From Bradyrhizobium sp. WSM471 (GTDB lineage Bacteria > Pseudomonadota > Alphaproteobacteria > Rhizobiales > Xanthobacteraceae), in assembly GCF_000244915.1 (NCBI RefSeq), contig NZ_CM001442.1:1364001-1428000 (forward strand): a stretch of DNA of 64,000 nucleotides, read 5' to 3'. A program made the translations under genes and the position numbers. Shown in pieces: positions 1-64,000 of the stretch. Positions within the stretch are counted from its first letter, which is position 1; the number at the start of each line of letters is the position of its first letter. The notes under the pieces were generated by a model that saw only the letters and a program-made list of their open reading frames with translations, ran no database searches and had not been told where the DNA came from.

Positions 1-410
1 GCCAGCGCGCGGGCCGAAACCGCCTTTTCGGAGTCCAACGCCTTGCCGAGTTCGGAGGTCTTGCCTTGCGCGTCGTTGCCAGCGGCGGCGAGCCCCTCAT
101 AGAGCCCCTTGATGCGGTCGCGCTCGCTCTCGGCCGAAGCGAGGCCGGCTTTCAGCGACGAGACCTGGTCGTCGAGCGTGAGCTTGCCGAGTTTCTCCAG
201 CGACAGCAGCTCGTTGAGCTGCGCGATCTTGGCGTTGAGCAGCTCCAGGGCCTTGTCCTTGCCGGTGACCTCCTGTGACAGGAAGAACTGCACGACCAGG
301 AACACCGACAGCAGGAACACGATCGACAGCACCAGCGTCGACAGCGCGTCGACGAAGCCGGGCCAGTAGTTGAAGGAGGTATCGCCGCGGCGGCCGCGCG
401 CCAGTGCCAT
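1..410 (-). CDS. MotB/OmpA-like peptidoglycan-binding protein, N-terminal part
   Basis: The frame is open from an ATG at 410 to the left edge, giving about 136 residues without a stop. The N-terminus has a short charged stretch and one hydrophobic segment at about residues 15-45 with the FVDALSTLVLSIVFLLS pattern typical of MotB-like and TolR-like stator partners. A long Lys/Glu/Ala-rich coiled-coil region follows. The peptidoglycan-binding OmpA domain expected at the C-terminus would lie outside the window. The gene starts 4 bp after the stop of the MotA/ExbB-like gene, so the two are surely one transcription unit. Family assignment comes from this arrangement and the N-terminus only; a true flagellar role is not shown. 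Confidence 0.75.
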   Translation of the reverse strand, partial: MALARGRRGDTSFNYWPGFVDALSTLVLSIVFLLSVFLVVQFFLSQEVTGKDKALELLNAKIAQLNELLSLEKLGKLTLDDQVSSLKAGLASAESERDRIKGLYEGLAAAGNDAQGKTSELGKALDSEKAVSARAL

Positions 411-414
411 GTCG

Positions 415-1449
415 CTAACCCTTCTCGGGCTGACGCGCGATGCGCTCCAGCAGGCGCCGGATCTCGCGGTTCTGCTCGCCCTGGCCGTCGGCCCATTCGC
501 GGATCATCTGCTGCTCGGTCCGCATGTGCGAGACCAGCGCCTGGATGGCTTCGGCAAGGCTCGCCATCGCCGCGGTGGTGCCGCGGCTGCCGCTGCCTTC
601 CTCGAGCACCGAGCGCAAGCGCTCGACGACGGCCTGAAGCTCGCCGCTGGCAATGCCGCCGCCACCGCTGGCGGCGACAGCCACCTCGCCGTTGCCATAT
701 TCGCGCACGGTGGTGGCAAGCCAGTCTTCGAGATCGGTGTAGAAACGGTTCTGCGCCTGGCTCGATTGCAGGTCGAGGAAGCCCAGGATCAGCGAGCCGG
801 CGAGGCCGAACAGCGAGCTCGAGAACGAAATGCCCATGCCGCCGAGCGGAGCGGCCAGCCCCTCCTTCAGCGTGTCGAACAGGGCGCCGGAATCGCCCCC
901 GACCTTGAGCCCGTCGATCACCTTGCCGACCGAGCCGACCGTCTCGATCAGGCCCCAGAAGGTGCCGAGCAGGCCGAGGAACACCAGAAGCCCGGTCATG
1001 TAGCGGGAGATGTCGCGGGCCTCGTCCAGGCGGGTCGCGATCGAATCGAGCAGGTGCCGCATGGTGGTCTGGGTGATCGACATCCGCCCGGTGCGCTCGC
1101 CGCCGAGGATCATCGCCATCGGGGCCAGCAGCTTGGGGTGACGGGCCGGCGCAAGGCCCGGATCTGCAATGCGGAAATTGTTGACCCAGGAGACCTCGGG
1201 GTAGAGCCGGATCACCTGGCGGATGGCCAGGATGATGCCGATGAACAGCACGCCGCCGATCAGGGCATTGAGCCCGGGATTGGCGAAGAAGGCCTGGATG
1301 ATCTGCTTGTAGAGCACCACCCCCACCAGGGCGCAGAGCACCAGAAAGACAAGCATCCGCACCAGAAAGACGCTGGGCGAGGATAGCTTGGTGTATTCGA
1401 TGTCGAGGGAAGAGCGGGGCGAGGCGCCTGGCGGCATGGCCGGTATCAT
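415..1449 (-). CDS. MotA/TolQ/ExbB-family proton channel protein
   Basis: 344 residues with four hydrophobic segments at about 27-48, 60-82, 152-175 and 203-226. The last two carry the Gly-rich LLGTFWGLIETV and GGMGISFSSSLFGLAGS patterns of the MotA/TolQ/ExbB channel family, which lets protons through the inner membrane with a MotB/TolR-type partner. The partner is the gene 4 bp downstream. The C-terminal third is soluble and partly coiled coil. The first Met is used, but Met5 at 1437 is a possible start. Neighbours are not flagellar genes, so a cell-envelope function is as likely as motility. Confidence 0.8.
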   Translation of the reverse strand: MIPAMPPGASPRSSLDIEYTKLSSPSVFLVRMLVFLVLCALVGVVLYKQIIQAFFANPGLNALIGGVLFIGIILAIRQVIRLYPEVSWVNNFRIADPGLAPARHPKLLAPMAMILGGERTGRMSITQTTMRHLLDSIATRLDEARDISRYMTGLLVFLGLLGTFWGLIETVGSVGKVIDGLKVGGDSGALFDTLKEGLAAPLGGMGISFSSSLFGLAGSLILGFLDLQSSQAQNRFYTDLEDWLATTVREYGNGEVAVAASGGGGIASGELQAVVERLRSVLEEGSGSRGTTAAMASLAEAIQALVSHMRTEQQMIREWADGQGEQNREIRRLLERIARQPEKG

Positions 1450-1632
1450 CCGTTAACTTGCTTGCGGGGCGCACTATGGCACAGCGCCAGCCCAAAAAAA
1501 GCGCCGGATGCGCCGATTTCGGGGAGAGCTGGGGAACCCAGAGTTGAAACGGGGCTTTGGTACGGACGTACTTTCCAAATCGTCGGCATTCCACAGCTTT
1601 TCCCCCTGCCGCCCAAAAGACGGAGTCGTCGC

Positions 1633-2652
1633 ATGAGCGTCGTGTCCGCGATCCTCGGGACTGCCGAACGGGTGCCGCTGCCTGATGTCGTGATCCGCGC
1701 GGCGATCCAGCGCCTGTGCTCGCGCACGGTGTCCCGCCTGTCCGCGCTGGGCGGGGCCGACGATGCCGCCTTCGCCGGGCGGATGATGCTGCGGCCGATC
1801 GCCGAGGACCCGGATGTCGGCCATGACGAGGTGCCCGCTTCGTTCTTTGCGAAGGTGCTTGGTCCCAACCGCAAATACTCGTCCTGCTTCTACAAGACCG
1901 ACGCGACCACCTTGCAAGAGGCCGAGGAGGAGGCGTTGCGCCAGACCGCCGAGCATGCCGCTCTCGCCGATGGTCAGATCATCCTCGAGCTCGGTTGCGG
2001 CTGGGGCTCGCTGTCGCTGTGGATGGCGCGGCAGTTTCCGCACGCCAAGGTGACGGCGGTGTCGAGCTCGCAGGCGCAGCGCGCCCATATCGAGGAAGAG
2101 GCGCGGCTGCGCGGTCTCCTCAACCTGCGCGTGGTCTGCGCGGACATCAACGTGTTCGCGCCCGAGGGCCAATTCGACCGCATCGTCTCGGTCGAGATGT
2201 TCGAGCACGTGATGAACTGGCGCAAGCTGATGACGCGCCTGCGATCATGGCTCGCGCCGGAGGGGCGGTTCTTCATGCACATCGTCGCCCATCGCTCCGG
2301 CTCTCACCTGTTCAACCGGGCCGATCGCGACGACTGGATCGCACAGCACGTCTTCGCTGGCGGGCTGATGCCGAGCCATCATCTCATCAGGCAGTTCGAC
2401 GATCTCTTCGCGGTCGAGAAGGAATGGTGCTGGAGCGGCACGCATTATCAGCGCACCGCCAACGACTGGCTCGGGAATTTCGACACGCATCGCTGTTTCA
2501 TCGAAGCGGCCTTGCGCAACATCCATGGCGAGGAGACAGGCCTGCGGATGCGACGCTGGCGCTGGTTCTTGCTCGCGACCTCGGGCCTGTTCGGCTACGC
2601 CGATGGAACCGAGTGGGGCGTCAGCCACTACCGCATGAAGGCGGCGGGGTAA
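1633..2652 (+). CDS. Cyclopropane-fatty-acyl-phospholipid synthase family methyltransferase
   Basis: 339 residues from the ATG at 1633, which has a GGAG-type ribosome site at about 1620; an upstream in-frame Met at 1462 overlaps the promoter region and is rejected. The SAM-binding motif ILELGCGWGS lies at residues 117-126, preceded by YSSCFY (82-87), a pattern seen in the CFA synthase family. Members transfer a methylene or methyl group from SAM to unsaturated phospholipid chains at the inner membrane; this shorter version lacks the usual N-terminal domain, so the substrate is uncertain. It is divergent from the MotA/MotB-like pair and appears monocistronic. Confidence 0.8.
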   Translation: MSVVSAILGTAERVPLPDVVIRAAIQRLCSRTVSRLSALGGADDAAFAGRMMLRPIAEDPDVGHDEVPASFFAKVLGPNRKYSSCFYKTDATTLQEAEEEALRQTAEHAALADGQIILELGCGWGSLSLWMARQFPHAKVTAVSSSQAQRAHIEEEARLRGLLNLRVVCADINVFAPEGQFDRIVSVEMFEHVMNWRKLMTRLRSWLAPEGRFFMHIVAHRSGSHLFNRADRDDWIAQHVFAGGLMPSHHLIRQFDDLFAVEKEWCWSGTHYQRTANDWLGNFDTHRCFIEAALRNIHGEETGLRMRRWRWFLLATSGLFGYADGTEWGVSHYRMKAAG

Positions 2653-2864
2653 TTGCGCTGTTCCGTCGCAGCACGCCGCGAGGGAACTCGATTCACGATC
2701 CAGTGACTTATTAAAACACTCGTTTTTTGAACGGGATAGCTCGTGTGACAATGAGCCGCCCAAGCTCTCATTGCGTCGCAGCAAACACCGATTATTTTCC
2801 TTTTCAAATCAGACTGTCCGGAACTTCTTCGGAAGACCAGCGATAGAACGGGGCAACTACCCTT

Positions 2865-4055
2865 ATGTCAGCACTTCACGCGCGATCCGCCTGCATGGCC
2901 ATAATGCTCGCGGTCGCGGCACCGCTTCTTGCGGGCTGCGATGAATCAAACTCTGCGATCGTCCAGGCGCAACCGACCGAACCCGACGTGAGCATCGTGA
3001 CCGTAAGGCCGCAGCCCCGCGCGGTCGTGCGGGAACTCCCTGGCCGAATCGCGCCGACGCGAGTCTCCGATGTTCGGCCCCGGGTTTCGGGTATCGTTGT
3101 TGAGCGCCTGTTCCACCAAGGCAGCGAAGTGAAAGCCGGCGATCCGCTCTACCGTATCGATCCGCGCCCGTTCGAGGTCGAGGTATCGGCCAACGAAGCC
3201 GCGCTCGCTAAAGCGGAGGCTGGGCTGATGCAGTCCCAGCAGCAGGCGCGCCGCATCGCCACGCTCACAGCCCAGCGCGCCGCGCCCGAAGCCGAGAACG
3301 AGAAGGCGATCGCGGCCGAGCGCCAGGCTCATGCCGAGGTCGAGGGCCGCAAGGCCGACCTTGCGCGGGCAAAGCTCAATCTCGATTATGCCACGGTGCG
3401 TGCGCCGATCGACGGCGTGGTCGGCGCCGCGCTGGTCAGCGAGGGCGCGCTCGTGGTCCAGAACGAGACTAACCTGGCCACCATTCAGCAGCTCGATCTG
3501 ATCTACGCCGACTTCACCCAGTCGGTGAACGAGCTCCATCAGCTCCGCCGCGCCTTCGAGAGCGGCGATCTCGAACGTATTGCGCCCGGTGCGGTCAAGG
3601 TGCGTCTCGTGCTCGACGACAACACGATCTATCCGCTGAACGGCACGCTCCTGTTCTCCGATGCCAAGGTCGACGCCAACACCGGTCAGGTGACCTTGCG
3701 CGGTGAATTTCCCAATTCGAAGCGTGAATTGCTGCCTGGCATGTACGTTCGCGTACGAATCGAGCAGGGCATCGACAGCGACGCGATCGCGGTGCCGCAG
3801 CAGGCGATCCAGCGCAACGGCGGCGGCGGCAGCGAAGTCTTCGTCGTCAAGGACGATCACCGCGTCGCGGTGCAACCGGTGCGCATCGGTTCGGCGCAAG
3901 ACGGCTTCTGGTTCGTCACCGAGGGCCTGAAGGCCGGTGACAGGGTCGTGGTGGAAGGCTTCCAGAAGTTCGCAGCTGGCGACAAGGTCAAGCCGCAATC
4001 CTGGGCCGAGGCCGAAGCCATCGTGGAAAGTCAACGCGCACAGATGATGCAGTAA
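2865..4055 (+). CDS. RND efflux periplasmic adaptor (membrane fusion lipoprotein)
   Basis: 396 residues. The N-terminus is a lipoprotein signal ending in the lipobox LLAGC, with Cys25 as the predicted lipidated residue. Next come a beta-barrel/lipoyl region containing RPRVSG, a helical hairpin rich in Ala, Glu and Gln (about 100-170), the second lipoyl half (LDYATVRAPIDG) and a C-terminal membrane-proximal domain, the standard AcrA/MexA order. It bridges the inner-membrane pump encoded 6 bp downstream to an outer-membrane channel, which is not encoded here. The 212-bp upstream gap contains an A/T-rich stretch near 2705-2735 that probably holds the promoter; no adjacent TetR-type repressor gene is present. 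Confidence 0.92.
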   Translation: MSALHARSACMAIMLAVAAPLLAGCDESNSAIVQAQPTEPDVSIVTVRPQPRAVVRELPGRIAPTRVSDVRPRVSGIVVERLFHQGSEVKAGDPLYRIDPRPFEVEVSANEAALAKAEAGLMQSQQQARRIATLTAQRAAPEAENEKAIAAERQAHAEVEGRKADLARAKLNLDYATVRAPIDGVVGAALVSEGALVVQNETNLATIQQLDLIYADFTQSVNELHQLRRAFESGDLERIAPGAVKVRLVLDDNTIYPLNGTLLFSDAKVDANTGQVTLRGEFPNSKRELLPGMYVRVRIEQGIDSDAIAVPQQAIQRNGGGGSEVFVVKDDHRVAVQPVRIGSAQDGFWFVTEGLKAGDRVVVEGFQKFAAGDKVKPQSWAEAEAIVESQRAQMMQ

Positions 4056-4061
4056 AGCATC

Positions 4062-7000
4062 ATGGCGAGCTTCTTCATCGACAGGCCGATCTTCGCCTGG
4101 GTCGTCGCGCTGTTCATCTGTCTGGTCGGCGCCATTTCGATTCCGCTGTTGCCGATCGCGCAATATCCGATCATCGCGCCGCCCTCGATCTCGATCTCGA
4201 CCAGCTATCCCGGCGCCTCGCCCGAGAACCTCTACAACAGCGTCACGCGGCTGATCGAGGAGGAGCTCAACGGCGCCTCCGGCATCCTCAATTTCGAATC
4301 GACCAGCGACTCGCTCGGCCAGGTCGAGATCATCGCCAATTTCCAGCCGGGCACAAACACCAACGACGCCTCGGTGGAGGTGCAGAATCGCATCAAGCGG
4401 GTCGAGGCGCGCCTGCCGCGCGCGGTGATGCAACAGGGCATCCTGGTCGAGGAAGCCTCCAGTGCGGTGCTCCAGATCATCACGCTGAGCTCGACCGACG
4501 GCAGCCTGGACGAGGTCGGGCTCGGCGACTTCATGATCCGCAACGTGCTCGGTGAGATCCGCCGCATCCCCGGCGTCGGCCGCGCCACGCTTTATTCGAC
4601 CGAACGTTCGCTGCGCGTCTGGGTCGATCCGGCCAAGCTGGTCGGTTATGGGCTGACCGCCGACGACGTCAACAAGGCCATTGCCGCGCAGAACGCGCAG
4701 GTCGCCTCGGGCAGCATCGGCGCAGAGCCGTCGACCTCGACCCAGCGCACCTCCGCGCTGGTGCTGGTCAAGGGCCAGCTCTCGTCCCCGGATGAATTCG
4801 GCACCATCATCCTGCGCGCCAATGCCGACGGCTCGACCGTGCGCCTGCGCGACGTCGCGCGCATCGAGGTCGGCGGCCTCAGCTACCAGTTCAACACCCG
4901 TCTCGACGGCAAGCCGACCGCCGGTCTTTCCGTGCTGATGTCGCCGACCGGCAACGCGCTGGCGACCGCGAGCGCCGTCGAAGAAAAGATGAAGGAGCTG
5001 TCGCGCTTCTTTCCGGCCAACATTTCGTACGAGATCCCCTACAACATCACGCCCGTGGTCGAGGCCTCGATCAAGAAGGTGCTGTCGACGCTGGTCGAAG
5101 CCGTGGTGCTGGTGTTCGTGGTGATGTTCCTGTTCCTGCAGAACATCCGCTACACCATCATTCCGACCATCGTGGTGCCGGTGGCGCTGCTGGGCGCCTG
5201 TACCATTCTGCTGCTCGCCGGCTACTCCATCAACATGCTCTCGATGTTCGGCATGGTGCTCGCCGTCGGCATCCTCGTCGACGATGCCATCGTCGTGGTC
5301 GAGAACGTCGAACGCATCATGAGCGAGGAGGGGCTGCCGCCGAAGGAGGCGACGCGCAAGGCGATGTCGCAGATATCGGGCGCCATCATTGGCATCACGC
5401 TGGTTCTGATGGCGGTGTTCGTGCCGATGGCGTTCTTCCCGGGCTCGGTCGGCATCATCTACCGCCAGTTCTCCGTGACCATGGTCGCCGCGATCGGCTT
5501 CTCCGCCTTCCTCGCGCTGTCGCTGACGCCGGCGCTGTGTGCGACGCTGCTCAAGCCCGTCGCTGCCGGCCACGGTCACGCCAAGAGGGGCGTGTTCGGC
5601 TGGTTCAACCGCATGCTCGACCGCAGCAAGGAGGGCTATTCCAGCACCGTCGGCTTCTCGCTGAAGCGCACGGGACGCTTGATGCTGGTCTATGTCGCGC
5701 TGCTCGCCGGCCTGTCATGGGCTTTCGTCAACCTGCCCGGCGGCTTCCTGCCCATCGACGACCAGGGTTTCGTCACCACCGACGTGCAGACGCCGTCGGA
5801 TTCGTCCTATGGCCGGACCGAGGCGGTGATCGAGAAAGTGGAAAAATACCTGGCGCAGCGGCCCGGCGTCGACAACGTCACCTTTCTCACCGGCTTCAGC
5901 TTCTCCGGCCAGGGCATGAACACCGCGCAGGCCTTCATCACCCTGAAGGACTGGTCGGAGCGCGGGCCGAAGGACTCGGCTGCGGCGATCGTCAATGACA
6001 TCAACCGCGATTTGTCGTCGTCGATCCGCGACGCAAAAATCTCCGCGCTGCAGCCGCCGCCGATCGACAATCTCGGCAACTCCTCGGGCTTCTCGTTCCG
6101 CCTCCAGGACCGCGGCCAGAAGGGCTATACGGCGTTGATGCGCGCCGCCGACCAGCTGATCGCGGAGGCCAATGCCAGCGCCGTGCTGCAGAAGGTCTAT
6201 GTCGAAGGCCTGCCCGAGGCCGGCGTGGTCAATCTCGTGATCGACCGCGAGAAGGCCGGCGCCTTTGGCGTCACTTTCGAGGACATCAACAACACGATCT
6301 CGACCAATCTCGGCTCGAACTACATCAACGACTTCCCGAATCGCGGCCGCATGCAGCGCGTCGTGGTGCAGGCCGATGCCCGCGACCGCATGCGGACCGA
6401 GGACATCCTCAACTACAACGTCAAGAACAGCCGCGGCCAGCTGGTGCCGTTCTCGTCCTTTGCCACCGTGGAATGGGCGCGCGGACCGACGCAGATCGCC
6501 GGCTTCAACTATTATCCGGCGGTGCGCATCTCGGGCGAGGCGAAACCCGGCTTCACCTCGGGCGATGCCATCGCCGAGATGGAACGGCTCGCCGGCAAGC
6601 TGCCGCGCGGCTTCGGCTATGAATGGACCGGGCAGTCGCTGCAGGAAAAGCTGTCGGGCTCGCAGGCGCCGTTCCTGCTCGGGCTTTCGGTATTCGTGGT
6701 GTTCCTGTGTCTCGCGGCGCTGTACGAGAGCTGGACCATCCCGCTCGCGGTGCTGCTTACCGTGCCGCTCGGCATCGTCGGCGCGGTGGTTGCGGCGATG
6801 CTGCGCGGGCTGCCCAACGACGTCTATTTCACCGTGGGCCTGATCACCATCATCGGGTTGGCGGCCAAGGACGCGATCCTCATCATCGAGTTCGCCAAGG
6901 ATCTGCGGAAAGAAGGCAAGCCGCTGGTGGACGCCACCATCGAGGCCTGCCGCCTGCGCTTCCGCCCGATCCTGATGACCGGCCTCGCCTTCATCTGCGG

Positions 7001-7220
7001 CGTGCTGCCGATGGCCATCGCCCATGGCGCCGGCGGCGCCAGCCAGCAGGCGCTCGGCAGCATCGTGATGGGCGGCATGATCGCGGTCGTGATCCTGGCG
7101 CTGCTGATGGTGCCGGTGTTCTTCGTCTCGGTGCAGCGCGTGCTGGGCGGCGATCGGGAGAAGGTGGCGGAGGGGACCGAGACGTACGGGCCGCCGGCGC
7201 CGGCAAGGGCCGGTCACTGA
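4062..7220 (+). CDS. RND multidrug efflux transporter, inner-membrane pump
   Basis: 1052 residues, normal for the HAE1 (AcrB/MexF) family. It begins MASFFIDRPIFAWVVAL, the usual first transmembrane segment. The proton-relay Asp-Asp pair is seen in GILVDDAIVVVENVERI and the partner Lys in GLAAKDAILIIEFAKDL. Two large periplasmic loops precede and follow these clusters. It forms a two-gene operon with the adaptor 6 bp upstream and should export hydrophobic compounds using proton motive force. The downstream region starts with a short inverted repeat and no further gene is joined to the operon. Substrates cannot be read from sequence. Confidence 0.95.
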   Translation: MASFFIDRPIFAWVVALFICLVGAISIPLLPIAQYPIIAPPSISISTSYPGASPENLYNSVTRLIEEELNGASGILNFESTSDSLGQVEIIANFQPGTNTNDASVEVQNRIKRVEARLPRAVMQQGILVEEASSAVLQIITLSSTDGSLDEVGLGDFMIRNVLGEIRRIPGVGRATLYSTERSLRVWVDPAKLVGYGLTADDVNKAIAAQNAQVASGSIGAEPSTSTQRTSALVLVKGQLSSPDEFGTIILRANADGSTVRLRDVARIEVGGLSYQFNTRLDGKPTAGLSVLMSPTGNALATASAVEEKMKELSRFFPANISYEIPYNITPVVEASIKKVLSTLVEAVVLVFVVMFLFLQNIRYTIIPTIVVPVALLGACTILLLAGYSINMLSMFGMVLAVGILVDDAIVVVENVERIMSEEGLPPKEATRKAMSQISGAIIGITLVLMAVFVPMAFFPGSVGIIYRQFSVTMVAAIGFSAFLALSLTPALCATLLKPVAAGHGHAKRGVFGWFNRMLDRSKEGYSSTVGFSLKRTGRLMLVYVALLAGLSWAFVNLPGGFLPIDDQGFVTTDVQTPSDSSYGRTEAVIEKVEKYLAQRPGVDNVTFLTGFSFSGQGMNTAQAFITLKDWSERGPKDSAAAIVNDINRDLSSSIRDAKISALQPPPIDNLGNSSGFSFRLQDRGQKGYTALMRAADQLIAEANASAVLQKVYVEGLPEAGVVNLVIDREKAGAFGVTFEDINNTISTNLGSNYINDFPNRGRMQRVVVQADARDRMRTEDILNYNVKNSRGQLVPFSSFATVEWARGPTQIAGFNYYPAVRISGEAKPGFTSGDAIAEMERLAGKLPRGFGYEWTGQSLQEKLSGSQAPFLLGLSVFVVFLCLAALYESWTIPLAVLLTVPLGIVGAVVAAMLRGLPNDVYFTVGLITIIGLAAKDAILIIEFAKDLRKEGKPLVDATIEACRLRFRPILMTGLAFICGVLPMAIAHGAGGASQQALGSIVMGGMIAVVILALLMVPVFFVSVQRVLGGDREKVAEGTETYGPPAPARAGH

Positions 7221-7518
7221 ACCTATGGTTTGCAGATGGGGCAGCATCGATAGTGGGCTCCCTCTCCCGCTTGCGGGAGAGGGTTGGGGAGAGGGTGTCT
7301 CCACGTCGGGATTGCCGAGAATTGCGGAGGATGCCCCCGTGTGGTGAGAGCCCTCACCCGCCGCGCGGTCCTCGTGTCATCCATATGCGACTGCTGTGAA
7401 CACCGGATCGGTCGGCTTGATTTCTCGGAGGCCTCAATCCAGACTGCATCCCTGGATTGAAACAACGTGTTCGCACCGCCCCGCGAATGCACAGGCGCCT
7501 GCCGATTGAGAGCATGTC
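7221..7518. repeat. Intergenic region with REP-like palindrome and a 9-bp hairpin
   Basis: No gene is seen. At about 7259-7295 the pattern CCTCTCCCGC-TTGC-GGGAGAGG is a strong palindrome followed by a G/A-rich arm, and CCTCACCC lies further on at about 7351. The same sequence vocabulary recurs at 12,490-12,640, so both look like members of one dispersed repeat family. A separate hairpin with a 9-bp perfect stem (TCAATCCAG / CTGGATTGA) lies at 7434-7460, just before the next gene. Confidence 0.6.
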
Positions 7519-8670
<1,152 letters not shown>

Positions 8671-8694
8671 ACGTCGCCGTCGAACTGCTGCGGC

Positions 8695-9480
8695 CTACTT
8701 CCGCAAAATCTTCACCAATTCCCCGTGCACGAATTCATTCCCGCACACGACATTGCCCGTCACCAGCGCATCGCCGGGCGTGTCGATGTCGGTGATCGTG
8801 CCGCCCGCCTCGCGCAGCATGATGATGCCCGCCGCGATGTCCCAGGATTGCAGATTGCGTTCCCAATAGCCGTCGAGGCGGCCGGCGGCGACGAAGGCGA
8901 GGTCGAGCGAGGCGGCGCCGAAGCGGCGCAGGCCGGCGACGCGCTCCTGCATCGCGGTCATCTCGCGGCGGAATTCCTCGTGGTCGCCGCGGCCGATATG
9001 GGGAAGGCCGCAGGCCACCACGCATTCGTTGAGCTGGCGGCGGCCGGCCACGCGCAGGCGTTGGTCGTTGAGGAAGGCGCCCTTGCCACGCTCGGCGATG
9101 TAGAGCTCGTCATTGGCGGGATTGTAGATCACGCCGGCGATGATGGTGCCTTCGCGCGAAAGCCCGATCGAGATCGCGAATTGCGGGATGCCGTGCAGGA
9201 AGTTGGTGGTGCCGTCGAGCGGATCGACGATCCAGGTGTGGCTCTTGTCGGAGCCCTCGCGCGTGCCGCCTTCCTCGCCGATGAAGCCGTAGCCGGGCCG
9301 GGCCTTGGCGAGGTCCTGGTAGAGAATCTCCTCGGCGCGCTTGTCGGCCAGTGAGACGAAGTTGGCCGGCCCCTTCAGCGAGACCTGGAGATGCTCGATC
9401 TCGCCGAGATCGCGCTTGAGGCTGCGGCCGGCGCGGCGCGCGGCCTTGACCATGACGTTGATAGTTGCGGAATACAGCAT
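8695..9480 (-). CDS. suhB: Inositol-1-monophosphatase (SuhB family)
   Basis: 261 residues from the ATG at 9480, which has a GGAAGC ribosome site; a longer frame from 9564 adds 28 residues not typical of the family. Metal-binding motifs are intact: GEEGG, DPLDGTTNF and, near the C-terminus, WDIAAG. The enzyme removes phosphate from inositol monophosphates with Mg2+, and the E. coli relative also acts on rRNA transcription complexes. It is followed 85 bp upstream (in map terms 9566) by the Sel1-repeat gene on the same strand. Confidence 0.93.
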   Translation of the reverse strand: MLYSATINVMVKAARRAGRSLKRDLGEIEHLQVSLKGPANFVSLADKRAEEILYQDLAKARPGYGFIGEEGGTREGSDKSHTWIVDPLDGTTNFLHGIPQFAISIGLSREGTIIAGVIYNPANDELYIAERGKGAFLNDQRLRVAGRRQLNECVVACGLPHIGRGDHEEFRREMTAMQERVAGLRRFGAASLDLAFVAAGRLDGYWERNLQSWDIAAGIIMLREAGGTITDIDTPGDALVTGNVVCGNEFVHGELVKILRK

Positions 9481-9565
9481 GAGCTTCCGGTCTTGATCGG
9501 GGGAAATGGCGCGAAATCGCGCGTGTTTGAGGGATGGGGTGCCCTGCGAGGGGCCTAAGGTCAAG

Positions 9566-10660
9566 TCATTTGGTCCCGAGCCATTTCCTGGCGGCGGCCT
9601 CGGCCTTGGCCCGGTCCTCGGCCGGCAGATCGGACAATTGCTTGTCCAGCTCCGGATCGCCCTTGCCGGCGGTCTTGGCCACCAGGTGCCATTTGAAGCC
9701 CTCGACCTTGTCCACGGCCGTGCCCATGCCGTTGATCAGCACCCAGGCCAGCCGGTTCTGCGCGATCGCGCTGCCCTGTCGGGACGCCTTGCGGAGCAGG
9801 GCTACGGCCGCCGGCTGGTTCTTCGGCGTGCCGGTGCCGTTGAACAGCGCGATGGCGTATTCGACCTCGGCATCGACATTGTCGGTCAGCGTGGCGACCT
9901 GGAGCAGACGCACCGCCCGTTCCAGGTCTTTCGGAACGCCGGTGCCTTCCTTGTAGAAGGTCGCGAGCGCGTATTGCGCCTCCGGCAGGCCGGCATCAGC
10001 CGCCTGGCGCAGCAGCTCGGCGGAGCGCTTGACGTCCTGCGGCAGGGTCTGGCCGTCGAGATAGAGCAGCGCGAGATTATAGGCCGCCTTGGGCTCGCCG
10101 AGCTTGGCGGCGGACGCCATCAGCTTGACCGCCTCGTTCTTGTCGACCGGGCCGCCGCGGCCGGTCATCCTGAGCATGGCGAGCGCGAACATCGCCTCTC
10201 GGTCGCCGGCATCAGATGCGCGCTTGTACCATTGCAGCGCCTTGGCGTAGTCGCGCCGGATGCCCATGGCGTTGGAATAGAGCTCACCCAGCATGGTCAT
10301 CGCCTTGGCATCGCCGGTCTCGGCACGGGCGGTGGCGAGTTCGAAGGCGGTCTTGTACTGGCCGCGCTGATAGGCGCCGTACACCAGATCGACGTTGGGA
10401 TTGTCGGTCGGAGGCGCCGGAATCACGGTCGCCGCTGGTGCAGGCTTTGGGGACGCTGAAGGTTTGGGGGAGGCTGACGGTTTGGGTGCCGGCGCCGCTT
10501 CCTTCTTCTTGGTGATGGTGTGCGGCGTGGCCTTCGGCTTGTCCTTGGTTTTCTCGGCCGAAGGGTTCGGCGTTGCCACGGGCGGCGTGATCTGGAGCTG
10601 CGCGGCCGCGGGCACTGTGAGCAGCAGCGTGGCCAGGATGGTGATGCGCGGGAGCTTCAT
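9566..10660 (-). CDS. Exported Sel1-repeat (TPR-like) protein
   Basis: 364 residues from the ATG at 10660. The first 21 residues (MKLPRITILATLLLTVPAAAQ) form a signal peptide with an AAA-Q cleavage site. A Pro/Lys/Ala-rich linker with repeated KPSAS units follows, then about six Sel1 repeats (for example AMTMLGELYSNAMGIRRDYAKALQWYKRA, split over the copies) to the C-terminus. Such solenoids serve as protein-protein scaffolds in the periplasm. It lies 8 bp after the ThiE-like gene and is probably co-transcribed with it. A specific partner cannot be named. Confidence 0.85.
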   Translation of the reverse strand: MKLPRITILATLLLTVPAAAQLQITPPVATPNPSAEKTKDKPKATPHTITKKKEAAPAPKPSASPKPSASPKPAPAATVIPAPPTDNPNVDLVYGAYQRGQYKTAFELATARAETGDAKAMTMLGELYSNAMGIRRDYAKALQWYKRASDAGDREAMFALAMLRMTGRGGPVDKNEAVKLMASAAKLGEPKAAYNLALLYLDGQTLPQDVKRSAELLRQAADAGLPEAQYALATFYKEGTGVPKDLERAVRLLQVATLTDNVDAEVEYAIALFNGTGTPKNQPAAVALLRKASRQGSAIAQNRLAWVLINGMGTAVDKVEGFKWHLVAKTAGKGDPELDKQLSDLPAEDRAKAEAAARKWLGTK

Positions 10661-10668
10661 GTCGGGCA

Positions 10669-11358
10669 CTAGCCGTGCTCTTGACCCGCAGGATTTTGGC
10701 CCGCAAGCGCAGTCGCATGGGCCTTCTTGATCGCAGCGTCGATCTCGACCAGCGCGGCCTTGGGTCCGCGCGGATCGGCCCAGATGAAGTCGTCCACCAG
10801 CACGAAATCGGCGCCGTTGGCGGCGAATTCGTGGGCCTCTTCCAGCGACATGGCAAAGCCGACGCAGGGCGGCTCGAACAGCTCGGCCCACCAGTCCAGC
10901 CGCTCGGCGATCGCTTGCGACGACGGCCGCTGGCCCTTTGCGTCGGGCTCGCCGAACAGCAAATAATCCGCGCCGATCTCGCCCGCATCCATCGAATGGT
11001 GCCGCGTCGTCAGCCCGCCGACTCCGGCGATGCGATCGGGCTTGAGCGATGGCAGCGCCTCTTTCAGCGCGGCGATGCCGGGCAGGTGCGCGCCGTCGGC
11101 GCCGCCGCGCGCGACGAGCTCAGGATGGCCGTCGACGAGCAGCGCGGCGCCCGCTTTCTGAACCGGCGGCGCGAGCGCCTTGATCCGCGAGATCATGGTG
11201 CGCTGATCGGTTTCCTTCAGCCGCAACAGCACGGCCGCCACATCGGCGGCGGCGAGCAGGCCGGGCAGCTCGGCCAGAAGCGAAGCGGGATCGTCGACGA
11301 CGGGCGTCGCGAGATAAAGGCGCGGCGCCGGGCGCGGCGGAGGAGATTTGTTCGACAA
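10669..11358 (-). CDS. Thiamine phosphate synthase-like protein (ThiE/TenI fold)
   Basis: 229 residues with a TIM-barrel layout: YLATPVVDD at the N-terminus, GGADGAHLPG where ThiE has its GVHLGQ phosphate-site motif, and GVGGLTTRHHSMDAGEIGADYLLFGEP near strand 7. The key ThiE motifs are diverged, so catalysis of thiazole-phosphate plus HMP-PP coupling is not certain. It sits 3 bp from the class I aldolase stop, suggesting co-transcription with carbon metabolism genes; no thi genes are nearby. Confidence 0.7.
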   Translation of the reverse strand: MSNKSPPPRPAPRLYLATPVVDDPASLLAELPGLLAAADVAAVLLRLKETDQRTMISRIKALAPPVQKAGAALLVDGHPELVARGGADGAHLPGIAALKEALPSLKPDRIAGVGGLTTRHHSMDAGEIGADYLLFGEPDAKGQRPSSQAIAERLDWWAELFEPPCVGFAMSLEEAHEFAANGADFVLVDDFIWADPRGPKAALVEIDAAIKKAHATALAGQNPAGQEHG

Positions 11359-11361
11359 GAT

Positions 11362-12387
11362 CTAGGCCGCTTTCTGTTCCAGGCTGCTTTGCCATTCGCC
11401 TTTGGAGGCGAGACCGTTCATGCGCGCGCGGTGACTGAATGCGTTTTGTCCGGCCGCGACGTTCTCGGCCTTGCCCGACCAGGCCTTCTGCGGCGCGGCC
11501 TGGAGTGCGCGACCGTAGGAGAAGGTCAGGCCCCAGGGCAGCGGGCCGAGCTTGTGCATGGCGTTGAGATGCGCCGTTGCCTCTTCATCCGACTGGCCGC
11601 CGGAGAGGAAGGCGATGCCGGGCACCGCCGCGGGCACGCATGCCCTGAGCAGCCGTATCGTCTTCTCCGCGACCTCCCCGACGGAAGCCTGCTTCGCGGA
11701 TTTCTTGCCGGAGATGGCCATGTTCGGCTTCAGCACCATGCCCTCGAGCGCGACGCGCTGCACGCGCAATTCCTGAAACGTCTTGTTGAGCACACGGCTC
11801 GTCACCTCATAGCAGCGATCGATGTCGTGGTCGCCGTCCATCAGCACTTCGGGCTCGACGATCGGCACGATCTGCGCGGCCTGGCACAGCGCTGCGTAGC
11901 GCGCCAGCGCGTGGGCGTTGACGCTGATCGCGGTCATCGAGGGAATGCCGCTGCCGATGTCGATCACCGCGCGCCATTTGGCGAAGCGTGCGCCGCGCTC
12001 GTAATATTTCTTCAGCCGTTCGGCGAGCTTGTCGAGCCCGACGGTGACGAGCTCTCCCGGGCACATCGGCAGGGGTTGCGTGCCCTCGTCGACCTTGATG
12101 CCGGGAATGGCGCCGCTGCTCTCGATCAGCTTGACCAGGGGCGTGCCGTCCTTTGCGTTCTGCCAGATCGTCTCGTCGTAGAGGATGACGCCGGAGATAT
12201 AGCGGCTCATGGCTTCGTTCGAGCGGAACAGCATCTCGCGATAGTCGCGGCGGTTCTCCTCGGTCGATTCCACGCCGATCGCGTCGAAACGCTTCTTGAT
12301 GGTGCCGGAGGATTCGTCGGCGGCAAGGATGCCCTTGCCGGGCGCGACCATGGCAGTCGCGATCCTGTTGAGCTCAGTCAGATTCAT
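11362..12387 (-). CDS. Fructose-bisphosphate aldolase, class I
   Basis: 341 residues from the ATG at 12387, with GGAGGACATCTCG before it; the upstream in-frame Met at 12447 is rejected. Class I signatures are present: GILAADES, the region MVLKPNM with the Schiff-base Lys at residue 220, and LSGGQSDEEATAHLNAM. The enzyme cleaves or forms fructose-1,6-bisphosphate in the cytoplasm without a metal. It lies in the same leftward cluster as a class II aldolase, pgk, gap and tkt, so two unrelated aldolases for one reaction are encoded side by side, separated by a repeat element. Confidence 0.95.
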   Translation of the reverse strand: MNLTELNRIATAMVAPGKGILAADESSGTIKKRFDAIGVESTEENRRDYREMLFRSNEAMSRYISGVILYDETIWQNAKDGTPLVKLIESSGAIPGIKVDEGTQPLPMCPGELVTVGLDKLAERLKKYYERGARFAKWRAVIDIGSGIPSMTAISVNAHALARYAALCQAAQIVPIVEPEVLMDGDHDIDRCYEVTSRVLNKTFQELRVQRVALEGMVLKPNMAISGKKSAKQASVGEVAEKTIRLLRACVPAAVPGIAFLSGGQSDEEATAHLNAMHKLGPLPWGLTFSYGRALQAAPQKAWSGKAENVAAGQNAFSHRARMNGLASKGEWQSSLEQKAA

Positions 12388-12479
12388 CGAGATGTCCTCC
12401 CAAAACGATTCTGCCCTTGCCGGTGAAAATAGACCGTTCTCGGGCAAATGCCGAGTTAACGTTCGTCGCAGGGTAAGGG

Positions 12480-12644
12480 GGGAGGGGGCCTGTTACCTCG
12501 CCCCGCTTGCGGGGAGAGGTCGGATTTTACGCGCCGCGTAAAATCCGGGTGAGGGGGTACAGGTCTATTGATAGGGCACAACTCGCGGAGCGAGCCCCTC
12601 ACCCCAACCCTCTCCCCATAAGAACGGGGAGAGGGAGGGATAGA
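12480..12644. repeat. Large intergenic inverted-repeat element
   Basis: Contains three nested hairpins: CCCCGC-TTG-CGGGG near 12,500, GGATTTTACGCG-CGCGTAAAATCC at about 12,522-12,547, and CTCTCCCC-ATAAGAAC-GGGGAGAG near 12,610-12,633. The outer arms GGTGAGGGG and CCCCTCACC also match. It separates the class I aldolase promoter from the class II aldolase stop. Related pieces occur at 7259-7360. Confidence 0.8.
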
Positions 12645-13712
12645 TCACGCCACCTTCGGGGCGAGCTCGCCCTTGGCGTAGCGCTTGGCCATCTCGGCCG
12701 TGGTCAGCACCTTCTTGATCTTGGAGGCTTGGCCGGCGGTATTGAATTCCTGGAGCCGCTGCTTGCACAGCTTGGTCATCGCTTCCATCGCGGGCTTCAG
12801 GTATTTGCGCGGGTCGAACTCTTCCGGATTGTCCTTGAGCACCTTCCGGATCTGGCCGGTCATCGCCATGCGGTTGTCGGTGTCGATGTTGATCTTGCGC
12901 ACGCCGTTCTTGATGCCGCGCTGGATCTCGGCAACAGGCACGCCCCAGGTCGGCTTCATCTTGCCGCCATAGGCGTTGATGATGTCCTGGAGGTCCTGCG
13001 GCACCGACGAGGAGCCGTGCATGACGAGATGCATGTTCGGCAGCTTGCGGTGGATCTCCTCGATCACGTTCATGGCGAGGATGTCACCGTCGGGCTTGCG
13101 GGTGAATTTGTAAGCACCGTGAGACGTCCCCATCGCGATCGCGAGCGCGTCGACCTGGGTCTCCTGCACGAACTTCACGGCTTCATCCGGATTGGTCAGG
13201 AGCTGGTCGTGGCTGAGCTTGCCCTCGGCGCCGTGGCCGTCTTCCTTGTCGCCCATGCCGGTCTCGAGCGAGCCGAGCACGCCGAGCTCGCCCTCGACCG
13301 AGATGCCGCCGAGATGGGCCATGTCGGTCACGGTCTTGGTCACGCCGACATTGTAGCCCCAGTCGCCGGGGGTCTTGCCGTCGGCCTTGAGCGAGCCGTC
13401 CATCATCACCGAGGTGAAGCCGGCCTGGATCGCGGTCATGCAGGTTGCCGGCTCGTTGCCGTGGTCGAGATGCACGCAGACCGGAATGTGCGGATAAATC
13501 TCGGTCACCGCGTCCATCATGTGCTTGAGCATGACGTCGTTGGCGTAGGAGCGCGCACCGCGCGAGGCCTGGATGATGACGGGCGCGTCGACCTGGTTGG
13601 CCGCGTCCATGATCGCCAGTGCCTGCTCCATGTTGTTGATGTTGAAGGCCGGGACGCCGTAATCGTTCTCCGCCGCATGGTCGAGCAATTGACGCAACGT
13701 GATCCGAGCCAT
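12645..13712 (-). CDS. Fructose-bisphosphate aldolase, class II
   Basis: 355 residues from the ATG at 13712 ([10 protein letters not shown]); the longer frame to 13883 is a read-through of the spacer. Zinc-enzyme signatures are visible: [10 protein letters not shown] with metal-binding His, and the later MHGSSS loop. The length and the sequence resemble the CbbA/FbaA type of alphaproteobacteria. It acts in glycolysis/gluconeogenesis and, if the Calvin cycle is present, in sedoheptulose-bisphosphate formation. It lies 67 bp downstream of pgk on the same strand. Confidence 0.95.
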
Positions 13713-13779
13713 CTGTGTTTTTCTCCCGTTTGGGCCTGCTAGGCCACTGCTTGAACGCGGCTGACGACTTGCCGACCGA

Positions 13780-14976
13780 TTACTTGGTGCGCAGAACTTC
13801 GACGCCGGGCAGGGGCTTGCCTTCCATCCATTCAAGAAATGCGCCACCGGCGGTCGAGACATAGGTGAACTGACCGGCCACATGCGCCTGGTTGAGGGCC
13901 GCGACGGTGTCGCCGCCGCCCGCGATCGAGATCAGCTTCTTGGCCTTGGTGCGCTCGGCGGCATGCTTGGCGGCGGACATCGTGCCGCGGTCGAACGGCT
14001 GCATTTCGAACGCACCGAGCGGTCCGTTCCAGACCAGCGTCGCCGCATCGTCGATCGCGGCGTGCACACGTGCGATCGATTGCGGACCGACGTCGAGGAT
14101 CATGCCGTCGGCCGGGATCGCGTCGAGGCCATAGGCGTGCGACGGCGCGTTGGCCGCGAAATGATAGGCGACGGTGGCGTCGACCGGCAGGATGATGGCG
14201 CAGTTGGCGGCTTCCGCCTTTTCCATGATGCGCAGCGCGGTCGCGGCGAGATCCTTCTCGGCCAGCGACTTGCCGATGCCGACGCCCTGGGCGTGCAGGA
14301 AGGTGTTGGCCATGCCGCCGCCGATCACGAGCGCGTCGACCTTGGTCACGAGGTTTTCGAGCAGGTCGATCTTGGTCGAGACCTTGGCGCCGCCGATGAT
14401 CGCGATGACGGGCTTGGTCGGTGAGCCCAGCGCCTTCTCCAGCGCAACCAGCTCGGCCTGCATCGTGCGGCCGGCATAGGCGGGCAGCTTGTGGCCGAGG
14501 CCTTCGGTCGAGGCATGGGCGCGGTGCGCGGCCGAGAACGCGTCATTGACCCAGATGTCGCCGAGTTTTGCGAGCTCCGCGACAAAGGCGGGATCGTTCT
14601 TCTCTTCCTCTTTGTGGAAGCGGGTATTTTCCAGACAGAGAATGTCGCCATCCTTCAAGCCGGCAACGGCCGTGGCCGCGGGCTCGCCGATGCAGTCGTC
14701 GGCGAAGGCGACGGGCTTCTTCACGACCTTGGCGAGCGCCTCGGCCACGGGCTTGAGCGAGTCCTTGGCATCGCGCCCTTTCGGCCGGCCGAAATGCGCG
14801 AGCAGGATGACCTTGCCGCCCTTGTCCGAGATTTCGGTGATGGTCGGCGCGACGCGCTCGAGCCGGGTCGCGTCGCTGACGCGCCCGTTCTCCATGGGCA
14901 CGTTGAGATCCACGCGCAGCAGCACGCGTTTGCCCTTCACGTCGACGTCGTCGAGGGTGCGGAATTTGTCGGTCAT
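13780..14976 (-). CDS. pgk: Phosphoglycerate kinase
   Basis: 398 residues from the ATG at 14976; the extra 42 upstream codons of the open frame come from an inverted repeat and are rejected. N-terminal substrate loop [12 protein letters not shown], the HFGRPKG segment, and the C-terminal nucleotide site [14 protein letters not shown] are intact. The enzyme transfers phosphate between 1,3-bisphosphoglycerate and ADP. It is the third gene of the leftward tkt-gap-pgk-aldolase group. Confidence 0.97.
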
Positions 14977-14987
14977 CTCTGGCTCTC

Positions 14988-15122
14988 TCGTCCCGGGCGC
15001 GGCGCAGCGCGAAGCGGTGCGCTGCAGAACCGGGACCCACATGCAGCGAGTCCCGCGGCTGAATGGGTCCCGGCTCTGCGGAGCAACGCTTCGGCGCTGC
15101 ACCGCGTCCGGGACACGAGACC
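14988..15122. repeat. Intergenic inverted repeat between gap and pgk
   Basis: The left arm CTCTCGTCCCGGGCGCGG (14,982 on) pairs with the right arm CCGCGTCCGGGACACGAG ending near 15,120, and inner arms CCGGGACCCA and TGGGTCCCGG pair around 15,030-15,070. It fills almost the whole spacer, so an mRNA spanning both genes would carry a long hairpin here. Confidence 0.75.
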
Positions 15123-15126
15123 TTGC

Positions 15127-16134
<1,008 letters not shown>

Positions 16135-16280
16135 GTTTCGTCTCCTTCAATGACCGTTGTCATCCCGCACAACGCGCTAGCGCGCCTGCGAGGGTTTTTT
16201 TAGGGCGGACGCCCGGTTCGGCCGGGCGGGGCTTGATCATATGGGAGTTAGGTAGTCCTTTTTTTCGGCAATCTCAACTC

Positions 16281-18266
16281 TCAGGAAACGCGTTTCAGAA
16301 CGGCGTTAACCGCGGCCTCGGCGGTAATGCCAAAGTGCTGGAATACCTTGTTGAGAGGGGCGCTGGCGCCGAAGGAGTGCATGCCGATAAATTCGCCATC
16401 CTGGCCGATCACGGCGTCCCAGCCCCAGCGCACGGCGGCCTCGATCGCGACCTTGATGGGGGCGTTGCCGATGATCTCGTCGCGGCGTTCCTTTGGTTGC
16501 GCTAGCAGGAGCTCGAGCGAGGGAACCGAAACCACCCGGGTCGGAATGCCGCGCTCGGCGAGCTGCTTCTGGGCGGCCACGGCCATCTCCACTTCGGAGC
16601 CCGAGGCGAACAGCGTCGCCTTGGCTTCGCCCTGGGCGGCCACCAGCTCGTAGGCGCCAAACCGGCAGGGACTCTCGTTCGGTGCGGCGGTGCGCAGCTG
16701 CGGCAGGTTCTGCCGGGTCAGCGCCAGCACTGTCGGGCCGTCGATGCGGTTGAGCGCGAGCTCCCAGCACTCGGCAACCTCGATGGAATCGCACGGGCGG
16801 AACACGCGCATGTTGGGAATGGCGCGCAGCGCCGAGAGATGTTCGACCGGCTGGTGGGTCGGGCCGTCTTCGCCGAGGCCGATGGAATCGTGGGTCATGA
16901 CATAAACGACCCCGGTCCCCATCAACGCGGCGAGCCGCATCGCCGGCCGTGCATAATCCGTGAACACCAGGAAGGTCGCGCCGTTCGGCGCAAAACCACC
17001 GTGCAGGAAGATGCCGTTCATCGCCGCGCACATGCCGTGCTCGCGGATGCCGTAATGGATGAAGCGGCCCTTCGGCGTCTTGGCCGAGAACGCGGTTGCC
17101 GATTTCGCCTTGTTGTTGTTGGAGCCGGTGAGGTCGGCCGAGCCCGCCAGAAACTCCATCGGCATCGCGCCGGCAATCACTTCGATCACGGCTTCGGAGG
17201 ATTTGCGGGTCGCCGCATTCATCGGCTTTTCCAGCAGCTCCTTCTTGTAGCCTTTGAACGCCTTTGCCAGCGCTGCCGGGCGCTCGTGGCGCAGGCGACG
17301 CTCGAACTCGGCGCGCTTGCGGCTGCCGAGTTCACCGAGCCTTGCTTCCCATTCCTGTCGTGCCGCCGCGCCACGGCTGCCGGCTGCGCGCCAGGCCTTG
17401 AGCACGTCGTCGGGCACCGAGAACGGCTCCAGCGAAATGCCGAGATTTTCCTTGGCGGCCTTGAGCTCGTCGGCGCCGAGCGCTTCGCCGTGGACCTTGT
17501 TGGTGCCGGCCTTGTGCGGGGCGCCGAAGCCGATGGTGGTGCGGCAAGCAATCAGCGTGGGCTTGTTTGATTTCTGCGCGCGCGTGATCGCGGCTGCTAT
17601 CGCGGCCTGGTCGTGGCCGTCGATCTTTTCGGCCGCCCAACCCGCCGACTTGAAGCGCTTCACCTGGTCCACGGAATCGGAGATCGAGGTCGGACCATCG
17701 ATCGAAATGCCGTTGTCGTCATACAGCACGATCAGCTTGTTGAGCTTCCAATGACCGGCCATCGCGATCGCTTCCTGCGACACGCCTTCCATCAAATCGC
17801 CGTCGGAAGCGATCACATAGGTGTGGTGATCGACGATCTTCCTGCCGAACTCGGCGGCGAGCATCTTCTCGGCGAGCGCCATGCCGACGGCGGTGGAAAT
17901 GCCCTGGCCGAGCGGACCGGTGGTGGTCTCGATGCCCTTGGTGTGGCCATGCTCGGGATGTCCTGGTGTCAGCGACCCCAACTGACGAAAGTCCTTGAGC
18001 TGGTCGATCGTCATCTCGGGGCTGCCGATCAGATACAGCAGCGAATAGATCAGCATTGAGCCGTGCCCGGCCGAGAGCACGAAGCGGTCGCGGTCCGGCC
18101 AGTCCAGCGCGGCGACGTCGAATTTCAGGAATTGCGTGAACAGCACGGTCGCCATGTCGGCGGCGCCCATCGGCAGGCCCGGATGACCCGATTTCGCCTT
18201 CTCGACGCCGTCCATGGCAAGGCCGCGGATCGCATTGGCCATACGGTTGTGATCGACCTGCGTCAT
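16281..18266 (-). CDS. tkt: Transketolase
   Basis: 661 residues, full length. The thiamine diphosphate motif is seen as [14 protein letters not shown] through [10 protein letters not shown], and the transketolase signature [19 protein letters not shown] lies in the second domain. It moves two-carbon units between sugar phosphates in the pentose phosphate (and Calvin) pathway. It is the promoter-proximal gene of the leftward carbon cluster; its promoter must lie in 18,267-18,565, which it shares with the rightward DUF4164-zapA pair. Confidence 0.97.
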
Positions 18267-18565
18267 GTCTGAAAATCCGTCTGAAATGAGGCGCTTGTGG
18301 CTGGATTTGGCCGCGCCGGAAGGAGCCTTTCGGCCGCTGGGGTCGCGGCTGGGATAGCATCTCGGTTCCGGCAGGCCAAGGCAATCAAACGCCGGTTTGG
18401 CGGCAAAAGTTGCTTAACGGTGCATAGTTTCGTGGCGGCGTTGCGCTCCGCTAGCTTGCCACGTAAATTTCTGCTTCTAACCGCTTGCCGAACCGAGTCT
18501 TTTGCCGGACGGCAAGCTCCAAGGTAAATGCCACCAGATAGGCCACAGGTTCCGCCGCTGACTGC
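18267..18565. other. Divergent intergenic region tkt / DUF4164-zapA
   Basis: 299 bp without a gene. It must carry promoters for tkt leftward and the DUF4164-zapA pair rightward. I cannot assign -35/-10 boxes with confidence and see no strong hairpin. Confidence 0.5.
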
Positions 18566-18886
18566 ATGAACGATCGCGTATCCAACAGCTCTGCCATGAC
18601 CGAGTCCTCGGCCGTCGAGATCGAGATCGCGACCCGCAGGCTCATGGCGGCGCTCGACTCCCTCGAAAGCGCGGTGGAGCGGCGGCGCGATGCCGATCGC
18701 GACGAGAACGAGCTCGCCGCGCGAATCCAGGCGTTGGGCGCGGACCGCTCGCGCCTTGCCGACGAGCTCGACGGCGCGCTGGTGAAGGCGCGCAAGCTCG
18801 AGCGCTCCAGCCGCGAGATCTCCGATCGGCTGGATTCCGCGATCGTCACGATACGCTCGGTGCTCGATACCGGAGAGGATGGATGA
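18566..18886 (+). CDS. DUF4164-family coiled-coil protein
   Basis: 106 residues, almost entirely heptad-like with ERRRDADRDENELAARI and AKKLERSS-like stretches, no signal peptide or membrane segment. I recognise the arrangement and sequence as DUF4164, found directly before zapA in Rhizobiales. It overlaps zapA by 4 bp, so translation is coupled. A second in-frame ATG at 18596 could be the start. A role next to ZapA at the division ring is inference from position only. Confidence 0.8.
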   Translation: MNDRVSNSSAMTESSAVEIEIATRRLMAALDSLESAVERRRDADRDENELAARIQALGADRSRLADELDGALVKARKLERSSREISDRLDSAIVTIRSVLDTGEDG

Positions 18887-19266
18887 GCCACATCAACGTC
18901 ACCATCAACGGCCGGCAGTACCGCATGGCCTGCGAGGAGGGCCAGGAGGTGCGGCTGCTCAAGCTCGCCGAAAGCCTGGAGACGCGGATCCAGTCGCTGC
19001 GCGGAAAGTTCGGCGAGATCGGTGATGCCAGGCTCACCGTGATGGCGGCGCTGACCGTCTGCGACGAATTGGTCGATGCCGGCAATCGCATCCGCACCAT
19101 GGAGCAGGAGCTGACCGAATTGCGGGATTTCCGCAACGCCGCCGTCGAGCGCGCCCGGTTGACCCAGACCGCGGTCGTGAACGCACTGAACTCAGCAGCC
19201 GAGCGCATCGAGAAGTCGACCCAGGTCCTGAACCGGACAGTGGGCAACGGGATCGCCATCGGCTGA
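18883..19266 (+). CDS. zapA: Cell division protein ZapA
   Basis: 127 residues. The N-terminal domain (VTINGRQYRMACEEGQEVRLLKLAESLE) is the ZapA globular domain and the C-terminal half is a coiled coil, as in family members of about 110-130 residues. ZapA binds FtsZ and bundles protofilaments. It overlaps the DUF4164 gene by ATGA. The downstream spacer contains the 6S RNA gene, matching the zapA-ssrS-fau order known from many proteobacteria. Confidence 0.92.
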   Translation: MSHINVTINGRQYRMACEEGQEVRLLKLAESLETRIQSLRGKFGEIGDARLTVMAALTVCDELVDAGNRIRTMEQELTELRDFRNAAVERARLTQTAVVNALNSAAERIEKSTQVLNRTVGNGIAIG

Positions 19267-19312
19267 CCGTTCACCGGGCTGGCGATTCGTCAGCATCGTT
19301 GTTACATTGCCC

Positions 19313-19475
19313 GAGCGGGGCTGCGACGCGCGTCAGGAGCCATTATCCCCGGGGCCTTATCGATCCTTTAGGGAACTGTCCCTGGCCGGGCCCGTGGGCT
19401 CGGACATATGGTGCCCACCTACTTTCGTAGGGAACTCCGGGATCGAGTGCTTCAACGGCGTTCGCGGCTTCGCAC
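19313..19475 (+). ncRNA. ssrS: 6S RNA
   Basis: The spacer between zapA and 5-formyl-THF cyclo-ligase is the conserved 6S RNA locus. The ends pair: GCGGGGCUGCGACGC at 19315-19329 with GCGUUCGCGGCUUCGC at 19458-19473 (one bulged U and some G-U pairs), giving an RNA of about 160 nt, the size reported for Bradyrhizobium 6S. Between them are paired G/C arms interrupted by loops, compatible with a long rod with a central bubble. A T-rich run follows at 19476. 6S RNA binds the housekeeping RNA polymerase holoenzyme. Exact ends are estimates. Confidence 0.82.
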
Positions 19476-19574
19476 TTTTGTTGTTCTTCCTTCTGGTTCG
19501 TGCCTGTCGAAATTGCGTCCCCGACACGCTGCGGGTGATGACAGCGGGGGTAGCTCTGCCTCGGGGGCAAGCGC

Positions 19575-20171
19575 ATGACCAACACCAAAGCCGAACTCCG
19601 CGCCAAAGCCCTCGCGGCGCGCGATGCGCTGAGCGAAAAGAAACGCACCGCCGCCGCCGCCAAGCTCGCCAAGCGCGGGCTGCCATTCCAGCTCCTGCCT
19701 GGCAGCGTCGTCTCCGGCTATTCGCCGATCCGCAGCGAGATCGATCCGATGCCGCTGATGAAGAAGCTCGCCGAGCAGGGCGCCAGGTTGGCACTGCCTT
19801 GCGTCACCGCGCGCGGCCAGGCGCTGATCTTCCGCGTCTTCCATCCGAACGATCGCCTGATGCTCGGCCCGCTCGGCATTCCCGAGCCGTCACCTGGGGC
19901 CGCTGAAGTTATTCCCGACATCATGCTGACGCCGCTCGCTGCCTTCGATCGTCTCGGCCATCGCATCGGTTATGGCGCGGGGCATTACGACCACACCTTC
20001 GCGCATCTGCGAAAAGCCAAGAATATCGTCGGCATCGGGCTCGCTTTTGCAGCGCAGGAGATCAAGGCGGTTCCGGCACTAGCCCACGACGTGGCGCTGG
20101 ATTATGTGCTAACGGAATCGGACGTATTCGATTTCCGGAGTTCTGAAGTTGCGCATTCTGTTCGTGGGTGA
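19575..20171 (+). CDS. fau: 5-formyltetrahydrofolate cyclo-ligase
   Basis: 198 residues. The N-terminal Lys/Arg-rich helix (KAELRAKALAARDAL), the SGYSPIRSEIDP segment and the C-terminal substrate motif FDRLGHRIGYGAGHYD are typical. The enzyme converts 5-formyl-THF to 5,10-methenyl-THF using ATP. It lies directly after the 6S RNA gene, as in other proteobacteria, and overlaps the next gene by 23 bp. Confidence 0.94.
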   Translation: MTNTKAELRAKALAARDALSEKKRTAAAAKLAKRGLPFQLLPGSVVSGYSPIRSEIDPMPLMKKLAEQGARLALPCVTARGQALIFRVFHPNDRLMLGPLGIPEPSPGAAEVIPDIMLTPLAAFDRLGHRIGYGAGHYDHTFAHLRKAKNIVGIGLAFAAQEIKAVPALAHDVALDYVLTESDVFDFRSSEVAHSVRG

Positions 20172-20973
20172 TGTCGTCGGCCGTGCCGGGCGCAATGCCA
20201 TCGCCGAATATCTGCCCGGCATGGTCAAGGACTGGTCGCTCGATTTCGTGGTCGTCAATGGCGAGAATTCCGCCGGCGGCTTCGGCATCACGGAAGCGAT
20301 CTATCAGGAATTTCTCGACGCTGGCGCCGACGCGGTGACGCTCGGCAATCACTCCTGGGACCAGCGCGAAGCCCTGGTGTTCATCGAGCGCGCCGAGCGT
20401 TTGGTGCGGCCGGCGAACTATCCGCGCGGCACGCCCGGCCGCGGCGCTGCGCTGGTGGAAACCAAGAACGGCAAGCACGCGCTCGTCGTCAACGCGCTCG
20501 GCCGCGTCTTCATGACCCCGTTCGACGATCCCTTCGCTGCGCTCGAGCGCGAGCTCGGGGCCTGTCCGCTCGGCATTGCGGCGGACGCCATCGTCGTCGA
20601 CTTTCATTGCGAGGCGAGCAGCGAGAAGCAGGGCATCGGCTTCTTCTGCGACGGCCGCGCCAGCCTCGTCGTCGGCACCCACACCCATGTGCCGACGGCC
20701 GACCACCAGATCCTGTCGGGCGGCACCGCCTACATGACCGATGCCGGCATGACCGGCGACTACGATTCCATCATCGGCATGCAGAAGGAGGAGCCGCTGC
20801 GCAGGTTCACCTCCGGGATCCCGTCAGGCCGCTTCGAGCCGGCGGCGGGCGCTGCGACGCTCAGCGGCGTGGCCGTGGAGACGGATGACGCGACCGGACT
20901 CGCACTGCGGATTGCACCGGTGCGCGCAGGCGGCCGGCTGGAGCCGACGACGCCGAAGTTTTGGTTGAGCTAG
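20149..20973 (+). CDS. YmdB-like (TIGR00282) metallophosphoesterase
   Basis: 274 residues from a TTG start at 20149 with CCGGAG about 10 bp before it; the overlap with the previous gene leaves no better start. Metal-binding motifs are FVGDVVGRAGR, NGENSAGG, LGNHSWDQ and VGTHTHVPTADHQIL, the full set of this phosphoesterase family, whose characterised members hydrolyse cyclic nucleotides. No signal peptide; cytoplasmic. It is translationally coupled to fau. Confidence 0.9.
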   Translation: MRILFVGDVVGRAGRNAIAEYLPGMVKDWSLDFVVVNGENSAGGFGITEAIYQEFLDAGADAVTLGNHSWDQREALVFIERAERLVRPANYPRGTPGRGAALVETKNGKHALVVNALGRVFMTPFDDPFAALERELGACPLGIAADAIVVDFHCEASSEKQGIGFFCDGRASLVVGTHTHVPTADHQILSGGTAYMTDAGMTGDYDSIIGMQKEEPLRRFTSGIPSGRFEPAAGAATLSGVAVETDDATGLALRIAPVRAGGRLEPTTPKFWLS

Positions 20974-20996
20974 TTGGCGCGTAGCTCGCCACACAC

Positions 20997-21127
20997 TCAG
21001 TGTCGTCCTGGCGAAAGCCAGGACCCATTACCACCGGCGATGGTAATGGGCAGGCTCGTGGTCGAGCGTGTCGCGCCAAACAGGCAGTTGGGAAAAATGG
21101 GTCCTGGCTTTCGCCAGGACGACATTG
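20997..21127. repeat. Inverted repeat between convergent genes
   Basis: The arm TGTCGTCCTGGCGAAAGCCA (21001-21020, continuing GGACCCA) is the reverse complement of TGGGTCCTGGCTTTCGCCAG (about 21,099 on, continuing GACGACA). The arms are about 27 bp and nearly perfect, with a 70-bp spacer containing a second small repeat. The element lies between convergent genes and could act as a bidirectional terminator. Confidence 0.85.
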
Positions 21128-21131
21128 GGAC

Positions 21132-22475
21132 CTACTCCGCCGTCTGCTCCCGCAACTCCGCAACATCCTTCGCCGTCAGCTTCGAGCCCTTCGTCCCGAA
21201 CCTTGCCGTGACGTAATTCGCCACCGCCGCGATCTCGTCATCGCTATAGGCGTTGCCGAACGCCGGCATCGAGAGCGCTCCGTCGGGCGTGTGGCGCTTG
21301 GTGCCTGACAGCACGATCTGCGCGACGTTGGTGGCGGCGGGGTCGTTGACGGCCCAGGTGCCGGTCAGCGTCGCCATCGGCGAGACCGGGCTCTCGCCGC
21401 TCCAGCCATGGCAACTGGCGCAAGCGCTGGCGAACATATTCTTGCCGCGCGCGTCCGCCGTAACACCGTCCTTGTGCGAGGCGGGCGCAACGGGCGCGGT
21501 GGTTGCGGGCAGGTCGGGCGAGGGCTGCGGCGGCACGCTGCGCAAATAAGCGACGATGCTGCTTATGTCCTCAGGCGCGAACTGGCTGAAGCTGTGGTCG
21601 ACCGCTTCACCCATCGGACCCGACGCCGAGCCGTGGCCCGGCGCATGGCCGAGCGACAGATAGGAGACCAGGTCCTCGTCGCGCCAGCTGCCGAGGCCGG
21701 TGGCCTTGTCGGAGGAGATGTTGAAGGCGCGCCAGCCGGCCGTGATGGCACCTGCGAATTTCTTGCGGTTGTCCAGCGCGAAGCCGAGATTGCGCGGCGT
21801 GTGGCATTCGCCGCAATGCGCCAGCGCCTCCGCGAGATAGGCGCCGCGATTCCACTCCGGGCTCTTCGACGTATCCGGCGCAAAGCGCGTGTCGGGATTG
21901 AACACGGCCGACCAGACAATCATCGCCCAGCGCTGGTTGAACGGGAACGACAGCGTGTTCTCCGGCGGCTTCGCGCGCACCGCAGGCAGGCTGAACAGAT
22001 AGGCCTTCACCGCCAGCACGTCCTCGTCCGTCATATAGGTGTAGGACGTGTACGGCATCGCCGGATAAAGCCGGGCGCCGTCATGGCGCTTGCCGCGCTG
22101 GACGGCGTTGAGGAAATCCTGGTCGCTGTAATTGCCGATGCCGGTGTCCTTGTCCGGCGTGATGTTGGTGGAATACAGCGTGCCGAACGGCAGCTTGAAG
22201 CCGAGCCCGCCCGAATAGTCCTTTTCGCCGGGCTTGGTGTGGCAGACCATGCAGTCGGCCGCCTTCGCGAGGTATTCGCCGCGTTCAACCAGGCTCGCCT
22301 TCTCCAGCCTGGCCGGCACGCCGGTCGGCTTGCCGGCGCGGTAATCCGCCAGCGCCACCTTGGGGCCGCCGGCGAAGTCGAGCGGGCCGGGCCCGCGGAT
22401 GATCCAGACGCCGAGCGCCACCACGACGATGGCGATCACTACGATGCCAGTGAAGATACGCATCTTGCCGCTCAT
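21132..22475 (-). CDS. Membrane-anchored triheme cytochrome c
   Basis: 447 residues. One N-terminal transmembrane segment (about residues 6-26) anchors a periplasmic part with three heme-binding CxxCH sites at 75-79 (CMVCH), 221-225 (CGECH) and 352-356 (CASCH). This is the layout of the cytochrome subunit of periplasmic alcohol/aldehyde dehydrogenases. Its ATG overlaps the stop of the molybdenum subunit (ATGA), so it is the electron acceptor of that enzyme and passes electrons to the respiratory chain. Confidence 0.92.
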   Translation of the reverse strand: MSGKMRIFTGIVVIAIVVVALGVWIIRGPGPLDFAGGPKVALADYRAGKPTGVPARLEKASLVERGEYLAKAADCMVCHTKPGEKDYSGGLGFKLPFGTLYSTNITPDKDTGIGNYSDQDFLNAVQRGKRHDGARLYPAMPYTSYTYMTDEDVLAVKAYLFSLPAVRAKPPENTLSFPFNQRWAMIVWSAVFNPDTRFAPDTSKSPEWNRGAYLAEALAHCGECHTPRNLGFALDNRKKFAGAITAGWRAFNISSDKATGLGSWRDEDLVSYLSLGHAPGHGSASGPMGEAVDHSFSQFAPEDISSIVAYLRSVPPQPSPDLPATTAPVAPASHKDGVTADARGKNMFASACASCHGWSGESPVSPMATLTGTWAVNDPAATNVAQIVLSGTKRHTPDGALSMPAFGNAYSDDEIAAVANYVTARFGTKGSKLTAKDVAELREQTAE

Positions 22476-24649
22476 GCCTTTTTCCCCGCAGCCAGCAGTT
22501 TCCGATCGATCGGCAGGCGCCGTAGCGCCACGCCGGTTGCCGCGTAGATGGCGTTGCGCAGCGCCGGCGGTCCGGCATTGACGCCGGCCTCACCGATGCC
22601 GCCGGGCGCCTCGCCGCTCTTGACGACGACGACCTCGATCTTCGGCATCTCGTTGATGCGCATCATGCGGTAGTCGTGGAAGTTAGACTGCTGCACGCGG
22701 CCCTTCTCGATGGTGATCTCGCCATAGAGCGCTGCGGTGAGGCCGAACACCAGGCCGCCCTCGATCTGCGCTTTCACCGTATCGGGGTTGACCGCAATGC
22801 CGGTGTCGACGGCTGAGGTGATGCGGCGGAGCACGATCTCGCCGATATCGTCGATCTCCGCTTCCACCACGGTGGCGAGGAAGCTCGCAAACGACGGCTG
22901 CACGCAGACGCCGCGGGCGACCCGTGGTGGCAATGCCTGGCCCCAGCCGGACTTCTCGGCCGCGAGATTGAGCACCGCGAGCATGCGCGGATTCTTGGTC
23001 AGCATGGAGCGGCGGAATTCGACCGGGTCCTTGCCGGCCTTGCGCGCCAGCTCGTCCATCGCGCATTCGACCGCGAACACGTTGTTGTTCGGACCGACAC
23101 CGCGCCAGAAGCCGGTGGGCACCGCCGGCGGTTCGGCGCGGACATATTCGACGTGGAAGTTGGCGAAGTCGTAGGGCGCATCCACGGCGGCATCGACCGC
23201 ATCGATGTCGATACCCTTCTGGAATGCCGGCGGCAGCCAGCGCGCAATCACCGCCGAGCCGGCGACCTTGTATTTCCAGGCCGCCACCTTGCCGTCGACC
23301 AGCGACGCCGTGATTTGGTCGCGATAGACCGGCCGATAGACGTCGTGCTGGATGTCCTCCTCGCGCGTCCATATCACCTTGACGGGATAGTCGACCTGTT
23401 TTGCGATTTTCACGGCGGCCACCACCATGTCCGGCTCGAGCTTGCGGCCGAAGCCGCCGCCGAGCAGATGCTGGTTGACGATCACCTTGTCGACCGGGAG
23501 GCCCGCGGCTTTCGCCGCCTCCGACTGCACGCGCGTCATGATCTGCGTGCCGGTCCAGATCTCGCAGGCGTCCGGCCTGACGTGAACGGTGGCATTGATC
23601 GGCTCCATCGAGGCATGCGCCAGGAACGGCAGTTCGAAGCTCGCCTCGAACCTGTCGCCGCTGGCGAGCCCCTTGGCGATGTCCCCGACCGATTTCGCGA
23701 CCACGCCGTCCTTCGCGCTGGCGGCGCGCAGATGCTGCCAGATGTCCTCCGTGCTGAGCTTCGCGTTCGGTCCCTCGTTCCACTCGATCTCGAGCGCATC
23801 GAGGCCTTTCTTCGCGGCCCACATGTGGTCGCCGATCACGGCGACCGTGTCCTCGAGCACCACGATTTTGCGCACCCCCGGGATTTTCACCGCCGCGCTG
23901 TCGTCGACCTTGCCGACCTTGCCGCCGAAGACCGGGCAATTGGCAATCGCGGCGATCTTCATGCCGGGCAGGATCGCGTCGATGCCGTAGACGGCCTTGC
24001 CGTTGACCTTGTCCGGCGTATCGAGCCGCTTCAGCGGTTGGCCGATGATCACGAAATCCTTGGGGTCCTTGACCGGGACGTCCTTCGGTGGCGTCTGGCC
24101 CTGTGCGGCCAGTGCCAGTTCGCCATAGCCGAGCTTGCGGCCGCTTGCGGCATGCACGACTTCGCCTTTCGACGTCGTGCAGCTTGCAGGCTCGACCTGC
24201 CATTGCGCCGCTGCGGCCTGCACCAGCATCGCCCGCGCACTGGCGCCGGCAGTGCGCAGAGGCTTCCACCACGCACGGACCGAGGTGGAACCACCGGTCG
24301 CTTGCAGGCCGAAGGCGGGATTGGCGTAGAGCTGGTCGTTGGGAGGCGCGTGCAGCACCGCAACCTTCGTCCAATCGGCATCGAGCTCTTCGGCGAGGAT
24401 CATCGCAATCGAGGTGTAGATCCCCTGGCCCATCTCGACCTGCGGCATGATCAGGACGGTGCGGCCGGTGTCTTCGATCCGGATGAAGGCGTTCGGCGCG
24501 AACTTGCCGTCGGTGGTGTCCTTCGGCTGCTCCGGCTCGTTGACGGCGGCGCGCAGCGGCAGGTGGAAGGCAAGCAGAAAGCCGGTGGCGAGACCGCCAG
24601 TTAGCAGCGAGCGGCGGGAAACCGCGGGAACAGTCTTTTCAGTGATCAT
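22472..24649 (-). CDS. Molybdopterin-binding subunit of a periplasmic xanthine-dehydrogenase-type oxidoreductase (IorB-like)
   Basis: 725 residues from the ATG at 24649; a GTG at 24661 would add four residues. The N-terminus is a Tat signal (SRRSLLTGGLATGFLLAFHL), so the folded cofactor-loaded enzyme is exported. The rest is the two-part molybdenum domain of the isoquinoline 1-oxidoreductase beta type, with GGGFGRK and PTGFWRGVGPNNN cofactor-contact regions and a C-terminal GEAPGGIGEAGVN with the catalytic Glu. It oxidises an aldehyde or N-heterocycle; the substrate is unknown. It is the middle gene of FeS-Mo-cytochrome. Confidence 0.92.
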   Translation of the reverse strand: MITEKTVPAVSRRSLLTGGLATGFLLAFHLPLRAAVNEPEQPKDTTDGKFAPNAFIRIEDTGRTVLIMPQVEMGQGIYTSIAMILAEELDADWTKVAVLHAPPNDQLYANPAFGLQATGGSTSVRAWWKPLRTAGASARAMLVQAAAAQWQVEPASCTTSKGEVVHAASGRKLGYGELALAAQGQTPPKDVPVKDPKDFVIIGQPLKRLDTPDKVNGKAVYGIDAILPGMKIAAIANCPVFGGKVGKVDDSAAVKIPGVRKIVVLEDTVAVIGDHMWAAKKGLDALEIEWNEGPNAKLSTEDIWQHLRAASAKDGVVAKSVGDIAKGLASGDRFEASFELPFLAHASMEPINATVHVRPDACEIWTGTQIMTRVQSEAAKAAGLPVDKVIVNQHLLGGGFGRKLEPDMVVAAVKIAKQVDYPVKVIWTREEDIQHDVYRPVYRDQITASLVDGKVAAWKYKVAGSAVIARWLPPAFQKGIDIDAVDAAVDAPYDFANFHVEYVRAEPPAVPTGFWRGVGPNNNVFAVECAMDELARKAGKDPVEFRRSMLTKNPRMLAVLNLAAEKSGWGQALPPRVARGVCVQPSFASFLATVVEAEIDDIGEIVLRRITSAVDTGIAVNPDTVKAQIEGGLVFGLTAALYGEITIEKGRVQQSNFHDYRMMRINEMPKIEVVVVKSGEAPGGIGEAGVNAGPPALRNAIYAATGVALRRLPIDRKLLAAGKKA

Positions 24650-24657
24650 GGCGAACC

Positions 24658-25122
24658 TCACGACGGCCGGCCGGAGGCGGCCTGCTTGATGGCCTCGCGG
24701 ATGCGCACATAGGTGCCGCAGCGGCAGATGTTGCCGGCCATCGCCGCGTCGATGTCGGAATCGTCAGGGCTGGGCGTTGCCGCCAGCAGTGCCGCGGCCG
24801 CCATGATCTGGCCGGACTGGCAGTAACCGCACTGGATCACTTCGGCATCGAGCCAGGCCTTCTGCACTTTTGCGCCGGCCGGTGTGCTGCCGACATGCTC
24901 GATCGTGGTGATGGCGCGGTTCGCGACCGCGCTGACCGGCAAGACGCAGGAGCGCACTGCCTTGCCATCGACGTGCACGGTGCAGGCGCCGCACTGTGCG
25001 ATGCCGCAGCCGAACTTGGTGCCGGTCATCCCGAGGACGTCGCGCAGGACCCACAGCAGCGGCATGTCAGGTGGCGCGTCGAACGATTTCGTTTCGCCGT
25101 TGATGGTGAGAACAGTTGCCAT
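24658..25122 (-). CDS. 2Fe-2S subunit of the molybdenum oxidoreductase (IorA-like)
   Basis: 154 residues from the ATG at 25122, which has AAGGGG six bases before it; a Met two codons earlier is too close to that site. Two [2Fe-2S] clusters are predicted: the plant-ferredoxin-like [17 protein letters not shown]...C and the C-terminal CGYCQSGQ...NICRCGTY. It carries electrons from the molybdenum site to the cytochrome. It lacks a signal peptide and is expected to be exported together with the Tat-tagged large subunit. Confidence 0.93.
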
Positions 25123-25798
25123 ATGCATCCCCTTGCTCGCTCGATCGCTTACGGCGATCTAGTCAGCGAATTCGCGCGCACAATAATCATATCGATGCGA
25201 AACGATGAAGCGTCGACATGTCCGGCAATGCATTTTTGCGCAGCGAGCGCGTCAGGCCATGACGTTCACGAATTTGTGCGGCGATCGCTGCAGTGATTTT
25301 AGGCTAATTGATATGATAAGCGTCATTTTCTGACGCTTTTTCTTCGTGCGCGTCATTGATCGCCGCAGATGATCGTGCGAATGCGCAAAATCATGCGATG
25401 ACGAAAGTCGTGCGATTGTGGAAGTCGATCGACGGCGCGGATTATCGCATATGAGCTCGGCTGACCCTGAGCGAGCGCCTCGTCCTTCGAGACGCCCGCT
25501 TCGCGGTCTCCTCAGGATGAGGCTGACTGGCAACTGTGCCTGTCGAAATTGCTGCCACGTGCTCCGTCCTCATCCTGAGGGCCCGCCGGAGGCGGGCGTC
25601 TCGAAGGATGGCCGCAGGGGAGATTCGCAAATTGGGTAAGAACGTTGGCGCCGGCAGCGGTCGCTGCAATGTCTTGGCCTGATCCCGCGGCGCGCGCATC
25701 CACACCTCGCGCTCTTCGGCGGTTGTCAGGATCACCGACATAGCCTTTGGAGGGGATCGGCTCAACCACGGCGTTCGGCCCGCGGGCGCCGTCTTGGA
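25123..25798. repeat. Intergenic region with a large inverted repeat (about 25,466-25,615)
   Basis: No gene is seen in 676 bp. The arm CGTCCTTCGAGACGCCCGC at about 25,470-25,488 with GCGGTCTCCTCAGGATGAGG is matched in reverse by CCTCATCCTGAGGGCCCGCC followed by GGAGGCGGGCGTCTCGAAGG ending near 25,609. I recognise this composition as a common Bradyrhizobium dispersed repeat. The remaining part (25,123-25,440) is relatively A/T-rich and should contain the promoter of the molybdenum oxidoreductase operon. Confidence 0.75.
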
Positions 25799-27784
25799 TC
25801 ACCCGGCAAAGGGAAGCCTGATCGTGAACGAGGCACCGCCGTGCTCCCGATTGCTCGCTGATATGGACCCGTTGTGCGCTTCGATAATGGTGCGCGCAAT
25901 GGACAAGCCCATGCCCATGCCTTCGGCTTTGCTGGTGTAAAACGGCTCGAAAACCTGTTTCAATTTGTCTTCTGGAATGCCGGGCCCGCGATCTGATACG
26001 GATAGCTCGGCAAATTGATCGGCGCGCGCAGTCCGGATGGTGATAGTGCGGCTTTCGTGAGGCGTGTCCTTCATAGCCTCGACCCCGTTCAGCACAAGGT
26101 TCAAAATGACTTGTTGAAGCTGAATGCGGTCGCCGAGGATCGGTAGAGCCTCCGCCGTGATCACGTTGGCCATTTCGAATTTTCGGCTGACGGTCAGCGC
26201 CGAAAGAAACCTGATCGTCTCTTGCACAATTTCATTGAGGTCCAATCGCTTCAATTCGAACGGCGCCTTTTTGAGGAGGCTGCGCATCCTGCGAATGACC
26301 TCGGTGGCACGCCGGTCATCCTGCAAAATGTCGTTCACAATTTCCCTGAGCTCGACAACATCAGAAAGCGCGGCGATATCGGAACGCTGCGATTGCAGGA
26401 TCGCGGCTGCGGTTTCGGCGTTCGTCAGAATAGACCCAAGCGGCTGGTTGATCTCGTGAGCAATCGAGGCGGTCAGTTCGCCAGCGGTCGCGAAGCGATT
26501 GACGTGGGCCAGTTCAGTCATGCGCTGCCGCGACTGTACTTCGGCGAATTGACGACGACGATGCTCAAATAGCAAAAGTGCGATCAGTCCCGCTTGCGCG
26601 AGGACAAGCGCGATAGTGAACGTGATTTGCCACCAATATCGCTCCCACAAATTGGGCTCCCGGAAGTAAACCGTGCTGTCAGGCGGCAGTCTGCTTTGGG
26701 AAATTCCCCAGCGCTGCAGTTGTCGCCAGTCAAACATAGGCGCGGCCAGCTGGACAAAACTCGGCTTGATGTCGGCAACGTTTTCGCCGTTGAGGATGCG
26801 AAGCGCGACTTCCGCCGCCTGCTTGCTTTGTCTGGCGACGACCTGCATTGGTCCACCGACGATGCCCTCTCCGAAAAAACTTTCGTCGTGAAAAAAGATG
26901 GGTGCATTGGCTACGCTGTAAAATCGGGTAAACGCAGTGTTACCCTCATGCGCCACTCCCGCCGCATCGACATTCAAACCAATCCAGAAAATCGCACTGT
27001 GCGGCGGAAGGTTGGCCGCATCCTTGAGCATGTCTTCGAAGGAAAGTTCATTGTACCATCGAAACTGGACACGATCCGTGAACCGCGCGGTGGACTTGGC
27101 GACCTCGTTACGCCACCAGGTTTCGCTCGGCGAAGCACCGACTACGATGGCAATCGTAGTTGTTTGAGGTAGGACCTGCAGGATATTTTCAAAGAAAACA
27201 GGATCGTCGTTCGTGATTGCCACGACGGTGTCGTACTTGGTCAATTTATCGAAGTCCACGCGGCGTCGCTCTACCAGAGTGTACAGCATCGGCGTAGTTG
27301 CAAAGAGGTCCTTGCGGTGCGCCTGCACGAAATTGGCAGCAGGCGCACCGATCGCGACGATCAGGTCGGGCGGCTGGTCTATATTGAGGGAACGAAGATA
27401 CTCGACAAAAGGGGCGTCTGACTTGTCGCTGCTTCGCCGGGCATTCAGCAGCGACTGGTCTTGAAATTCAATGGATGCCCGTCGGCTCAGCTCGGCGCGA
27501 AGGGCTTCCGAATAATCGGTCCAAGGCCTGAACCTGAGACCGAATGAATGCAGCATCAATACTCGCTTTGGCTGTGGATCGGCTGCCGGACTTTGGCCTG
27601 TCGTCGCGATCAACAATGCGATGGTCATCGCCGCGGTGAAGCTCCGCACCCGACAGGTTCGCCATGAGCGAGGCAGCCAGAAAAGCATCGCAGCCCGAGC
27701 CCCGATCCAAGTGGAGTACCGTATCCGCTCGATTAGATTATCAACAAGCGGAGACAAGGGGAAACTCCGGGGCAATTCTGACAC
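25799..27784 (-). CDS. Sensor histidine kinase with periplasmic ABC-substrate-binding-like domain
   Basis: 661 residues. A signal or first membrane segment lies at about 43-68; the start may be internal, for example Met33. Residues 70-370 resemble the ABC_sub_bind (PF04392) sensor fold, followed by a transmembrane segment at 384-407. The kinase core is complete: phospho-acceptor His443 in SIAHEINQPLG, N box LNLVLNGVEA (561-570), G box DRGPGIP and the second G box GMGMGLSIA. It senses a small ligand in the periplasm and should phosphorylate a response regulator, but none is adjacent. Convergent genes flank it. Confidence 0.9.
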   Translation of the reverse strand: MSELPRSFPLSPLVDNLIERIRYSTWIGARAAMLFWLPRSWRTCRVRSFTAAMTIALLIATTGQSPAADPQPKRVLMLHSFGLRFRPWTDYSEALRAELSRRASIEFQDQSLLNARRSSDKSDAPFVEYLRSLNIDQPPDLIVAIGAPAANFVQAHRKDLFATTPMLYTLVERRRVDFDKLTKYDTVVAITNDDPVFFENILQVLPQTTTIAIVVGASPSETWWRNEVAKSTARFTDRVQFRWYNELSFEDMLKDAANLPPHSAIFWIGLNVDAAGVAHEGNTAFTRFYSVANAPIFFHDESFFGEGIVGGPMQVVARQSKQAAEVALRILNGENVADIKPSFVQLAAPMFDWRQLQRWGISQSRLPPDSTVYFREPNLWERYWWQITFTIALVLAQAGLIALLLFEHRRRQFAEVQSRQRMTELAHVNRFATAGELTASIAHEINQPLGSILTNAETAAAILQSQRSDIAALSDVVELREIVNDILQDDRRATEVIRRMRSLLKKAPFELKRLDLNEIVQETIRFLSALTVSRKFEMANVITAEALPILGDRIQLQQVILNLVLNGVEAMKDTPHESRTITIRTARADQFAELSVSDRGPGIPEDKLKQVFEPFYTSKAEGMGMGLSIARTIIEAHNGSISASNREHGGASFTIRLPFAG

Positions 27785-27967
27785 AAGCAGGTCCGCAAGA
27801 GTTCATAGCGGGGCGTCGCGCGGTCCCGCGATAGGCCACGTCGCCAAGAGTACCTGCAGATCGTACCTGCAGACCGATGGCGCTGGGTCGCCATCGTCGG
27901 ACGGTCACCGCCAGCGCTTGCTTGCGCGCACAGAGGGCCAAGCCGCGCTATCGCGCGTCGCTACGGA

Positions 27968-28288
27968 TCAATAGGCGCAAATATAGTTTCCGTAATAATC
28001 GTAGCAACTGCGGCGGTACGCAGCAGCGCCAACGGCAGCCGCGCCGACCGCTGCCGCTCCCACACCGTAGCCGCGATAGCCATAGCCGCGATAGCCGCCC
28101 CGATAACCTGCGCCGCGCACTGCAACAGCGCCGCCGCCCCGCGGTCCTCGAACTGCGACCGCACCGCCGCGGTAACCGCCGCCACCCCGATAGGCACCTC
28201 CGCCGCGCCGAGCCTCGGCATCATCGGGGGTCAAGCAGACGATGAGCAAAACGAAAGCGGCAAGAGGAGCGAGAATATAGCGGAGCAT
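27968..28288 (-). CDS. Small exported Gly/Tyr/Arg-rich protein
   Basis: 106 residues from the ATG at 28288, which has GGAAGGG ahead; an upstream ATG at 28312 lacks a site. Signal peptide (MLRYILAPLAAFVLLIVCL, cleavage near AEA-RRGGG). The mature part is low complexity: RGGG, YRGG and YRGYG units, then an alternating VGAAAVGAAA stretch and a C-terminal RRSCYDYYGNYICAY with two Cys that could form a disulfide. Similar small glycine-rich exported proteins occur in many Bradyrhizobium genomes; function unknown. Confidence 0.75.
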   Translation of the reverse strand: MLRYILAPLAAFVLLIVCLTPDDAEARRGGGAYRGGGGYRGGAVAVRGPRGGGAVAVRGAGYRGGYRGYGYRGYGVGAAAVGAAAVGAAAYRRSCYDYYGNYICAY

Positions 28289-28465
28289 GATGGAACCCTT
28301 CCATGAATTCATTGAGCCCCGCTCGCGAGATTGCGGCTCACTCCGCGCGTGAGGTTGATGTAGATCAATCGAACCCGCGCACTGCGACGCCTACGCTGTG
28401 TTCGGCCGCACCTGAGGCGGCTTCCGTCACTTTCGGTGACGCAAGTGCGAAAAGGGAGGTCCGCC

Positions 28466-28729
28466 ATGCATTCGAGAAAGCTTCTTTCGATCAGGTCAGC
28501 GACTGTTGCCGGGATTGCTGCTAGCGCCCTGTTGGGCCTTGCAGGTCTCACGCTAACTCCAGGCCCAGCCAATGCGGTCGTGTATTGCCAGTACACTGCT
28601 TACCCGGTGGGCTGCGTTGCCCGGGCAGGCGTCGTGCTCAGGCCGCGCCCGGTGGCGCGCGCCGCAGTGCGTCATAACGCCGGTGGCAATGCGAATGGTG
28701 GCGTCAATCGCGTCGGAGCCAGGCGGTAA
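28466..28729 (+). CDS. Small exported protein, unknown function
   Basis: 87 residues from the ATG at 28466 with a strong AAGGGAGG site. A signal peptide runs to about residue 37 (GLTLTPGPANA-VVYC). The mature peptide is about 50 residues with two Cys (VYCQYTAYPVGCVAR) likely in a disulfide, then an Arg/Pro and Asn/Gly-rich tail. It is divergent from the Gly/Tyr-rich exported protein. I do not recognise a named family. Confidence 0.75.
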   Translation: MHSRKLLSIRSATVAGIAASALLGLAGLTLTPGPANAVVYCQYTAYPVGCVARAGVVLRPRPVARAAVRHNAGGNANGGVNRVGARR

Positions 28730-28837
28730 AGGCCGATTTCGCAAGCCAGGAGGAAGCCGTCATCGTTTCGTCCCGGTGGCGGTTTTTCTTTGTCTGGCGA
28801 GGATAGGCCATTGGTACCGCCGGGGCGGCATTAGGGC

Positions 28838-29086
28838 ATGAAACACACTTGGTACGTCACTTTTGAAGTGCCGCCGGACGGCACACTGTCAAGACGGCGA
28901 CATCCGCGCCTGACCAACACGTTTGAAACCGAAGCGGCAGCCAAGGATTTTGCGCGAACCAAATTCAACGACGGACTGATCGTCACTGCAGGGACCATCA
29001 TCCCTCACTTTCCGAGAGTGTCGATCCCATCGACCGAAATCCCAACGTGGCTTGAAGCACCGAGCCAAGTTGATCCAGATCAATAA
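28838..29086 (+). CDS. Conserved small hypothetical protein
   Basis: 82 residues, cytoplasmic, no signal. Starts MKHTWYVTFEVPPDG after an AGGG site. The middle part (TNTFETEAAAKDFARTKF) resembles small alpha/beta proteins common in Bradyrhizobium. It lies between two exported small proteins on the same strand. No function can be proposed. Confidence 0.7.
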   Translation: MKHTWYVTFEVPPDGTLSRRRHPRLTNTFETEAAAKDFARTKFNDGLIVTAGTIIPHFPRVSIPSTEIPTWLEAPSQVDPDQ

Positions 29087-29142
29087 GGAGGCCACCGACG
29101 CTGGTGACATCCTCTGAGGGGGCAGCAACCGGGAGCCTGAAC

Positions 29143-29490
29143 ATGAATGAACGTTCGGAGCCGAAACAGGTCTGTCGTCGCAACGCACTAACCTTCCTTG
29201 GATACGCAGGAGTGTTTGGGCTTTTGGCTTCGTCCGCAATTTTTGCGGCCTCAGAGGCTGTTGCTCAAACCACCGCGCCAGCCGCCGCGCCTACCACGCC
29301 GCCAGCGGACGTGCCGAAGTCAGGCACAGAACGCCGACAGGAGCGGCGCAGCGGGCGAACCGAGCGGCGACAGGAACGCCGCACGGGACGCACAGAGCGG
29401 CGCCAAGAGAGGCGTACAGGACGCGACGAGCGACGGGACGCTCGCGACGGCACCCCGGCCGCCACGACGACCACAGAGCAGAAAAAGTAG
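29143..29490 (+). CDS. Exported Arg/Glu-rich repeat protein with Tat-like signal
   Basis: 115 residues from the ATG at 29143 (site GGGAGC). The N-terminus has CRRNALTFLGYAGVFGLL, a twin-arginine-like motif and hydrophobic core, cleavage near AVAQ-TTA. After an Ala/Pro/Thr linker come three and a half copies of an 11-residue unit, TERRQERRTGR, with strong alternation of acid and base residues, then a short Thr/Lys tail. The unit is likely helical and very hydrophilic. Function unknown; an envelope or nucleic-acid-like polyion contact are possibilities only. Confidence 0.75.
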   Translation: MNERSEPKQVCRRNALTFLGYAGVFGLLASSAIFAASEAVAQTTAPAAAPTTPPADVPKSGTERRQERRSGRTERRQERRTGRTERRQERRTGRDERRDARDGTPAATTTTEQKK

Positions 29491-29516
29491 GCCGTTCATC
29501 GGGCAAAGCACAGCGA

Positions 29517-29541
29517 CCGGGCCGCCTCAACGGAGGCCCGG
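29517..29541 (+). terminator. GC hairpin after the Arg-repeat gene
   Basis: A perfect 7-bp stem CCGGGCC / GGCCCGG encloses an 11-nt loop, 27 bp after the stop codon. No T-run follows, so intrinsic termination is uncertain. Confidence 0.4.
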
Positions 29542-29620
29542 AAGGCCCTACAGCGCGCCGCCAGCGCCGGGCTACCAGACAGCTGCCGAGCCCCTATCGT
29601 ATCCAGCCTGAAGAACGACC

Positions 29621-29764
29621 TTAATTCATCCTGCGCCGGAGCTTCTCAACGAGGGCGCGCAGGTCGTCAATGTGTTCGGCAAGTAGCTGCCGCGCCTGCT
29701 CTATACGTGATTGTTTCCGCTCCGGCGCGTCGTTGCCCGCAGGGCGTTCGTCAGGATCGTCCAT
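29621..29764 (-). CDS. Small hypothetical protein, 47 residues
   Basis: A short frame MDDPDERPAGNDAPERKQSR followed by a helix-forming part IEQARQLLAEHIDDLRALVE and a basic end. AGAGGA lies immediately before the ATG, which is closer than usual for a ribosome site. The amphipathic pattern with regular Leu/Ile spacing supports a real helical peptide, but evidence is only composition. Confidence 0.45.
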   Translation of the reverse strand: MDDPDERPAGNDAPERKQSRIEQARQLLAEHIDDLRALVEKLRRRMN

Positions 29765-29822
29765 TCCTCTTAGTACGCGGCGTACCGGGAAAAGGTTTTA
29801 TCAAAATGGACAACAGCGTGCC

Positions 29823-30176
29823 CTAAATAGAGGCGCTGCGATCTGCCTTATCCGCAGCCTCCAGTATCGCAAGCTGGCTCGCGAGGCCGGTAAAACTGCG
29901 GGATATATTCTTCAAGACGTTCAGTGTTCGCTCGGGTGTGCCGGGTTCAGCGGCCCTGCATCTGAACGCAGCGGCGAATTCCCGGCAAGCTGCGGCCGTG
30001 GGCATCGCAGCAGGTCCGGTGCCGCTGATTGCTGGTCGACGCAGAAGTTCTTCAGATGCGGCCATCTGTGCGCGTGAGCGTTTTATCTGCTGCTGCACGG
30101 CGCCCGTTGCGTGCGGATGCTCGTCAAGTGTGCTGCGGTGGCTTTCTTCGAGGTCCTTGCCGGGGCAATAGCGCAT
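29823..30176 (-). CDS. Hypothetical protein
   Basis: 117 residues from the ATG at 30176 (MRYCPGKDLEES), with AGAGGCGAAG about 8 bp before it. No signal or membrane segment. The middle has RSRAQMAASEELLRRP and the end is helix-like (SFTGLASQLAILEAADKAD). I do not recognise a family. Codon usage looks ordinary for the region. It could be a real small gene or chance. Confidence 0.45.
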   Translation of the reverse strand: MRYCPGKDLEESHRSTLDEHPHATGAVQQQIKRSRAQMAASEELLRRPAISGTGPAAMPTAAACREFAAAFRCRAAEPGTPERTLNVLKNISRSFTGLASQLAILEAADKADRSASI

Positions 30177-30197
30177 GGCTGTTCTTCGCCTCTGCAC

Positions 30198-30451
30198 GCA
30201 TTGTATGAAACGTAAATAGTTTCACGCCTCATGGCCCTCTGCAAGGAGGGTGCGGATTTCGGAATAATAGCACTCTACGCCTGTTTTGCCCGACGGCGCA
30301 ATGGCCTCAACAGGCACCTACTGGATCGACGGATTCATCAGGCGCTTAAGTCCTTGATTCTGCTCGCCCCGGCTACTGTGCATGGGGTTGTTTTCGAGGT
30401 TTTGATTCAAGGACGCCATGCGCCGCCGCCGTAAGCGCGTCGCGACGACCG
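30198..30451. other. Gap with no convincing gene
   Basis: About 250 bp. A 67-codon frame on the plus strand has no ribosome site and no recognisable motif; I see no repeat or RNA. Confidence 0.4.
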
Positions 30452-31876
30452 TCAGCTCTGCCGAAAGCCCATCCGGAAGGCGCCCCAGTGCTTGCCGCGG
30501 ATCATGATCGGCGAGGACAGATCCTTCATCAGAACGAACTGCCCGCCGCCCATGTCGCGGCGATAGGTCTGCAGCAGGAACGGCTTGGTGTTGGCAGCGA
30601 CCTTCTGCACCGCGCGATCGGTGAACAGGCGGCGGTTGCGGCAATTGGCGTTATTCCAGACCGGGTCCTTGCCCTGCGGCAGGCGGTAGTTCGGGTTGTG
30701 CGTCGGCAGATAGCCGCCCTTGGCCCAGGCGACGCAGAACACGATGCGGGGATCGGACTTCTGGATCGGGTCCTGGATCGCGGGCAGCAAGCGGTCGGTG
30801 AAGTCGACATAGTCAGTGTTGTACTGCTTGGGATCGGTGCCGGCGATTTCCCGGTAGTTCTCGTCCATGAACTGGTCGAGCGTGATCTCGCCGCGGCCGA
30901 TGGCCGCTTCGAACTCGTCGGAGATCCGCTTGGCGGTCTCGACGACGGTTCGGATCAGCGGTGCATCGGATGTCTCCACGCCGCTGTCGGCGATCAGCGC
31001 GATCAGGCCTTCGGACGTGTCGAGCAGCTTCGTCACCCGCTGATCGGCGTTCTTGAGATCGCGCGAGGAGAGGTCGACGCCCCTGGCGAGTTCGTTGAGC
31101 TCGCTGATGACGGTGTCGCAATGTCCGAGATTGGAGGTCGCCGCGCGCGTGACGCTGCCGATCTCGGCTTCCACGGAGGCGAAGCCCTGCTGGACCCGCG
31201 AGATGATGCCGGAGATGCGCTGGGCGCCTTCGCCGGCCGTCTTCGCACGCTGCGAGGCGTCGCTGCTCTCGCCGATCAGGCCTTCGATCTGGCCGTCGAG
31301 ATCGCGCACGGTGTCGGAGATCTGGTGTGTGGCCTGGCGGGTGGCTTCCGCGAGGTTCTTGACCTCGCTTGCCACCACCGCGAAGCCGCGGCCGGCATTG
31401 CCGGCGCGTGCTGCCTCGATGGTGGCGTTGAGCGCGAGCAGGTTGGTCTGCTTCGCGATCGCCTCGATCGAGCCGGACACTTTTGCGACTTGTGCCAGCG
31501 CGGAGCCGACGGCGCTCAGGCGCGCCTCGATCCGCTCCACGGCTGCAACGAGCTCGGAGATGTGGCTGACCGCGGCATCGACTGCGCCGCGCGACTGCGC
31601 GATCTCGCCGACCGCCGCTGACGTGGTCGTTTGCACTGCCTGCGACGCATTGGCGATGTCGTGATTGGCCGACACCATCGTCTCGGCGGTTTCCTGGAGG
31701 TGATGGAACCGCTCCGACTGGTTCGCGACGCGGCTTGCGACTTCCTGGACGTTGCCGGCGATGTCAGCGAGTTCCACGCCGAGGCCGCCGATGCGGTCGG
31801 CGAGCTGATCGATCAGCCGTTCGGCAAGCGTTCGGTTGGAGCCGGTGTCCAGTACTGCAAGTTGTACGACGGACAT
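30452..31876 (-). CDS. Soluble methyl-accepting chemotaxis protein with C-terminal sensor domain
   Basis: 474 residues with no transmembrane segment. The coiled-coil signalling domain comes first (about 15-290), with the conserved hairpin tip around [20 protein letters not shown] (140-159). The C-terminal 145 residues (330-474) form a separate domain shared with the neighbouring receptor: [42 protein letters not shown] and GKHWGAFR. It is therefore a cytoplasmic receptor with reversed order, signal first and sensor last. ATG at 31876 has GGAGGACT ahead. No che genes are near. Confidence 0.92.
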
Positions 31877-31985
31877 GTCTTGAGAGTCCTCCAGTCAGAG
31901 CCGTTCGCCGGCTCACCGCGGCATTCCCATTCCAATTCCGGTCTTAAGAGGTGATTCGCGCTTTGGCGTCTTGCCTGAGCGCGCA

Positions 31986-33734
31986 CTAGAGCTTGTAGGC
32001 CGTCCTGAATCCGCCCCAGTGCCGGCCCTGCACGCGGATCGGAACGTCGATCTCGCGCATCATCACCGTATTTCCGTTCCCCATGTCGCGTGCATAGCTC
32101 TGGACCAGATACGAGCGCAGGTTGCGCGCGGCGGCCAACCCCGCGGGATCGTTGAACATCCGCCGGTTGCGGCTGTTGGCCGTGTTCCAGGCAGCATCGC
32201 CCGGCCGCTGCGGATGCGAATAGATCCTGTTGTGCACCGGCAGGAAGCCGTTGCGGTCGACCATGGCGCAGAACGCCAAGCGCGGGTCCTTTGCCAGAAA
32301 AGCCTCCTGGAACGCCGGCAGCGCGCGGTCGGCCCAGTCCAGATATCTGGTGCGGTACTGCTGCGGATTGGTTCCGGCGATTTCGGCGTAGTCAGTGTCG
32401 AAGAGGTCGTCGATCTTCACCTCGCCGCGGGCAACCGCCTGCTCGAAGATCGCGGTCAGCGCGTTACCCGCCTCCATGGCGCGGGTGACGAACTCGGTGT
32501 TTTCTTCGTGGATCGACCAGAGCCGGTCCTCGATCTTCTCGCTGAGCGCAGCATCGGGATTGACGAATTGCGCGCGGGCGCCGGCCTTGGATTGCTCGAC
32601 CACGCGCAGGCGGCAGGCGCCGACGCCTTCGAGGGTGCCTTCGACCATGGCTTGCGACGCAAGGCGGCCCGCGTCCGCGCCGCCGATCAGCACGCCGTCC
32701 ATCGCTATCTCGTAGACCGGCAGCACGCCCCGGGCGGTTTCGAGCTTGAGATGGCAGGGCAGCCGCTCGGTCTTGCGGCGGTCGTCGTGCTCGCTCTGGC
32801 GCAGCAGCACGGCGCAACGCGATTTCAGTTTCTGTGCGAAGGCGGTCACGGCCTTGCCCGCGCTGGCGACGTTCTCGCCGTGGCTCTCGGCTGCCTTGGT
32901 CGCAGCATCGATCTCGGCTGCGCTTTCGCCGACCGAGATGATGAACTCCGACGCGCTTGTCGCGTTGCCGGAGACTTCGCTGGTGGTGGCGTTCTGTTCG
33001 GCGACGGCGCCGTTGACGGTCTCGAAGACCGGGCGGATCGCCTCGATCGCCTGCGAGATGCGGTGCACCGCATCCGCGGAGCCGGCTGCGTCGCGCTGCA
33101 GCGCGTCGATCTTTTTGGTGATCTCCTCCGTCGCGCCCTGGGTCTGCACCGCGAGTGCTTTGACCTCGGTGGCGACGACCGCAAAGCCTCTTCCCGCAGC
33201 GCCCGCGCGCGCGGCCTCGATGGTCGAGTTGAGCGCGAGCAGCGTCGTCTGCCGCGCGATCTGCGCGATCAGATTGACGACGTTGCCGATGGCGGCCGAG
33301 GATTCGCGCAAGCGATCGACATTGGCGCGGGCTTCCTGTGCCGCGGCGCTGGCCTCGTCGGCGAGCTTGCCGGCCTCGCGGACCTGTGCCCCGATGCCCA
33401 GCGCCGACTGGGTGAATTTGTCGGCGGCATGGGCGAAGGTGGAGGCGTTCGATTGCGCGGCGTTGGTCCGGCCGGTCAGGGCGTCGGTGCGGTCGCGGAT
33501 GGCGGCAAGCGTCGTGGCGGTCGCCTCGGCGCCGCCGGCCACCGAATTGGCGGCGCGCTCGAGCTGGCGAATCATGGCGCCCAGCTCGAGTTCCAGCAGT
33601 TCCAGGATTTCCTTGGCCGAATCGCTCTCGACGGCCGCGGCAGGCTCGGAATGGGCCGCCGGCTGCGCAGCCTGCGGGGCAGCCGCAGTTGCAGCCATGT
33701 CCGGCAGACGCTTCCGAAATAGTCCGAATGCCAT
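31986..33734 (-). CDS. Soluble methyl-accepting chemotaxis protein with PilZ and C-terminal sensor domains
   Basis: 582 residues from the ATG at 33734 with AGAGAG ahead; an upstream in-frame Met is rejected. No transmembrane segment. The signalling coiled coil spans about 45-300 with the tip [20 protein letters not shown] (160-179). Residues 319-395 look like a PilZ domain (DDRRKTERLPCHLKLE and a later GVLIGG), implying a c-di-GMP input. The last 140 residues match the C-terminal domain of the receptor 109 bp downstream. Together these suggest a receptor joining c-di-GMP and an unknown cytoplasmic signal. Confidence 0.9.
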   Translation of the reverse strand: MAFGLFRKRLPDMAATAAAPQAAQPAAHSEPAAAVESDSAKEILELLELELGAMIRQLERAANSVAGGAEATATTLAAIRDRTDALTGRTNAAQSNASTFAHAADKFTQSALGIGAQVREAGKLADEASAAAQEARANVDRLRESSAAIGNVVNLIAQIARQTTLLALNSTIEAARAGAAGRGFAVVATEVKALAVQTQGATEEITKKIDALQRDAAGSADAVHRISQAIEAIRPVFETVNGAVAEQNATTSEVSGNATSASEFIISVGESAAEIDAATKAAESHGENVASAGKAVTAFAQKLKSRCAVLLRQSEHDDRRKTERLPCHLKLETARGVLPVYEIAMDGVLIGGADAGRLASQAMVEGTLEGVGACRLRVVEQSKAGARAQFVNPDAALSEKIEDRLWSIHEENTEFVTRAMEAGNALTAIFEQAVARGEVKIDDLFDTDYAEIAGTNPQQYRTRYLDWADRALPAFQEAFLAKDPRLAFCAMVDRNGFLPVHNRIYSHPQRPGDAAWNTANSRNRRMFNDPAGLAAARNLRSYLVQSYARDMGNGNTVMMREIDVPIRVQGRHWGGFRTAYKL

Positions 33735-33939
33735 CAGGTCTCTCTTGTCGGGGGACGGTCGGGCGCTATTTTCGCAGGCTGGAATGAAATCAGGGTTAAC
33801 GGTGCCTGACATCTAGGCACGGGCCCATACGGTGTTACCTTAAAGTCGTAGAGCCTCTTTCTTTCCAGGGGGGTGGCGGCCTATAAGGCCGCGCTTCCCA
33901 CGCTCACCTTGGCGCACGAGTCCCTAGAGAAGATCACGC

Positions 33940-34686
33940 ATGGCCGGACATTCCCAATTCAAGAACATCATGCACCGCAAGGGGCGGCAGGATGCCCAGA
34001 AGTCGAAACTGTTCGGCAAGCTGGCGCGGGAAATCACCGTTGCGGCCAAGCTGGGGACGCCCGACCCCAACATGAACCCGCGCCTGCGGGCAGCGATCAC
34101 CGCGGCGCGTCAGGAGAACATGCCGAAGGACAATATCGAGCGCGCCGTCAAGAAGGCGCTCGGCAATGACGGCGAGAATTATGACGAGATCCGCTACGAG
34201 GGTTACGGCCCCGGCGGCGTTGCCGTCATCGTCGAGGCGCTGACCGACAATCGCAACCGTGCGGCTTCCGACATCCGCTCCTTCTTCACCAAGTCCGGCG
34301 GCAATCTCGGTGAAACCGGCTCGGTGTCCTTCATGTTCGACCGCACCGGCATCGTCGAATACGACCGCAGCGTCGCCTCCGACGATGCGGTGCTGGATGC
34401 CGCGATCGAGGCCGGCGCCGACGACGTGATCTCGAGCGAAGGCGGCCACGAGATCTACGCCTCGACTGAAGGCTATCGCGACGTCGCCAAGGCGCTGGAA
34501 GCCAAGTTCGGCGAGCCGCGTAAGGCCGCGCTGATCTGGAAGCCGCAGAACACCGTCGCGGTCGACGACGAGACCGCCGAGAAGCTGCTCAGGCTGATGG
34601 ACCTGCTCAACGAGCACGACGACGTCCAGCACGTCTACGCCAATTTCGAGGTGTCGGACGCGCTGCTGGCGAAGATGGGCGGGTAG
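33940..34686 (+). CDS. yebC: YebC/PmpR-family regulator / translation factor
   Basis: 248 residues, full length, beginning [20 protein letters not shown], the highly conserved YebC start. Three-domain layout is evident with [20 protein letters not shown] and [10 protein letters not shown]. Family members are DNA-binding regulators, and recent work ties some to ribosome rescue at proline stretches. It precedes ruvC as in many bacteria, with a 71-bp gap. Confidence 0.96.
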
Positions 34687-34757
34687 GGGGCCACTTCCCC
34701 TGTTACTTCCGTTCTGTTTCTGTTTCCCCCACGGCGGCCAGCCGCTATCACTGGCCC

Positions 34758-35285
34758 ATGACGACGCTCCCGATTCGTGGCCCCGTTCGCATCATCGGCA
34801 TCGACCCTGGCCTGCGCCGCACCGGCTGGGGCGTGATCGAGGCCGAGGGCAACCGCCTGATCTACATTGCCTGTGGCTCGGTAGAACCGCCGGACGATTT
34901 GCCGCTGGCGAGCCGGCTGCTCGCGATCCATGAGGGGCTCGCCGCCATCCTGTCCGGTCACAAGCCGATGGAAGCCGCGGTCGAACAGACTTTCGTCAAC
35001 AAGGACGGAGTCGCGACGCTGAAGCTCGGCCAGGCCCGCGGCGTCGCCATGCTCGCGCCTGCGATGTTCGGCATCAGTGTTGCCGAATACGCGCCGAACC
35101 AGGTGAAAAAGACGGTGGTCGGCGCCGGCCACGCCGACAAGCAGCAGATCGCGATGATGCTCAAGATTTTGCTGCCCAAGGCCGATCCGCCGTCCGCGGA
35201 CGCCGCCGACGCGCTCGCCATTGCCATCACCCATGCCCATCATCGCCAGAGCACCGCGCTGCGGCTGAAGGTGGCAGGCTTATGA
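34758..35285 (+). CDS. ruvC: Holliday junction endonuclease RuvC
   Basis: 175 residues. Catalytic acidic residues are in place: [14 protein letters not shown] (Asp), [10 protein letters not shown] (Glu), and [12 protein letters not shown] (Asp pair). Forms a dimer that cuts Holliday junctions after RuvAB branch migration. Its stop overlaps the ruvA start by ATGA, the first gene of a tight ruvC-ruvA-X-ruvB operon. Confidence 0.97.
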
Positions 35286-35899
35286 TCGGCAAGCTCAAGG
35301 GCCTGATCGATTCCTACGGCGAGGATTTCGTCATCCTCGACGTCGGCGGTGTCGGTTATCAGGTGCATTGCTCGACGCGCACGCTGCAGCATCTGCCCTC
35401 GCCGGGCGAGGCCGCCGTGCTGTCGATCGAGACCTATGTGCGCGAGGATCAGATCAAGCTGTTCGGCTTCCGCAGCGACCAGGAGCGCGAATGGTTTCGC
35501 CTGCTCCAGACCGTGCAGGGTGTCGGCGCCAAGGTCGCGCTTGCCGTGCTCGGAACGCTGCAGCCGTCCGACCTCGCCAACGCCATCGCGTTGCGCGACA
35601 AGGCTGCGGTGGCGCGCACGCCCGGTGTCGGCCCCAAGGTCGCGGAGCGCATTGTCACCGAACTGAAGGACAAGGCGCCGGCCTTTGCCAATGTCGATCC
35701 GGCGGTCGTGCATCTCGCCGGTGCCATGGACGACCAGCGCGCGCCCCGGCCCGTGGCGGACGCGATCTCAGCGCTGGTCAATCTCGGCTACGGCCAGCCG
35801 CAGGCTGCGGCCGCGATCGCATCGGCCTCGCGCAGCGCGGGCGAGAGCGCCGAGACCGCGCAGCTCATCCGGCTGGGCCTGAAGGAGCTGTCGAAGTGA
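35282..35899 (+). CDS. ruvA: Holliday junction helicase subunit RuvA
   Basis: 205 residues, normal length. N-terminal OB fold [26 protein letters not shown], the helix-hairpin-helix motifs ([27 protein letters not shown]) and the C-terminal RuvB-binding domain are all there. Overlaps both ruvC and the following membrane protein gene by 4 bp. Confidence 0.97.
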
Positions 35900-36426
35900 G
35901 TGCGGCCCGCGCCAATCCCGTCGCCGTTCTTTTCCGTCGCCTTTCGCGCGTGGCCGGTATCGTCGTGATCTTCGCCGTTGTGGGGCCGCTGACGGTCGCC
36001 GCGCTGGTTTCGGTGATGGTGACGACGCTCGGTGCCGCGGTGCTGCAGATGTTTCTTGCGCTCCTTGAGCTGGAGGCACTGCGCACCCTGGTTTCGGTCG
36101 CGATCGTGCTGCTGGCCATCGCCACGATTCTCGCCTCGTTCTTTCCCGCAGTCGCCGCCGGCTTGATCTTCGCGCTGGCCGCGGTCTACGCCGAGCTCAA
36201 CATGATCTGGATGGCGTGGCTCGCCGCAGCCGTGGCCGCCGCCGGCTTCGTCGGGTTTGGCATGTTCGTTGTGCCCGCCGAAAACTCCGCAGTGATCTTG
36301 CCGAGTGTCGGTTCCGCGCCTGAGGCGCTGAAGCTGTCCGCCCTGCTCGCTATCGTCGCTGTCATGCCGGCCAGCCTGTGCTGGTGGCTCGCGAAACCGC
36401 TGCACCGTGTTATCCTGCCCGCATGA
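35896..36426 (+). CDS. Integral membrane protein between ruvA and ruvB
   Basis: 176 residues from a GTG start at 35896 overlapping the ruvA stop (GTGA). Five to six hydrophobic segments fill most of the protein, for example [20 protein letters not shown] and [20 protein letters not shown]. Its stop overlaps the ruvB start (ATGA). No named domain is recognised. The strict translational coupling on both sides shows that it is made with the Holliday junction proteins, but an inner-membrane protein has no known role in that process. Confidence 0.82.
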
Positions 36427-37475
36427 GCACTCCTCCCCGCATGGTCACGCCCGAGCGCCGCAGCGATGATGTCGGCGACACTGCGTTGCGTCCGCAATCG
36501 CTATCCGACTTCGTCGGCCAGCAGCAGGCGCGCAAGAACCTCTCGATTTTCATCGAGGCGGCGCGCAAGCGCGGCGAAGCGCTCGATCACGTGCTGTTCG
36601 TCGGTCCGCCGGGCCTTGGCAAGACCACGCTGGCGCAGATCGTGGCCAAGGAGCTCGGTGTCGGCTTTCGCGCCACGTCGGGCCCGGTGATCGCCAAGGC
36701 TGGCGATCTTGCCGCGCTGCTCACCAATCTCGAAGAGCGTGACGTGCTGTTCATCGATGAGATCCATCGCCTGAGCCCGGCAGTGGAAGAGGTGCTCTAT
36801 CCCGCGATGGAGGACTTCCAGCTCGACCTTATCATCGGCGAGGGCCCCGCGGCGCGCTCGGTCAAGATCGAGCTGTCGAAATTCACCCTCGTCGGCGCCA
36901 CCACGCGCGCCGGCCTGCTCACCAATCCCTTGCGCGATCGATTCGGCATTCCTATCCGGCTCAATTTCTACACCATCGAAGAGCTGGAAAGCATCGTCAC
37001 CCGTGGCGCCCGGGTGCTCAATGTCGGCATGAGCGCGGACGGCGCCAACGAGATCGCGCGCCGCGCCCGTGGCACGCCGCGTATTGCCGGCCGGCTGCTG
37101 CGCCGCGTGCGCGATTTTGCCTCGGCGGCCGATGCCGACAGGATCGATCGCAAGATTGCCGACCACGCGCTGAGCGCGCTTGAGGTCGATGCCGCCGGCC
37201 TCGATGCCATGGACCGCCGCTACCTCACGACCATCGCGCAGAACTATGGCGGCGGCCCGGTCGGCGTCGAGACGATGGCCGCCGCTCTGTCGGAGCCACG
37301 CGATGCGATCGAGGACATCATCGAACCCTATCTGATCCAGTGTGGCTATCTGCAGCGGACCCCGCGCGGCCGCCTGCTCACCTCGCACGCCTTCCGCCAT
37401 CTCGGGATCGCCGAGCCCTCGCGCGATGCGGCGGCACAGTTCGGCCTGTTTGGCACCGACGAGAGCGACGACTGA
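36423..37475 (+). CDS. ruvB: Holliday junction helicase subunit RuvB
   Basis: 350 residues from the ATG at 36423. Walker [15 protein letters not shown], Walker [11 protein letters not shown], sensor 1 [11 protein letters not shown] and the Arg finger region are intact, and the C-terminal winged helix follows ([12 protein letters not shown]). It is the hexameric motor of branch migration. The longer frame from 36378 is rejected because it overlaps the membrane protein without a ribosome site. Confidence 0.97.
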
Positions 37476-37603
37476 TCTGCGCAAGTACGGGCTGCTCGGC
37501 CGTCATTAATTTCCGGTCATCTCGTGCAGAGGGTCTGCACAAACGCACCCCATTTCCGCTCCAATAGGGTCGCATCAAGGAGCTGCATCACCATCGAGCT
37601 TCC

Positions 37604-38521
37604 ATGATCACGCGTCGTCATCTCATCCGTTCCATCGGCGCCCTGTCCGCCCTCGGCGTCTCGACCGCGGCCTATGGCGTCGGCGTCGAGCCGGTGCTGC
37701 GGCTTCGCGTCACCCGCTATCATCCAACCCCGCGGCAATGGCCGGCGGATTTCCAGCTGAAGATCGCGGTGATCGCCGACATCCATGCCTGCGATCCCTG
37801 GATGTCGCTGGAGCGGATCGAGGCCATCGTCGATCGCACCAATGCGCTCAACGCGGATATCATCGTGCTGCTCGGCGACTATGTCGCCGGCCTGCACCAG
37901 GTCACGCGCATCATTCCGGCGAACGAATGGGCCAAGGTGCTGGCCGGCCTGAAAGCGCCGCTCGGCGTCCATGCCGTCATGGGCAACCACGACTATTGGG
38001 TGGACAGGACCGTGCAGCAGGTGGGGCACGGGCCGACGGTCGCGCATCGCGCGCTGGAGGCGGCCGGCATTCCCGTCTACGAGAACGACGTCGTGCGGCT
38101 CGCCAAGGACGGCCGCGCGTTCTGGCTCGCGGGCCTCGGCGATCAGCTCGCCTTTCTGCCGGCGCGACGCTTCCGGAGCACGGGGCGCTTCGGCGCCGAT
38201 GATCTCGACGCGACGCTTGCCAAGGTCAGCGACGACGCGCCGATCATCCTGCTCGCGCATGAGCCCAATATCGCGCCGCGTGTGCCCGCCCGAGTCGCGT
38301 TGCAACTGTCCGGCCACACCCATGGCGGCCAGGTCCGCCTGCTCGGCTGGTCGCCGGCGGTTCCACCGCAGCACGGCCTCCGGCTCGCCTATGGTCATGT
38401 CCGGCTGAAATGCGACGTCATCATCTCCGGCGGCCTCGGTTGCAGCATCATGCCGCTCCGCGTCGGCGTGCCGCCTGAGATCGTCGAGGTCAGGCTGGGA
38501 CGGGGGCCGGCGGTCGCGTAG
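37604..38521 (+). CDS. Exported calcineurin-like metallophosphoesterase
   Basis: 305 residues. The start MITRRHLIRSIGALSALGVS has a twin-arginine-like signal. Metal-binding motifs are complete: IADIHACD, LLGDYV, VMGNHDYW and, near the end, LLAHEP and LSGHTHGGQVRL. Resembles the YkuE/UDP-2,3-diacylglucosamine-hydrolase-like branch of periplasmic phosphoesterases. It lies between ruvB and the start of ybgC, a position I associate with Bradyrhizobium, and is the last intact core gene before the island. Confidence 0.88.
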   Translation: MITRRHLIRSIGALSALGVSTAAYGVGVEPVLRLRVTRYHPTPRQWPADFQLKIAVIADIHACDPWMSLERIEAIVDRTNALNADIIVLLGDYVAGLHQVTRIIPANEWAKVLAGLKAPLGVHAVMGNHDYWVDRTVQQVGHGPTVAHRALEAAGIPVYENDVVRLAKDGRAFWLAGLGDQLAFLPARRFRSTGRFGADDLDATLAKVSDDAPIILLAHEPNIAPRVPARVALQLSGHTHGGQVRLLGWSPAVPPQHGLRLAYGHVRLKCDVIISGGLGCSIMPLRVGVPPEIVEVRLGRGPAVA

Positions 38522-38589
38522 TCCAGCTTGCGCGGCCGGCCGTTTTTGCGCAAAACGGGCCTCTATCTGAAAGCGAAGAGGCTCGCGAC

Positions 38590-38691
38590 GTGACAGCTCA
38601 TCTCGACGGCGAGATCCGCGACGGCCGCCACCACATGCAGGTCCGCGTCTACTACGAGGACACGGATTTCCCTGACTTGCCATTGTCGTAG
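38590..38691 (+). pseudogene. ybgC: ybgC (tol-pal acyl-CoA thioesterase), 5' end only, cut by island insertion
   Basis: From the GTG at 38590 the frame reads MTAHLDGEIRDGRHHMQVRV then YYEDTDF, the conserved start of the tol-pal-associated hotdog thioesterase with its catalytic Asp region. After codon 27 the sequence departs from the family (PDLPLS) and stops at 38691. The remaining 110 or so residues are missing from this window. The break is exactly where the serine recombinase gene begins on the opposite strand, so the gene was split by integration. In related genomes tolQ-R-A-B-pal follow. Confidence 0.85.
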
Positions 38692-40355
38692 TATGCAAAC
38701 GTGCTGATCTCTCGCTCCTTGCTGCGGTTTTCGGGAAAAAGGTTCCTTCCGTAAAGCGCGGAGCTGTTCAGGTAGGGCGTATATTCGTAGGGCATCCGCT
38801 TGCGAACCGGATGCACTACTATGCATTCAATCAAGTTGCGGAAGGCAATGCGAGTTTCGATCGCCTTCGGATTGGTTTTGAGCGCGGTGATAAGCCTTCT
38901 AACCTCCGAGGAGTATCGGTCACTGAATTTCGGGCGATCGAAGCCAACTATATTTTCGCCGCCACCGCCCAGCAGCCGCAAGCGCTCTTCAACGCTTTCC
39001 CGCTCCAGGTCGCACTCATCGATCCGCTTGAGCAATTCGTCCGGCTTGCGGCGGCTATTTGCGATGGCATAAGAGAGGCGTTCGATCTCGGTAGTCAATA
39101 CGCGGCGTCGACGCTCTAGCTTATTGTGTTCGCTGCCATTGTTCCGATCGTTTTTGCGCTCCTCCTTCCAAGTACGCATCGCCTCTTCAATGGCTTTCGG
39201 CGAAAGCAATTTCACCTGGATTTTTTCGGAGGCATCCTCGAGCAGAACGTCCATATCAAAGCTACGGGTGTGCTCGCAGGTGCCCCGCTGATGCGCGCTC
39301 GCGCATGCCGCGCGCGGCGCACCGTTACGCGAGGATTGAGCGATTCGCATATGGCCATTGCAGACGCCACACCGGAGCACACCGGCAAGCGGGTGCTCAT
39401 TGTTGCGCGGACTCACGGCGCGACGCCGCGGCTGGCCAGTCGGTCCGAACATAGATACCGCGCGCACCCTACGAACCTTCTGCGCTAGATCCCAGAGCCC
39501 TTGCGGAACGATCCGCAGCTCTGGCTTTTTGACGATAATGTGGCGTTCTGCTGGATTGCGGCGCTTCTGTTTCTTCTGCGTCTCTGGGTTAAGAATTGTC
39601 GAGCGAACGTTCCAATGTATCTCGCCGATGTATAGTTCGTTGCCGATAATGCCGCGACCATGCCGACCGCCTGTGATGCACTGATGGTTCCAGGTGGTGC
39701 GACCCGCCTTGTTCTTGTGACGAGTTGCCCCTGGTGAGGGCACGCCTTCGCGGGTGAGGTCAGCGGCGATAGTTCGGGTCGAGCGGCCCGCTGCATATTC
39801 TTTGAAGATGCGGAGCACAATCTTTGCTTCGTTCTCATCGATTACGCGCTCGCCGGGCGCGCCCGGCCTCGGCCGATAACCATAGGCGTATGAGCCCGGA
39901 ATTCTTCCGTTCGCAACAGCGTTGTCATGGCCGCGCCGAACCTTTTCGGCGAGCTGCGGCTTGTAAATCGTGTTGTACAGACTTGCGATGCTAATGTCAG
40001 TGGCGGTCGCGTAGACTCCTTTCTGATCCATCAACTCAACGCCGTTGAACTCGAAAACCTGCTTGAGACGCTGGATGGTTGCGGGATCGCGCGACAAGCG
40101 GTCGAAATGCTCAACGACGACTACGTCAAACTGCTGGCTTCGCACACCGTTGAGCAAGCGCTGATAGCCGTCCCGCGAACCTTCGGTAAGACCAGATTTT
40201 GCGGCATCCACAAACTCGCCGACGACATCGAGGTTGTTGCGCAATGCGACCTTGCGGCAGAGTAACAGCTGACCGTCAATCGAGCTCGCCTTTTGCATGT
40301 CGCTCGAATAGCGCGCGTATATTACGGCCGTTTTCTTCGATGACGGTGTCGTCAT
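38652..40355 (-). CDS. Large serine recombinase (island integrase)
   Basis: 567 residues. The N-terminal resolvase domain has VIYARYSSDMQ with nucleophile Ser17 and Arg15, and FDRLSRDP at 84-91. It continues with a recombinase domain (GYRPRPGAPGERVIDENEA), a zinc ribbon (RCGVCN...C...C) and a long Glu/Arg coiled coil, the full large-serine-recombinase layout. It lies at the very end of the island pointing into ybgC, as expected for the integrase. Unusually, its stop codon (38652-38654) and last five or six codons lie in the ybgC remnant, beyond the junction. ATG at 40355. Confidence 0.93.
   Translation of the reverse strand: MTTPSSKKTAVIYARYSSDMQKASSIDGQLLLCRKVALRNNLDVVGEFVDAAKSGLTEGSRDGYQRLLNGVRSQQFDVVVVEHFDRLSRDPATIQRLKQVFEFNGVELMDQKGVYATATDISIASLYNTIYKPQLAEKVRRGHDNAVANGRIPGSYAYGYRPRPGAPGERVIDENEAKIVLRIFKEYAAGRSTRTIAADLTREGVPSPGATRHKNKAGRTTWNHQCITGGRHGRGIIGNELYIGEIHWNVRSTILNPETQKKQKRRNPAERHIIVKKPELRIVPQGLWDLAQKVRRVRAVSMFGPTGQPRRRAVSPRNNEHPLAGVLRCGVCNGHMRIAQSSRNGAPRAACASAHQRGTCEHTRSFDMDVLLEDASEKIQVKLLSPKAIEEAMRTWKEERKNDRNNGSEHNKLERRRRVLTTEIERLSYAIANSRRKPDELLKRIDECDLERESVEERLRLLGGGGENIVGFDRPKFSDRYSSEVRRLITALKTNPKAIETRIAFRNLIECIVVHPVRKRMPYEYTPYLNSSALYGRNLFPENRSKEREISTFAYYDNGKSGKSVSS
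38660..38678. other. attL: left junction of the genomic island
   Basis: Core ybgC coding sequence ends at about 38,668 (within GACACGGATTTC) and island sequence starts. The exact crossover dinucleotide cannot be set without the other end. Base composition and gene density change here: intact, closely packed genes to the left, remnants and IS fragments to the right. Confidence 0.75.
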
Positions 40356-40545
40356 GCCGGTCCTCTATCGGCTGCCCCGAGCCATGATTTTCATCCCGTG
40401 CGATCTGACGTCCGATGGCGCGCGCCAACTCAAACCAGATTTCCTCATTGTCCGGATTATCCCAGCTCTGAGGATGGGAGGGGGCAAGCGGTCGAATGGT
40501 CGCTCGTTGTCTTCGGAAAGATCGGATGCGGGTAGGCATTTGCAA
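40276..40545 (-). CDS. Small protein overlapping the recombinase start
   Basis: 89 residues ending inside the first 80 bp of the recombinase gene in another frame. The sequence PQSWDNPDNEEIWFELARAI followed by GRQIARDE and a C-terminal ENGRNIRALFERHAKGE has protein-like composition with paired acidic and basic residues. The position directly before and overlapping the integrase suggests translational coupling and a possible accessory role such as a directionality factor; this is inference only, and no family is recognised. Confidence 0.55.
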   Translation of the reverse strand: MQMPTRIRSFRRQRATIRPLAPSHPQSWDNPDNEEIWFELARAIGRQIARDENHGSGQPIEDRHDDTVIEENGRNIRALFERHAKGELD

Positions 40546-41120
40546 ACTCGCGAGCGGAAGCTAGCGTAAATTTCCGCGCTGCGCTACGGCCAAGCCGCAG
40601 CGATTACTCGCAACGCGTCCCTCATGCTGGCTTCGGCAGCGTCGAATGAAAATGAAATTCGTCAAGTGCCGCAGCGTGCGTGAGGGCATTCCTGGCGATG
40701 AGGCGCGTAGTCCAGAGCAGAAATGCTAAGCAAAGCAGAGTAAAAATACTTGCGGGTGGCGGCGGCGTAAGTTTGTTATCGGGTGCGGGTGCGGGTGCGG
40801 GTGCGGGTGCGGGTGCGGGTGCCCGGTGCGTAGGAGCCGTCCTCGGTTCCCCACAGATTGTAGTGGCTGCCGCAGAGCCCCGGCGAACTGTAACGTTCAG
40901 CCCAGAGGCGGTGGTCCGAGCCCAAGGAGCCTTCGATGATTGGGTCTTTTCTTATTCCGCTTGTTCGATCGCTCTTGCGTCGAGGCTCCAAGAGCTAGCA
41001 ATCGCGTCTTCGTGAGCTCCGCAGTAAGGCGCGAAAAGCACTGTCAGAAATACTCGTGTTCCTCAGCATGCTGTAACTGGCGCTCGGGCAACCGGTTCGC
41101 CGGCAAGAGGGCCGGGCCGC
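40546..41120. other. Island region without a clear gene
   Basis: About 575 bp. The only strong structure is the GGGTGC array at 40781-40822. On the minus strand a 71-codon frame runs through that array and reads as repeating Arg-Thr, preceded by WAERYSSPGLCGSHYNLWGT, which could be a gene fragment but is not recognised. Confidence 0.5.
40781..40822. repeat. Seven tandem GGGTGC hexamers
   Basis: Perfect 6-bp units over 42 bp. Length changes would keep any reading frame. Whether it lies in a promoter or a dead gene cannot be told. Confidence 0.95.
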
Positions 41121-41300
41121 TCAGCTGGCGGCCGGAAGGCTGACGCTCGAATCATCGCTCAAAGGCGCGATGGTTTCCAGCGTCATGTAACGGGCGCGCT
41201 GGACGGCCCATTGTCGTTCTGTTCGAGCAGGACCGCTCCAATGAGGCGAACCATGGCCTTCTCCTTGGGGAACATGCCGACCATATGTCCAAACCGGTTC
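41121..41300 (-). pseudogene. IS256-family transposase, C-terminal remnant
   Basis: Read on the minus strand with one frameshift near 41,215, the sequence gives NRFGHMVGMFPKEKAMVRLI, then GAVLLEQND and EWAVQRARYMTLETIAPLSD to a stop at 41121. This is the conserved end of Mutator/IS256 transposases. The rest of the gene, including the catalytic residues, is absent; a group II intron RT fragment starts at the break near 41,295. Confidence 0.82.
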
Positions 41301-42230
41301 ACAGCCCTGCTGCACCACATCGAGAAAGACGCTCTGCTTCGGGCGTTTCGACGACAAAAGCCCGCAGGCCGGCGCGGAGGTCGATGGGATAAGGGAGGCA
41401 AAGTACGAAGAGGGGCTCACGGACCAATCCGCGATCTCTGCGCACGGGTCCACACTGTCCCTACCGGCTACAGCCGGTGCGGCGCGTCTACATCCCCAAG
41501 CCGACGGGGTAGGCGGCCTCTCGGTGTGCCGGCCGCTAGAGGACAAGATCGTCCAAAGCGCGGTGGCCGAGGTGTTGAGCGCCGCCTATGAGGTCGAATT
41601 CCTCGGGTTCTCCTACGGCTTCCGGCCGGGGCGGAATCCTCAGATGGAGCTTGATGCCCTGCATCCGGCTATCATGACATATCCAGTGTCTTCGATTCGG
41701 TCGACCACGAGTGGCTGCTGCGGATGGTGGCGCACAGGATTGCCGATCCTCGTATCCTGCAACTCATCGAGCTGCGGCTGCGAGCTGGCGTTCTTGAGAG
41801 CGGCGAGAAGCAAGACACACACCGCAAAGGGCAGGATCAGTCCGCTCCTTTCCAACATCTTCCTGCATTACCTCCTCGATCGCTGGGTCGACCACTGGAG
41901 CGGTCGCCATGCACGCGGTCGCGTTGTGACCGTGCGCTTTGCGCACGACTTCGTCATCGGCTTCGAGAGCAAGGCAGATGCCCAGGAAATGCTCTTGGCC
42001 CTCAAGGCGCGACTGGCCGGCGCTCCATGCGGACAAAACCCGGTTGATCGAGTTTGGCGCGGTTCGCGGCCCTCCCGCGTCAGCCGCGCAGCGAGCGGTG
42101 GCCGAGACCTTCGCCTTCCTGGGGTTCACTTACTTTGCGGGCGGACCCGAGATGGCCGGTTCATCGTGAAGCACAAGACCGAAGGAAAACGCCTGTGCTC
42201 TCGAACAACATCACAAGTCTCGCGCGGCTC
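41295..42230 (+). pseudogene. ltrA: Group II intron reverse transcriptase/maturase, degraded
   Basis: Pieces in changing frames follow the RT order: RFTALLHHIEKDALLRAF, RPLEDKIVQSAVAEVLSAAY with GFSYGFRPGRNP (41,530-41,640), FDSVDHEWLLRMVAHRIADP (about 41,690-41,750), ISPLLSNIFLHYLLDRWVDH (about 41,843-41,905), then GRVVTVRFAHDFVIGFES and finally FIVKHKTEGKRL. At least three frameshifts are needed. The catalytic YADD motif reads FAHD at 41938-41949, so the enzyme would be dead even if in frame. No intron domain V was found downstream. Confidence 0.85.
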
Positions 42231-42399
42231 ATGCGGGCGCCGCTCGTCGACAAACGTTGGTATAGGTTATGCAACCCGTTCTATATCCCCCGCTTACCTC
42301 TGTAGAGTTGAGCTGCCCGTCGGCTTGTCTGTAGTTTCAGCGTCGAAGCTGGATCGTCCGAAGGGTGGGGCGGCGCGAAATCCTAAGCTGAGTTGATAA

Positions 42400-42567
42400 G
42401 TGTTGGAGGTCCATCAGCACATTGTGTGCTTCCTCCAGAAGCAAGACCCAGTGATCTTGGACATCGGCTGCTACGACGGAGCTGACTCTTTACATTGTCT
42501 GCGGCTTTGCCCAGAGGCTCAGCTCTACTGGTTCGAGCCGGACCCCCCGGGGCGGTTGCTAGCTTAA
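42400..42567 (+). pseudogene. FkbM-type methyltransferase, N-terminal fragment
   Basis: A 55-residue frame (GTG 42400, TAA 42565-42567) contains the SAM-binding motif VILDIGCYDGADS and then RLCPEAQLYWFEPDP, which match the start of FkbM-family methyltransferases. It stops after WFEPDPPGRLLA. NoeI, which methylates the fucose of Nod factors, belongs to this family and sits in rhizobial symbiosis regions, but the fragment is too short to separate NoeI from other members. Confidence 0.65.
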
Positions 42568-42687
42568 GAGAAACATGGGGCTCTACCCTGAGAAGGTGCC
42601 CCTAGCCACAGTCGCCGCGTTGATGACTGTTGCTGTAGCCTGGCTTACTGGCGAATTTCCGTCAGTCTATTGAATGCGAGCATCGCG

Positions 42688-45600
42688 ATGGCATTTACCG
42701 AGCTCTTCATCAAACGTCCGATATTGTCTATCGTCGTCAGTCTCCTGATCCTGCTGACCGGCATTGGTGCGGCCACCGTTTTGCCAATCCGGCAGTATCC
42801 TAAGCTGACCAACACGGTCGTCAATATCACAACCTCTTATCCTGGCGCCTCCGCCGACATGATCCAGGGGTTCATCACCACGCCCCTTGAGCAAGCGCTC
42901 GCTTCGGCCGAAGGCGTTGATTACATTACGTCCTCGTCGGTGCTCGGTGCCTCGACGATCCAGGTCTATATCAAGCTCAATTTCGAGCCCAACGAGGCGC
43001 TCACTGAAGTGCTCTCGAAGGTCAACTCGGTCAAATATTTAATCCCTAAGGAATCGAACGATCCGGTCGTCACCAAATCTGCCGGTCAGACTACAGCTGT
43101 CATGTATATCGCCTTCTCCAGCGAAGAACTGACGGCCAGCGCGATCTCCGACTATCTCTCGCGCGTGGTGCAACCGATTATGTCAACTGTAGACGGCGTC
43201 GCAGCGGCAGACATCCTCGGCGGCCAGAGTTTTGCGATGCGGTTATGGCTCGATCCCGCGAGAATGGCGGGCCACGGCGTGTCGCCAGCTGATGTTTCGG
43301 CTGCAATCGCGGCCAACAACTTCCAGGCTGCGGCCGGCCAGACTAAGGGCTATTTCACTCTCTCCGACGTCACGGTCAACACTGATCTGCGGAGTGTTGA
43401 TGACTTCAAGCGCATGATCGTCAAAGCCAACGACGGCGGCTTTGTGCGCATGGAGGACATCGCGACAGTCGAGCTTGCGGCGCAGAGCACAAACGCCAGC
43501 GTCGCGATGAACGGCGAACACGCGATCTTCGTCGCCGTGCAGGCGAGCCCAGAAGGTAATCCACTGAACATAGCGCGAGGCGTTCGGGCACTGCTTCCAG
43601 AAATGAAGCGCAGCCTGCCGCCATCGCTGAAGATGGAAGTGGCCTACGACTCCACCAAGTTCATCCAATCATCGGTAGACGAGGTGGAGAAGACGCTCCT
43701 TGAGGCGGTCGCGATCGTGGTGTTGGTGATCTTCCTGTTCCTGGCCTCCCTGCGGTCTGTCATCATTCCGGTCGTCACCATTCCGCTGTCCATTATTGGC
43801 GTCTGCGGTATGATGCTGGCGCTGGGGTTCTCATTCAATCTGCTGACCCTCCTTGCGATGGTGCTTGCGATCGGTCTTGTGGTTGATGACGCAATTGTCG
43901 TGGTGGAGAACGTTCATCGCCATATGGAAGAAGGTGCGTCGCCCGCGCAGGCCGCTACGAACGGCGCGGGCGAGATCGTCGGCCCCGTCCTCTCCATGAC
44001 GATTACGTTGGCCGCCGTGTACGCGCCCATCGGCTTTCTCGGCGGCCTCACCGGCGCGCTGTTCCGCGAATTCGCGTTTACACTGGCGGGTTCGGTGATC
44101 GTGTCGGGCGTGATCGCGTTGACGCTGTCGCCCATGATGTGCGCGGTCTTCCTGAAGAGCGCTGAAGAGGGGCGGTTTGCAAAGTTTGTGAATCGTGTGT
44201 TCAGCGCTATGACGCGCTGGTACGGCCGCAAGCTCGACCGCTCGCTCGACTATCGCCCGATTACCGGGCTGTTTGCGCTGACCATGCTGGGCCTCGTCGC
44301 CTTTCTGTATATGCACACTTCCAAGGAACTCGCACCCGAGGAGGATCAGGGCATCGTATTCGCACTGACAAAAGCGCCGAAATACGCCAATATTGATTAC
44401 CTGGATTATTACGGCGCCAAGCTCGACAAGGCACTCCAGAAGTTTCCCGAGACGGATTTTCGCTTCGTGCTCAACGGCATCAGCGGTCCGCAGGGCGGCA
44501 TGGCCGGGATGTTGCTTAAGCCTTGGGCCGAGCGCAAGCGCTCATCGATCGCGCTGAAATCGCTGGTCCAGGCCGAGCTGTCCAAACTGGAAGGCATCAA
44601 CGCATTTGCCTTTAGCTTGCCGCCGCTTCCGGGCGGTTCCGGCGGCTTACCAGTGCAGATGGTGATCAAGTCGACGCTCGGTTTCCAGTACATCTACGAG
44701 CAGATGTCGGAGCTGAAGGATGCCGCGCGCAAGAGCGGTCTGTTCATGGTCAGCGACTCTGACCTTGAGTTCAACCAGCCGGGGGTGCGAATCAAGGTCG
44801 ATCGATCCAAGGCGAGCGACCTTGGCATCACCATGCAGAACGTCGGTAGCGCGCTCGCGACCCTCCTTGGCGGAAACTACGTCAATCGCTTCAACCTGCA
44901 GGGCCGCTCCTACGAAGTGATCCCGCAGGTGCCGCGCGAGAAACGCCTGACGCCGGAATCACTTGGGAGCTATTATGTCAAGACAGCGGCGGGCTCGATG
45001 CTGCCGCTATCGACCGTGGTCTCCATCGAGACTGCGACCAATCCGAACGCACTCACCCACTACAACCAGCTCAACTCCGCGACCTTCCAAGCCGTACCGA
45101 TGCCCGGAGTCACGATCGGTCAGGCTGTGGACTTCCTCGACGTCGAGGCAATGAAACTGCCCGCAGAGTTCAGCCACGACTTCCTCGGGGACGCCCGTCA
45201 ATATGTGCAGGAGGGTAACAAACTAGTCATCACCTTTGCGTTTGCACTCATCGTCATTTTCTTGGTGCTCGCGGCGCAGTTCGAAAGTCTGCGCGATCCC
45301 CTCATCATCATGTTCAGCGTTCCCATGGCAATCGCCGGCGCCTTAATCCCGCTATTCTTTGGCTTGGCGACGATGAACATCTACACCCAAATCGGACTGT
45401 TGACATTGGCTGGGCTGATATCCAAGCACGGTATTCTGATGGTCCAGTTCGCCAATCAGCTGCAGCTCAAGGAGAGACTCGATTCCCGCTCGGCCATCGA
45501 GATGGCGGCGCGCGTCCGCCTCCGCCCAATCTTGATGACCACCGCGGCGATGGTCACGGGCCTCTTACCTTTGTTGACCGCAACGGGTGCTGGCGCCGCG

Positions 45601-45792
45601 AGCCGCTTCTCGATCGGGCTCGTGGTCGTCGCGGGCATGTCCATCGGCACGCTGTTCACGCTTTTCGTGCTGCCGGCGCTCTATGTCGCGATCGCGTCGG
45701 ATCACCGCGCCGACGCGAGTTCCGATCACGTCCAGAACGCCGCCGAGCTCACCTTCATCGGAGCATCCGATGCCCACCTGGCCAAGCGATGA
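42688..45792 (+). CDS. RND efflux transporter (NolG/MexW-like), no adaptor gene
   Basis: 1034 residues from the ATG at 42688 (MAFTELFIKRPILSIVVSLL), a typical RND start; a TTG at 42670 would add six residues. Proton-relay residues are present in GLVVDDAIVVVENVHRHM and Lys in GLISKHGILMVQFANQL; both periplasmic loops are complete. It is clearly different from the pump at 4062. NolG of Sinorhizobium and MexI/MexW pumps are the nearest groups I recognise. No membrane fusion protein gene lies on either side: upstream are remnants, downstream a lipoprotein fragment. It must borrow an adaptor or be non-functional. Confidence 0.88.
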   Translation: MAFTELFIKRPILSIVVSLLILLTGIGAATVLPIRQYPKLTNTVVNITTSYPGASADMIQGFITTPLEQALASAEGVDYITSSSVLGASTIQVYIKLNFEPNEALTEVLSKVNSVKYLIPKESNDPVVTKSAGQTTAVMYIAFSSEELTASAISDYLSRVVQPIMSTVDGVAAADILGGQSFAMRLWLDPARMAGHGVSPADVSAAIAANNFQAAAGQTKGYFTLSDVTVNTDLRSVDDFKRMIVKANDGGFVRMEDIATVELAAQSTNASVAMNGEHAIFVAVQASPEGNPLNIARGVRALLPEMKRSLPPSLKMEVAYDSTKFIQSSVDEVEKTLLEAVAIVVLVIFLFLASLRSVIIPVVTIPLSIIGVCGMMLALGFSFNLLTLLAMVLAIGLVVDDAIVVVENVHRHMEEGASPAQAATNGAGEIVGPVLSMTITLAAVYAPIGFLGGLTGALFREFAFTLAGSVIVSGVIALTLSPMMCAVFLKSAEEGRFAKFVNRVFSAMTRWYGRKLDRSLDYRPITGLFALTMLGLVAFLYMHTSKELAPEEDQGIVFALTKAPKYANIDYLDYYGAKLDKALQKFPETDFRFVLNGISGPQGGMAGMLLKPWAERKRSSIALKSLVQAELSKLEGINAFAFSLPPLPGGSGGLPVQMVIKSTLGFQYIYEQMSELKDAARKSGLFMVSDSDLEFNQPGVRIKVDRSKASDLGITMQNVGSALATLLGGNYVNRFNLQGRSYEVIPQVPREKRLTPESLGSYYVKTAAGSMLPLSTVVSIETATNPNALTHYNQLNSATFQAVPMPGVTIGQAVDFLDVEAMKLPAEFSHDFLGDARQYVQEGNKLVITFAFALIVIFLVLAAQFESLRDPLIIMFSVPMAIAGALIPLFFGLATMNIYTQIGLLTLAGLISKHGILMVQFANQLQLKERLDSRSAIEMAARVRLRPILMTTAAMVTGLLPLLTATGAGAASRFSIGLVVVAGMSIGTLFTLFVLPALYVAIASDHRADASSDHVQNAAELTFIGASDAHLAKR

Positions 45793-45886
45793 TCCTAACG
45801 ATCAACTCGGGTTTGCTCGATCGCGCCGCTAGCGTAGCGGCGCTGCTCGCCGACCGCGGTAACTTGATCGCACTGGGTGCCTGCAG

Positions 45887-46009
45887 TTCATGGCGGCGGA
45901 CAGGAAGGATGATCCGCGGCTGCTGCGCTTCGTCTCGATCTACTGCTTGCCCGAGGTGAAGGACTACATCGCGACCAAATACGGCCGCTTCATTGTGCAG
46001 ATGTGGTGA
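45887..46009 (+). pseudogene. NLPA/MetQ-family lipoprotein, C-terminal remnant
   Basis: The last 40 codons of a substrate-binding lipoprotein are readable: FMAADRKDDPRLLRFVSIY then LPEVKDYIATKYGRFIVQMW and a stop. The KDDPR...SPEVKxFI pattern is typical of methionine-type ABC transporter binding proteins. No start or signal peptide is upstream; the sequence between the RND stop and this piece is not readable in frame. Confidence 0.65.
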
Positions 46010-46031
46010 GCGACGGATGCCTGGGAGGGTT

Positions 46032-46160
46032 TCACGGTCCCTTGCGCGTCCGGAGCTTCAAGCCGGTGGTGCGAAGCTTGGGGGGAATCATGTGTTCGGC
46101 GAAGAGCGCGTCACGGATCCGTTTCTGCTCCGACAGGCGGATGCTGTTGTTACCTGACCG
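46032..46160 (-). pseudogene. Unidentified protein C-terminal fragment
   Basis: A frame ending at 46032 reads NNSIRLSEQKRIRDALFAEH followed by MIPPKLRTTGLKLRTRKGP. It has good coding character and might be the end of an ABC transporter binding protein, but I cannot name it. Confidence 0.4.
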
Positions 46161-46374
46161 AGCAGGCCACCGCCACGTGATTTGCCGGACATCACGGCAG
46201 CATAACTCGCAAGATTGACGTCGCCCGGGACAGGGACAGAATCCATGTTCCCCGAATGGGTGGTGTACCCATTTTTCAATTGGTTCTTGGTGGAGAATTA
46301 TTCACTTCCTGACCGCGCTGCAATTGCTGTCTGAAAAGAGACCGCTGATGTGCTGCAGGCTTAGATAGTTGCCA

Positions 46375-46505
46375 AGAAATTCAGTCCCCGCCAATTTTGG
46401 GCGCGAAACGAGCCGGCCAAGACGCGATAGTCCGGCGATTACTCGAGCGCGGCCGCCATTTCGGCTAAGGTTTGGGGATCGGAGGTTCCCGGGATGAACC
46501 CGCGG
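46375..46505 (-). pseudogene. Possible 3'-5' exonuclease, N-terminal remnant
   Basis: Minus-strand reading gives FIPGTSDPQTLAEMAAALE, a stop, then SPDYRVL and in the next frame RLVSRPKLAGTEF. This resembles the start of an epsilon-like exonuclease common in rhizobia (LAEMAATLxxxPDYRVLRRLVPR). The exonuclease core with DTETTGLD is absent. Confidence 0.5.
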
Positions 46506-47166
46506 TCGGTGCGGGCCTGACTGCACTCTATCGGATGCGGCGGGGCGAGGCATCGGTTCCTGTGGACAGCTGTTCGCCCGGTTTACGTCCGCAGCTATTG
46601 GTTGGGTGGAAATAACCAGTCGGCCAAGGGATGCATCCGTGACCAGTCAGCGCGGACGCTCGAGTCCGGCACCTCGCCAGCGTCAATTGAGGCTTCGCCC
46701 GTCGAAGCGTCGAACGGGGGGTATTGACGGCGATGTCTATGGCACGCTCGCGCACATGCGGGCTTGCGCGATCTTGCATCCACCCGTGCTCCTCGCATTG
46801 GCGGCTAGCGCCGACCTGCTGCAGCACCAAGTCGCCCAGCCGCAGCGTCCGGGATGGCGGGTCGTCTCGCCGGTACAATCAGCATCGAATTCGCTCCTGA
46901 GGACGAATCCCTCAGATCGTTCCGCGGTTAGCACAACGCGGGATTCCGAATCGTTTGGCCGGAAGCCTTTCGAATGCGGTCACGTGATGGGTGTCCTCAT
47001 AGCCAAACCGGGCGCTCCGGTCGGATCCAAGGGCTCTTCTGTGAGCGCGGAAATCTGGCCGCGGGCGTGGCGGATGAAGAGCCGAATCGCAGATCGAGCA
47101 AGTCCGCTTCTGAGCCGAAGAACGACAGGCGCGCCGCATCGACACAGTCCCAAATGAGCGCCGAAT
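46506..47166. other. Island region without a recognisable gene
   Basis: About 660 bp. Several frames of 60-180 codons are open on both strands, but none shows a ribosome site, a motif or the codon bias of the intact genes. It is probably a mixture of old remnants. Confidence 0.5.
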
Positions 47167-47529
47167 TCAGCGATCGGGCCCGTCATATTCCGCCCAACTA
47201 TCCGTCGTCTCGTACACCCTCACGCTCGAGAGTTGGGCGAGGCGCGGTTTCGCGTGCTCCCAGATCCAGATGGCGATATTTTCCGCCGTCGGATTTTCCA
47301 GTCCCGGGACGTCGTTCAGGCAATGGTGATCGAGCTTCTTTATAAGAAGGCCAAACGCTTCCTCCAAGTTCAAGAAATCCATTACGAATCCGGTGTGCGG
47401 ATCGACGGCCCCGTTCAGCACGACCTCGACGCGATAGGAATGACCATGCACCCGATGACAGCGATGTGTCTGCGGGACGTTTGGAAGTCGGTGCGCTGCC
47501 TCGAACTTAAATGCTTGGGATATCTTCAT
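47167..47529 (-). CDS. queD: 6-carboxytetrahydropterin synthase QueD
   Basis: 120 residues from the ATG at 47529, the normal length. Zinc ligands His13, His28 and His30 and the catalytic Cys24 are seen in FEAAHRLPNVPQTHRCHRVHGH; the active-site His pair lies in KKLDHHCLND, and the substrate-binding Glu near VYETTDSWAEY. It converts dihydroneopterin triphosphate to carboxytetrahydropterin for queuosine and 7-deazaguanine biosynthesis. Its start overlaps the stop of a decayed queE by ATGA, so it was once translationally coupled to it. The longer frame to 47697 is read-through of that remnant. Confidence 0.92.
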   Translation of the reverse strand: MKISQAFKFEAAHRLPNVPQTHRCHRVHGHSYRVEVVLNGAVDPHTGFVMDFLNLEEAFGLLIKKLDHHCLNDVPGLENPTAENIAIWIWEHAKPRLAQLSSVRVYETTDSWAEYDGPDR

Positions 47530-47650
47530 GTGATGCCGAGTGTTTGTGGGACTGCACGCTAAGCCGCCATTTCGGCTGAGCCAGACAGTACGCGATAGCC
47601 CGCCGCTCGACGGCGTCAGGGTGGTCTTTCGATCGAAGCAGAAATTGTCC
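47526..47650 (-). pseudogene. queE: queE (7-carboxy-7-deazaguanine synthase), C-terminal remnant
   Basis: Minus-strand frame reads LGQFLLRSKDHPDAVERRAI then AYCLAQPKWRLSVQSHKH, matching the QueE end (AIxYCLxHPxWRLSxQTHKxLGI). One base is missing after HKH; restoring it gives LGIT and a TGA that overlaps the queD ATG. The radical SAM core is absent from the window, so the gene is dead. This fixes the former order queE-queD. Confidence 0.72.
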
Positions 47651-48229
47651 AAGCCACGCTCATCGAACCGGTCTGGCAGGCTGCCGGTTGCGGCCATACG
47701 AATTTTCAGTTCGTGTCCGCGAGTGACGGCCAGCGCGGCGCGATTTACTGACGCAAATCAAGTCACCACGCTGGCCGGGGCCGGCAGCCTGCCGTTCGTC
47801 TCGATCGCGCTGAGGAACCCGATATCGTGTACAGATTGCAGGACATCATCGAACCACCACAGTGGTTCTGAGCACGTTCATTGCTTGTGCCATGCAGATG
47901 ATGGAGCGTCTACTACAAGATCCGGTAGATGCCAAAACCAACTTGAGGCTCTAGGGTCTGGCCGCGTTTCCCCGCCGATCATCATCCCGAGAAGTGAACG
48001 CAACCGGCACGATGCTCAACCAAAGGGCGGAACGGCACAATATGACTAGCAGAACCTGGGGGCTACCCTCGAACACCTCAGTCAGTATTCGCTACAACTG
48101 ACGGGAGGCGTATGCCCAGGCAAAAATCAGCTTTGAAAACGTCAACCTATCCAGGCGATCACGGCTTGCCAGAGCAGATCCGGAGAGGATTGCGCTGAGT
48201 ACGCCATCGTCGAATTTGGAAAAGTTCAC
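47651..48229. other. Gap before the MATE gene
   Basis: About 580 bp with no recognisable gene. It should contain the MATE promoter. I looked for nod-box-like and NifA (TGT-N10-ACA) sites and saw none that are convincing. Confidence 0.45.
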
Positions 48230-49654
48230 TTGTCCGTGAATGGACCGAATACAGAATTCGCCCTCGACAGCAAGCGCAATGTGATGCCAAAGAAAAAACA
48301 GCACGTCGATCTATCGGACCAGAATCTCTTGAGTCTTATCCTGCGGCTCGCCATTCCGTCTGTTGTTGGATTATCGATCCATGCGCTGCAGCAGGTCGTC
48401 AATGCGATCTTTGTTGGCGCCCTAGGCGCGCAGGCGATCGCAGCTGTTAGCATGACCTTGCCGATCGTGGTCCTGCTCGCCGCAGCCGGACAGGGGATCG
48501 GTGTTGGAGCAGCGTCGTTCATATCTCGTCATCTGGGCGCTCGTGAGTACCTAGAAGCGAGTCGAGGCGCAAGCACGGCACTCGCGCTGGCCGCTCCGAT
48601 CGGTATCATAGTCACCCTCACTCTGCTTCCAAATCTGCCAGGGATATTTGCAACGCTCGGAGCAACCCCAACCATCATGCCCGTGGCGCTCGACTACGCG
48701 GGAACGGTTTTGTTGGGGTACACCCCGATGCTACTAAATACCGTCAGCGGGTTCATTGTAAGAGCCGAAGGCTATACACGATTTAGCATGTGGGTGATGA
48801 TGACCGCGTTTATCCTGAACGCTGTGCTTGATCCCGTCTTCATATTTTCACTTGACCTTGGCGTGCGAGGCGCAGCCCTCGCAACGCTGGTGTCTCAGAT
48901 CTCTGCTGTCGGACTGTATATCGTGTATTTTACGAAGCTTGGCGGGACGGTTCTCGTCAGGATATCTCACATATCATTGCGAGCAGATCGCATCAGACAG
49001 CTCGCGTTGGTAGGCGCGCCGGCGACAATGACGAGTATCTTATCTGCTCTTGCCGTTATGCTCTTGTACGGAGCTGCTGCGCCGTTCGGCGACGATTCCA
49101 TCGCCGCGGTTGGAATAGCTGTGCGTATCTTGATGGTCGGCGCACTGCCTATCACCGGGTTCTGTATTGGCGCTCAAGCTATCCTGGGTTTCGGTTGGGG
49201 CGCACGCGACTATGCTCATATATTGAGAGCTGCGAAGTTCATGCTCTTCGTGACGATCGCATTCTCGGTGCTGTATTCTGCGGCCGTTGTGATTTTTGCA
49301 AGGCCTTTGGTGAGCCTATTTAGCGATAACGAGTACGTCACCGAAATTGCCGTCTCGACCTGCATCGTGTTCCATCTCTTCTTTGGACTGTTTGGGGTTC
49401 AGAGTTTCGTGACGGCAATGCTTCAGTCATTTGGGAGAGCGCGCCTCAGTGCAATTGTGTCCTTGGCCAGGCAGGGGTATCTCTTCATACCGGCCGTACT
49501 ATTATTCCCGCTGGTAGCGGGTTTTAACGGACTGTTAGCCAGTCAAGCGCTCGCAGAGCTTGGCGCCGGAATAATCGCTCTCATCGTCATGTTCAACCAG
49601 TTCGGCGAGCTCAGACGAGCGCTCCGGCACGGTCCTCAAGAGCGATCGGGATAG
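48230..49654 (+). CDS. MATE-family efflux transporter
   Basis: 474 residues with 12 hydrophobic segments, normal for NorM/DinF-type exporters. Typical segments include LRLAIPSVVGLSIHALQQVV and the second-half copy LALVGAPATMTSILSALAVM. The start is uncertain: TTG at 48230 gives this length, while the ATG at 48284 gives a 456-residue protein starting MPKKKQHVDL and still full. It is visibly more A/T-rich than the core genes, with ATA and other codons rare elsewhere, which suggests transfer. It exports small organic cations or drugs by Na+ or H+ antiport; substrate unknown. Confidence 0.88.
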   Translation: MSVNGPNTEFALDSKRNVMPKKKQHVDLSDQNLLSLILRLAIPSVVGLSIHALQQVVNAIFVGALGAQAIAAVSMTLPIVVLLAAAGQGIGVGAASFISRHLGAREYLEASRGASTALALAAPIGIIVTLTLLPNLPGIFATLGATPTIMPVALDYAGTVLLGYTPMLLNTVSGFIVRAEGYTRFSMWVMMTAFILNAVLDPVFIFSLDLGVRGAALATLVSQISAVGLYIVYFTKLGGTVLVRISHISLRADRIRQLALVGAPATMTSILSALAVMLLYGAAAPFGDDSIAAVGIAVRILMVGALPITGFCIGAQAILGFGWGARDYAHILRAAKFMLFVTIAFSVLYSAAVVIFARPLVSLFSDNEYVTEIAVSTCIVFHLFFGLFGVQSFVTAMLQSFGRARLSAIVSLARQGYLFIPAVLLFPLVAGFNGLLASQALAELGAGIIALIVMFNQFGELRRALRHGPQERSG

Positions 49655-49734
49655 CGGGTTGAGCTGAGAACGGATATGATCGAGGCACAGAGCATTGGGC
49701 GCTAGCCTCCTGGGAGGCTCGCCGTTAAAGCGTG

Positions 49735-50330
49735 ATGGGACTAGCTTCGATAGCCTGAGTTTTTGAGGTAGTTGGCGCATTCTTCGGGTGTAAATGCATA
49801 AAGGAGTTCGCCGATGGCGGCGCAGACCGCATCGACGGTTCGTGCGGCTGCCTTGCGGAGCAAACGCTTGAGTTTGGCACGACTTGTTCGATGGGGTTCA
49901 GGTCGGGTGAGTATTTTGGCAGGAAGAAGAGCTTTGCTCCGGCGAAGCGGATGAGCTGGCGCACGGCTTTGCTTTTGTGGCTGCCGAGATTGTCCGGGAC
50001 GACGATGTCGCCGGGCCGAAGGGTCGGCAGGAGAACCTTCTCCACATAGATCGGAAGCTCACGCCATGATTGGTCCCTCGATGAACCATGGCACATTGAT
50101 CCGGTCATGGCGCAGGGCCGCCAGAAAGGTAATGGTTTTCCAACCCATCTGGCCCCGAGCAACGCTGCCGGTCTCATCGACCCGCTTCATCCAGCCGATC
50201 GCCGTGCTGATCGCCACTCCAAACTGCTTGGCGGCCCGATTGCGCGCCCTACCGGCCAAATTAAGGGCGTCAGCTCTTACGGCATTGATATCGGCCAAAG
50301 GCTGGAAGTCGAAACGGCCCAAGGCAGCGG
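49735..50330 (-). pseudogene. IS630-family transposase with internal deletion and frameshifts
   Basis: Minus-strand pieces give the N-terminal HTH end (IGWMKRVDETGSVARGQMG), then directly KTITFLAALRHDRINVPW, skipping about 90 residues including the first catalytic Asp. After a frameshift comes YVEKVLLPTLRPGDIVVPDN with LGSHKSKAVRQLI and FLPKYSPDLNPIEQV; after another shift the end is ECANYLKNSGYRS. The element cannot make a working transposase. Confidence 0.88.
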
Positions 50331-51204
50331 CAATGTGGTCGGCCGTGAAGCGGGGGTGATCTCAATCGAGAACTGACTGTCATACCAGTAACATGCGGCG
50401 TTTCCGAATTGGTGAATGGACCCCCCTTTGCGCTTTGCCACTCTATGGCAAGCAGCTAAATGCAATGGCGCCAATACAAAAGGTGATGCTAACTTTTGCT
50501 ACAAACCAGGTAAACACGGGCACGGTCATCGACAAGGCCTACAGCCAGAGCATCTTGATTGACCTACCTTATACTCAAACCGAATGTCGCATACGACATA
50601 AACAACGGCTGGGAGTGGGGAAACTTCAGCTGGGCCCAGTCGAGACGACGGATGAGATTCTGACGCGCGCAGCTGCCTCTCGGCATCGGATGGATTTCGC
50701 GTGCCTCAGTGCCGTCTTGAGTACGGCAGCGAACGAAAAAATGTTGGGCCCGTGTTCGAACCTGCGGGACTCGATCACGCATCGTGAATGTATCATCAGG
50801 TGAATCAGGCCGTAACCAGCTATCGGAGAACTTGCACATCTTGATCGGGCTACCGGCCGAACAGGATGTGAAGATTGGCGGAGGCCGGGACGGCCCCCGC
50901 GAATGGTTTGAATACGTTATCGACAATGTCTTACGTGTTTGCTGACTTTGCCGATCACTGCCCCTGGCACTTCGGCCAGGCGCGTCCGTATAAGCACGAC
51001 TTGAAGAGAGGCCGGAGCACTGACCTATGAACAAGCGGCCTCTCGATCGCGGCGCATCGTCTCATCCGCCGCATCGGGTTGGAGACAGTGCGATGGCGAG
51101 TTGGCTGTGGCATGACCTTCGTAGGTTGATCCTCTGGCCTTGTGCATCGACTCGCGGCATGCTCGTGAGCCCTTCGCGTACAAGGGCAAGTGCAGAATCG
51201 CGGC
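50331..51204. other. Island region without a recognisable gene
   Basis: About 870 bp. A 136-codon plus-strand frame at 50393-50803 and a 156-codon minus-strand frame at 50564-51034 overlap; neither is convincing. A plus-strand stretch at about 50,950-51,030 reads DHCPWHFGQARPYKHDLKRG before a stop and looks like a protein C-terminus, not identified. Confidence 0.45.
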
Positions 51205-52605
51205 TCATGCGGCATTCTCGCGATAACGGGTGCTCTCGTGCAGCATCTGCAAAACCGCGCTACGGTTCAGAAGCCCGCGGTCGATCGCGATTTCGATGAA
51301 GGGCCGCGTTTGCTCAGCGGCTGTAAGCACAAGTGTCGATACCTGTTCATAACCAAGGCGCGGTACGAACACGGTCGCAAGAGCCGAAGATTGCATCAAA
51401 TTGCTGAGCGACCGTTCCCGGTCTGCCCGGATCCCCGAGATGCATTGGTCGGCAAATATTCTGGCCGATCGCGTCAAAAGCTCGATCGAATCGAACAGGC
51501 GCGAGGCGATGACTGGCTCGAAGTGATTGATTTCGAGTTGGCCGTTCAACGCTGAGAGAGATACTGCGGCGTCGTTGCCCACGATAGCGAACGCAACTTG
51601 CTGGATCATCATTGGTAGGACTGGATTGAGTTTCCCTGGCATGATCGAAGAACCGGGCTGGAGAGCGGGCAACCGCAATTCGCCAAGCCCCGTATTTGGC
51701 CCAGAGGAAAGGATGATCAGGTCAGAGGCGATTTTCGCCATTACCTCTGCTGCGATGCGGATTTCCGACGACACGCGTGCGAAGGCGTCGGCGTTCTGCA
51801 TGGCATCGAACATGTCGTCGCCTGGGCGTACCGCGTGGCCCAAGATTGCCGCAAGATGTCCATAGACGGCACGGCGATAGCCCGGCACTGCTCCGAGCCC
51901 GGTGCCAATCGCAGTGCCTCCGAGGGGAAGCACCATCAATTCCTGGCGCGCTACGGACAGCTTCAAGGAGAGCCGCTTGATCGCTGATGCGTAACCGCCG
52001 AACGCCTGACCGAGCGTCATCGGCTGGGCGGCCTGCATGCATGTGCGGCCGACGCGCAATACGTCAGCGAATACAATGGCCCGCTCCGAAAGAGCGGCCG
52101 CCACCTGTTCCAGCGCACCCACCAGATCGCCGGACTTTTCGTGCGCCGCCAACTTGAGCGCCGAGGGCAGCACGTCGTTCGTCGACTGGCAAAGGTTCAC
52201 GTGATCATTTGGGTGGATCACGTCGTACCGGCCGGGCTTTTCACCGACAATTTGCAGGGCCCGGTTCGCCAGAACCTCGTTCATGTTCATGTTGATTGAT
52301 GTGCCGCCGGAGCCTTCGAGCAAATCGATGATAAACTGCCCATCGTGTTTACCAGCAATGACCTCGTCCGCAGCCGCGATTAGTGCTCCTGCTACTTTGG
52401 CGTCGAGGGCTCCGAGCTCACGGTTCGCCGCCGCGGCAGCGCGCTTGATGCGCGCTAGTGCCCGAAGAAGTGCCGGCTGATCACCGAGCTTCTGGAGTGA
52501 GATGTCGAAATTCTCGCTCCCACGTAGGGAGGCCAATCCGTACAGGGCGCGCAGCGGCAGCTCGCGCGTTCCTAGACTGTCTATTTCGGTGCGAGTCGCT
52601 GACAT
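51205..52605 (-). CDS. aspA: Aspartate ammonia-lyase
   Basis: 466 residues from the ATG at 52605. Aspartase/fumarase superfamily motifs are present: GSGGTSINMNMNEVLANRA, HPNDHVNLCQSTND, and the signature loop GSSIMPGKLNP with the catalytic Ser. Aspartase is favoured over fumarase by overall resemblance, but related lyases cannot be excluded. It releases ammonia from aspartate to give fumarate. It lies 100 bp downstream of a LysR regulator on the same strand, which is its likely controller. This is one of few intact metabolic genes in the island. Confidence 0.87.
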   Translation of the reverse strand: MSATRTEIDSLGTRELPLRALYGLASLRGSENFDISLQKLGDQPALLRALARIKRAAAAANRELGALDAKVAGALIAAADEVIAGKHDGQFIIDLLEGSGGTSINMNMNEVLANRALQIVGEKPGRYDVIHPNDHVNLCQSTNDVLPSALKLAAHEKSGDLVGALEQVAAALSERAIVFADVLRVGRTCMQAAQPMTLGQAFGGYASAIKRLSLKLSVARQELMVLPLGGTAIGTGLGAVPGYRRAVYGHLAAILGHAVRPGDDMFDAMQNADAFARVSSEIRIAAEVMAKIASDLIILSSGPNTGLGELRLPALQPGSSIMPGKLNPVLPMMIQQVAFAIVGNDAAVSLSALNGQLEINHFEPVIASRLFDSIELLTRSARIFADQCISGIRADRERSLSNLMQSSALATVFVPRLGYEQVSTLVLTAAEQTRPFIEIAIDRGLLNRSAVLQMLHESTRYRENAA

Positions 52606-52705
52606 CTCTGATCCCGGGTTCCGGACGCTACGCAAACAACTTTCTCCGAACACGGGCGAGAGTTAAAGCTAAAATCGGAGATGTTATGGAGGCTAATAAG
52701 TATGA

Positions 52706-53761
52706 TTAATTAGGGTTATGTGTTCGTCGAGAGTCTCCGGGTGGGCGACCCGCAACGCACCGGCAGGCGGCGTCCTCGTGAGCGAGCGGATCCAACACGA
52801 TGCTGCCGACGGAACGAGCCATCCAAGGAATTTGAGCCGCGATCTGGGGCAAGGTCCAGTTCCGCAGGAGCACACGAGCATCATCCGCTATTCGCGCAGC
52901 CAACGTGTCTAATCCGCCTTGCTTAGTCACCAACGCGATCGTGCGCGAGAGGCCGGTCGCCGGCAATGGCATGACTTCGAGCGCCGGCCGATGGACGGCA
53001 GCCTGCAATATGCACAGGGGTGTTGTAATCGCCACGCCGATGCCATTGGCGACCATCGAGAGTAGCGAGTCCGACGTGTCGAACGACATCGTCTGCGGAT
53101 GCTCTATCATTAGACGCCGGAGATGACGTTCAATTTGCGTTCCCATGTGCGAACGCGCGGTGTAGCGGATAAGTCGGTGCTCGAGTAGTAGGTCGTCCAG
53201 TGGACGATCGCGAAGAGTATCCGCCCAAGCAATCGGTGCTACCAGGAGGAATGGCTCGCGCAATAGGGGTAAGTGGGTAACTTCGTCAACGCCCTCCATT
53301 GGATCCGATGTGACAGCTGCATCGATCTCGTTGCGCATCAATGCCTCTGCGTGCGCGGGTACCAGCCCCGAATACGCGCTCACGCGAAGCGCGATTGAAC
53401 CCGCCATGAGGCTGCGGACCAACAGTGGTCCCACTGTGGACGCGAACGTGTCGATCATCCCGAGCCGAAGGTCCTCGCGTTCGGGACGCGCTGCGGCGGC
53501 CCGCATTTCCTCGACAGCTCGTCCGACGCGCTGGGTTATCTCGCGCATGTGGGTGAGCAGAGCTTGCCCCGCCTCCGTGGGCTCAAGGGGACGACGATCG
53601 CGACGGACGAGGGACGCGCCAATATGCGCCTCCGCGCGCTTCATCGCTTGTGAAACGGCCGATTGAGTGATGCCAAGTCTGAGGCCGGCCGCGCTCATGC
53701 TGCCCTCTTCGATGACGACGGCCGCGACTTCCAGTACACGCAAATCAGGCAAACTAAACAT
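52706..53761 (-). CDS. LysR-family transcriptional regulator
   Basis: 351 residues. N-terminal winged helix: LRVLEVAAVVIEEGSMSAAG then ITQSAVSQAMKRAEAHIGASLVRRDRRPLEPTEAG, a standard LysR HTH. The effector-binding domain follows to about residue 300; the last 40 residues (DPLAHEDAACRCVAGRPPGD) extend past the usual end and may be added sequence. Likely controls aspA directly downstream. Unlike most LysR genes it is not divergent from its target. Confidence 0.87.
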   Translation of the reverse strand: MFSLPDLRVLEVAAVVIEEGSMSAAGLRLGITQSAVSQAMKRAEAHIGASLVRRDRRPLEPTEAGQALLTHMREITQRVGRAVEEMRAAAARPEREDLRLGMIDTFASTVGPLLVRSLMAGSIALRVSAYSGLVPAHAEALMRNEIDAAVTSDPMEGVDEVTHLPLLREPFLLVAPIAWADTLRDRPLDDLLLEHRLIRYTARSHMGTQIERHLRRLMIEHPQTMSFDTSDSLLSMVANGIGVAITTPLCILQAAVHRPALEVMPLPATGLSRTIALVTKQGGLDTLAARIADDARVLLRNWTLPQIAAQIPWMARSVGSIVLDPLAHEDAACRCVAGRPPGDSRRTHNPN

Positions 53762-53949
53762 AGGAAGCCTACGCTAATGGATTTTTATCGGGTGAGCCAC
53801 TAGTCCGTTTTCTCAGTTGCGGCGAGTCAATCTACTCGACAGGTTGGTGCACCGGAAACTCGCGCTTGCTGCGCAAACAGCCGATTCCAAAGCCGCAGCG
53901 GTGGAACTGTTCGACGACACTTCATTTATCCACATTTCCAACCGCTCCA
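53762..53949. other. Gap before LysR gene
   Basis: About 190 bp containing the lysR promoter region and the start of an unexplained plus-strand frame (53817-54071, LLDRLVHRKLALAAQTADSK) that overlaps the IS4 remnant and is not recognised. Confidence 0.4.
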
Positions 53950-54350
53950 ATTTCGGCGCAGAGTTCGATCCGGTGTGTCTGGAGAGTCCGCGCCAGATGA
54001 CAACATTTCCGGGTGGCGGATCGGCGGCCCTGGCCAGGTCGCCACCCAATAGTGCAAGTTCGGTCAAGTAGAATGCGGGGGCTCCAAGGCGACCTCGTCG
54101 AATGCCGACGTCCTTGATGAGTTCATCGAGCAATACGATCTCGGTGTCTGTGAAGGCGATCTTCGGTGATGCGTCCGGGCCGTACGATTGAGCATGATGA
54201 GCCAGAGGACGCGCCAGCTGAGAGGGCAGACGACCGCCATCAAACTAGCGAGCCGCTCCGCGGTCCGCAGTTTTGAGTCCTCCGCACTGCAGCCCGATTT
54301 TAGGAGCTTCTGGAACAGCTCGATTTTCGTGCACGCACCTATTGGATCAT
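53950..54350 (-). pseudogene. IS4-family transposase, C-terminal remnant
   Basis: Minus-strand reading with one frameshift near 54,195: KIELFQKLLKSGCSAEDSKL, RTAERLASLMAVVCPLSWRV, LWLIMLNRTA, then IAFTDTEIVLLDELIKDVG and GGDLARAADPPPGNVVIWRG LSR. This is the C-terminal third of an IS4-type DDE transposase, with the E-containing K/R helix region and the DPPPGN-WRGLSR end. The N-terminal two thirds are gone. Confidence 0.82.
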
Positions 54351-55330
54351 GGACGTAGCCGCGCCTTCTCTCTTATCAACGATGAGTGCGCCGCCTTTGT
54401 CCATGAGGTCAGAAGTTGACGCGATGGCCGCCGCGCATGAGCTCCCTCTTGAGCCTGTGGTTTTGGCCGACGCGGGCATCGATGTGTAGGTGCCTGCGAG
54501 TTCGCGGATATGGGTATCCGCAGATACGTCCGACCACCGGCCGATGATCCAATGCGACGGCCATCCCGAAACGAGTGAAGCGACCTGCCACAATGCGCTC
54601 AAGAGCGTAATCTTGATCTAGAGGCCGCGCCGATCTTGAGTCTCGTCTTCGGCACCATCATGCGAGTTCATTGACAGTAAGCCCAGTTCTAGACCATGGC
54701 TTTGAGATCCCAGTGGGTCTAAGGACGCAATTGATCGAGTCGCTGGTTGGAATGCCATTGTGATGCTGGTGAGCGCTCAATCAGGAAAGCACGCAAGTAG
54801 ACGTCATCAGCTTGCTCATTTCGCGCAGGAAGGCGATGATGGCTCAGCTGCTCGGCAGCGCCTCGGAAGAGCCAGCAAAGAGCGCCTTCGGTTGAGCGCG
54901 ATAGGACCGATCATCGAGAAGCGCGTCACACGCCAGCGTGAGGACGCTCACGGGATGAAGAAGGCGAGCTTGCCCGTCTGTCCGGTAGCGTCAATTATGA
55001 TGCTAGAATGCGGGGTAATCTCAGGACAGAGACATTGTTGTGGAAAGAATGCAAAAGTGTCCCGCAGTGCGGTAGACCGCTCGACCGAATGCTCCTCGCA
55101 ATGCCGCAACGGCGCAATCCCCCGAGATGTTCGCGTACATCGCCAAAAACTTCGATGCCGAGTTCCTCAACGAGTTCTCGGGCAAGGCCTGGCGTGGTGT
55201 TTCACCCCCTTCGGCCGGTCCGCCGGGCTGCACGAACATTTTGGTCCAACGCTCGCGTACCAGCGGAAGGTTTCGTGCGACATTCGTGGTAGGGCACGCG
55301 GCGATCCGCGCCGTGCGCACGGCTGCGGCG
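54351..55330. other. Island region without a recognisable gene
   Basis: About 980 bp of decayed sequence. Minus-strand ARELVEELGIEVFGDVREHL GGLRRCGIA at about 55,105-55,200 has coding character but no family comes to mind, and a frame near 54,409-54,620 with RFTRFGMAVALDHRPVVGR is similar. Neither has a start or a full domain. Confidence 0.45.
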
Positions 55331-56536
55331 TTATCCATCAAGCAACGCCCCCTTTTTTAGGTCACCCTCTGGGGCCGCTTGCGGGAGAACTATCAGCAGA
55401 GGGATGATGATGACCATACCAGCTGCCAGCATCACTCCTGATGGGCCGGCTACAGTCAACACCTGGGCGCCAAGGACGGCTCCGAAGCCGATGGCCGAAT
55501 TGATGACCGCCGAGTGCATCGCGGCAGCAGTCATCACTGTCGAACCGGCGGCGCGCAGGATCCAGGTCTGGAGTCCCGCGAACAGCGCCGCGACGGCCGC
55601 GCCCCAGATGACCAGCAAGACAAGGACCCGGCCTGTCCCCAACTGGGGACCAAACCATCCAAGGCCAACGAGCGCCAGACACAGAGCAAGCAGCCCCGCA
55701 GTGATGATGGGCTTCATGAAGCGGTCGATGAGGACGCCCGCCAGGATGTTCCCCAGGAATCCTGCTCCGCCAAACCCGAACAACAGCGCGCCAATCATGA
55801 CTTGGGCAACATTTGGAATCTCGTTGAGGAATGGTTCTATAAATGTGTACGCCCCGAAATGCGCCGCCGCCATGAATGTCGTTACGGCATAGATCCCCAA
55901 CAGGTCATGCCTGCGGCAGACTGATCCAAGCTCTCTCCATCCCGCTGGCGTCCCGGCCTGCATTTTCGGAAGAACTGCCACCATCAGGGCTGAGGTGATC
56001 AGTCCGATGGCGCCAATTAATCTGAACGCTGCACGCCATCCGCTCACCTGACCGACGAAGTTCGCGAGCGGCACGCCAACAACGGTCGCCATCGAGATCC
56101 CGCCGAATACGATTGCCGTCGCAACACCCATACTGCGGGACGGCGCAATCTTAGACGCAACCACAGCCGCCATGGCCCAATAGAAACCGTGAACGACAGC
56201 GCCCACCGTGCGTGCCAGCAACAACCCTTCGAAAGTGTGAGACATCGTCGCCGCAAACGTTGTTGCGGAAAGGATAAGAGTCAAGGCGATGAGTAGCGGC
56301 TTGCGAGGAAACTTCTGAAGCAGAACAGGTGACAACAGACCGCTGGCAGCACCGATCCAGGCATAGAGGGCCACCGTGAGCCCGACCGCTGCCTGATCTC
56401 GTCCGAGGTCGCGAGCAATCTGAGACAACAGCCCGATAGGTGCTATCTCTGCCAAGACGATGTGAAACGAGGCGATGCCTAGCACGATGACGGCGAGCCA
56501 GATGCGGAGCGAAGATTCTGTGCCGTCACTCGTCAT
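55331..56536 (-). CDS. MFS transporter (DHA1-like)
   Basis: 401 residues with 12 hydrophobic segments in two halves. Motif A-like region between helices 2 and 3 (PVLLQKFPRKPLLI) and the helix 5 stretch GVATAIVFGGISMATVVGVPLANF, typical of DHA1 efflux proteins such as AraJ/sugar-efflux and drug exporters. Complete with ATG at 56536. No regulator is adjacent; the flanks are remnants. Substrate unknown. Confidence 0.88.
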   Translation of the reverse strand: MTSDGTESSLRIWLAVIVLGIASFHIVLAEIAPIGLLSQIARDLGRDQAAVGLTVALYAWIGAASGLLSPVLLQKFPRKPLLIALTLILSATTFAATMSHTFEGLLLARTVGAVVHGFYWAMAAVVASKIAPSRSMGVATAIVFGGISMATVVGVPLANFVGQVSGWRAAFRLIGAIGLITSALMVAVLPKMQAGTPAGWRELGSVCRRHDLLGIYAVTTFMAAAHFGAYTFIEPFLNEIPNVAQVMIGALLFGFGGAGFLGNILAGVLIDRFMKPIITAGLLALCLALVGLGWFGPQLGTGRVLVLLVIWGAAVAALFAGLQTWILRAAGSTVMTAAAMHSAVINSAIGFGAVLGAQVLTVAGPSGVMLAAGMVIIIPLLIVLPQAAPEGDLKKGALLDG

Positions 56537-57415
56537 TATTAAACATCACTGTACGAAGGATCCGCCCGTTTGATTTGTCGATGATCAGCCGCTGCTTGTA
56601 CGCATTTTTCATCCATGGACGTGGCGCCGCATGGCACGGGCGTCTCTCCGGATGTTAATCGACCTGCATCGGTGGTATCCGATCGTTACGGTTGCATGGG
56701 TCGTTCTCTCCATCAACTGCGAGAGTTGATAGTTGACACACGACAAACGGCACTCGGTGTCCTCGACTGGCGTCCTGAGTGGGACTGTCGTTCCGGCCGG
56801 GGTCGTGAAAGAGGGCCTGACCTTACTCGAAGAGCTGCGTCGCTCGCCACCAGGCGCTGCGCTTCGCCAACCCCGCCAAACGAACGGTGCAATAGCATCG
56901 TGATGCCTTTCGTGCGTTCGGACGGCCTGCAGATTGCCGAGCTGCCAACACCGAGGAGGAGGTCTCACTCACGATGTCCCGGCACTGCTTCGGCAGCTTT
57001 AGCAGGGCGCTCGCGGATCATGATCTCCGGGGAGCCGCGATTGCCTCGCCTGCGTACGCGCGCGCTGGGTGTCAATCGGCCCTTTAATTGCGGTTTGTTG
57101 TCAAACTTACATTTCTGAACTCGCCCACGGCACGGTGGTAGTGCTCGCGCCGTCGGAGGTGGTCCGGATTGCGGAGACGGCGCGGGCCGGCTGATACGTG
57201 CATTGGATCGCCGGGGCTGGTTGAGGTCTTCGCTGGGATCATGGTCCTTTCCAAGTCGCGCAGCGCCTCATGATGATGTCGGGGTCGGGCGCCTCAACGT
57301 TTGCAGCGGAGTGCGGACGAGCCGCCACCGCCTGATTGACCGAGGCCGCCACAACACCGTCCCAGCGAGACATCGCCAATCCGGCAGACCGGACCAGGAA
57401 CTCTACAAGATCGGA
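56537..57415. other. Island region without a recognisable gene
   Basis: About 880 bp. Several overlapping frames of 100-170 codons are present on both strands but have no start signals or motifs. The 57,120-57,400 part is GC-rich and may derive from the next IS element. Confidence 0.45.
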
Positions 57416-57760
57416 TCAGGCTTCCTTCCCCTGGCCCCAGTCGAACGATGTGCCGTAGACCCAGATACAGTGAAGAAGGATGGCGAGTTTGCGCGCGATG
57501 GCGACCTTTGCCTTTCGCATGCCAATCCGCTTAGCGAGCTTCATGCCCCAAGCCCTAAGAGAGGACCATTTCTTCGTTCGATGAAGCAGGACGATCGCCG
57601 CCTCGTACAGGTAGGTTGGGAGAAGACGGTCGCCCCATCGTGATATCTTGCCCAGTTTCGCCAGAGTGGTTGCGTCGAGGCGTAAGACCCAGATAGGCGC
57701 CGACGCTTGATGCCGATCGGAAGCGCGATGTTTCAAGGTGCCGTCGCATGCGCTGGTTCA
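57416..57760 (-). pseudogene. IS110-family transposase, C-terminal remnant
   Basis: Minus-strand reading with one frameshift near 57,670 gives [25 protein letters not shown], then [56 protein letters not shown], the IS116/IS110/IS902 C-terminal domain with its conserved Ser. It stops at 57416. The DEDD domain is missing here. Confidence 0.85.
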
Positions 57761-58509
57761 TTAGGAGGACGGATCGAGCTTTAGCATTGATGCTAGCAGC
57801 CGCTCCGGCTTTGAATCCTCAAGTGGGCTTCAACGCGCGATGCCAACGGGCCGTATGTTGGTCCGTGCGAAGCCCGAATGATGGACGGAAGCGTTCCGCG
57901 GTTACATAAATTAGACTACGAGGGGCGCGGATCGGTGGTGGACGCCCGAAATGTCCCGGCTCAGCAAAATCCCCTTGGAATTCCGATAGGTGAGTTCGGC
58001 ATTGCCTTCGCGCATCTCAAAATTCGATTTTCAGTTCTAGCCGGTTCGCTGCGCCAAGAGGATTGCCAACCTCCACGACGAGAGGCTCTAGGGCGGAGAG
58101 CGATCCCATAATGGCGTGGCGACTGGACGAGCACTCACCAAAGATGGCCCCGCCCAATTAAGGTAAATTCAATCCAGCCCTGCCCCGACACTTATTGATG
58201 TGAAGGTAAACGATCATCGCCGCTGCGTATCATTTCTCGGCGAGATCATCCAGCACTTGAAGGGCGACTACGCGGTTTCAGCTTCAGCGTACGCGCCAGG
58301 CGTGTGGCTGAGCAAAGAACGCGGCGACCGCATGCACAACCGCGGCCGCAGGTGCGGCGTCGTGATCCCCGAAGGCTCCTGATGGAGGGCGTTGAGGAGC
58401 CTGCCCACAATCTACGAATTGCCTGCTTGTGAGCCCTCGAGGCTGGCGACCTTGACCGGATCCAACGTCCGGCGAAGGGAGCTCGCGCAGCAATAGCCTT
58501 ATGTCGTAG
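57761..58509. other. Island region without a recognisable gene
   Basis: About 750 bp between two IS110-type pieces. A 77-codon plus-strand frame at 57878-58111 and minus-strand frames at 58,246-58,500 are open but not recognised. Confidence 0.4.
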
Positions 58510-58700
58510 CCCTCTCGAACCGCTCGAGAGTCCTTGCTTAGCTTTCCCATCCCTTCGTTGGTCCACACTGTTGAACTCGCGCCGCAGCATGGTATCGGGT
58601 TTGATCAGCGCCGGCGCCACCACCTCCAGTCCAGGATGATCGGCGAGGATGACCTTCCGACCAATAAGCCGCTCGCGAGCGCCTTCAAATCGCGCTATGA
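58510..58700 (-). pseudogene. Possible IS110-family transposase middle fragment
   Basis: Minus-strand reading gives GLEVVAPALIKPDTMLRREF NSVDQ and, shifted, GKLSKDSRAVREGYDIRLL. This resembles the linker of IS1111-type IS110 transposases (PGLExxxxALLKARxxLRxEFNxL...VRKLARDD). It would be the part upstream of the C-terminal remnant at 57416-57760 if about 750 bp had been inserted or rearranged between them. Confidence 0.5.
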
Positions 58701-58755
58701 CGAGCGGGCGGACTGACTGTTACCCGTCTACCAAACGGGACAAAGAGGCGTTACG

Positions 58756-58774
58756 CTAGCGAGCATCGCTAGCT
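58756..58774. repeat. Small perfect hairpin
   Basis: GCTAGCGA-GCA-TCGCTAGC, an 8-bp perfect stem with a 3-nt loop, about 50 bp beyond the csp terminator. Role unknown. Confidence 0.6.
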
Positions 58775-58825
58775 ACGTTCTCTTGTATTCGGACCCGCGA
58801 AACGTCGAAAATTGGCGAGAAATGA

Positions 58826-58859
58826 AACGACCCCAGTGCTTAAAGCGGCTGGGGTCGTT
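58826..58859 (-). terminator. Intrinsic terminator of the cold-shock gene
   Basis: A perfect 11-bp stem AACGACCCCAG / CTGGGGTCGTT with a 12-nt loop lies 58 bp after the cspA stop. In the cspA direction it is followed by TCATTTCTC, a moderately T-rich tail. Confidence 0.75.
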
Positions 58860-58916
58860 CCGAGGTAAGCGCCAGACTTGGGAGGGGGGCTGAGGCCAGA
58901 CGCCTACGACATGAAA

Positions 58917-59129
58917 TCAGACACGCAGATCTTCCGCACTGCTTTTACCGCGCCTCGGGTCGACTTTAAGCTCGTAAGAGACTGCCTGCCCTTCCCGCAG
59001 GTCAGAGAGGCCAGCGCGCTCCAGGGCGCTTATGTGTACAAAAATGTCTTGGCCGCCCCCATCCGGCTGAATGAAGCCGAAACCCTTCGTCGCGTTAAAC
59101 CATTTCACAACACCCCTCGCCACTCCCAT
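58917..59129 (-). CDS. cspA: Cold-shock protein (CspA family)
   Basis: 70 residues, a single cold-shock OB domain. RNP1 KGFGFIQ and RNP2 DIFVHIS are intact. Acts as an RNA/ssDNA chaperone. It has its own terminator and a leader region of up to 400 bp upstream, which in this family often regulates translation by temperature. Intact and well preserved among remnants. Which of the several rhizobial csp paralogues it represents cannot be told. Confidence 0.95.
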
Positions 59130-59531
59130 CTCCTATTTGAGCAATACTGTAGGGTAGTTCTGGTCGGACCATTCGGGCGATTCGCGCATTGACGCACAAT
59201 CTCCGCTGCTTCGGCGTCAGCGTAGTTCGCTTGAGGAGTTCGAGTATGGCGAGCCTGGGCGATCATGCTTTCATGCCAGAGACCAGGCACAGCCGACGGG
59301 TTTGACCCAGGTCGCATCGTTCTGATCTTCCATCCTGTTGCGTCACTTGGGTGACGAAGGTTACGTGGGGGGTTCTCCTAGCAGGGAAGCCGCGAATTTC
59401 ATCGGCCCAGATGGCTCATCGGCCACTATTTTGAGGACAAGCAGCGGCCTCGCAACTACCAAAAGGGGTAGCTGGACGAGCGTACCGCACCAAATTAGCA
59501 TGCTCCCATGACTGTTCGGAGAACATAGAAG
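59130..59531. other. Divergent region between cspA and a small hypothetical gene
   Basis: About 400 bp, no gene. It should hold the cspA promoter and leader. A short inverted repeat CGTCAC-TTGG-GTGACG lies at 59341-59356. Confidence 0.5.
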
Positions 59532-59837
59532 ATGAACTGGAAGAACGAACTGGAGGCGCTGGTTCAACAATCCGCGGCACTCGTAGAACGCGCACGGAGC
59601 GTAGCGCCTATTCCAAAGCTTGTAGCACCCATCGCGCCAATCGCAAAAGCTTCCCCGCCCGATTCTGCCCGGCGGTTGAGCTGGAACACCTCCGAGCGAG
59701 AGCACATCAGCAAACGAGTTGCGAATTTCAGGGCGCATCAAGAGCGCGTGCGCCGCGAGCGCGACGAATATTTTTCCCGCACGATGCAACGGACACGAGA
59801 TCTCGCGAGAGGCCACGGCTCCGACGAACAGATGTAG
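59532..59837 (+). CDS. Small conserved rhizobial hypothetical protein
   Basis: 101 residues, MNWKNELEALVQQSAALVER at the start and a helical, highly charged end (REHISKRVANFRAHQERVRR ERDEYF). Hydrophilic, no signal. I recognise a recurring rhizobial family of this layout (a DWKNEVEALVEQ start, ERxxIxQRVANFKAHQERF later), often found in symbiosis regions. Role unknown. GAACATAGAAG precedes the ATG. Confidence 0.72.
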   Translation: MNWKNELEALVQQSAALVERARSVAPIPKLVAPIAPIAKASPPDSARRLSWNTSEREHISKRVANFRAHQERVRRERDEYFSRTMQRTRDLARGHGSDEQM

Positions 59838-60451
59838 GCGGTCGGACAGTCGCGCAACTTTGCTAACAATCCGCCAAATCGCGCCAGAAGAGTCGACTGC
59901 GGCCGACCACCGGCTGGGAACGGCGAGTAGCCGTGAGAGTCGTACGAGGCTCCAAAAGACGCCCGTCACAGCCCATCTGAGGATTGCCGCGCGCTGAGGA
60001 TTGCCGCGTCGTGTCCTCACGCCATAGGTTGCTCTCGTACTGGATGCGCTGGGGGCAACCACGCGATCGTTGTAGTGGCGCCGCCGACGCCCACACGAAT
60101 CTGGCGCATGGATTTTGCACCGCCGAGGAAGGCGTGGGTGTTGACCCTACCCCTCAGGCTTAATCCAGATTGACGTTCGTTCTGGCCGAAGACGAGGACC
60201 AGAGCATGCAGCACGTTCGAGATCGGAAGGCCCGATCTGCTGGCTCGGCGCGTGAGGCAGAGACGCGAGATGTGCGCGTCGGGGAAGAGTTGAGATCAGA
60301 CGCGCTTCACTGGAGATCGCGATAGGCATTTTGCTGCATCGGACCGTTGTTGTCGCGGAGTGTGAAAGCACGGAGTCGACATCGTCCGCGATGATCGAGA
60401 CGCTGGGAGCGAAATGACGAATGATGATCGTCGTGCACGGCATGACTTGGC
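59838..60451. other. Region between hypothetical gene and IS91 transposase
   Basis: About 610 bp. No gene is supported. The right part, next to the IS91 transposase stop, probably contains one end of the IS91 element, but I cannot define it. Confidence 0.45.
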
Positions 60452-61656
60452 TCACGATGTGTCGCATCGGAACGGTGATGTTCGAGGGCTGGAGCATCTG
60501 AAGCTGTGTCGAAAGCGCTCAATGATGCGCATCACGCCACCACAATCGGGCCAGGCAGGAACTTCGGCCCAGGTTTGAGCTTCCAAATCCACAGGCGGCG
60601 GCTCGCTGTCGTTTGGGGCTGTCTCATGATCGAGAAGTTCGCGGCAAAAGGCGAGCTTGGCAGCGCGATGGCGGTTGGCCATGAAGCCGAAGTGGCGGAT
60701 GCGATGGAAACCGTCGGGCAGCGTATGAAGCAGGAAGCGGCGAATGAACTCGTCGGGCTTGAGCTTCATGATCTTTGTCGCGCCGTCCTGGCGGTAATCC
60801 TTCCATGTGAAGGCAACATGATCGTTGTCGGGTGCGACGAGCCGGCTGCTGGCGATCGCGACGCGATGGGTATAGCGGCCGAGATAGGCCAGCACCTGTG
60901 CGGGTCCGCCGAAGGGCCGCTTGGCGCAAGCGATCCAGTTGACGCGCTGCATGGCTTTGATGCGACCAGCGAAAGCGTCGAGTTCGGCAAGAGAAGCAAG
61001 ATCGCCGAAGAAGCGCAAGGCGCCGGCGTTGAAGACCCCGATCAGGCGTTTGAGAAAAAGCCAGCGAAAGAGCCGGGACAGCGGTTTGACGGCCAGGAAG
61101 AAGTTCGGTCGGCTGGCGATCCAGCGTGTTCCATCAGGTGACGGGCCGCCGCCCGGCACGACACAGTGAATGTGGGGATGATGCGTTAGCGCTTGTCCAC
61201 AGGTGTGCAGGACCGCGACGCCGCCGATCTCCGCGCCGAGCCGGCGCGGATTGGCAGCAAGCGTCGGTCATCGCCTCGGCGGCGGCCTTAAACAGGATGG
61301 CATAGACGACCGCCTTGTTTTGGAAAGCAATCGCGGCGATCGGTGCAGGAAGCGTAAAGACGACGTGGAAGTAGGGAACCGGCAGCAGGTCGGCTTCTCG
61401 CGCGGCACGGCACGCGGCTCGGGCTGGCCCCTGACACTTCGGACAATGCCGATTCCGGCAGGAATTATAGGCGATCCGCGTCATGCCGCAGTCATTGCAG
61501 GCCTCGACATGGCCGCCGAGCGCCTTGGTTCATCACCCGCCGCTCGACGCGACCGAGATGACCGGCATGGTCACGACGATAGGCGTCGCCATGCCGGCGC
61601 AAGATATCGGCAATCTCGATGGCGGGTCGGTGCGGGCGGACGTCGGGGCGGGTCAT
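60452..61656 (-). pseudogene. IS91-family transposase, frameshifted
   Basis: From the ATG at 61656 the pieces are: RPAIEIADILRRHGDAYRRD, then after a one-base insertion near 61,520 ALGGHVEACNDCGMTRIAYN SCRNRHCPKCQG (zinc region), PVPYFHVVFTLPAPIAAIAF, and after a second shift near 61,235 HHPHIHCVVPGGG, the HUH nuclease His motif. The rest is open to 60452 (LAYLGRYTHRVAIASSR with the catalytic Tyr region; end RCDTS). Complete in extent but dead because of two frameshifts. It follows a tyrosine recombinase gene by 22 bp. Confidence 0.88.
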
Positions 61657-61678
61657 AAGCCGGATCCCGGAGCCGTTG

Positions 61679-62542
61679 TCATGCCGGTGGCGTCACCTCC
61701 AGCGACACGCGGTCGAGCGGGCTCTGCGTCGCCCGGATCGTATGGGTGGCGACCTGCGTGTAGCGCGCCGTCGACGACGGATTATTGTGCCCGAGCAGTA
61801 CCTGGATGATCCGGATGTCGATTCCGTTCTCCAGAAGATGTGTCGCGAAGCTGTGGCGCAGCGTGTGCAGCGTGACGCGCTTGGTCAGGCCCGCAGCCTT
61901 GACCGCCGAGCGGCAGGCGGCATGCAACACGGTCGGATCAATCGGGTGACCTTCGTCACGCCCAGGGAACAGATAAAGCCGCGGCCGGGCGAGCCGCCAG
62001 TAGGTGCGCAGGATGCCGAGCAGTTGGGACGACAGCATCACGTTGCGATCCTTCGCGCCTTTGCCGTGGCGCACCTGGATGACACCGCGGGTGCTGTCGA
62101 TGTCTTCGATCCGCAGTCCCGCGACCTCGGAGGCCCTGGGGCCGGCCGCATAGGCGGTGGTGAGCGCGGCGCGGCTCTTCAGGCTCGACACCGCCTCGAG
62201 GAACTGCACCACTTCGTCGGCGCTGAGAACGACCGGCAGCTTGCGGGGCTCTCGCGCATAGGGAATGCGCTCGGGGATGAGCGCCTCGCCGAGCGTGACG
62301 CCGTAGAAAAACCGTAGCGCACAGACGATGATCTGGTTCAGCGCCGGCCATGAGATGTCGGTCGAGACCAGATGCACCTGGAAGGCCCGGACGTCTTCCA
62401 GCTCCAACCGCTCAGGCGATCGGCCGAAATAGCGGCTGAACTTCGAAACCGCGCTGATGCAGGATCGCTGCGTCGCCGGCGACAGATTGCGGACTGTCAT
62501 ATCCTCGATCATGCGGCGGCGAAGAGGGCTCAAATCGGCCAT
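61679..62542 (-). CDS. Tyrosine recombinase associated with the IS91 element
   Basis: 287 residues from the ATG at 62542; 43 further codons upstream in the open frame are rejected. Core-binding SAM-like domain 1-95 and the catalytic domain with Arg in AAGPRASEVAGL, HTLRHSFATHLL (His-x-x-Arg) and LLGHNNPSSTARYTQV with the nucleophile Tyr. Intact. Such phage-integrase-like genes precede the rolling-circle transposase in a subgroup of IS91-like elements. A role in resolving transposition products is proposed for the family. Confidence 0.9.
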   Translation of the reverse strand: MADLSPLRRRMIEDMTVRNLSPATQRSCISAVSKFSRYFGRSPERLELEDVRAFQVHLVSTDISWPALNQIIVCALRFFYGVTLGEALIPERIPYAREPRKLPVVLSADEVVQFLEAVSSLKSRAALTTAYAAGPRASEVAGLRIEDIDSTRGVIQVRHGKGAKDRNVMLSSQLLGILRTYWRLARPRLYLFPGRDEGHPIDPTVLHAACRSAVKAAGLTKRVTLHTLRHSFATHLLENGIDIRIIQVLLGHNNPSSTARYTQVATHTIRATQSPLDRVSLEVTPPA

Positions 62543-62970
62543 CTCAATACCCTGTCTGAGGGGGGCTCCAACACCCACATCCTCTCCGCCAGGAGGCGAT
62601 CTACGCCACCTCGCCACGCACGCTGAGACAGCGGCTTCGTTCAATCCCAAATCGATTCGGTCTAACCCCATCCGGCTTTAGGCCGCACAATCCGCGAAAC
62701 GTCCTAACCGCGCTTGCATCGATGTCGGCGCGCCGCAGCTTGGCCGTCAGGCCATGACGGCTCCAGAACACGCGCACCAGCACACATCACACGAGCAGCG
62801 TAATAGCCTTGAAGAAGCCTCCCTCCTGATGTCCGTGTAGGGATGGGTGGCGTCGAGATCGAGGATGATCTGCAGGCCTCAACAATGCGAGAAATGCGCG
62901 CTACGCTCAGGAGAGGCCATTGCGGCACCCGCTGAGCTGTGCGTTATAAACAGAACGCTGCCATTGTAGC
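62543..62970. other. Region with a possible IS1380-type fragment
   Basis: About 430 bp. At 62,800-62,900 the minus strand reads in pieces IILDLDATHPYTDIRREA-like and GRLLQGYYAARV, which recall the IS1380 core (LDLDATDDPxHGHQEGxFFHGYY). No complete frame. Confidence 0.4.
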
Positions 62971-63660
62971 TCAGCGCTCAGTTGCAGGCAGCAAACCAAT
63001 CAGCGCTTTAGCCTCGGACTTCAGCACGTCAACGGCAGATTTCCGAGCATCTGCATCAAAGCGAGTGCGAATGGCGGAGACTGAGAGCGCGCCCCGCAAT
63101 TTGCCATAGACATCGATTACGGGCACCGCTGCGGCCGCAACCTCAGGATCACGCTCGCCGATCGAGACGTAGAAGCCACGATCTCTGATCTTCTTTCCAC
63201 CAGCTAATGCAAAATCGCGGTAAGCGGTAAGAACGCGGCCCGCAGCGCCACGATCAATCGGCAATCGTTGTCCTTCTTCGAGGTGATGCCGGACGGAACG
63301 CGGAGAATTAACGCGATAAAGGCAAATGCGCTCGTCGCCCTCCGCGATGTAGAAGGATGCGGTCTCTCCGGTTGCTTCGACCAGACGATGGAGCGAGGGT
63401 CTGATCAGGTCACCGAGGTCCAGCCCACGCTGATAGAGCGCCCCAAGGCGCCATAGCTCCGGTCCGGGTCGAAATAGGCGGTCGGTCCCCCGCACCAGGA
63501 ATCCGTCCGCTTCCAGGGATGCGGCAAGGCGAAGGACCGTGCTCTTGTAGAAGTCCGTCGCCTCGGCAATCTCGGTCAGCGTCATAGCTGCGCAATCAGG
63601 ACCGAAGGCCTTGAGGATCGCCAGGGCGCGCCCGACCGCATCAACCCCTGTCTTTGCCAT
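62971..63660 (-). CDS. IclR-family transcriptional regulator
   Basis: 229 residues. N-terminal winged helix (AVGRALAILKAFGPDCAAMT then LTEIAEATDFYKSTVLRLAA SLEADGFLVR) and C-terminal effector domain (GETASFYIAEGDERICLYRV; GAAGRVLTAY). It is divergent from the ABC transporter gene at 63824, with a 163-bp shared region holding palindromes centred near 63,686 and 63,746. It most likely controls that transporter and its own expression in response to a small organic acid or aromatic compound. Confidence 0.92.
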   Translation of the reverse strand: MAKTGVDAVGRALAILKAFGPDCAAMTLTEIAEATDFYKSTVLRLAASLEADGFLVRGTDRLFRPGPELWRLGALYQRGLDLGDLIRPSLHRLVEATGETASFYIAEGDERICLYRVNSPRSVRHHLEEGQRLPIDRGAAGRVLTAYRDFALAGGKKIRDRGFYVSIGERDPEVAAAAVPVIDVYGKLRGALSVSAIRTRFDADARKSAVDVLKSEAKALIGLLPATER

Positions 63661-63676
63661 TGATACAGCCTCGTGT

Positions 63677-63694
63677 TCTGTTCTGCAGAACAGA
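63677..63694. promoter_or_regulatory. Perfect 18-bp palindromic operator
   Basis: TCTGTTCTGCAGAACAGA is its own reverse complement and lies 17 bp before the iclR start, where a repressor would block its own transcription. A second, interrupted copy TTCTG-TGTTG-CAGAA lies at 63739-63753, with GC flanks that also match. A looser repeat CCTGTT...AACAGG lies at 63784-63806 before the ABC gene. Confidence 0.8.
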
Positions 63695-63823
63695 TATCCA
63701 GAATGGATAGAAAGTCCAGTGTCCCATGCTCATCTGCGTTCTGTGTTGCAGAATGCAATTGACTCCGGATAGAGCAAAAGTTACCTGTTTTGAGGCTTAG
63801 AACAGGTTCTGCGGAGCGAAACA

Positions 63824-64000
63824 ATGGAAGGGCAGCCGGCACTTGCCGTCGACCTGCGCGACGTAATGATTCGCTTTGGCGACTTCACCGCCGTGAAAAG
63901 CATGAACCTCCAGGTCGGCGAAACCGAATTCGTTGCAGTGGTCGGGCCGACCGGCTGCGGAAAATCGACCATTCTCAATACTGTCACCGGACTGCTGAAG
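63824..64000 (+). CDS. ABC transporter ATP-binding protein, N-terminal part
   Basis: 59 codons from the ATG at 63824 to the right edge, no stop. Walker A GPTGCGKST is complete, preceded by the aromatic A-loop region VMIRFGDFTAVKSMNLQVG. The start resembles nitrate/sulfonate/taurine-type (SsuB/TauB/NrtD) ATPases. GCGGAGCGAA lies before the ATG. It is divergent from the IclR regulator gene. Permease and binding-protein genes are presumably to the right, outside the window. Confidence 0.88.
   Translation, partial: MEGQPALAVDLRDVMIRFGDFTAVKSMNLQVGETEFVAVVGPTGCGKSTILNTVTGLLK

Follow-up and report, generated by a model that had tools for sequence, protein, structure and literature searches.

The interruption of ybgC in Bradyrhizobium sp. 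WSM471 is very probably the attL_Y junction of a bipartite tRNA-Val symbiosis ICE (symICE), an element that carries a ybgC of its own which would supply YbgC during the split. The junction lies in a stretch of 64,000 nucleotides, here called the window (C1:1364001-1428000, where C1 is contig NZ_CM001442.1 of 7,784,016 bases; G- and L-numbers below are labels for comparison genomes and loci). An already published class of mega-ICE thereby gains a footing at the level of base pairs: a serine recombinase (IntY), a TT core, and exact attL and attR in ybgC.

A query spanning window positions 37604-38668, the host side of the junction, has matches in 255 of 257 genus genomes (among the matches listed), and the two ybgC halves are contiguous in G127 and other relatives. 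The first-pass annotation had proposed that a large serine recombinase element integrated within ybgC after 27 intact codons. The integration and its left edge in codon 27, beside an outward-facing IntY, are borne out; 26 codons are complete, and of the 27th (TTC) only TT is common with native ybgC, foreign sequence following position 38669. Alignment with relatives lacking the island, which had been suggested as a check, reads the crossover dinucleotide as TT and narrows the proposed fine-scale boundary to two bases. Among the closest loci fetched that carry the 5' half, ybgC is uninterrupted at 20 of 30, and IntY-type sequence comes next at all 10 split loci, supplied in G019 by a recombinase gene that is broken. 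The 3' part of ybgC occurs at C1:6708360-6708722 on the minus strand behind an abrupt junction, the DNA before it not being native ybgC. A new fusion gene at this 3' half was considered and rejected: the upstream frame, though open, is irregular in length (134 codons in total in G131) and has no DTD motif. Just within the island is a tandem CGGGTG hexamer array (7 units, window 40780-40821), and the ORF at 41524-42396, which we take to be reverse-transcriptase-like and of group II intron type, appears degraded.

Table 1. Features at and around the ybgC junction, in window coordinates
Feature	Position	Strand	Remarks
Presumed ruvC-ruvA-ruvB-like ORFs	34758-35285, 35282-35899, 36378-37475 (34758..37475)	+	Chromosomal flank; from ORF list, named by sequence
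Presumed metallophosphoesterase-like ORF	37604..38521	+	Chromosomal flank, immediately 5' of ybgC
Start of native ybgC (GTG, 26 codons); host half of attL_Y	38590..38667	+	Joined to 3' half in empty relatives, e.g. G127
attL_Y region	38640..38700 (approximate extent)	.	Comprises the host half and, on the element side, CCCTGACTTG...
IntY, large serine recombinase, 567 aa	38652..40355	-	Ends in host DNA (4 codons plus stop); Pfam and tail analysis
Inferred crossover core TT, 2 bp	38668..38669	.	First two bases of Phe codon in YYEDTD-F; found at attB, attL and attR alike when aligned by codon
Left end of large symICE arm	38670..64000	.	Arm extends to tRNA-Val at C1:1971842-1971916; NifH, TraG-like and TrbI-like genes lie outside window

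The far end of the island had also been expected to hold the 3' part of ybgC together with the rest of tol-pal. The 3' part is there, and tolQ is not, lying 54 kb from it. Because tolQ is already some 34-59 kb from ybgC in ten empty relatives as well (G127, G060, G023, G032, G013, G252, G263, G218, G141, G058), tol-pal was not split by the island; adjacency of ybgC and tolQ is an assumption transferred to Bradyrhizobium, and it does not hold in the genomes checked. A complete ybgC-tolQ at a locus without the other half of the junction, which would have spoken against integration, was not seen; the element does hold a complete extra ybgC, and the other half is present too.

The 567-aa ORF is, by its three Pfam domains, a large serine recombinase (Resolvase 4.7e-25, Recombinase 1.9e-18 and Zn_ribbon_recom 2.5e-8, all above cut-offs), with the catalytic part of TP901-1 integrase as its best sequence match among solved structures (PDB). 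Its closest named relative, in a search that may leave out the window's own genome, is a 99% identical protein of B. canariense BTA-1. The same ybgC codon is the site at 28 of the 30 best-scoring recombinase loci from Bradyrhizobium genomes and at 28/34 loci from named genomes (one of them the spare-type locus L280), so its placement there is not a matter of chance; at L277 the recombinase is located at a different sequence. The family also occupies this codon in metagenome-assembled genomes (MAGs) labelled Afipia, Xanthobacteraceae, Hyphomicrobiaceae, Sphingorhabdus and Rhizorhabdus, as well as Bradyrhizobium. IntY relatives in alphaproteobacterial MAGs of several groups (L269, L271, L273, L274, L276) are each joined to a different ybgC, and in four of these loci (L269, L271, L273, L274) the C-terminal sequence is identical, reflecting either recent wide transfer or binning noise. 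This genome holds two other large serine recombinase matches, which were rejected as IntY partners, being only 24-27% identical to it over the matched part. The second recombinase (C1:1961995-1964064, L014:8995-11064; 689 aa, with an extra C-terminal HTH_17 domain) is 24% identical to IntY and lies in the large arm, ~8 kb from its tRNA-Val end. The third match (C1:7488838-7489746, a Recombinase domain in a 567-aa open frame) adjoins a low-GC stretch of ~20 kb at 7.46-7.48 Mb that is probably another island.

Defining features of large serine recombinases are a crossover core of 2 bp and attP half-sites in inverted repeat. In codon register, uninterrupted ybgC reads GAY-TT-YTCNGGN in 20/20 natives, these being the closest loci rather than a sample of the genus; at attL, GAY-TT leads through C or T into the element, and attR has GAG or GTG ahead of TT-YTCNGGN. 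For the 5' side the comparison takes in 20 intact loci and 10 split ones, for the 3' side 19 and 11. The base in wobble position behind TT is variable in attR, as it is in hosts, and is C in 27 of 28 attL sites, as expected if it derives from the element, so the core narrows to TT. We thus infer from these alignments a 2-bp TT core common to attB, attL and attR. G057 (L203, L248/L050) is a natural control for it. In this genome the element is inserted in reverse, with attL reading GGAC-TT-CTCTGACTTGACGATATCGC (ybgC-side arm) and attR reading GTCAAGTCAGAG-AA-TTCCGGC (int-side arm). The dinucleotide is TT in the former and AA in the latter, so the two breaks bracket one and the same pair of bases. 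Pairing between the modelled attP arms extends to 12 of 12 bases for G027-type elements and to 7 of 10 for this genome.

Neither junction rebuilds ybgC; the element encodes a complete, divergent copy (hereafter the spare) at C1:6719710-6720153, 11 kb inside the small arm, with a 4HBT domain by Pfam and matches to solved YbgC structures. Among the matches listed, a complete spare ends ~90-100 bp from the native 3' half in at least 18 genomes (G012, G025, G027, G030, G033, G034, G035, G044, G052, G074, G088, G103, G106, G110, G131, G183, G187, G247). It adjoins IntY at attL in G112 and G209, and the attR of this genome contains a 43-bp match to the end of another spare copy. Frames of ≥144 codons are found in 46 copies, from 38 of the 41 genomes examined (none in G190, G216 or G253); one, the second copy of G035, reads beyond the usual stop to 303 aa, and another, the second copy of G030, has GTD instead of DTD, its core having been read by eye. 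Where natives have FSG at the crossover codons, spares have SGQ, AGQ or once SGK. TT at the crossover position occurs in 0/46 spares versus 20/20 uninterrupted natives among the closest loci, a zero that is in part selection, since resemblance to the spare of this genome was the basis on which copies were chosen. TT does occur in another kind of extra ybgC, the FSQ type of G112 and G216; next to attR, G216 has just a remnant of the spare, and the FSQ copy is the only intact one there. Two spare copies are present in each of nine genomes (G033, G034, G035, G030, G110, G131, G183, G187, G189), ~5-11 kb apart in six of them (one copy being broken in G189) and on different contigs in three, as if elements had been gained in a nested fashion.

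The spare follows IntY rather than native ybgC. In a scan of 257 of 265 genomes (G260, which carries IntY, was left out), two or more ybgC matches occur in 33/33 genomes with full-length IntY at ≥81% identity versus 23/224 others, by hand count among the matches listed, with a severed 3' half counting as one match and several of the 23 carrying IntY remnants. An intact core-less spare is present in 32 of the 33, the exception being G216 with its intact FSQ copy. Across the 24 genomes for which IntY, spare and 3' fragment were all available, Mantel correlation of spare distances is strong with IntY (r 0.66, p 0.001) versus none with native ybgC (r -0.02, p 0.53), and IntY correlates weakly with native ybgC (r 0.23, p 0.011). 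In an earlier set drawn with a narrower motif (40 copies, 37 genomes), smaller than the 46-copy set, median dN/dS is 0.12 among 34 distinct spares (540 pairs, maximum 0.44) versus 0.06 for 190 native pairs, and a protein tree places 37 spares in one clade (support 0.855) separate from 20 natives (0.999). By these ratios the spare is under purifying selection.

The best reading of these patterns, in our view, is that the element would replace the ybgC it destroys, as do a Vibrio recA island and tRNA-dependent lysogeny; from conservation and linkage we infer rescue of YbgC function by the spare, and the host probably keeps that function despite the split. The spare would supply YbgC while the native gene is split, it would be a poor IntY target without the TT core, and the two together would let integration proceed at little cost to the host. 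An own copy lacking the core suggests how an element can split a conserved host gene. If the rescue is real, gain, loss and compatibility of a symbiosis ICE become testable with one gene, ybgC. The alternative is that the second ybgC replaces nothing, being a passenger gene of the usual sort or a paralog that acts on some other substrate. In its favour, natives are only ~62-65% identical to the spare over its last 96 residues, a second match occurs in those 23 genomes without full-length IntY at ≥81% identity, and the severed native 3' fragments are open in 29 of 29 with dN/dS of 0.087 against intact genes and 0.095 among themselves (intact genes among themselves, 0.079). Undecayed fragments suggest that splits are recent or often undone, perhaps to the point that rescue was never required. 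YbgC may be non-essential, and SGQ/AGQ may be merely the older state of a foreign ortholog. Passenger status is nonetheless unlikely, given a spare that abuts attR in so many genomes, co-varies with IntY, lacks the core in nearly every scanned IntY carrier and is under purifying selection. B. diazoefficiens Tn-seq was considered as a guide to ybgC essentiality and set aside, ybgC being unmentioned in the main text.

Absolute immunity of the spare was likewise rejected. In L280 (Bradyrhizobium sp. 139, NZ_JADPKS010000102.1) an IntY relative lies within a spare-type ybgC (YFEDTDS) with core TC, a possible case of nested integration and a shift of core specificity, and in G193 the attR junction is in a further ybgC type; absence of TT therefore may lower targeting and does not abolish it.

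The two halves of ybgC belong to different arms. The first-pass annotation had a single island; the element is in two pieces, with the 3' half 5.3 Mb away on the opposite strand (2.5 Mb the other way if the contig is circular) and an inversion between. From ~0.645 before the junction, GC drops and stays largely within 0.55-0.63 over ~569 kb, some 5-kb bins reaching as high as 0.69, and is ~0.65 again past the tRNA-Val(CAC) at C1:1971842-1971916, which ends the large arm 569 kb from the 5' half of ybgC. A 46-bp repeat of the 3' end of this tRNA (attV) is found at 1971841-1971886 and, in opposite orientation, at 6763442-6763487; the latter copy is 55 kb from attR_Y and delimits a small arm, from tRNA-Val repeat to the 3' half of ybgC, that is GC-poor only across its first ~38 kb. 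Each arm is thus bounded by a ybgC half on one side and a tRNA-Val att site on the other, with an integrase gene at one of the two: IntY at attL_Y in the large arm and a tyrosine integrase (C1:6761846-6763246) adjoining attV in the small arm. By Pfam the large arm carries NifH, TraG, TrbI and a family-2 glycosyltransferase that may be NodC. In the small arm, C1:6745814-6761032 holds two large ORFs that are presumably helicase/nuclease-like and a pair that we take to be AbiE-like, possible defence cargo. At G018:C1:6168996-6186000 (L206) an attR with native 3' half is accompanied by an intact spare ybgC, and IntY was not found in G018 at E 1e-60; the element there has possibly decayed.

Under the model published by Weisberg, a circular element would enter at one site and a second att reaction would then invert the chromosome between the two sites; excision by attL x attR would restore native ybgC. 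A simpler account would have one contiguous serine-recombinase island whose far end was moved by an unrelated inversion or an assembly error, the tRNA-Val repeat being coincidental. Both ybgC halves are exact junctions, an inversion is required in any case, and the distance between the halves rests on the assembly, although they are likewise far apart on one contig in G112 (1.84 and 7.47 Mb), G027 (1.68 and 7.93 Mb) and G033 (1.40 and 6.91 Mb). In only 5 of 12 relatives (G032, G023, G013, G252, G058) do the outer flanks of the tRNA-Val repeats adjoin each other, allowing for small differences in length; in the other seven, which include the IntY carriers G112 and G189, the match is limited to the repeat or a short stretch beyond, and G127 has a further repeat copy 14 kb away. 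What makes the simple island highly improbable is the further att pair found at tRNA-Val, which has an integrase of its own and flanks adjacent in five empty relatives and which explains the inversion, together with agreement of the layout with the published bipartite model. That a recombinase came to stand beside a ybgC pseudogene by chance, with no integration, deserves practically no credence, given the recurrence of the same codon in both locus sets, the contiguous empty sites and the matching 3' half, which refutes it.

The bipartite symICE has a further property at its IntY end. Host ybgC DNA supplies the final four codons of IntY together with its stop (SVSS, stop), and KSVSS ends the protein in 28/28 loci read; attP lies inside the 3' end of intY, so integration also swaps the tail of the recombinase. 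In a modelled circle (int arm joined to attR arm) IntY would have 586 aa, ending NSGLTISQQ...LGRWRAIA, NSGLTISQQNTNFLISLGRWRAIA, as against 567 aa ending KSVSS in the chromosomal form. Tails predicted from attR arms have 22-25 codons in 28 of 29 cases, and one reads on; in L281, L282 and L283 the core is deleted and the int gene continues into the tail, L283 alone keeping the frame. The tail was not accepted as proven coding sequence: pN/pS for 17 distinct 24-codon tails is 0.54 (0.61 past the attP arm), which does not fall clearly under the column-permutation null (20 of 200 as low), and an antisense frame gives the same score. Coding by the tail is therefore a hypothesis and a lead, and the swap could act as a direction or stability switch of IntY, a simple, testable idea for direction control. 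More speculatively, IntY, attP_Y and the core-less ybgC might form a self-contained 'cut and replace' module, with the tail swap as a possible switch of direction or stability. If that is true, loss of the module without precise excision would mean loss of YbgC, which would stabilise the element.

Bipartite tRNA-Val symICEs, including the ybgC site, have already been described in Bradyrhizobium (Weisberg et al. 2022, PMC9239051, in its available portion; PMC9174649), with a large arm at tRNA-Val, a small B arm of ~0.05 Mb at ybgC and an inversion between, and for B. japonicum strains the accessible part of PMC11218460 has an integrase gene and ybgC bordering island B. Supplements aside, we found no description in the open-licence literature of IntY as a serine recombinase, of the TT core or of a core-less ybgC; what goes beyond the print we found is the TT core, the core-less spare ybgC that follows IntY, and the replacement of the recombinase tail. 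The element resembles the Weisberg symICE in its large tRNA-Val arm, small ybgC arm, integrase at an att site of each arm, inversion and symbiosis genes, whereas the serine recombinase, crossover bases, spare ybgC and integrase tail change are absent from that account (main text of PMC9174649; available portion of PMC9239051). It is also akin to the tripartite ICE3 of Mesorhizobium (Haskett; PMC5882170, PMC8627217), likewise a polypartite ICE with several site-specific recombinases. In the sections available of those two sources, ICE3 has three parts with IntG and IntM called tyrosine recombinases, as is IntS of the related R7A element, compared with two parts, one serine and one tyrosine recombinase here.

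Two other systems parallel the inferred replacement of the target gene. Like our element, the recA mobile element of V. cholerae (Rapa et al., PMC4405046) uses one housekeeping-gene site in either orientation and brings a complete divergent copy; as far as the accessible text of that paper goes, the gene copy is at one end and the integrase at the other, and its authors state that an own copy avoids the cost of disruption. The recA element differs in being a single 33-kb island with a phage integrase, reported for one strain, and absence of the target core is not reported in that text. In tRNA-dependent lysogeny (Guerrero-Bustamante and Hatfull, PMC10865867) the common core is again short, the target is not rebuilt and the element supplies the function. 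By the available part of that account, it involves a tRNA target, a tyrosine integrase and a phage and is experimentally shown, while the ybgC case is known from sequence.
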